In this document: positions 1 to 37,222 of the stretch, in pieces
Numbering within the stretch: position 1 is the stretch's first letter
Layout of the letters: each line of letters opens with the position of its first letter
From: Saccoglossus kowalevskii
Lineage: Eukaryota; Hemichordata; Enteropneusta; Harrimaniidae
DNA: 37,222 nucleotides
Direction of reading: 5' to 3'
Assembly (NCBI RefSeq): GCF_000003605.2
Contig: NW_003108586.1
Coordinates: forward strand, 304,242 to 341,463
Position numbers and translations under genes: made by a program
Notes under the pieces: model-generated
Told to the model about the DNA's origin: nothing
What the model saw: the letters and a program-made list of their open reading frames with translations, nothing else
The model's database searches: none

Positions 1-619
1 TACGTTCGCCATGCACTCTGAAATTAATGCGAGTTTTCTCATAAAACTAAAAGCATGAACCAAACTACCATGCCAATCACGATTATTATGAAATGAAACC
101 CACCTTTTACACGCATATTATAATCGTGAATGCTCTCAACTCGATAAATACCAAGTAAAAATATAGGAATGGGCTTCATACTCGAGAGGGACTTACGATC
201 GGGGGAAGTACGGTACTTTAACGCAATTGGGCATTCACTCTCAGAATACTGTGGTTCAAACGCATAATGCTCTAACCCACGTTTTAAAAAGCACATTGTG
301 CATATAAAAGTTGAGTTTAAACTAGTAGTACACAATGCTTGGCAGCATGAACGGCTATGTACAATGGCGAATGCGATCAGATACTAAAACGTCATAGCTT
401 TGAAAAGTACCCGGATGTTAAATATGTTCGTTCGTTATTTATTCCCCTCCATGAATAGCCTCCATGGTGTTTAATTGCAAGCACTTCAAATGCCTATCCA
501 AGCTACAGTTATAATTAAAACAAAATTAAACCACTGCAATATTATTTCAAATACAGTTTAGAATATACACAACTATAAATTAAGGCCGCATTTAGGTTCG
601 CTTGAAGTCATGGAGACAG
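1..619. other. AT-rich non-coding stretch, nothing recognised
   Basis: The longest open frame here (minus strand, about 98 codons) is low in complexity, has no recognisable motif and shows no convincing splice sites or start context. I see no gene, RNA or repeat that I can support. Confidence 0.4.
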
Positions 620-753
620 CCAATCAGTGACGTCACAATCAGTGTTGACTACATAGTTACATAGTGATTCACCAGGCCATTCTTAGTGATTCACCTGGGA
701 ATGACTGGATTCCAGGATAGATGTAGTGCAACAATGTTTCTGTTTATATAAAA
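620..753 (+). promoter_or_regulatory. Candidate promoter: CCAAT box, CRE and TATA box
   Basis: CCAAT lies at 620-624 and is followed directly by a full cAMP-response palindrome TGACGTCA at 628-635. A TATATAAAA box lies at 745-753. All three fit a plus-strand promoter with a start site near 775-785, about 75 bases before the ATG at 853. The octamer TGATTCAC occurs twice between the CRE and the TATA box. Motif spacing is plausible, but there is no transcript evidence. Confidence 0.35.
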
Positions 754-852
754 ACTAGCGAACGAAGTCAACGGTTATTGCCGCCCACTTTACCTGCAGC
801 TAGAATTGGAATTTCTTGCAGAATTAGCGCAAATAAAAACCGAATCGTAGAA

Positions 853-954
853 ATGCAGGTGAATCAGCTTGGGAGAGAATATTATTCTGGCAAACCTGTC
901 AGTGCAGACCTTGGATCTATTCTGGTGAACGACATCGGTGAAAACAGGGTTTAA
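853..954 (+). CDS. Short ORF resembling the start of a paired domain
   Basis: This 33-residue ORF starts VNQLGREYYSGKP from residue 3. It matches the opening pattern of Pax paired domains (VNQLG, two residues, aromatic, then G-[KR]-P), followed by a hydrophobic stretch where the first helix would be. The frame stops at 952-954. If it is a first exon it would have to splice before the stop; possible donors are GTGAAC at 925 and a weak GTTTAA at 949. I did not find the next conserved paired-domain block (CDISR-type) downstream. It sits behind the CCAAT/CRE/TATA cluster. Chance similarity is quite possible. Confidence 0.22.
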   Translation: MQVNQLGREYYSGKPVSADLGSILVNDIGENRV

Positions 955-2252
955 ATGTGGTTATTCTTAGTGGTACAGTGCATCGCCTATCAATTCAATT
1001 GTCCTATACAGTGTGGAACGAAGTTAGAACCGTTACGTAGAAGCAGTAAAAAACGGGGTTGGTTGGGGACAAAAGCGACGTCTAGATTGCGTTCACTCTG
1101 AAAAATATACTACGGGACCATTCCCGGGGAGGGTGTGTAGAAACCAAAGTTAATGTTAATGTGTAATCTCCTACTGTTTGAAATAAAAATTCAAAAATTG
1201 TTGCACTATTATGAACATCAAGCAAATGCTTATCTGGGTAGCAATCATATTATTGTTATTTCACACTCTCTGTAACCGTCATCGGCGACTACGCCGAGTA
1301 ATCGTTTCGATTCCCTCGGGTGTTATCGGTAGTATTTAGTTACTTAGTTATTAGGTAACATTGCCTTTAATAAAAAAATCTGTGTAAGAAATAAAGTATT
1401 AATATTTTTCCATGGCAGCGGTCGACTGATAATAGTCTTGTGTCTATTTCAGCCTTTATCGTGTTTCAAATCACTATTGCTGTTGGTATAGTAATGGTTT
1501 ATTATCAGATTATCCTGCCTATAAAATTTAAGACAGATTCGGTTTTTATTCGACAATTAGATGTTATTTGGTGAGTTGTTACTTAATTGGAATGCAAACA
1601 TTATCTTTCTAAAATGATTTCGTTGACGCATTTATTACGCATGCGCTTTCACGTGTATGCATCGCTAGTTCAATAGCATCGCCCATTCACACGGTTTTGT
1701 ATATTGCGTAAATCTCTCCTCAAAATTGAATTATGCCTTGACAATTCAAGACGGTTCAATTGTTATTTTTTGTCTGTGTCGAATATATTCGTGTAGTAAT
1801 AGCATTGTGATTGTTTCATAGGCCTAGCTGCGTTTTTGGAGGAGTAGTATATATTCTTCAACTCGCGTGGGCCAAGTTCTTTTTCTTACAGGATCACGGT
1901 ACTATACTTGGCCTCGATAACAGGTAATGGTTATGAAATATGTGTACCAGCTTTTTCATGAAAATTAATATACCGAAATTCCAAATAAAATAAGATTGAT
2001 TTAGTTCAATATGTTTAACGGCGGTTCCCCACAACATGAATATTTGCTACTACCACAAAGATATGGGTATTCCGAGATACCCATAATGCATTGCAACACT
2101 AAACTAGTCTAGCTACAAGTAAATGTACAATATGAATGAAAATTTGTCATTTTCGACAGTGTTCTCTGTTAATGAATATCATGGCACATAAATGTTGTTT
2201 CTTCGCAGCATGCAATTTAGTATTCGTTCGGTGAAAAATTTTAATCTCCATG
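955..2252. other. Non-coding stretch, nothing recognised
   Basis: There is no long open frame and no recognisable exon on either strand. An NRF1-like GCATGCGC word occurs near 1639. I see no tandem repeat or structural RNA. Confidence 0.35.
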
Positions 2253-2400
2253 ACGCATGCGCATATAAGTGAGTGGTGATTTTGAAATCTACAATGACAC
2301 TCATTGCACATGCGTATTGGTGTTTCACCATCGTCGCAAACCACGCCCTCTTTCGGCAACTGATGGTTGATTGGGCGGAAAAAATACTCTGGCGGGCGTG
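2253..2400. promoter_or_regulatory. Candidate CpG-type promoter cluster (NRF1-like, CACCC/GC, inverted CCAAT)
   Basis: An NRF1-type palindrome (ACGCATGCGCA) starts at 2253, a CCACGCCC box lies at 2341-2348, and an inverted CCAAT next to a GC-rich word (ATTGGGCGG) starts at 2370. Such clusters mark housekeeping promoters in animals. Short ORFs overlap on both strands (about 70-120 codons) but none is recognisable, so direction and target gene are unknown. Confidence 0.25.
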
Positions 2401-2998
2401 AATGTGTTTCACCGACCTCGATACTATTGTGTGTGCTTCAAAAGCAACGTTTTTTTCTCATTTGTTACCGAGACAAAACGCTTCTAAAAAAAAAACTAAA
2501 TATATCAAACAAATTGGATATCCGTCCACATTCTTATTTCAACAGGCGGATGTTCCATGTCACTTCGTTTGTAATGTTTTATTTCAACATAATCCTGGGT
2601 ATCATATCGTGCATGTCAAGATTGTTTCGTGGAATGGTGTTTGGTTTAATTTACCTTGGACGTCTTGACCACAGCATCTTACAAAGAGGCATAGAACTTC
2701 TCGATCCAGGTAACATAACGATGCCTACATACAGATAAATTCTATATTCAATATATAATTTGGTGTTGACCTGTGTCAGAAGTTTGAGTGCGCTTTGAGA
2801 AGTATACAAAACTGAATACCGACTAGATCAGGCCAGTTTAGGTGTTATGTCAAGCATATTTCCTAAAAGCAATTAAAGTATTCTAGTGATATGCAAATTA
2901 TATAACTTTATAAATGAACTATTACAACTATAGGCATCAGATAAACTGTATCAAGTGCAAGATAGCCCTAGGCCGATTCTAATACATACATGCTAGAA

Positions 2999-3200
2999 TC
3001 AATAAATCAATCAATCTTTATTCTGTACTGGGCCGCGACCCATCGTACAATATTTAAAAATACATAGGTACAGGTGTTTTTACAGAGAAAAAAACAACAC
3101 ATACTACTAATTACAACACCACAAAAAATAAATGAAAAGAAATATTGATAAATCAATTTACATGTAAAGAATGAATAAATCACTAAGATATTACATTTAA
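2999..3200 (-). mobile_element. Retroelement 3'-tail-like fragment
   Basis: On the minus strand the segment ends in AATAAAGATTGATTG followed by further GATT units, preceded by a GC-richer stretch containing GGGTCGCGGCCCAG. A polyadenylation signal followed by a short simple repeat is typical of LINE or SINE 3' ends. A matching tail occurs at 19757-19800. No coding part is visible, so the family is unassigned. Confidence 0.35.
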
Positions 3201-4256
3201 CTTGTCTCATAATTATCTCCTCTTTTGAATACCTGTAACTAGTATATAGCTATATATGAATAATACAAGGTTGGGATGTTGAGAGAAGAGACACTAGTTT
3301 TTCAATATTGGGATAAGTACACAGAGAAATTGGCAATAAATTGGCTCTTAAGTCGTTGTAAAGGGGACATTTGAAAAATGTACGTATGTACGTATTCATT
3401 GTATTTTGATAGTATCGCAAACCCCCTCCCCAATCATGACATTATTATGCTTCACATCAATGATTGAGCGTCAAATACACTAAATATTGGACAGAGAACT
3501 ATATCAATGATAGTAACGTGCTTTTAATAATTCCGTTATTGAATTTAGTATTTCGGTGGTTTTTTTCTAATTACTTGCATGAACTAATGCATGTTTATAT
3601 TTAATATGCGGCGTATGGAATGTCTTATATAGGTTATAGAGCATATGTAGGATTTCTGGCAGTTGAAGAGGCCCATGTACACCCAGTATTGGTAGCTTTC
3701 TGCCGTTTACTCGTTGAAACTCACCATGATAGATTCCTATATGAGAGAAGAGGTAAGTCTCGGGATTTTTTTTTATCTGACAGATGAGCTGGTTCGATAA
3801 CATGCGATATAAAAATATATTTTCATTTAAGATTAAAACACATTAAAGGCACTTAAATTTCCGTGTAATTGTGAACGAGTCGCGCAATTTATTATCGTCA
3901 GGGGACGGACTAATTCATCCTACTTACCGATTACGTAAATATAGTACGATAAATGAGTCTGTTCTGCCTTTAATTATGGAGTGAACATAGAAACATTTCT
4001 CTAAAACAAACATTGTTTGCATTCTTGTCTTAACTGTCCCTATTTGCATTTGTTCTAGCAAATATATGTTTGCCAATTATTATTTTTCCCGCCCATCCTT
4101 AGGATTTCAGTGTCACTTGTTCTAAATATTTTCTTTGCTGTGTGTCACTTGACAAATGATTTTGGAGTGATTTGAAATCTTGGTTTGAAACGTATCAAGA
4201 CAAACGTCCGTTGACTCAACATCCCTTTCATTTCTGTAGATTTACAACTCTCTAGA
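3201..4256. other. Non-coding stretch with one unrecognised minus-strand ORF
   Basis: A 78-codon minus-strand ORF (3567-3803) has an internal acceptor-like and donor-like pair but no family that I recognise. The rest is AT-rich with no repeat array. I do not call a gene here. Confidence 0.3.
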
Positions 4257-4466
4257 ATGACATCCGGAAGACGAACAAACAAGACTGCACGAAACCGATG
4301 GTTGTTGGCTTACACATTGATCCGTAACCCATCTTTGATCAAAGTGTCGTTGCGGAGATTTGACGTTGGCAATAAGACGAGCCTGGACAAATCGCCGACC
4401 AAGACGAGGACGGTTCCGCGCGTATGTTATGCACGCCCCATTATAGAATTGCCATCCGTTGCGTAG
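4257..4466 (+). CDS. Hypothetical basic 69-residue ORF, possible first exon
   Basis: The ORF starts at an ATG after TCTCTAGA and is rich in Arg, Lys and Thr, with an apparently ordered segment RNRWLLAYTLIRNPSL at about residues 13-28. A good splice donor (GTATGT) follows base 4421 in frame, so it could be an exon that ends there and not a 69-residue protein. Its GC content is higher than that of the flanks. I do not recognise the family, and it could be a spurious ORF. Confidence 0.22.
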   Translation: MTSGRRTNKTARNRWLLAYTLIRNPSLIKVSLRRFDVGNKTSLDKSPTKTRTVPRVCYARPIIELPSVA

Positions 4467-4482
4467 CGAAATTTTTATTCGT

Positions 4483-4523
4483 TTTAAAGCGCCACCGGCG
4501 TCACATAGCCTCGGCGCTTTAAA
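4483..4523. repeat. Perfect 11-bp inverted repeat (hairpin)
   Basis: TTTAAAGCGCC at 4483-4493 is the exact reverse complement of GGCGCTTTAAA at 4513-4523, with a 19-base GC-rich loop. It lies just after the hypothetical ORF. It could be the paired ends of a small transposon or an RNA hairpin; function is unknown. Confidence 0.6.
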
Positions 4524-4687
4524 GTTGCGCTCTGAAATTATTCTTTTTAAAGTGGGGGAGTCGTCACCTGCGCATACGACAGGCGGCCACAGTGGACGTT
4601 TTTAACAAATAAGCGTATACCCAGCCTTTGCGTCGCTTATAACTATATTAAAGGAAACACCGAGCCAAACAACATAATGACCCCTAA

Positions 4688-4834
4688 AGAAAAAGCTCCA
4701 CAAATGTAGGAGAATGCAATTTACAGTTTTTTATATCACTTTTTATTCTCTGGATATTCAACTTTTCAGCAGTATTATGTAGTCAGCCATCTTGATTTTC
4801 AACAAAGGATTATGGGTAAAGTATGACTTCATAG
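4688..4834. repeat. Dispersed repeat, copy A
   Basis: This segment matches 7496-7651 along most of its length. Shared words include AATGCAATTTACAG, ATATTCAA, CCATCTTGATTTTC and AAAGGATTATGGGTAAAGT. The two copies lie in the same orientation about 2.8 kb apart. No coding content was seen; it is probably a non-autonomous mobile element or its remnant. Confidence 0.55.
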
Positions 4835-5519
4835 AATCTGTTGTCTTAAGAGGTCATTATGTTGTTTGGGTTTATGTTTCCTTTACAAATCAGACATTCA
4901 TAAGCACGCCACCAACAGAAAAAAAACGTGTCTGTCGATGCTTGAACCTTGTTATAATGTAGTAGACAACGTACTCGGAAATGCTTTTGGAACATATATA
5001 TTTCTCGCAATTTGGGCATATCTGTGCCTTCACATACTATCAGAATAAAAAAAATAGAACATTAACTTTTGAATAAACAACAGTGCCAAAATATTTAACA
5101 ACCATCCATCTGAGCCACATTATTCAAATTAGATAATTTGCTTATTGTATTCACCTTTTCTATATGAAATGAAGGACACAAAGATGTTAACAAAGGAATT
5201 CTGTCGCAAATATATTATGTAGTTCATTTAGCTTTTATACTAATTTGTTGTGCCAGTGAGGCATGTAGGCCCATTCAGCAGGTGATCTGCGATGTGAATA
5301 TGATGGTTCGTTCTTATTTTTACAATAAAGTGGTTGAAAATTTGTTCTATTTTAATGCAATGTATATCTCATTTTCAGAAACAAAATAAAAAGTAATAAT
5401 TTTACTTATGCACGTCTGTTTTATGCATGTCTTAGACATACCCTTGCTGACCACGTTCAAATAACACATTCATATATACTGTAAAACATGTGTTTTTAGT
5501 TAACGTGTTGTTTTAGCTA
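4835..5519. other. Non-coding stretch, nothing recognised
   Basis: It is AT-rich. The only open frame (4866-5048, 60 codons) has no recognisable motif and no good splice sites. Confidence 0.35.
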
Positions 5520-5569
5520 ATTCAAGATATCGCATATATATTCTCACAATGAAGTTGTTGTTCTGTTAA

Positions 5570-5824
5570 TTCAAATATTGTCTCAAATTCGCTAAAATTC
5601 TCCGTTGGTGGCGCCATTAATGCCATCCGACACCGGAAGTGAGAAATGCGTCTTTCCATCGTTGACACGCAGATCGCCACAATGTTGAATAGCGCCACCT
5701 GTGTTGACACAATGGTCTTTCCATGTCATCCGCCGAGGGCGCACTTTATTGTGAAACGCGAGAATTCAAAACGTTTTACAGTATACACGTGCATTTGTTT
5801 TGTGGTTCAATTAAAGTAGTTCAA
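5570..5824 (+). promoter_or_regulatory. Candidate promoter with ETS site and GCC-rich motifs
   Basis: A consensus ETS/GABP site CCGGAAGTG lies at 5633-5641, flanked by GGCGCCATTAATGCCATCC and a second GCGCCACC word. This resembles animal housekeeping promoters without a TATA box. It precedes the short ORF beginning at 5825. Confidence 0.3.
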
Positions 5825-5911
5825 ATGGCGTCAGTTTCTAGATTTTCGAAACCAGATCTCAATCGCGTATTGACAGATATCGTTCATGCTTGGACATGTA
5901 TTGAATATTAG
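5825..5911 (+). CDS. Short hypothetical ORF, possible first coding exon
   Basis: The ORF of 28 codons begins MASVSRFSKPDLNRVLTDI and ends at a TAG at 5909-5911. It follows the ETS-containing promoter-like region. A donor-like GTATTG occurs near 5898. The family is not recognised. It could be the first exon of an unseen gene, a gene remnant, or chance. Confidence 0.18.
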   Translation: MASVSRFSKPDLNRVLTDIVHAWTCIEY

Positions 5912-6304
5912 GGGAACTAGATGCACCTCACTTTGCCTTGTGCATCAGATTCAAACTAACATGTTGTTTTATTTGTATGCCATATAGACAAAAACCAATG
6001 CAAAATATCAATGCATTCTGCTGAAATTAATTTTGTTTTATTTAGCTGCAATGATTCATCTAAGTTTGAATTAAGAGATTTTATATATTAAAGATATTGT
6101 TAACGACAAAGTCCCCGTTCAGTTTTAATTTAACTGTGTCAATTAGACAATGGAAGATGTGGACAGATCGTAATTATATTGAGTTCATAAGTAAGTCAGT
6201 CTTCGTATAACTCACCAAAGTCCTAAATCCCATTATAGAACGCATATTTCAAATCAATAGTTTTGTTCACGTACAGTTTCTTATCACAGGATACAAGACC
6301 AAAT

Positions 6305-6842
6305 ACTTTTGTCGTGCTAAGAAAATGTGCGCAAACGCTTAGCACAGATCAAAAAACAGTAAGTAAGAGTTAAATCTGATTTGCCTTTGAGACCCAAGTT
6401 CAGATCCTTAGCACGAGCTAACAAAATGTGCACAAACACTTAGCACAGATCAAGAAACAGTAAGTAAGGGTTAAATCTGATTTGCCTTTGAGACCCAAGT
6501 TCAGATCCTTAGCACGAGCTAACAAAATGTGCGCAAACACTTAGCACAGATCAAGAAACAGTAAGTAAGGGTTAAATCTGATTTGCCTTTGAGACCCAAG
6601 TTCAGATCCTTAGCACGAGCTAACAAAATGTGCACAAACACTTAGCACAGATCAAGAAACAGTAAGGGTTAAATCTGATTTGCCTTTGAGACCCAAGTTC
6701 AGATCCTTAGCACGAGCTAACAAAATGTGCGCAAACACTTAGCACAGATCAAGAAACAGTAAGTAAGGGTTAAATCTGATTTGCCTTTGAGACCCTAGTC
6801 CAGATCCTTAGCACGAGCTAACAAAATGTGCGCAAACACTTA
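6305..6842. repeat. 101-bp tandem repeat, about five copies
   Basis: The word AGCACAGATCAA recurs at 6341, 6442, 6543, 6644 and 6741, giving a 101-bp period with one 97-bp unit that lost four bases (GTAAGTAAGG to GTAAGG). The array stops abruptly in the middle of a unit at about 6842. Units are nearly identical, so the expansion is recent. Confidence 0.9.
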
Positions 6843-7495
6843 GTTTGGGCTCAGCACCCTGAACGCCATTGTGCATTTGGAAGATTTACTATTATATTCA
6901 TAACTTATAGTCATTTCAGTAAGCCATTTCAGACACGACAATGAACTGACGATAAGATTTCCTGTTATTCTACAATCTGCTATTTTTCCACCTGTGTGAA
7001 CGCAATAAATGAGATCGTTGTCCATGATAACAAGCTGATTAGCAATCCAATTATATTAATAAAACACAAGGTAGAGCATTAATAAAATAGCGTTTATTTG
7101 GATAGTGAATATTCTTTCATATATTTATCAAATTTAATTTATTCATCGATATGTTTGCAATTATTCATATACAATACTAACTTCTTCATTTGGACTGCCC
7201 CGTAATATTATCACTTAGATATATTTGTTGCAAATATCATTCCATGCAACTGACACACTTGTAACACACATATTTGGTGGAGGAATTTTATTTCACAGGA
7301 AGCTCTTGCCTGTGATTTAAAAGTCTAAAAAAACCTGAGATACTAAAACTGTTTCTAATTATCAATTCAAATGAGTAGGGTCACAGTTTCCATGGAAATA
7401 AATTTGCTACAAAACATTTGTAAAAGTTTTGTAAATTTTCTGTATTTTACTAGTTAACCAAGTTCATCCTCAATCTCAACATAACGCTCCCAGAT
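6843..7495. other. AT-rich non-coding stretch
   Basis: I see nothing that I can support as a gene. A 61-codon minus-strand ORF beside the tandem array has no recognisable features. Confidence 0.35.
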
Positions 7496-7651
7496 GAAAA
7501 AGCTTGGCAAATGTAAGAAAATGCAATTTACAGGGTTTTTTTTATACATCACTTTTCATTCTCTAGATATTCAAGTTTTTAGCAATTTATGTACCGTAGT
7601 CCACCATCTTGATTTTCCAGCAAAGGATTATGGGTAAAGTGTGACATCATA
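7496..7651. repeat. Dispersed repeat, copy B
   Basis: This is the second copy of the repeat seen at 4688-4834, in the same orientation and diverged by scattered substitutions and small indels. Confidence 0.55.
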
Positions 7652-8097
7652 TCCACTGTTGTGAAAAATTGAGGAAATTCTTTCATCTATAACTTCAAAA
7701 GTTAAACTCAATTCAATATTAATACACCATTTCTATAAGGTACGCCCTTCAAAGAAGTTGTTTTACATCAAAATCTATGATGTCATTCAAATTCACAGCT
7801 GTGATTGGTTTTTTGTCGTTCATTCAGAATATAATAAGATTTCTCAAGAACATAATCTTTATTGATGAGCGCCAACAGACCGATTATAAAAAAAGGTGCA
7901 TATTTCCAGCAAGAATATTCATAATCATATTCAACAAAATACATTACAGATATTTCAGAACTAACTTTAGAGCAATCAAGTGAATTCATTGATTAGAGTT
8001 TGTTCTGTCACAAGTAAGTATACCGGGTAGTAAGTAAAAACCAATCGTTATTGATTTCTTATAAATTGCTGCCAAATAAGTAATCTGTACGACAGTT

Positions 8098-8103
8098 TTT
8101 ATT
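8098..8103 (-). terminator. Poly(A) signal of the minus-strand HSD17B4 copy
   Basis: On the minus strand this reads AATAAA, about 50 bases after the stop codon that ends at 8153. It is the first canonical signal downstream and implies a short 3' UTR. Confidence 0.55.
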
Positions 8104-8152
8104 TTATGTTTCCACTGACAATATTTATCTTCCTTTCTTCTTCAATTTGGTT

Positions 8153-8245
8153 TTATAGCTTAGGAGCATGTTTCTGGAACAGCTGTCCTGCTTTCATCAG
8201 CAACCCGACATTACCAGATACTTTTAGCTTTCCTTGAAAGAATGC
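8153..8245 (-). CDS. HSD17B4: HSD17B4(-) last exon with PTS1 PKL
   Basis: It has 93 bases: 30 codons plus TAA. It begins [18 protein letters not shown] and ends HAPKL. The final tripeptide PKL fits the peroxisomal import consensus (small or Pro, basic, Leu). Human MFE-2 ends AKL. Confidence 0.95.
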   Translation of the reverse strand, partial: AFFQGKLKVSGNVGLLMKAGQLFQKHAPKL

Positions 8246-11200
8246 CTGCAACAATACAAGATATGAATAACATATGAGATATGTGATTCAATAGCTAATG
8301 CTAGAATCAATGATTAGTTTTTTTTTAAACCACATCGCATAATACTATTATAGTACTAACCTGTTGAGGGTTAAGTTTTTGTGTCATCAGATCTGTGAAA
8401 TGCTGTTCTGCCATGGTTACCGTGACATCAGGTTTACCCTGTTTTGGTGATCCTTTATATACTTCTCCATTACCAGTCTTCAAATCAACAGCTAATAAGC
8501 AATAAGGTATCTTATTGACCATTCAACAACATTAAGTGATGTCATAATTACACATGGCCACTCAGTGGTCAATAGTCACTTAAGTGTCACTTGATAATGA
8601 CAAAAGATGCAAGTGGTCACTAAGTGGTCAATAGTCACTTAAGTGTCACTTGATAATGACAAAAGATGCAAGTGGTCACTCAGTGGTCAATAGTCACTTA
8701 AGTGTCACTTGATAATGACAAAAGATGCAAGTGGTCACTCAGTGGTCAATAGTCACTTAAGTGTCACTTGATAATGACAAAAGATGCAAGTGGTCACTCA
8801 GTGGTCAATTGTCACTTAAGTGTCACTTGATAATGACAAAAGATGCAAGTGGTCACTCAGTGGTCAATAGTCACTTAAGTGTCACTTGATAATGACAAAA
8901 GATGCAAGTGGTCACTCAGTGGTCAATAGTCACTTAAGTGTCACTTGATAATGACAAAGGATGTCATTGGTCACTCAATAGTCAATAGTTACTCAGTGAT
9001 CACTCTATTATGACAAGTGATGTCAGTGGTCACTCAGTGGTCAATGGTCTCTCCATAATGACAAAGGATGTCATTGGTCACTCAATAGTCAATAGTTACT
9101 CAGTGATCACTCTATTATGACAAGTGATGTCAGTGGTCACTCAGTGGTCAATGGTCTCTCCATAATGACAAAGGATGTCATTGGTCACTCAATAGTAAAT
9201 GGTCACTCAGTGATCACTCTATAATGACAGGTGATGTCAGTGGTTATTGGTCACTCCAAAATGCCAGTGGTCATTCAAAAACTACTCCATGATGACATGT
9301 GATTATAGTTGTAACTCAGTGGTCAATGGTCAATCCATAATTCCAAGTGATATCAGTGGTCACTCACTGACAGCTAATACATTTGTATATTTAGAGTGCA
9401 TGCAATGTTTACATTCAAAATGATGGCGAATACCAATTATTGACAAATGAAAGGTACTTGCACCTGCATTAGAGAGAGTTCAGGAAAATTACTGATTTAT
9501 TTATTAATATTAACATCTTACTGTATTCAGCCACTGGATTCTTTCCATCAGTCATCCTGTATAAATACACTCCTTTAACTTTCTTGATCAAATCTGGAAA
9601 ATCATTCATACGCTTTCCCATTTCTTGAAAGATCATATCAATAGGACTACTACTTGTTACCTGAAATACCGGAAAATAATATCAGAGTGAATTAATAGAT
9701 TGATTAGTATGTAATATGAAATGCAAAGGGAAATCATGACATTGCACAACAACTTGATGTTGAAAGCAAGACAAGTTCACCTATAGATTATATGCATACC
9801 AATTAGGTATAGATAGAAAATTGGTAAAAAAACCATACCTAGCAAATACAGAATAGTGGGAACCTCATGCATTAGACTGGCAAAGTCGGGAATTCTTTAC
9901 GTTTTACAAAAAAAAATAATTAATTGTCAATCTACAGGCAAACCCTCTGCGTTGGAGTGAAAACCGGAGTCGAATCACTTCAGTGACTATGATAATTAAA
10001 AGTTGTTGACTAGCACTGACTATCAGTTCTAAACTACAAGATACGACTGCTAGCAGAACATTCACATGTTTCCGTGACTAGCCCGCCATTTGCAGTGTGA
10101 CCCAACCTTTAAAAGGTCATGTTTACTTTCATACACCCACTCATGAAAAATCAATGCATCATGAATAATTAAGAGCAGTTAAATGCCCACAGATGTGTCC
10201 AGTCGGTATTTCTTTTGTGGTCCCGTTAGGTTTTGCGATGATGTTAAAAGGATTTTATAAAACAATTAATTATTTCTTTTTGTAAAACAAAAAAGCAGTC
10301 CTGACTTTGCCAGACTACTCGTGCATCTATAGTGGACACTGTTAAACACATATTATTATCAGGTATTACCTGTGAGGTAGCAGATGTTCCAGCTGCAGCA
10401 GTCCCAATCAAATCAATGTAAGCACCAGATAAGCAGACCTCACCAGTCTCACCAACCTGTAACATGATGGAATCTACAATTAAATTAACTTAAATCAAGT
10501 GTGAATCCCATAAATCAAGTCAACATTTCTGAACTGAATTCAAAGTTTGCACTACTGAGCATATCACTGCACATATATGCAATGCATTGTGGGAGATAAC
10601 TAAATTTTGCACTACTGAGCATGTCACTGCACACCTATGCAATGCATTATGGGAGATAACCTCCCACTGTATATCATGGAAACTATTATCACCATGGAAA
10701 CTCATTAGCAAATTGTGTAATTTTTTAAAAATGTTTCCACAAGATTAGGTTTTATGTTATAATATTAATATACTTTTTTATCCTATGTCATTGAGCGTTG
10801 TTACCATAGAAACCAGTGTTAAAAGGTCACTTTTGACTATTTTTCAAGACTTTTTTGGACTCTTGTATGTCAAACAATTTTCCAGTGATGCCAATTAATA
10901 ACGGCATTAACCCATACAAGTATGATGAACATGCCATAAAATCTTCAATTCAGGCTAAACTTCCTTAATAGTTGTATGGCTTGTCCACAATATACTGAGA
11001 CCATCACAGAAATGACACTGATAAATAGCCGCAGTGAGAAACCTACCACACTAACACTGTTCAGTATCACTAATGATCATACCTTACACTGCATATGAAT
11101 TCTGTTGCCTTCTTTCCACATCTCTGTCTTAATAGTCTGACCAGGTAGCACCGTCTTAGCAAAGCGTACCTACAGAACAGAAGGTCACATAATAAAAAAA

Positions 11201-14200
11201 ATCACAGCAATTTCTCAAGTATGAAGCCATCAACACTAAAATAACTTAATAGCTATTAGTTCATGAGAGCTTTAGCAACCCTCGCAGAACTTCAGGATAT
11301 CCCTCCCATCATTGATGCAGTCTCTCCCTGTTTGACTCCTCTTCATCACCTCTAGTACATTTCATAATCTCCTTGCAAACTTCTGTAACTAAATTGCTAT
11401 ACCCGTGTTGCACACTCCAATGATCCTTCTTGCACATCTCTTATATAGTTCTGTGAAACTTTGTGTGTACCTAGTGTACAAGTACATTCCTGCAACTCTT
11501 CTTCCACACCTGTTGCACACACTCATGACTCGCTCTCTTGTGGCTCATGTTGTACACATGTTAACACGTACACTTCTATATCATGTCTTACACAATCCAG
11601 TCATCCATTTTGCACATCACTTCTATAGTTCTGTGAAGCTTCTAGTATAGCTAATCCCTGCAACTCTACCTACACTCCCCCATCACCTTCCTTGCACTAC
11701 TGTAGCCAATCGCATACCTGCTGCACACTGCCTTGCACATTTCAGTAATTTACCATGCACCTGTTGCACACTNNNNNNNNNNNNNNNNNNNNNNNNNNNN
11801 NNNNNNNNNNNNNNNNNNNNNNNNNNNNNNNNNNNNNNNNNNNNNNNNNNNNNNNNNNNNNNNNNNNNNNNNNNNNNNNNNNNNNNNNNNNNNNNNNNNN
11901 NNNNNNNNNNNNNNNNNNNNNNNNNNNNNNNNNNNNNNNNNNNNNNNNNNNNNNNNNNNNNNNNNNNNNNNNNNNNNNNNNNNNNNNNNNNNNNNNNNNN
12001 NNNNNNNNNNNNNNNNNNNNNNNNNNNNNNNNNNNNNNNNNNNNNNNNNNNNNNNNNNNNNNNNNNNNNNNNNNNNNNNNNNNNNNTACCTTCTGACATC
12101 GACATAGGCAGTTTGTAATAAAACAATAAAACATGTATTACCACATTCATAGTGAAAAAATGTAACATAGTTATCGTAATCCGTCATATCATGAACAGCT
12201 ACTTTGATCCACCTGGACATCCCAGTATCCTAGTTACCTTGGGCATGCGCATTCGCATTTTTCTGAGTTGGAACGCTCATGCAAGAGCGAGATTGTAACG
12301 GGATCTTGGTATCATGTCACCGTACCGGTAGTTGCAAACCCCAAGTAATGTACCTCTGGTATAACACATTATGTGGAAATAGCTCAAAAATTGTTTTGCA
12401 TTTGTTTTTATGTCACTTTGATGCTATGACCTTTGTCATGTATTTACATTCAAATTCACGCATAAGGTGAGATCTCGCAATGAATGGAAAATGGTTATTA
12501 TCACAAAATATTTAAGGTAAATCATGGTCATGCAATGATTATGGCATAGAATTTATGTTTATGCGTTTATGTTCTGTAACCATCAATTTATGTTCTGTAA
12601 CCGTCAATTTATGTTCTATAACCGTCAATTTATGTGCTATAACCGTCAATTTATGTTCTGTAACCATCAATTTATGTTCTGTAACCGTCAATTTATGTTC
12701 TGTAACCATCAATTTATGTTCTGTAACCATCAATTTATGTTCTGTAACCGTCAATTTATGTTCTGTAACCGTCAATTTATGTTCTATAACCGTCAATTTA
12801 TGTTCTGTAACCATCAATTTATGTTCTGTAACCGTCGATTTATGTTCTGTAACCGTCAATTTATGTTCTGTAACCATCAATTTATGTTCTATAACCGTCA
12901 ATTTATGTTCTGTAACCATCAATTTATGTTCTGTAACCATCAATTTATGTTCTATAACCGTCAATTTATGTTCTGTAACCATCAATTTATGTTCTGTAAC
13001 CGTCAATTTATGTTCTGTAACCATCAATTTATGTTCTGTAACCGTCAATTTATGTTCTGTAACCGTCGATTTATGTTCTGTAACCGTCAATTTATGTTCT
13101 GTAACCATCAATTTATGTTCTATAACCGTCAATTTATGTTCTGTAACCATCAATTTATGTTCTGTAACCATAAATTTATGTTCTGTAACCATCAATGTAT
13201 GTTCTGTAACCATAAATTTATGTTCTGTAACCGTCAATGTATGTTCTGTAACCATCAATTCATGTTCTGTAACCATAAATTTATGTTCTGTAACCATCAA
13301 TTTATGTTCTGTAACCATAAATTTATGTTCTGTAACCATCAATGTATGTTCTGTAACCATAAATTTATCTTCTGTAACCATCAATGTATGTTCTGTAACC
13401 ATCAATTTATGTTCTGTAACCATCAATGTATGTTCTGTAACCATCAATTTATGTTCTGTAACCGTAAATTTATGTTCTGTAACCATAAATTTATGTTCTG
13501 TAACCGTCAATTTATGTTCTGTAACCGTCAATTTATGTTCTGTAACCATAAATTTATGTTCTGTAACCATCAATTTATGTTCTGTAACCATCAATATATG
13601 TTCTGTAACCATCAATTTATGTTCTGTAACCGTCAATTTATGTTCTGTAACCATCAATGTATGTTCTGTAACCATCAATTTATGTTCTGTAACCATCAAT
13701 TTGTTTTGTAACCGTCAATTTATGTTCTGTAACAGTCAATTTATGTTCTGTAACCGTCAATTTATGTTCTGTAACCGTCAATTTATGTTCTGTAACCGTC
13801 AATTTTCTGATATATCAATATATAGTTAAGCTAAAATGTGACGACATAATGTTTACATCACTAAAATACAAATAACTTTCTCAAAATTAAGAATACTACT
13901 CAACGTTGACCAGTTCACTCTATGTATACACTTGTGTCCATACGCTGAATGAAACTGTTGATCTTATTTTGTGAGCAATATGAAATTTCTTTCAAGCAGC
14001 ATAGTGGTTCTAGCTCCAGACTAATTTCAGGTCTTGGGTACATGTCAAAAATAGATTGACCCTAAAGTGGGTGAGTAGGCCACAAATGGGAATGCCACAA
14101 TAAGAGGTTTATTCACCTATGTATGTGATATTGGGTGAATCTTAGCCAAGGACTACATGGTAATAACAAATTATTTTAATTCAATTTATTTACCATGGCT

Positions 14201-17200
14201 TTATCTGAATTTCTCTTCCCACCAAATCCACCAGCACCAACAACAAAGCTGCCAAACTGGGTGGTTGCTACAAGTTCATTCCCTTCATCAAATGTTTTAA
14301 CTGAAATTATGTGAAAACACAGCATTATAAAACAATCATTAAATATAACAAAACATGGAATAGTCCCTGTTATATATTTGACAAAACATGACATAGTTCT
14401 TGTTATATATTTGACAAAACATGACATAGTCCCTGTTATATATTTGACAAAACATGCATAGTCCCTGTAATATATTTTACAAAACAGGTAAGAAATTAGA
14501 AATTAGATTGATAAAATAGTCATTCACTTTAATGACAGAATACATACTATTGAGAATAATCAAAGCACCAGATCCCTTGTCTAATATATCAACCACGGTG
14601 GATTCAGAATGCAACGTTCCTTCTGTGGCCAATGGTTTATGGAGTTCCAAATACTGTTCTCCATGGAGAATCTAAAGCAGAAAACAAGATTAATGTTTCA
14701 ATAAATGACACAAGACACATGGTTTTGGCGAGGAGCGAGTTGCGGATGCCGCAGTGAACAGCTCTATGATGTGACTCACATGTGAATTGCATCATGATGC
14801 TGAGCGCGTGGTACCTGCCTGGGGTCAACCTTCCACCAGCAGAGACTGTACAGGTGGGCGTCATGGCTGGCGTCCCCCCTGGCGAGAGCCTGCAGATAGA
14901 CTCACAACCCCAGGGGTGTAAACAGCGTGGGTACCCATGTAAAGTCTGCTTGGTCTGTGGTGGAAACCCCCTTACCTGTTTATTGCTAAGGTTGTTCATG
15001 AGCAGATAAACATGAGTTACACTTGAGTGAGATTGGTAATTGTTTAGAAAGTGGTTATATAGAAACCTGTGCATAAACGGGTGAGTGGGAGGTCCGCTGA
15101 AACGATGTGCATCGTACGGAGCGGCAAAACAAACTGATGCTTGAAGGGGACACAAGCACAGATAAGCAAATGAACAGTCTGGTGTTAATTAATGTAAATC
15201 TGACTGAAAGACGAAATGTGAGCAAATATTGCATGAAGCACAATGTGGCATGGGAGGTGTCAAAATATGAAAAAGGGATGCAAGCTTGGTTAATGCATGT
15301 CATAATTGAGCATTCACACAGATTATATTAATAATCATACTGTAAATACATGAGTGATTTATATTGAGTCTACATTCAGCTTTATTAAATTATTATTTTC
15401 GGGGTCAGCAGGCAAAAACCTCAAACTGCCAAACTGGTTACAGCTAGTCATTTAAGTATAGACAATTATTATCTTATCAATCAGAGACTTATCAGAGGTC
15501 AGTGCAATTGATGACTTAGGTAATTAGGCTTAGGTAATTAGGTACATGTAGAACTAATCAAACCTAGCACTGAATATCAATATGCCAAAAGCGGTTAATT
15601 AGTATGCAAGTTAAGATATTAATTATTATATGCAGATTTATGGTTGAAACTAATCAAACCAAGCATTTGTAATAATTAGGCTAAAAGTAGTTAATTAGTA
15701 TGCAAATCAAGCTTATTAATATGCATGTATTTGTGTTAAAAGCGTTAAATGACGTTTATATGAAACTCAAGGCGCTCATGTGATCTTTACATACTTGTAC
15801 ATAGTCAATGTGTTTTAGATATGGAAGTCACAGAGAATTAAGTTTACACTACAACATTTATAAATATTTCTGTTGCTGTTTTATTTTTTTACTTTTTTTT
15901 TATTTTTATTTTATGAATGTCCTCATGAATAATTTATCACAAGACATAATGATCAGTAACATCATGACAGTCAAAGTGACTTAAGGGGAGGTGTCGTCAC
16001 CTGGGCACACGTGAGTCCCATTCGACAATAACAATGCACGCATAGATGTTTGTTTGTAAACAACGATATGCTATGGTCGTCTTCTTTTTAACTAAAATTT
16101 AATCCATTCGAAAGCCATAAAAAGAACGTATTAAACAAATTTATGGTAGTAATAATTTATCGGTTTGTACCTTGGTGGGATCTATATCAAGGCCAGGAAC
16201 ATTGGTAAATCCACCTGTCATAGCAGCAAATGCAGGAATCACAGCAAATGTTGGCAATACACAGAATTCATCACTGCCTTCAAATAAGAATTTCAAATAG
16301 TCCTCATCTTTGGTTGAGACCCCAACTGTAATAGTAAGTCAAAAATCATCAGATTTTACCCTAAGAATAAATATTCATATTTGTGGTTATCACAGATTAT
16401 ATTTAGGTTTTGTGTCAGAACTCAAAGAAAAAAAAAAGAAATATTAAATTTTCATGAAAAATAAAATATATTAATAGTAATTTTAAAATGAAAATTATGT
16501 TTATTTTGTGTAAGGTGACAAAAATTCACTTTGATATACAAGGGGTTCAAAGAATAATGAACAAGCATTGAGAATGCACTGTCTGTTCTATATTAAATAC
16601 AAAGTCCATCACTAATAGTGATTCACAATTATGGGGATTATTATTGGCTATAGTGATGTATTCTGTTGTATACTGAACACAAACAAATGAGTACAAAAAG
16701 GTTTAACTAGAGTGCATTAAGGACGATAAAGTGTGAAAGATGCTAATATATCTTTTGCTATAAAGACTAACTGCAACAGTTCTTCCATTGCAGGCACTGC
16801 AAACAAAAATATTGTGGCTTGCACTGTCAACCTAATATGTTTGAGTTTGAATGAAATTGTCTCAGCCATTTCAGAGAAACAGTTTTGAACAAGTTGATAA
16901 ACTAAGATTTAAGGATTTTATACAAAATGGACATATATTTGTCAAATTTGATTGAATCACGAACTAACAAATCTTACAGTATTATCTGCGAGTCTAGTAC
17001 TTGTATACAAACTTTTAACTTGAATCAGAATTGAATAAAAATATAATGGCTGGCAGTCGGCCATTTTTGTTCGAATCTCAAAAAAAAAAATTATGTGCAC
17101 CTGTAACCTGATATGCATGATCTTGATAAGTTTGAATAAAATTGATCTGTCCATCTCCGAGAAACATTTTCGAACACGTTTATACATCGGAATTCACCAA

Positions 17201-20200
17201 ATTTTAAATCCAAAATGGTCACCGGTCAGCCATATTTGATTTAATTGTCATAATGTTTATGTTTGAACAAATTTGGTCATAGCTTGTCTGAGAAATGGCT
17301 TTGAGTGCATGGACAGACTTCATCTGAAATGGGTAATAAACAGAATTCAAGCCTAATACACTTTCTTTCATATTTATGCTATCACTTAAACAGAAACAAT
17401 TGTGTGTACAACTTCCTAATAACAATTTGAATTATACATTTATATTTGAAAATGTTTATTTTCAATTACCTCCAAGTGCATATAGAATAATATTGTCAGG
17501 TCCATAAGTAAAGTTGGGTGACTTCTGTGTATGTCCAATGGCTTGACTCTTAAAGACAAAACAAAAACACAATACACAGAGTTCAGTTATTGAATATTTT
17601 CAATGTGCTACAAACAAAATTAAAATTTAATTTGGATTTGATTTTTTTCATCAAAAGAAACTCTTTGAGTGACACCACTTTCCTGCCAACATTTTGAGGC
17701 AACATTTAGAGCAATTCATAATTTGTTATAATTCCTTAGTAATTTTGAACCAAATAGACAAATCTTAATCAAAATTTTGAAAAAAAATATGCCAAAATTC
17801 TATTAAATGTGACAAATTTTGACCTTGGTGCTCTAAGGGTTAACGTCAAAAGGTTAAAATGTAATTTGTCTTTGGAATTCTAGAAACATATAACATATGT
17901 CATGATAATTAATTTTGCAACACAAACATGTACCCAACAAGAACCACTATATCTTCAAAATTCTTTGCGATTTAATACATATTTGGCACTTACAACATTG
18001 ACAGCTGATGTATTGTTGGGTTTTATGGATCTTTCATTGTTTTCATCCACCGATAGAGCTTGCATTGCTAAGCCAGTACTCTCTGAAACAAAAACAAAAT
18101 AGTAATGTAAATTCTTTTGTCTCTAATCGTGTTGTTGGTAATCAAACCGTTCACACCTGGTCCAAGGAAATCAGTAAGTCAGACAGATTACGATACCGTC
18201 AGAACATTCATTAAAATCGTCAAATTTACCTAGTTTTAAAAGGGAAAAAATGGTGTGTACCAACATGCTGAAGTCGCTAAACAAATCTTGTCAAAATGGC
18301 GTCAGTCATGTTAACTTGGCCGATCGAAAAACCTGTGATATTTCTGATTCTTGGGGGGGTTCATAACAATGCATGTCAACTATACAACAACTAATGACAT
18401 TATTCGATACACCAGTATATAACAATGCTTAAATTTTTGCAAATAAATAGATTTTTGTAGCACTGAATCGCGCACATTGTCCTTTTAACATTTTAAAACA
18501 TCACCATTTGCATTTACAATCAAAAAGAGCATCGATAAAAATCGCCCAATTTAACATTAATAAAATGCAGGTGTGACAAATAACAAATCAGCTCACCAAT
18601 TTTTAATGATGTTTCTATCGTAAAATGTCAAAATCAAAGACAAATATTGGTTTTCACGCTGAGAAGAAGGGTAAATAAAATAGAGTTTATTTCAATTACT
18701 CCAAAAGTCAAACACGAAACATTTCTGGGTAAAGGTATGAAAATTTGTTGCGAAAATGTGTCGCTGATGGTAAAATAGATAAATTAAAAAACTACTCGCC
18801 GGCTAAAATATACCCTTATATGTGGAAAAGCTTGAATTCTGGAATAAACAACTAAGTTGTAAAAAAACAAATAGCACTGACGATGTCAAAAATAGTGACC
18901 GACTGTGCACGGATCACATGACAATGTGCCGCGCATACCCACAACATGCCTTTGTCAGGGAAGGAGGCCAATTCACACCGTTGCCAGACCGGGGAGAGAG
19001 GGACTGTGGGTCAGCAGATCTTCAAAGAGACTTCTGAATTTTTCATTTCTGTATAATTATAAGTATTGATGCACAGAGTACTTTGAGTGTATTTACATAA
19101 AGGAAGTAGTTTCCATGGTCACAACTGAGATTCATATCAAACACAATATGATGCTCTGACTGTAATAATTTCAGGGCAAGTTTCAGTAGTTTAACTATGT
19201 TCTAGTAAAGATTCAAGTTCAAATATAAATGGACATTTTGTTGTTGCAAAGATATGCTGATATGATTTGATAACTGGGCAGCATGTTGTACAAGATGACC
19301 TATTAGAACACACCAAACACAATATTTATTAAAGATAATAAATGACTTCCCTGTGAAGACTGACAGGGTCTTTAAAAGACAATAAACCGTTTAATACCTT
19401 GGATTGTAGTTGGAATGTCAGCATCTGTGAAGTCAGTGATATTGTTCCAACTGTCTCGAACTGAAAATTGACAAAAATGTTATTTGTAATATTTTTAAAT
19501 TTCTTTTTATTTTGATTAACTTGTTAAAGATGGATGGCGACAAAAAAAAAATTCCGGTAAAACTCACCCTGCTCTGGGGTTGCTGCTAAGTTCTTCTTTT
19601 TATAAATTGCACCTTTGCTTCGTTGGAGTCGTACTTTAGAAAGGATAAAAATACTATTCTGTCATGATTTTAAAATCACTAAGCATTTCCAGCAAATTAG
19701 TATTTTCTCAATAAATACATTTTGAGACTGCATGTATAATCACAGATTCTATCTTCTAGTCAATCAATCAATCAATCTTTATTAACAATTAACTCAATCC
19801 CAAGAGAGTGAGAAATGGTTAGAAATAAAAAAATCAGAAAAAAAAGAACATTGAGAGATCATCAAACAGAAACACAACTGAAATAAAAAAAAAAAATTTT
19901 AAAGGACGTTTTCTGTAGCAACTATTTAAAGTGTGTTAGTCGTCTCGCTGCATCATGTTCGACATGGGTTCCATAGCCACATATACAAGGTGTGTAAAAT
20001 ACATTGTTCGACATGAATTTTTAACATACACCGCACGATGATCAGTGTGGCCTGCTGATGCCAATATGACATTGCGCACAAACATTTGCTGTTACACCAC
20101 TAGTTGTGCTAATTCACGGGTGCGTCGTTGATGCAAAAATCATACATTGATATATTAGTTATCCTGAAAAACGTCTCACTATAGTTAGGAAGTTTGTAAT

Positions 20201-23200
20201 AATTTGGTGAAAACGCAGGAAAACTAGAGTCAAAATATCATATCACCTATCCAGCAATCACCAAGTTCACTCAACTTGAATTTGGGGATTCCATTTTGAC
20301 TTATGATTCCTACAAAATCAGTCAGTGGGCAAACTAGTGATGACCACTAGCCTTTAATAATAAATTTCTAATTTTTTTAAATGAAATATAATTTTTTTTA
20401 TGTTTTGTTATTAGTATTTGAATATTTGATGGAAATGACATCAATTTTTTCTGAATACCGCAAACTCCATAGTCAATCTCCATCGTGACAACAATGACAG
20501 TGTTACAAAGTTAGAATGATACTGTAAAATACTTTATTTAAGCTGGAATTAATTTTTGCTAAAAAAACAATTTGTTTTTTTCGCATGCAGTTTATTTTCA
20601 CTAATGAGTTATCGAGTTGAATGTAAAATATAGAAATTTATTTTAACTGAATCACCCCTTCAGAGAAAATAGCAAAAAATAAATTTCAATCGAAAGTAAA
20701 GTAATTTACAGTAACTCCTCACCCTGTGCCGCCCATCCAGCACCACATTCAAATATTGTATGGTTTTCATCACAGCTTTCATGACACATAAACACTACTA
20801 ATGGAGCGATGTACTCTGGCTTCAATGCATCAATCATATCTGAAAATTAAATTAAAATATAATTTATTATTTATACTACAGGTACATGTATGTTTAATCT
20901 ATAATGTATGTGCCAAATTTGAACAAAAGCTGACAAAGCATGCATAAGATACCACGTTTTCAAAAAAAACAAAATGGCTGCAAGTCGGCCACTTTAATTC
21001 AATGGTGAAATGAATCCTCATAGATATGTATCCTAACATGTATAATGTATGTACAATATTTGAACAAAAACTGACAAAAGATGCATAAGATACCATATTT
21101 GAAAACAAAACAAAATGGCTGCCAGTCAGCCATCTTGGATTGAATCAGTAAACCCATGCATGTGTATATGTCCCAGATAAAGTACTAGGCCCATACAAAG
21201 AATGAACCGATTTGGCCCACAGGGCTCTGAAATATGACTTCGGACGGACGGATGGGCGGACAAAGACTTCATTCAAACATGGACTAATTATCCAATTCAC
21301 CAGATATAAGAGAATGTTAAACCAAGATAGAAACACACATTATTTAGTTTGATCATTATATAAAGCATATGGGACACTTCTAATTTATGAAAAATATGAT
21401 ATAAGTATTCAAAATAGGAGTCATATTCAGGCGAAAACAAAAACTTCTGTTACAATTGCATCAACGGAAAAGATGTTATGATAATGCAAATATGAACAGC
21501 GCTTGAACCTAACATTACACATAGATGATGATTTGAACACCAAATGCTTTATAATAATTGAGCAATGCCAAGGGCACTCACTAAATAGCAAGGCTACATC
21601 TCCTGACTGTAATGGTTGCACCTGAATTATCTTCCCACCTCTTGAATGCAAGGTAATTTGTGAGTTATAAAAATGTCGTCATCATAAGAATAATTCAACA
21701 CTATTGAGTGCCGTCATTTCTTTCTTTACATATTTTTCAATAATTTCTTCCTTAATTTTGAACAAAATGGACATAATTTTCCATTTGCTACAGATTTTGA
21801 TCAAAATTTCTGAAAAATACGGAAAAAATTATATTTATCTTGTTGAAAATGGATAAAAGTTGAGTTTGGCACTTAATAAGTAATGATACTGTAAATACAA
21901 TTAGTTTTAATTTTATATTTTCGTTTTAATCCATTAAATTAAATCCATGAGAAACATGTAAAATTACAAAATCCAGGAAGTTTAATGATATAAAAATATA
22001 GTGAAATCGAATACATTGAACCAGTTTAACAAAATGATTCATTTATATATTTATTGAGAAAAATTACAAAATGCATACAACTTACATTGAGGCATGACGG
22101 TTGCAGTCAACCTTGATCCGGCCATCGGCACAACGGTGTTGGTATGTATATTGTATTTTTCACCTTCTATTGCAAGAGTGTTGGCTAATCCAATAAGACC
22201 CAGCTTTGCTGGAAAATGAAAGTAAACCACTCATAAATGATTCCCTTTTTTTTATTATGAATTCAAAGTAAAGTATGCCCTCTATGATGAAATCAGTGCT
22301 GAAACTTTTAGGTTGTAGTTTATTAAAACGATTTTCAATTGAAATCAGTTGCTTTCAAGATCGTATTGTTGTGGAACTATTGTGCAACATATTAACTTAT
22401 ACATGTGAAATATGCAGGAAAAATGTTCTCCACATATCTTGAAAATTGCACTTAGTTACACCAAAATTGAATTTGATTGACATTTGATAGCGATTTACGA
22501 AATTCACAAATTTGAAGATGATCAGATAAAAATTGTAACCACAAAAAGAAGACAATTTTAAGTTAAATTTAATGAAAAATATACATAGGTACATGGAACA
22601 TGTATTATCTAACGTGGCAGAGAATCCAAACTGGTTAATATAAAATCAAAGTTTGAAAGAAATTGGTAGCAACTGTTTGAGTTATTGTAACAACAAGAAA
22701 AGTTTCATGACAGAATCAACAACGACGACAACAATAACAATGAGGAAGACCAACATTTTCCCTCATACAATGTATATCTTGCTTTTCATCTTTCACATTT
22801 CATAATGATACTGACAAGGTATTAAAGAAATAAAATAAACCTTTCACCGATAACAATCCTACCTGCGCTGTAATTGGCCTGACCAAAGTTACCATACAAA
22901 CCAGCCCCAGAGGAAGTCATAATAATTCTACCATATTTTTGTTTCTTCATGTGTGGCCAAGCTGCTCTCGTGACCTGAAATGACCCCCGCAGATGGACCC
23001 TATGGATCAAATCTACACAAAGATAGAAATGGAATTAGGTTATGATTGCAATAGCTAAATATTATATAAAGTGATTTCCTATTGGTTGGAACACTGTGAT
23101 GTTATTACATTTTGGCCAACCAGCATGGGCGTTACAAACAAAACATGGAAGGTACTTGCTCAACATTAGGTTATGCTCACTATCATAACCATGATATTTA

Positions 23201-26200
23201 TGACTGCTGACAGACATATGATTGCAATAGCTAAATATTATATAAAGTGATTTCCTATTGGTTGGAACACTGTGATGTTATTACATTTTGGCCAACCAGC
23301 ATGGGCCTTACATTTTCATTTAAACAAGCATCACGAACAATGCCATTATTTGTTTGTGAAGGGGTGGCTCTTGTCAAGTAGTCACTGCAGACATGCACAA
23401 AACCTAAGCATGTGTTTCCTACTATAGCAAGCGGAAAGTTTACTTATAAAATTTGGGAATTTTCGCTCTCGCAGTCAGTCAGATTTGTCAGTTATGCAAT
23501 TATAGCATGCGATGGAAATAGAATCCCATCACTTATGCAAACGCTTGCACAGCACAAAATGTTTTTCGACGTTTCGGCCTATAATCTACATTATTACTAA
23601 ATCTATATTATAATAAGGTTATCACGATAATGCCATAAAGTAAGCTCTCAGGCAATAGAGTCGCATTAACGATCGTTACACGTTGGTCAATATGATTTCT
23701 GTACTGTCTTCGCCCATACTTGGCGACATTCTCGTATTAACCTCATAATATTCAAAATAATTAAAATTTCTTAGACATTTATAACAATGTTACTCACCCC
23801 AATCAAGGTCACTTGTTCTTGCAAATGAACGGTCTCTGAGAATACCGGCATTATTGACAACCACGTCTATAAGAAATTATTACAAATTTATTTGGTCATT
23901 ACAATACATATGAAAAACATGCATGTAACAAAAGAAATCATGTCTGTGCATTATCCCAGAGCAAACATATGTACATAGTTTTATTGAAATTTGATTGGTT
24001 CTTGATCTAAGTGGAACCAACACACATCTAGACAGCAACACCTCATAGATATTGATGTCACTTAATGACCTTCCATATTCTTGGATTTTCTACTTTTTTA
24101 TCTTGTTTCTTTGTGCATTGTATTCATCATCATGCATTCCAATGGATAAATATAAAATAAACATATGCATAAAAAGCTTAGACAGGTTAACTGCATAGGC
24201 TCTCAACAAAGATAGGGTTATTATTAGAATGCAAAGGTTCCCATTATTTTCTAGTCACACACAAGTAAAAAATACAACATACCAATTCTTCCAAAGTTAT
24301 CCAAAGCAGTCTTCACAACTTTCTCACCATCTTCAACAGAATCTGTTAAAACAACAAAATTTGACCAAGTTATAGAATGCTATCTCTTCAAATTAAAATT
24401 AAAAACCACGATAGATTTCAACTGAATCACACATACCATAGTTTGCCACAGCTTTGCCTCCCTTTGATCTGATTTCATTTACAACCACATCAGCAGCACG
24501 ACTACTCTTCCCTTCACCTTTGATATCGCCTCCTAGATCATTCACTGTACGTAACAGCAAATGTAAAAAAAGTTAAATTTTCATGTAAATTTATTATCAA
24601 AATAGGAGTTATATGCATGACCCTGAAAGGTCATACATCCTGGTATTTTATGGGGTTAATAAATAAATGGTTCTGAACTTGAGTGACAACTGCCTACATT
24701 TCTTTGAGAAGGGGTTATTGAGAATTTCTCTTTGATAGTGATTTTGTACCTCCAGAAAGTACCAGGATGTGTGACCTTTTGACCTTTTTTGTGCACTCAT
24801 TTTTTGTCTGTTTATTTTTTAAAACAGTGCTTTTATTTTTATTTTGTTACAGTATTTGATTTTTTTTTCTTTGTTTTATTCTGAAATTCTGACAAAGAAC
24901 CCAGATGTGAGCTGATGTACTCATTCACCAGAAATCTGAATATGTTTTTTGTGGCACATTTGAAAGACATTCTAGAAAAATTTATTTTTTGAAAATAAAA
25001 AAAAATGCAGGCAAGACCACATTCAGGCAGCTCTCCTTTGTCAACCAATTATAGCATACCTTACTTACAGTGGTCTGAAAAAAAGTTCTGATTGGTGACT
25101 GATCCTACAAGACATCTGAATTTTAACCAACTTGGCCTTTAACATTTTCGAACCTAGGTATGAAGTCATTAGATTTTACAAATTCAACCATATCAATTAA
25201 AAAAATGAGGTTAAATATTTTCTGGCAATCAGAAAGTGAAATACATGCAAGAATCCCTCTGTGTCTGTGTGGTATACAAATTATGGTGAATATGGAAGCA
25301 TGTAAAACACTACAAAATCAAAGGTTGATATTGGAATAAACTTTTTTAAGCTAATCTTTTGAGTATTAAAATCTACTTTTTCAACCGTTCACAAATTTTA
25401 AATTCATAATTTCTAAAGAATTGTAGCCAATGGAAAATTATGTCAAAAAATTTTGCAGGCCAACAAAATTATGATGTTTAATATGTACCGTTACATGTCA
25501 GTGCCATTAGTGGTACTGATGGCAAATCTATCTTGTCAGAAGAGATATTTCCATATGAGCGATTAAAATGGATCTTGGCTCATGAGAATGGTGTTTATTA
25601 TTAGAAGAGATTACACAAAAATAAAAGTGCTTACCAACAACTGATGCTCCTCTTTCAGCAAACATCAGAGCATATTCTTTACCCAGTCCTGTATAAAATA
25701 GACAACAGATACAGGGGGGGGGGGGGGTTACAAAAAACGACAACTGTTGTAACTGTGGATAATGTAATGTACTTTTTTTCTCTTTATTTCTAATATAACA
25801 TTTCTTGTGTCGTTATATAGTGCCAATTTGTAACAGCAATTACCGAAATGTTGACACGCTATAAATCAACATTGTAAACTAAATTACTTGCAAGTAAAAA
25901 ACAATGGTTATGGGGTTATGTCCAGGTCTCCAGAGGGCACATCTATTGAAATCTAATTTTGTCAAGCGAACCTACAAGATGACAACTTACGGGAAGCCCT
26001 AGGTGAAAAATCAGAAGGCCTCTAATTGAGTATTTTATGCGTCATTTCCCCCAATACTGTGCATCGTGCATCATGTTTTTCTACAGTTCCCATCACATGA
26101 CCAATTTCAATGAAATGGCAACTACTCGACCCATAGTTTTCACATCATATTTTATGTGACTTTAGTCTTGTATAGGGTCACTCTGCCCATGCAAATGTGT

Positions 26201-27314
26201 CTAAAACAATATTTCGGTAAGATTCGGGCATCTTTGTGTGGGTCGTATATAAACAAAAACAAAAATTACACCTATTGTTGCTTTAATGGTCCATTTCTAT
26301 GATCAGAATAATCATAAAGAAGTAAATGTGAAGATCTCAGTTTATTGGCCTTTGTGATTTTGACTTTTTGGGACTTTGCCCAGACAGAGCAAAGGTTAAA
26401 TTCATCGATGGACGTTGACTTGTGGTAATCACATGGAGCTAATACTACTATAGTTCCATGGTAATCACGATCAGTGATACATTGTAAAATCGCAATTTAT
26501 TATGATTGTCAATTGTTTTAATTATGCAGTTATATATAGAGGGGCGGCAAGGGGGGGGGTAGCTGGTACAGTTTTACGGGAAATAAAAAGGGCTTTTTAC
26601 AATTTACAAGGAAAAAAAGACGTTTTTACAGTTTACAGTGATAAAAAATGGAACATTGAATGGTCCGAAGAGCTCTCCGACTCAAATTCTCCGTCATTTC
26701 TGCGCCATGTGTAGAGACACATGCGCATATTACCCTCGTAATGCTCTTCATTCGGTTAGAGGGCCTTTTACGTCTTGACATTCAATTTTGCAGTGAATTG
26801 TGTCATCTAGTCGTTTTACAGTTTCTAAAATGTAATTTCCCTGGATTATTCTTTACGATTTTTTTATTTGGATGTAAATTCTTGTACGTACCGAGAAAAA
26901 TGACACATTATTACAGCGTACGAAAAAAATATTTGATTGATTACGTTGTACGTCTAGCCTGTGATTACAGAATTACGGAATTTATTTTTTCAATTTACGT
27001 TGTACGAACAAAAAAATATTGCAATTACGTTGAACGAAAATAACCCTTGCCCCCCTCTATATACCAAATGCAAATGAAAGTAAATTCGATATGAATCGCT
27101 TACTAATGCACTGTGTGATTCAACGATCAGGCGACATAAAGTCCGATGACCCAGGCCCGTTCGAGTCCACGCCAACGGCAATCAAATCTGCCCAGCTGAT
27201 CGTAGAATAAACAAAGACGTATGTTTGCATGTTGTGTGTAAGTAATTAGTTATACAAACCATTGCCAGCTCCAGTGACGAGAACAACGCGATCATCGAAT
27301 CTGAGCTCCGACAT
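8153..27314 (-). CDS. HSD17B4: HSD17B4 / MFE-2 (peroxisomal multifunctional enzyme type 2), spliced gene
   Basis: Twenty visible exons encode 651 residues with consistent phases. The protein is the peroxisomal D-bifunctional enzyme, which hydrates 2-enoyl-CoA to (3R)-hydroxyacyl-CoA and oxidises that to 3-ketoacyl-CoA with NAD+. Residues 1 to ~290 are an SDR dehydrogenase: TGAGNGLG at 14-21, NAD-type Asp39, NNAG at 97-100, Ser150 and Tyr163-x3-Lys167. Residues ~319-531 are the MaoC-like hydratase 2 domain. Residues ~532-651 are an SCP2 lipid-binding domain, and the C-terminus PKL is a type 1 peroxisomal signal. Human MFE-2 has 736 residues; the ~80 missing here fall between 14194 and 11169, where the N gap lies, and would contain the hydratase catalytic residues. 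The start at 27314 gives the family's usual short N-terminus before the LRFD segment; the frame stays open upstream but without similarity. A divergent paralogue starts at 29186. Confidence 0.95.
8361..8491 (-). CDS. HSD17B4: HSD17B4(-) exon, SCP2 domain
   Basis: It has 131 bases and encodes [20 protein letters not shown], then [20 protein letters not shown] and NPQQ, matching the SCP2 core. The acceptor (TATTAG) was chosen because it joins the previous exon's split codon to give EYTVDLK. Confidence 0.93.
8555..8956. repeat. 59-bp tandem array, about seven copies
   Basis: The unit contains GTGGTCACTCAGTGGTCAA, then AGTCACTTAAGTGTCACTT and GATAATGACAAAAGATGCA. The array shifts by one base per 60-base line, giving a 59-bp period, and the copies are almost identical. 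It lies in the intron between the two SCP2 exons ending at 8491 and 9522. Each unit carries the palindrome CACTTAAGTG. Confidence 0.93.
8956..9370. repeat. 107-bp higher-order continuation of the 59-bp array
   Basis: AAAGGATGTCATTGGTCACTC recurs at 8956, 9063 and 9170, giving a 107-bp period built from two diverged half-units related to the 59-bp repeat (GGTCACTCARTGGTCAAT words). It then decays into single degenerate units up to about 9370. Confidence 0.8.
9522..9660 (-). CDS. HSD17B4: HSD17B4(-) exon, start of SCP2 domain
   Basis: It has 139 bases and encodes [35 protein letters not shown] and PVAEY, the first helix and strands of a sterol-carrier-protein-2 fold. The acceptor is TTTCAG and the donor A|GTAAGA. 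Confidence 0.93.
9873..10317. mobile_element. 445-bp MITE with ~55-bp terminal inverted repeats and 9-bp target duplication
   Basis: The left end TAGACTGGCAAAGTCGGGA and the reverse complement of the right end TAGTCTGGCAAAGTCAGGA match for about 55 bases, including a shared GTTTTACAAAAA and ATAATTAATTGT. The element is flanked by CTCATGCAT (9864-9872) and CTCGTGCAT (10318-10326), a 9-bp target duplication with one change. No transposase ORF. The 9-bp duplication suggests a Mutator-like family, which is an inference. It lies in an HSD17B4(-) intron. Confidence 0.85.
10370..10456 (-). CDS. HSD17B4: HSD17B4(-) exon, end of hydratase and linker to SCP2
   Basis: It has 87 bases and encodes [20 protein letters not shown], the end of the hydratase fold, then an Ala/Ser/Thr-rich linker to the SCP2 domain. 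The frame stays open past the donor into a MITE, so intron retention would add an unrelated tail. Confidence 0.93.
10546..10662. repeat. 60-bp tandem duplication
   Basis: Two units start TTTGCACTACTGAGCAT at 10546 and 10606 and end GGGAGATAAC, with a few substitutions. They lie in an HSD17B4(-) intron. Confidence 0.85.
11083..11169 (-). CDS. HSD17B4: HSD17B4(-) hydratase exon after the missing segment
   Basis: It has 87 bases (29 codons, phase 0 at both ends) and encodes [20 protein letters not shown] followed by GNRIHMQCK, matching the family right after its catalytic block. The phase fits exon 15 only if a multiple of three bases is missing between them. Confidence 0.95.
11400..11772. repeat. 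Degenerate TTGCACA-rich repeat abutting the assembly gap
   Basis: Words such as CCTGTTGCACACT, CTTGCACATCTCT and TATAGTTCTGTGAARCTT recur irregularly. The array runs straight into the N gap, which suggests that the gap is a repeat that could not be assembled. Confidence 0.55.
11773..12086. other. Assembly gap (314 N)
   Basis: Unknown bases. The gap lies between HSD17B4(-) exon 15 and the exon at 11083-11169, where about 80 family residues are unaccounted for. Confidence 1.
12087..12555. other. Intronic stretch, no exon found
   Basis: I searched both strands for the missing hydratase block (LSGDWNPLHIDP-like and HGLCTFGF-like coding) and found none. Nothing else is recognised. Confidence 0.5.
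12560..13808. repeat. 21-bp minisatellite, about 59 copies
   Basis: The unit is ATGTTCTGTAACCATCAATTT with variants. The 5' part (about units 1-28) varies mainly at CATC/CGTC and TCTGTAACC/TCTATAACC. The 3' part (about units 29-53) instead carries ATAAATTT and ATCAATGT variants. One 20-base unit near 13700 shifts the frame. Because 21 is divisible by three, two plus frames and one minus frame stay open for about 380-420 codons. These are repeat artefacts, not genes. It lies in an HSD17B4(-) intron. Confidence 0.97.
13809..14193. other. Intronic stretch, no exon found
   Basis: No part of the missing hydratase block and no repeat is recognisable here. Confidence 0.5.
14194..14300 (-). CDS. HSD17B4: HSD17B4(-) exon 15, hydratase domain
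   Basis: It has 107 bases and encodes [20 protein letters not shown], then [15 protein letters not shown], a family signature. It ends at phase 0. The next family segment (with the Asp and His of the hydratase active site) is not found downstream in readable sequence. Confidence 0.95.
14340..14475. repeat. 33-bp tandem repeat, about four copies
   Basis: Unit CATAGTCCCTGTTATATATT followed by TGACAAAACATGA; CATG recurs at 14354, 14387, 14420 and 14453. It lies within the 247-base intron between exons 14 and 15 and fills about half of it. Confidence 0.9.
14548..14671 (-). CDS. HSD17B4: HSD17B4(-) exon 14, hydratase domain
   Basis: It has 124 bases and encodes [14 protein letters not shown] and [15 protein letters not shown], a strongly conserved hydratase 2 block. 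The acceptor is TTTAG and the donor A|GTATGT. Confidence 0.95.
14672..16170. other. Intron 13 (-): GC-rich block and a diverged ~97-bp duplication
   Basis: About 14700-15160 is clearly richer in GC than its surroundings and holds overlapping ORFs of 75-170 codons on both strands, none recognisable; it could be a mobile-element fragment. At 15550-15745 two imperfect units start AACTAATCAAACC (about 97 bp apart) and share GGTTAATTAGTATGCAA-like words. Confidence 0.4.
16171..16325 (-). CDS. HSD17B4: HSD17B4(-) exon 13, hydratase domain
   Basis: It has 155 bases and encodes [30 protein letters not shown] and [11 protein letters not shown], matching hydratase 2 order in the family. The exon ends at phase 0 (AAG|GTACAA). 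Confidence 0.94.
17045..17235. repeat. Dyad repeats of the ATGGCTG...GCCAT family (two copies)
   Basis: AATGGCTGGCAGTCGGCCATT at 17045-17065 and AAAATGGTCACCGGTCAGCC at about 17213-17232 are self-complementary cores of a dispersed family also found at 20971, 21112, 34604, 34721 and 34844. They lie in intron 12 of HSD17B4(-). Confidence 0.6.
17470..17548 (-). CDS. HSD17B4: HSD17B4(-) exon 12, start of hydratase domain
   Basis: It has 79 bases. It encodes [20 protein letters not shown] and then ILYALG, the start of the enoyl-CoA hydratase 2 domain. Of two nearby AG acceptors, only the one giving SQAIG keeps the frame. Confidence 0.9.
17994..18082 (-). CDS. HSD17B4: HSD17B4(-) exon 11, inter-domain linker
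   Basis: It has 89 bases. It begins ESTG, as in the family, and continues as a polar linker between dehydrogenase and hydratase domains, a region that is variable in MFE-2 proteins. The donor is GTAAGT. Phase and family position support it more than residue identity does. Confidence 0.8.
18083..19397. other. Intron 10 (-): unassigned, with a GC-richer patch
   Basis: About 18890-19035 is GC-richer and falls in an unrecognised 71-codon plus-strand ORF (18822-19037). A diverged relative of the ATGGC...GCCAT dyad family may occur near 18295. No exon is supported. Confidence 0.35.
19398..19460 (-). CDS. HSD17B4: HSD17B4(-) exon 10
   Basis: It has 63 bases and encodes [20 protein letters not shown], equivalent to the family's NWKKICDF region at the end of the dehydrogenase unit. 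The intron to exon 9 is 107 bases. Confidence 0.88.
19568..19633 (-). CDS. HSD17B4: HSD17B4(-) exon 9
   Basis: It has 66 bases and encodes [20 protein letters not shown], matching the family's basic segment after GAGW. The acceptor is CTAAAG and the donor G|GTGAGT. Confidence 0.88.
19757..19810 (-). mobile_element. Retroelement 3'-tail-like fragment
   Basis: On the minus strand it reads AATAAAGATTGATTGATTGA, the same tail as at 2999-3020. The upstream sequence to about 20200 may be the rest of the element but is not recognisable. It lies in intron 8 of HSD17B4(-). Confidence 0.35.
20723..20839 (-). CDS. HSD17B4: HSD17B4(-) exon 8
   Basis: It has 117 bases and encodes [20 protein letters not shown] and GAGW near its end, the dimerisation and C-terminal part of the SDR domain. 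The donor is G|GTGAGG. Confidence 0.94.
20897..21137. repeat. Two tandem ~141-bp units of the dyad repeat family
   Basis: Two units share TATAATGTATGT, TTTGAACAAAA, CTGACAAA and GCATAAGATACCA, and both end in AAAATGGCTGC(A/C)AGTC. The second core (21112-21137) is nearly self-complementary. A GGACGGACGGATGGGCGGAC word follows at 21240. They lie in intron 7 of HSD17B4(-). Confidence 0.75.
22086..22208 (-). CDS. HSD17B4: HSD17B4(-) exon 7
   Basis: It has 123 bases and begins with the AKLGL segment carrying catalytic Lys167, then [15 protein letters not shown] and a PMAGSR segment. The donor is T|GTAAGT. This exon is the most diverged between the paralogues (21 of 40 residues identical). Confidence 0.94.
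22209..22862. other. Intron 6 (-), nothing recognised
   Basis: AT-rich intron with no repeat array, ORF or motif that I can support. Confidence 0.5.
22863..23012 (-). CDS. HSD17B4: HSD17B4(-) exon 6
   Basis: It has 150 bases and holds the catalytic core: [20 protein letters not shown], then MTSS with catalytic Ser150, then QANYSA with catalytic Tyr163. The acceptor is GTGTAG and the donor G|GTAGGA. It matches the plus copy at 41 of 49 complete codons. Confidence 0.96.
23041..23306. repeat. 90-bp direct duplication in intron 5 (-)
   Basis: Bases 23041-23130 and 23217-23306 are essentially identical, starting TATGATTGCAATAGC and ending CCAACCAGCATGGGC, separated by 86 bases. The first copy begins 28 bases upstream of exon 6. 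Confidence 0.9.
23798..23866 (-). CDS. HSD17B4: HSD17B4(-) exon 5
   Basis: It has 69 bases and encodes [19 protein letters not shown] and the flanking residues, including the SDR NNAG motif. The donor is GTGAGT. Its upstream intron (416 bases) lacks the repeated splice-site array seen before plus-copy exon 5. Confidence 0.95.
24283..24342 (-). CDS. HSD17B4: HSD17B4(-) exon 4
   Basis: It has 60 bases and encodes the [20 protein letters not shown] segment. The acceptor is TTAACAG and the donor G|GTATGT. The intron to exon 3 is only 94 bases. Confidence 0.95.
24437..24544 (-). CDS. HSD17B4: HSD17B4(-) exon 3
   Basis: It has 108 bases. It begins VNDLGGD, containing Asp39, which selects NAD+, and ends KGGKAVANY. 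The donor is G|GTATGT. It matches plus-copy exon 3 at 28 of 36 residues. Confidence 0.95.
24545..25634. other. Intron 2 (-), no repeat array
   Basis: AT-rich. It holds a direct repeat of TGACCT spaced by two bases (24772-24785, a DR2 arrangement). Nothing else is supported. Confidence 0.4.
25635..25688 (-). CDS. HSD17B4: HSD17B4(-) exon 2
   Basis: It has 54 bases and encodes [18 protein letters not shown], which completes the TGxxxGxG loop. The acceptor is TATACAG and the donor G|GTAAGC. A run of fourteen C on this strand (25714-25727) sits 26-39 bases upstream of the acceptor. Same length and phase as plus-copy exon 2. Confidence 0.93.
26533..27063. mobile_element. 531-bp inverted-repeat element, TATATAGAG ends
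   Basis: The left end TATATAGAGGGGCGGCAAGG and the reverse complement of the right end TATATAGAGGGGGGCAAGGG agree apart from one or two bases; TATATA at the edges may be target duplication. The interior repeats words related to TTACGTTGTACGA (near 26883, 26916, 26941, 26996, 27026) and TTTACAGTTTACAG. No transposase. It lies in intron 1 of HSD17B4(-). Confidence 0.75.
27260..27314 (-). CDS. HSD17B4: HSD17B4(-) exon 1
   Basis: It encodes [18 protein letters not shown] and the first base of the next codon: the first beta strand and the start of the glycine-rich nucleotide loop. The donor reads AATG|GTTTGT, weaker than the GTAAGG of the plus copy. Confidence 0.9.
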
Positions 27315-27369
27315 GATAATGTGCGTGGGTAGGACGAGACGTTGGTGTTGTAAAGGGTCGAACAGGAAC

Positions 27370-27383
27370 AGGTCAAAGGTTGA
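27370..27383 (+). promoter_or_regulatory. DR1-like nuclear-receptor site upstream of HSD17B4(-)
   Basis: AGGTCAAAGGTTGA is a perfect AGGTCA half-site, a one-base spacer and a diverged second half-site, 56-69 bases upstream of the minus-copy ATG. DR1 elements bind HNF4, RXR heterodimers and PPAR, which control peroxisomal beta-oxidation genes in vertebrates. Confidence 0.4.
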
Positions 27384-27889
27384 ATTATCACCTGACTTGT
27401 TGTTATCTGTTTTTAATTTGCGGGTGCGCCCTCTGATGGTTGTAAAATGGTGTCCGTGGTATGTTACCTTGTTTTTACGTACACGTGCTATGAGGTTATT
27501 GCGAGGATGCTGCAACATATACACGAAGACAGTACAGCGGAAAAGTATCGACTGACGCGCAGCGAAAGTCTATGCGCCTGCGTACTGTCTGAGTGCATAC
27601 TTTGCAGTATTATACATCTTTTCCTCCTAGGAATGCATCATGGCAATGCCGAAATCCAAAACGTTCAGAACAGATTTAGCGAACTTTTTTGTGTGGGGTC
27701 CGGTCAGGCCCTGGTAGGCATGTTTTTTTTATTATTATTAGAAGACGCTTATGCGCGTAATCGTTCTATATTTGGAATTCGCGTTTCCTAATATGATAGG
27801 ATGAAAATACCCAGTGCAATACCGCGAAATTACACTGTAATTTAAGGCGTTACGGTGACAGATGTGTAATAAAATTAGTTACAGCGATA

Positions 27890-27925
27890 CCACGGTTACT
27901 AGTAACTAGTTACGAGTAACCGTGG
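27890..27925. repeat. 36-bp near-perfect palindrome flanked by GCGATAC direct repeats
   Basis: The outer arms CCACGGTTACT and AGTAACCGTGG pair perfectly around GTAACTAGTTAC, itself palindromic; only one position pair mismatches. GCGATAC occurs at both edges (27884-27890 and 27925-27931), like a 7-bp target duplication around a minimal inverted repeat. Confidence 0.8.
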
Positions 27926-27949
27926 CGATACTTAGTATCCTGCTTGTAT

Positions 27950-29065
27950 CTATTTCTGTTTATGTATTTATTGACACAACGCTGACTTTGGAAAGTATAA
28001 CAGTAAGGTAACTAGAACTATAAGAAGTGGTCAAAAATTACAAAGTTACATTCACAAATTACAAGATTAAACATACGAAAATATCATTACAATAAATCTA
28101 TACTTATACGCCTACCACGAGGTGTTGCTATTTGAATGTTTAATAAATTGTGCCGTATTAATCTGTGTACTGCGAAGACTTATAATATATAGATAAATTT
28201 ACAGTGAAAGTTTCTCTGTTGTTCGTAGTTTGGACATGACATTATTAGACGGAATTCATTTTCAATTTCCTCTGTATTACATAGGTCATACGTCTTCTTT
28301 TCAACTGTTGTTTTTGGTTTCGTGTACCGGTCAGATTCAATTTTTAAACTGTGACTCCCTAATCTAAATATGCCGAGCTCTTCGCGCAGTTCAATAATGT
28401 CTATGTCTATCACATGTATGTATTTTTTTGTAATTCCAATTTTTTTTGAAGTTTCTGTATGTAGAGTGCTTGTTTATTTATTTTATTTTCCTTACTTTGC
28501 GTTCGAAATGTTTGTGTTCATAATTACAATTTGATCTATTTTTTTGTTAGTTGGGTTTTCATTTTGACGAATCATTATATATATATTTATTTATTTGTTA
28601 ATTTACTAGTGCTGCTTCTTTGAGAAGTAAATTGTCTTTAGTTTATACACGTCTGTAATATTTAAATAGTTGTTTCAATATGATTGTGTACAACGGGAAT
28701 CCACCAAATTCTCAATAAATACCCATTACATGTATTGGTGTATTTATACCCATTATTGGTGTATTTATAGCCTGACAAAGTCGCATGAGTTGCGCCTTCC
28801 ACGGTGCTCCAAACTCAACACAGTCTCTGACGCCGTTAGGCCGGCGAGGGCGCCACTCACGCCTACAAGTCAGGCTAGTGTATTTATGGAAACACCTTGA
28901 ATGAATGTGAGGTAGGTGGTATGAACATCTTCGATGGCAGAATTGTGCGAGCATTCATGACTCCATACATCACTTCCATAAACTAGGATTGCCCTGATTA
29001 ATTTATCGAACAGATAAAGTAATGTAGTTATTTTATATTTACTACGTGAAAACTGAATAAACATC
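27950..29065 (-). mobile_element. 5'-truncated LINE fragment (end of reverse-transcriptase ORF plus 3' tail)
   Basis: Minus-strand coding remnants match the C-terminal end of non-LTR retrotransposon polymerase ORFs. Around 28890-29040 there is LFDKLIRAILVYGSDVW followed by IEDVH and FIQGVSINT. Around 28690 there is a decayed segment after a stop. Around 28180-28413 there is HSLKIESDRY, then a C-rich ending with MSCPNYEQQR. AATAAA occurs near its 3' end (about 27970). It is interrupted by stops and by a MITE, so it is dead. The clade is not determined. Confidence 0.7.
28768..28877. mobile_element. 110-bp MITE nested in the LINE fragment
   Basis: Ends TAGCCTGAC and GTCAGGCTA are perfect 9-bp inverted repeats. 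GTGTATTTA flanks both sides (28759-28767 and 28878-28886), a perfect 9-bp target duplication. The left end TAGCCTGACAAAGTC resembles the MITE end at 9873 (TAGACTGGCAAAGTC). It splits the LINE reading frame. Confidence 0.8.
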
Positions 29066-29104
29066 AACACATCTAACGTAAGCTGCGCATGCTGTAAAAG
29101 GAAG

Positions 29105-29117
29105 TGATCTTTGAACT
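29105..29117 (-). promoter_or_regulatory. DR1-like nuclear-receptor site upstream of HSD17B4(+)
   Basis: On the minus strand it reads AGTTCA-A-AGATCA: two half-sites each one base from AGGTCA, spaced by one base, 69-81 bases upstream of the plus-copy ATG. Confidence 0.4.
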
Positions 29118-29185
29118 CAAGTTGTGATGTAAATGTGGTGCAATACATTGGACAGACCAAGACTCTGTGACAGCGTGCAATTACC

Positions 29186-29249
29186 ATGGCTGCTCCCGCT
29201 GCTCTGCGGTTCGACGGACGAGTTGCATTGGTTACTGGTGCAGGAAATG
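29186..29249 (+). CDS. HSD17B4: HSD17B4(+) exon 1
   Basis: It encodes [20 protein letters not shown] and N, plus one base. It is three codons longer at the N-terminus than the minus copy. Donor G|GTAAGG. Confidence 0.92.
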
Positions 29250-32200
29250 GTAAGGTTCGCATGTATATTAATACAAAAATAATCAGCTGACAATACGTGA
29301 ATGTCGACCTAGTGCGTATTTACACGAATGTAAACAAAACGTTAAAAGTACGATGATTCCCGGGGATGTTTGGCGATCCGCTTCTCCCGAGTATGCGCTA
29401 GAATATATGTGGTATCTGAGGTCCCGAATATCGTAGAGATCTTAGAAATCTCGGAAAGCGCAGTGATTATATGTCCCACAACGTAAACTTAAGATGTGAC
29501 GTCATATCGACCACACGTTTTCCGACGGCCATGTTCAATGTTACTCGGCTGATTACAATGTTGCATCTTTATGATGGCATATTGTTTAACGTCTTTAGAA
29601 ATGTCGTACTAGTATTTCACAAGAGAGGTAAAGGCGATGTCAGAAGAAAAAACTCCCAAAAAAACTTCGGGATTTTTGAGCGAACCTCGGACCTGACCTT
29701 TGACCTGGCTGATTCATTGCCGAGACGAGTATACCAGTAGTTCAATGATTCAAATTTCGAGGTCCCATAGTTCATGGAGGTAAAAAGAAAAACTCTTTTT
29801 ACCTCCATACATAGTTATATACTGCAGAACTTTGTTCATTAATATTATTTACAATTTATAACTTGTAGGTCTTGGTCGCCAATATGCTCTTATGTTTGCG
29901 AGTCGTGGCGCTGCAGTTGTTGGTAAGAAGGACAGATAATATTCTCATTTCCTTTTTAATTTTAGCAAAACATGGAACGGGGTGGGGGTTATAAGGCAAA
30001 ATGTTACAGCTGTTATATCTGCAGTATACTGCAAGAACCATTCAATAAAATCAGAACACATATAATATTTATATATCATACAGTTGAAAGACCTGATTAG
30101 TTTTTGTTACAAATCTGTGCATGTTAAATAGCTAAATATGCATATTGATTACATGTTTTGGATTTCATTGCTATCTTCAGTTTTGAAGCTTGATTTCGGA
30201 GATTAAAGAAAACGTGTGAATTCTCCAAATTACTTTAATATCAGGACTTAGTCCAGGGTAAGCATTATCCAACAGGTTGAAAAATAATAACTGTTCATAT
30301 TCCTTTTTAAATTCCTTTTTACTTTACCACACAGTTAATGACTTGGGTGGGGATCTTAATGGTGGAGGGAAAAGTACCAAAGCTGCTGATATAGTGGTGG
30401 ATGAAATAAGGTCTAAAGGAGGAAATGCTGTTGCAAATTATGGTAAGTAGTTAGGACATATACTAGTAGTTGCCTCTTTTCTTTTTTAATGTAGTTTTGT
30501 TTTCGGCAACAGTACCACATACTGCATGTATCTGATGTTTGCCCTCATTATTTATTGTTCTTGCAAGAGTCTGTGACACATTCAACCAGGTTTGCAGGTT
30601 ACTCCATTTTTTGGTGTACGTTGTGCCCTTTGTGGGATTTGAACTTGAGACCTACCAATCATGGGTCCAGTGCTGATGATATTCTGATGACCATGCAGAC
30701 ATATTTTTGAATTCTAACCATTTCTGAGTCAATATTGTTGGTGTGAATGCATGATTGTACTTTTTTGTATACCAGTCAGTACAGAATAAAAAAAAGCTTT
30801 GATAAATATTGGTCACAAAAATAAGTATATTTTAACAGGACTGTTTGGTGAAAAAATAATTGGCAATATTTATTAATAGCTTCAACTGAAATTTTGAATA
30901 TATTATGCATATAAATTATATTATATTTGTATTTAATTTTGACTGACTGAATAAATTAAAAATTATTTATCCAAAGCTGACGATTAGAATATGTAATCAT
31001 AATTAGTATAGTCAGAATGCATTAAAATCTGTTACAGCGACCATATTCCATTTTGTGACTATGTGATAGGGCTGTGTGGCTATTTTCCTATCATAATTTA
31101 TGGCATTATGGTAATTTAATGTGCTATCCTGGCGTTAACCAGGCCCAGTTGAACATGAGCACCTGCAGACATTAACAAAGATTCTCCCAAAGTCACCATC
31201 GTTAGTTAATAAATCCCATAGCCTTCCTATTGAGTCTGGCACATTATGGTGTAGGGGTCAGCCCTATTTAGTGTTCAACACAAGATAGAATCTGAATTTG
31301 GATCTACTGATTATTATTCAGATGCTATACTATTTTTTTATCCCATGATGATGAAAAAAATGGTGTGGTTATCAAGCTTTTTTTTCTAATGTTTTTTTTT
31401 TAATTTCATCTATTACAATATTTTGACAGAAACCATAAAAAAATGTTACCATACCTTTTTAACTGATATGTGTGCTGAAATAATTTAGTTTTTTGCCTTA
31501 TTTAACATTTTCTCTCAATAACTATAAAATTATCCTTTCCCAAATAAATTACATGCCACAATGTAATTTTTCCAGAGTTACTCTCATTAACGCTTCAAAC
31601 ATTATTTCCTGTCAATATTTTGTACATTATGCATCATGCAATAATTTATTTGTTAATTTTTGAAGTATATGACAAACCTACAATGATTAAAAAAAAACAG
31701 ATATGGTTTCTTGTTCTATAGTTGCTATTATCATTATCAATTTTATTGATTATTATAAATTGACTGTTCTGTAATAAAAATACTATACTGTCTTGATTTA
31801 TTAACTATTTATTTATTTATAGATTCTGTTGAAAATGGAGCCAGATTGGTACAGACTGCACTGGAAAATTTTGGACGAATTGGTGAGAATTAAATAATAA
31901 TTATTTTAAGTAACTGCAAATGTGTAGTACTAGTAATCAAAATTTCCTGCAGCGAATGATTTTTTGATTTGAAGTTTTCAATTCTCTTTTCTTGCTATGT
32001 TCAAACAATCCAATACTTTTGCAGAAGAATCAACAGCAAACCACTATAATGATAATAACAATCTTTATAATAATCATAAAGTAATTACAATTATTCTTTG
32101 GTTTGTAAATAATTAAGAATTTTTTAATTAATATGGTGTGAATAACTGAGTAGTTATGTTAGTGCTTGTTTTTAGCTCCGCTGTAGACTTTGTCGAGCGG

Positions 32201-35200
32201 AGCTTATCATATGAGTGATTGTCCATCGTCGTTCATCGTCGTCCGTCGTCCGTGTCAATGTGTTACTTTTTCGACTTGTTCTTGAAAACTACAAGCCTGA
32301 ATGCTTTGATACTTGGTGTATATGTACCTTGGGTAGACCTCTCTCAGATTTGTTCATTTTGTAATGATATCTTTAATTCTCTAATTTTGGTGAATATTTT
32401 TGTCATTTTTGGTAAAAAGTGATATTTTCGACTTCTTGTTGAAAACCGCAAGTCCAATTGCTTTGATATTACATATATAGGTACTACATGTGGACATCTC
32501 TCAGGTTTGTTCATTTCATAATGATATCTTCAATTCTCTAATTTTGTTGAATATTTTTGTAATTTTTGGTGAGAAGTGATATTTTCGACTTCTTGTTAAA
32601 AACCGCAAGTCCAATTGCTTTGATATTACATATATAGGTACTACATGTGGACCTCTCTCAGATTTGTTCATTTTGTATTGATATCTTCAATTTTCTAATT
32701 TTGGTGAATATTTCTGTCATTTTTGGTAAAAGTGATATTTTCGACTTCTTGTTAAAAACCTCAAGTCCAATTGCTTTGATATTACATATATAGGTACTAC
32801 ATGTAGACCTCTCTCAGATTTGTTCATTTCATGATGATATATTTAATTCTCTAATTTTGATGAATATTTTTGTAATTTTTGGTAAAAATTGATATTTTCG
32901 ACTTCTTGTTGAAAACCGCAAGTCCAATTGCTTTGATAATACATATATAGGTACTACATGTGGACCTCTCTCAGATTTTTTCATTTTCTAATGATATCTT
33001 CTGTTCTTTAATTGCCATGTGCACTGCTAACAGCGGAGCTATCTCAGCTGACAGGCTGCTTGTTTAGTATAAAGCGTTGTTTATGTATTTGATAACAAGT
33101 TTTTAAACAGGGATGGCTCTGTCATGTTTAAAGTCATTTTGAATTTGTCCATGTAGTTCTATGTTGAGAAATTATTCTACCTTCTGTTGAATTATTCATA
33201 AAGTTCCTGTCTTTCATTTGAATATAATCGACAGTGTATTATTTAATTTATTTCATCTTCTGTTGTTTTACATATTTTACAAATTCTTTCATCATCTGGT
33301 GTTTCAGACGTGTATGTCTCTAAACTTCAATTTCTAGACTATAGCAACTTAGTTTGGCCATTGTTCTAATATCCTGTCTTGATATTTTTGGGGGTGCACA
33401 TTTACTTGTATTATATATTATTTTTCAAAATATACTGTGTTATTATGAGAATACTTTATTGTATTCATGGTGGCAGTATGGTGATCATATAATGACTGAT
33501 GTTAAGCGGTGGTCGGTTGATGCAATCCAGTACTGACTGAGTGCATACTTCGCGGTATTCTTGTGATAACCTCATTATTATACATCTTAATAATTTGATG
33601 AAAGGTACAAGCCTTTCATGCTGTGTGAATATTTACATTTTGTGATTCTATTTTCAATGAAGGGATACATCACTGCGATTTCACAATTCTGTTTTCTGTA
33701 TAGATATCATTGTCAACAATGTCAGGAAATGTCACTGTCATTCCATAATTCTGTTTTCTCTATAGATATTATTGTGAACAATACCAAGATACATCACTGT
33801 GCTTTCACAATTCTGTTTTCTGGATAGATAACATTGTTAACATTACTGGAATATATCACTGCAATTTCACAATTCTGTTTTCTCCATAAATATCATTGTC
33901 AACTTTGCCAAGATATATCTCTGCGATTTCACTATTCTGTTTCTTCTATAGATATCATTGTCAACATTGCTGGAATATATCACTGTGAATTTACAATTTT
34001 GTTTGCTGTATAGATATTGTTGTGAACAATACCAAGATATATCACTGTGTTTCTGTATAGATAACATTGTTAACATTTCTGGGATATATCACTGCAATTT
34101 CACAGTTCTGTTTTCTCCATAAATATCATTGTCAACTTTGCCAAGATATATCTCTGCGATTTCACTATTCTGTTTCCTCTATAGATATCATTGTCAACAA
34201 TGCCGGGATATTGAGAGATAATTTATTTGCAAGAACAAGTGATACAGACTGGGGTAGGTAAAGCTGAATAAAATTTACTACCACGTTTACTCTATTATTA
34301 GTTAATACACTAACATAAATAGTTGAGCCGTTTTCTATTAGGCTCGGAATAAAATTCATATTTATTGTCCCTGCATGTATTAGTTAAAATATGGCGTGTC
34401 AGACTTTAGCTTGAACTGCTGAAAAAAAAAAAGGAAAAATTTAATGAAAACTCAAAATGAAAAAACAAATGTAGATACAGATGAAGGTTTTTTATAACCA
34501 TGTATTTGATATGTGATAAAGCGCTTTCCAAGCCTTGACTGCCATCACTGTTTGGGGATCCTAAAATCAATCTTGGGATACATACGTACTATCATTCGTT
34601 TCATGATGGCTGAATGGCAGCCATTTTAATGTTAAAATCCATCCAAATCAAGCATTTCTTTAAGTCTGGAACCAGATCTCGTCGTGTATATGCAAACTTG
34701 ATACAAACATAAAATTAATTTCAAAATGGCCAACTGGCAGATATTTTGTTTTAATGGATGTTGCATGACATGAGTTGACTAATCATGTTAAAATTTCTGC
34801 ATCTTGTCACAAATATGCACATGTATTTTTTCACCATCAGATTCAAGATGGCCGAATGGCAGCCATTCTTATGTAAAAATGTATCAAAATCAAGCATTTC
34901 TGCCATTCTGGACCCAGATCTTGGTTATATATGGATGCAGCTACTGTCTGTCTTGATACTTGGATTGAACGTTTATATAACAGGACCATAATGTCTCTGA
35001 CATACATTGACTGATCGCACTGATCAATTTCTACAACTACATTATACATTATCATTTGTTTTTTTGTTCTGATTCAAAATGTCTGCTGTTTTGTTTACTG
35101 TTGAATCATTTGGGACTCGCGTCATATCTTGAAATGTTTATAAATTACGATAAAGTTCAGCAAATGTGATAAATACTGCTTTCTTCAGAAGAAATTCATG

Positions 35201-37212
35201 AATGTGATTTAATTTGGTAATTTAAATCAATCTTTTCACCACCAGCTCCCTTTTTTTCATCACAAATTCACAAAATAATCCTGTTTACAGTCTGCACTGT
35301 CCTTCAGAAGATTGGAACAAAAACCCTAATTTTTTGTTGGCTCTAAAATTGGTCTTCATTTCCAGAAATATTGAAGAATAAAGAAAAAAGTGCAAAACAA
35401 TTGAAAAAAAAGTCTGGTGGTGAAAAGGTTAAAGTCATATGTACATACATATATTGAGTATACGGTATTCAGGTGTGAGGAATTTACAATGGAATTTACC
35501 ATTTTTCTTACATTATTAGATCTTGTACATCGAGTTCACAGTCGTGGTGCATTCCAGGTCACTAGGGCAGCTTGGCCACATATGAAAAAACAAAAGTATG
35601 GAAGAATTATTATGACATCATCAAGTGCTGGTATCTATGGCAACATTGGTCAAGCTAGTTATTCTACAGGTAATATTGACAGCATCCAAGTCCTGGCCCA
35701 TTGTCGGTTACTATTGTCTGTACCAGTACTGGTTTTTAATGTCTGCACCCATACTAGTGCCTACTGTCTGGACCCGTACTGGTCCCTGTTGTCTGGACCC
35801 GTACTGGTCCCTGTTGTCTGGACCCGTACTGGTCCCTGTTGTCTGGACCCGTACTGGTCCCTGTTGTCTGGACCCGTACTGGTCCCTGTTGTCTGGACCC
35901 GTACTGGTCCCTGTTGTCTGGACCTGTACAGGTCCCTGTTGTCTGGATCCGTACTGGTCCCTGTTCTCTGAACTAGTACTGGTTCCTATTATCTGAACTA
36001 GTACTGGCTCCCCTTGTCTAGACCAGTACTGATTCCTATTTTCTGGACCAGTACCGTTTCCTATTGCCTGGACCAGTGTACCAGATTCTGTTTTTTATCA
36101 ATACTAGTAGTGGTTCTTATTGTCTGGACCAGTACTAGATCCTATTGTCTGTACCAGTATTATTTTCTTCTTTCTGTACCAGTACAGTTTCTCTTAGTCT
36201 GAACTAGTACCGGTATCTTTTGTCTGGACCAGTACTGGTTTCTATTGTCTGAACTAGTACCAGTTTCTTTTGTCTGAACTAGTACTGGTATCTTTTGTCT
36301 GGATGAGTACTGTTTCCTATTGTCTAGACCAGTAATGTTGTCTGGACCAGTACTGGTTCCTATTGTCTGAACTAGTACTGGTTTCTTTTGTCTGGACCAG
36401 TACTGGTTCCTATTGTCTGAACTAGTACTGGTTTCTTTTATCTGGACCAGTACAGGTTCATATTGTCTGAACCAGTACTATTGTCTGGACCAAAACTGGT
36501 TCATATTGTCTGAACCAGTACTATTGTCTGGACCAGAATTGGTTCTTATTGTTTGGCCTAGTACTGGTTCCTTTTGTCTTGAGCAGTACTGGTTCTTTTT
36601 GTCTAGACCAGGACTTGTTACTATTGTCTAGACCAGGACTTGTTACTATTGTCTGGGTCACTACTGGTTCCTATTTTCTGGACCAGTTCTGTTTCCTATT
36701 GTCTGAACCAGTTCTGTTTCCTAATGTCTGAACTAGTACTGATTCCTATTGTCTGAACCAGTTCTGTTTCCTATTGTCTGAACTAGTATTACTGTTCATA
36801 AATTGATTTTCAAATTTTCAATTGATCAAATTATAAACTCCACATTCACATGTTTCCTCTTATTTTACAGCTAAGCTTGGGCTGGTTGGACTCAGTTATA
36901 CATTATCCGATGAAGGAATCAAATACAATATCAATTGCAATGCTATAGCGCCATTTGCCGCATCCAGAATGATGACACCAGTAGTACCAGATGGTATGTA
37001 TTAAACAACCTGTAAATGCCACTTTCATAACATACATAGGCTTGTTAATCGACTTTCTGTCAAGTCCTGATCCATTTTTGTTTTGTTTTGACCAGAAGTT
37101 GTAGCACAACTGAAGCCTGATTATGTGGCGCCAGTGGTTTTATATTTATGTCATGAGAGTTGTGATGAGACTGGATCACTCTTTGAAGTGGGTGCTGGAT
37201 GGATAGCTAAAT
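29186..37212 (+). CDS. HSD17B4: HSD17B4 / MFE-2 paralogue, 5' part (exons 1-8), runs off the window
   Basis: Eight exons encode 248 residues of an MFE-2-type SDR dehydrogenase. The ATG sits in a good context (ATTACCATGG). Motifs: TGAGNGLG at 17-24, Asp42 for NAD+, NNAG in exon 5, Ser153 and Tyr166-x3-Lys170, so it should be catalytically competent. Exons 2-8 have exactly the same lengths and phases as the minus copy (54, 108, 60, 69, 150, 123, 117), showing descent by inverted duplication. Introns are of different sizes and contain several repeats. Whether it has hydratase and SCP2 domains and a PTS1 cannot be seen here. Silent sites differ widely between copies, so the duplication is old. 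Confidence 0.93.
29694..29706 (-). promoter_or_regulatory. Perfect DR1 nuclear-receptor element in HSD17B4(+) intron 1
   Basis: On the minus strand it reads AGGTCA-A-AGGTCA, the exact DR1 consensus bound by PPAR/RXR, HNF4 and COUP-TF type receptors. It lies 445 bases downstream of exon 1. Function is inferred from the sequence only. Confidence 0.5.
29869..29922 (+). CDS. HSD17B4: HSD17B4(+) exon 2
   Basis: It has 54 bases and encodes [18 protein letters not shown]. Acceptor TTGTAG, donor G|GTAAGA. Confidence 0.95.
30335..30442 (+). CDS. HSD17B4: HSD17B4(+) exon 3
   Basis: It has 108 bases, begins [19 protein letters not shown] and ends AVANY. Acceptor CACACAG, donor G|GTAAGT. Confidence 0.95.
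30443..31822. other. HSD17B4(+) intron 3, nothing recognised
   Basis: AT-rich intron of 1,380 bases with homopolymer runs but no ORF, tandem array or inverted-repeat element that I can support. Confidence 0.5.
31823..31882 (+). CDS. HSD17B4: HSD17B4(+) exon 4
   Basis: It has 60 bases and encodes [19 protein letters not shown] with split codons at both ends. Acceptor TTATAG, donor G|GTGAGA. Confidence 0.95.
32172..33056. mobile_element. 885-bp element with 12-bp inverted repeats, 9-bp target duplication and internal 157-bp tandem repeats
   Basis: TAGCTCCGCTGT (32173-32184) is inverted as ACAGCGGAGCTA (33030-33041), and a third copy of AGCGGAGCT at 32196 makes a hairpin with the left end. TGCTTGTTT flanks both sides (32163-32171 and 33057-33065). 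The interior has about 4.7 units of 157 bp: TTTTCGACTT recurs near 32267, 32424, 32581, 32737 and 32894. No transposase ORF. It lies in intron 4 of HSD17B4(+). Confidence 0.8.
33660..34184 (+). repeat. Array of 62-bp units duplicating the 3' splice site and start of exon 5
   Basis: Eight units upstream of exon 5 each carry TTCACAATTCTGTTTTCT-like pyrimidine tract, a TATAG-type acceptor and an ATATCATTGTCAACAATGCC-like copy of the exon start. Junctions lie before 33704, 33766, 33828, 33890, 33952, 34014, 34061 and 34123; the real one is before 34185. Spacing is exactly 62 except one 47-bp unit. Units at 33890 and 34123 have AA instead of AG. Variants recur every four units, so it is a higher-order repeat. 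Confidence 0.92.
34185..34253 (+). CDS. HSD17B4: HSD17B4(+) exon 5
   Basis: It has 69 bases and encodes [19 protein letters not shown] and flanking residues. Its first ~27 bases are the source, or the last member, of the 62-bp array upstream. The start is fixed by the split codon from exon 4 and by identity of length with the minus copy. Donor G|GTAGGT. Confidence 0.95.
34604..34960. repeat. Three ~120-bp tandem units of the dyad repeat family
   Basis: Cores ATGGCTGAATGGCAGCCATT (34606), AATGGCCAACTGGCAG (34725) and GATGGCCGAATGGCAGCCATT (34848) are spaced 117-123 bases. Units one and three also share AATCAAGCATTTCT and CCAGATCT, giving an A-B-A order. They lie in intron 5 of HSD17B4(+). Confidence 0.75.
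35520..35669 (+). CDS. HSD17B4: HSD17B4(+) exon 6
   Basis: It has 150 bases, with [24 protein letters not shown] (Ser153) and ASYST (Tyr166). Acceptor ATTATTAG, donor G|GTAATA. Retention of the following intron keeps a frame open into the 25-bp array. Confidence 0.96.
35702..36790. repeat. 25-bp minisatellite with palindromic core
   Basis: Unit GTCTGGACCCGTACTGGTCC plus CTGTT. Eight nearly identical units start every 25 bases from 35766 to 35941; the remainder to 36790 is older and more varied (GTCTGAACTAGTACTGGTTTC types). Many units contain CCAGTACTGG or longer self-complementary cores. It fills most of intron 6 of HSD17B4(+) and stays open in several frames, which is not coding. Confidence 0.95.
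36871..36993 (+). CDS. HSD17B4: HSD17B4(+) exon 7
   Basis: It has 123 bases and encodes [20 protein letters not shown] (Lys170 first), then [13 protein letters not shown]. Acceptor TTTTACAG, donor G|GTATGT. Confidence 0.95.
37096..37212 (+). CDS. HSD17B4: HSD17B4(+) exon 8
   Basis: It has 117 bases and encodes [35 protein letters not shown] and IAK. Acceptor TTGACCAG, donor T|GTGAGT. It is the last visible exon; the window ends ten bases later. Confidence 0.95.
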
Positions 37213-37222
37213 GTGAGTCTTT

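Follow-up and report, generated by a model that had tools for sequence, protein, structure and literature searches.

A tandem array of exon 5 acceptor copies in an HSD17B4 intron is most probably a neutrally grown minisatellite of the mirage type

Why would the intron directly in front of an exon carry a row of copies of that exon's own start, and how could the real splice site still be chosen among them? This question is raised by a window of 37,222 nucleotides (the whole stretch of DNA that was analysed), in which intron 4 of a plus-strand HSD17B4 gene contains eight diverged copies of the start of exon 5, in an array that ends in the real exon. We consider it very likely that the array is a minisatellite of the kind known as a mirage, which grew neutrally and is passed over by exon definition.

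HSD17B4 is the peroxisomal multifunctional enzyme type 2, and the window holds a head-to-head pair of its genes, at about 8160-27314 on the minus strand and 29186-37222 on the plus strand. The plus copy, which was read within the window only and so to 37222, starts at 29186. Its exons 1-8 encode a dehydrogenase part of 248 residues, which is matched by the Pfam family adh_short and aligns without gaps to human HSD17B4 (1zbq; 387 bits, residues 6-248). The minus copy is open over 473 codons in exons 1-15 and carries dehydrogenase, hydratase N-terminal (PF22622) and SCP2 domains by Pfam. Since both matches to PF22622 in the window's own genome are exons of the minus copy, the plus copy may be without this hydratase domain. 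The two copies share 172 of 242 aligned residues and have equal lengths for exons 2-8 (54, 108, 60, 69, 150, 123 and 117 nt), whereas intron 4 differs, with 2302 nt in the plus copy against 416 nt in the minus one. In the plus copy, exon 4 (31823-31882) ends in phase 1 (ATT G/gtgag), in gapless alignment to 1zbq, and the real exon 5 (34185-34253) has 69 nt and the donor GGG/GTAGGT; its length is that of the homologous exon 5 of the minus copy (23798-23866, minus strand), which has no array in front. Because the protein is gapless against human HSD17B4 across exons 4 and 5, and because the lengths of exons 2-8 are common to both copies, exon 5 is old and the array before it a younger addition.

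Aligned on the acceptor from -35 to +27, the array consists of nine units, eight decoys (u1-u8) and the real site (u9), all on the plus strand. A full unit comprises a branch-like motif (TTCAC, whose A stands at -21), a pyrimidine tract, TAG and a copy of the first 27 coding bases of exon 5. This agrees with a preliminary description of the locus, including its view that the last member is the real exon. That description had also placed eight 62-bp units upstream of exon 5; the number of units stands, and the spacing holds for seven of the steps, the remaining one (34014 to 34061) being 47 bp through a loss of 15 bases. The first bases after the decoy acceptors are 33704 (u1, 33669-33730), 33766 (u2, 33731-33792), 33828 (u3, 33793-33854), 33890 (u4, 33855-33916), 33952 (u5, 33917-33978), 34014 (u6, 33979-34040), 34061 (u7, 34041-34087) and 34123 (u8, 34088-34149), and the real one is 34185 (u9, 34150-34211). 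Units are 71-98% identical to one another, that is, they differ by up to 29%, and u5 is the closest to the real unit (94%). The branch-like TTCAC is found in u1, u3, u4, u5, u8 and u9; it reads TTTAC in u6 and TCCAT in u2, and in the 47-bp u7 it was deleted with the lost 15 bases, together with part of the pyrimidine tract. Six of the eight decoys retain AG, while u4 and u8, the latter being the decoy nearest to the real site, have AA, as was first described. A single AG loss probably accounts for both, as u4 and u8 are 98% alike, and with AG absent neither should be usable. A candidate for a further unit before u1 (33600-33675) had a local score of 25, a value reached by 9 of 500 mononucleotide shuffles, and was not accepted.

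The periodicity of the array was clear by two measures. TRF reported a period of 62 at 33669-34053 and of 124 at 33664-34199, and the self-identity of 33664-34253 was 0.665 at lag 62 and 0.586 at lag 124. Over lags 20 to 199 the highest value among 500 dinucleotide shuffles was 0.393, so that none came up to 0.665, and the 62-bp repeat, on which the first account had staked itself by proposing a dot plot, is plainly there. The suggestion that variants recur every four units, with a 15-base loss, was borne out as well: units separated by four steps had a mean identity of 0.90, as against 0.77-0.81 for lags 1-3 and 5-7. When the units were treated as exchangeable, 108 of 20000 random orders attained the lag-4 value at any of the lags 1 to 5. 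The most similar long stretches are 33817-33978 (u4-u5) and 34050-34211 (u8-u9), with 95% identity over 162 nt. Together with the peak at lag 4, this indicates that the array probably last grew by a four-unit block that extended into the real acceptor, with the 15-base loss in u7. A four-unit order of this type is typical of block exchange. The units could alternatively have been multiplied by the assembly itself: the window contains a gap (with 314 N in total), and for amphioxus PMC3087553 reports an array that the draft genome had misassembled. However, stutter of identical reads would give neither units that differ by up to 29% nor a 15-base loss private to one of them, and we regard an artefact as highly improbable. 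The exact number of units in the assembly could be wrong.

We also compared the exon 5 acceptor with the other splice junctions of both genes, using 1500 bases on the intron side and 40 mononucleotide shuffles for each of 51 junctions (the set leaves out the minus last-exon acceptor and the plus exon-8 donor, and two minus donors are one base off). Only the plus exon-5 acceptor had clear copies nearby (score 104, z 39), the next best junctions having z 3.7, and three others stood barely above their 40 shuffles (24 v. 22, 27 v. 24 and 25 v. 24). The flank of the minus exon-5 acceptor gave z 0.3, bearing out the earlier statement that the minus copy has no such array. A query with the array against its own genome (572,110,611 bases in 4830 contigs) returned two matches, itself and minus exon 5, and no second haplotype of the array was found there, leaving a single copy (one allele). 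Rfam and tRNA scans of the window gave no matches. Tandem arrays, this one included, make up about 13.7% of the bases of the window, and an array close to an exon is thus unremarkable here; what is remarkable is an array that contains the boundary. Other arrays in the window are a 21-bp tandem array of 59 copies at 12566-13805, in a minus-copy intron by the gene model; a 59-bp array at 8555-9244, about 60 bp upstream of a minus-strand acceptor at 8491; a second array in plus intron 4, at 32336-33013, with a 157-bp unit and 4.3 copies by TRF; and a 25-bp based array at 35711-36788, which starts about 40 bp after the plus exon-6 donor. That donor has no clear copies in its flank (z 2.2).

Read in phase from exon 4, all eight decoys meet their first stop, TAG or TAA, at the next junction in silico, as the preliminary description had predicted for every decoy. 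The open length after the acceptor is 20 codons, or 15 in u6, and the stops fall where they do by arithmetic: with a unit length of 3n+2, an intron in phase 1 and a T preceding AG, that triplet comes into frame. Between these stops and the exon-5 donor there are 69-488 nt, more than the usual limit of 50-55 nt for nonsense-mediated decay. The open stretches could be taken to mean that the units are cassette exons or alternative exon-5 starts that add protein variants, but each of them runs into the stop at the next junction, and the best donor-like GT within the array reaches 2.4 bits, a value that just one of 23 true donors, the weakest, falls below (1.8-12.1 bits by leave-one-out; the exon-5 donor has 9.6 bits with itself in the training set). 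The NNAG motif is broken in 8 of 8 decoys, and change is even across codon positions, with 7, 8 and 7 steps at positions 1, 2 and 3 of the exon-like part (counted on three hand-chosen trees of 44 steps each, a test of low power with eight related units). The decoys look to be without coding constraint, and a protein-coding role for them is extremely improbable.

To compare the strength of the sites we used an acceptor matrix made from 25 acceptors of both genes, with the real exon-5 site left out. The real acceptor scored 9.90, and the decoys u1 to u8 scored 10.65, 7.99, 6.05, 1.19, 11.69, 12.68, 3.39 and 1.20, respectively; true acceptors ranged from -0.5 to 12.1 by leave-one-out, with a median of 6.06. 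The scores of u1, u5 or u6 were reached by 0.3-0.6% of 714 other intronic AGs, and at least three decoys would be credible acceptors on this small matrix. Because u1, u5 and u6 outscore the real acceptor, site strength alone would not be expected to pick it.

The preliminary description had raised the idea of a poison-splicing control, in which the decoys compete with the real acceptor, each decoy product stops early, and the balance between them determines how much this HSD17B4 copy yields. An early stop does follow from each of the eight alternative sites in silico, two of which are without AG, and the three strong decoys would be able competitors. On the other hand, the phasing of the stops is already given by unit length, intron phase and the T before AG, u4 and u8 are dead, u7 is without a branch-like site, and the minus copy does without any array. 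Nor are the splice elements retained beyond neutral expectation: one AG loss was observed against 1.42 expected, and the chance of keeping all junction stops without selection is 0.18, both at low power. Steps per site were 0.65 in the branch region, 0.62 in the tract, 0.50 in AG and 0.81 in the exon-like part; the tract may be under slight constraint, and weak constraint would lower change in the tract and AG too. Decoy strength showed no trend with distance (Spearman 0.24, p 0.57, n 8). Published amphioxus equivalents, moreover, appear to be spliced normally (PMC3087553). We think that a control of this type is very unlikely; regulatory use of the array is possible, and beyond the stops the sequence offers it no positive support.

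The array thus has to be set beside its closest known equivalents, the mirages. As PMC3087553 describes them, mirages are tandem duplications of an intron-exon boundary reported in lancelets, with splice signals in many, not all, of the repeats; those of Adh3 have units of 10-72 bp, and RT-PCR data for Adh3 and globin suggest undisturbed splicing. PMC3902484 adds mirages at PGBD5, imperfect ones of 60 and 108 bp, and also cites TnC. At the level of sequence, the present array matches every mirage feature that was compared: its units span the exon-intron boundary, the authentic boundary lies inside it (u9, with a protein collinear with HSD17B4), and many but not all units have a splice signal (AG in 6 of 8). 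It resembles the BflGb6 mirage in having units on the acceptor side, with the acceptor and the 5' part of the exon, and mirages generally in having the authentic boundary at the array end and block-wise turnover, and its unit length of 62 bp falls within the Adh3 range and is close to that of one PGBD5 array (60 bp). Unit identity is 71-98% here and 81-100% in BflGb6, and PGBD5 copies are imperfect. The differences are that another gene is affected and that a four-unit order is present here.

We hypothesize that the mirage-type array arose when a 62-bp segment, which took in the 3' splice site of intron 4 together with the opening 27 bases of exon 5, was duplicated in tandem, and that the array was enlarged by unequal exchange or slippage, latterly in four-unit blocks. 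This growth would have been neutral, because the decoys lie in the intron and would normally not be used; that published equivalents appear normally spliced (PMC3087553) also argues for neutrality. The real acceptor most likely wins through exon definition, since it is the only site near (69 nt) a good donor with 42 uncopied exon bases, whereas the two nearest decoys are crippled (AA in u8, the missing branch-like site in u7) and exons starting at the strong u6, u5 and u1 would have to be 240, 302 and 550 nt long. Occasional use of a decoy would end the reading frame at the following junction, a long way ahead of the exon-5 donor, making the product a target of nonsense-mediated decay. Masking of the decoys by local folding was considered and rejected, as the difference in AG unpaired (0.30 for the real site and 0.04-0.25 for decoys) is too small. 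The earlier proposal of neutral expansion tolerated by stop-coupled decay fits the counts of codon-position steps, AG losses and kept stops in its first half; decay is possible, but it is not needed, because splicing appears to be normal in published arrays of this type (PMC3087553). The array most likely spread by chance, and as gene regulation it is probably ordinary.

Related systems share parts of this picture. Amphioxus VCBP3 (PMC2632668) likewise has intronic partial exon copies with canonical splice sites beside the matching exon, whereas a short-period array is not described in the accessible part of that paper. Internal tandem repeats of human duplicated genes (PMC2812944) are also minisatellite expansions at exon-intron boundaries; in primate paralogues they are linked to new introns and to alternative transcripts, while here the intron was only lengthened. 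Similarly, intron gain by tandem duplication in Drosophila (PMC2891723) involves partial exon duplication with splice signals and stops in the copies, unlike the present locus in that no new intron position is created here. The titles and abstract openings of the open-access matches listed contained no array of such a kind at HSD17B4, and no mirage under that name outside lancelets was found among the literature matches listed. A minisatellite in IFI6 (6-16) with multiple splice donor sites was reportedly described by Turri et al. in 1995; a splice signal is multiplied in both cases, on the donor side in IFI6 and on the acceptor side here. A potato study is also said to describe intron gain by tandem duplication, and shares partial exon duplication with splice signals and stops in the copies, while no new intron position is present here.

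What is new at this locus is the gene, the four-unit order and the stop at every junction, the mirage kind itself being known; a host outside lancelets is perhaps also new. Amphioxus has a GC content of about 41%, with the window below it at 34.6%, and carries the GFP family PF01353, for which the window's own genome gave 0 matches; the control genomes likewise gave none. If the host is not a lancelet, the phenomenon would extend beyond that group. Either way, a metabolic gene joins the mirage loci, and the array offers a natural test of how the spliceosome chooses one acceptor among seven with AG, as three decoys have higher local acceptor scores than the real site and yet the gene presumably works. 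A more speculative thought, to which we give only a slim chance, is that the array, in an animal outside the lancelets, works as a bank of competing acceptors that can be tuned through its length, in which the number of strong units would set how much message is lost to decay and changes in length would be heritable, perhaps somatic, changes in gene dose.

Finally, we observed that u3, u5 and u7 end in CTGGAATA or CTGGGATA, where the real exon has CCGGGATA. As the end of u5 still codes for AGI, an earlier, synonymous form of exon 5 may have been kept in the decoys.
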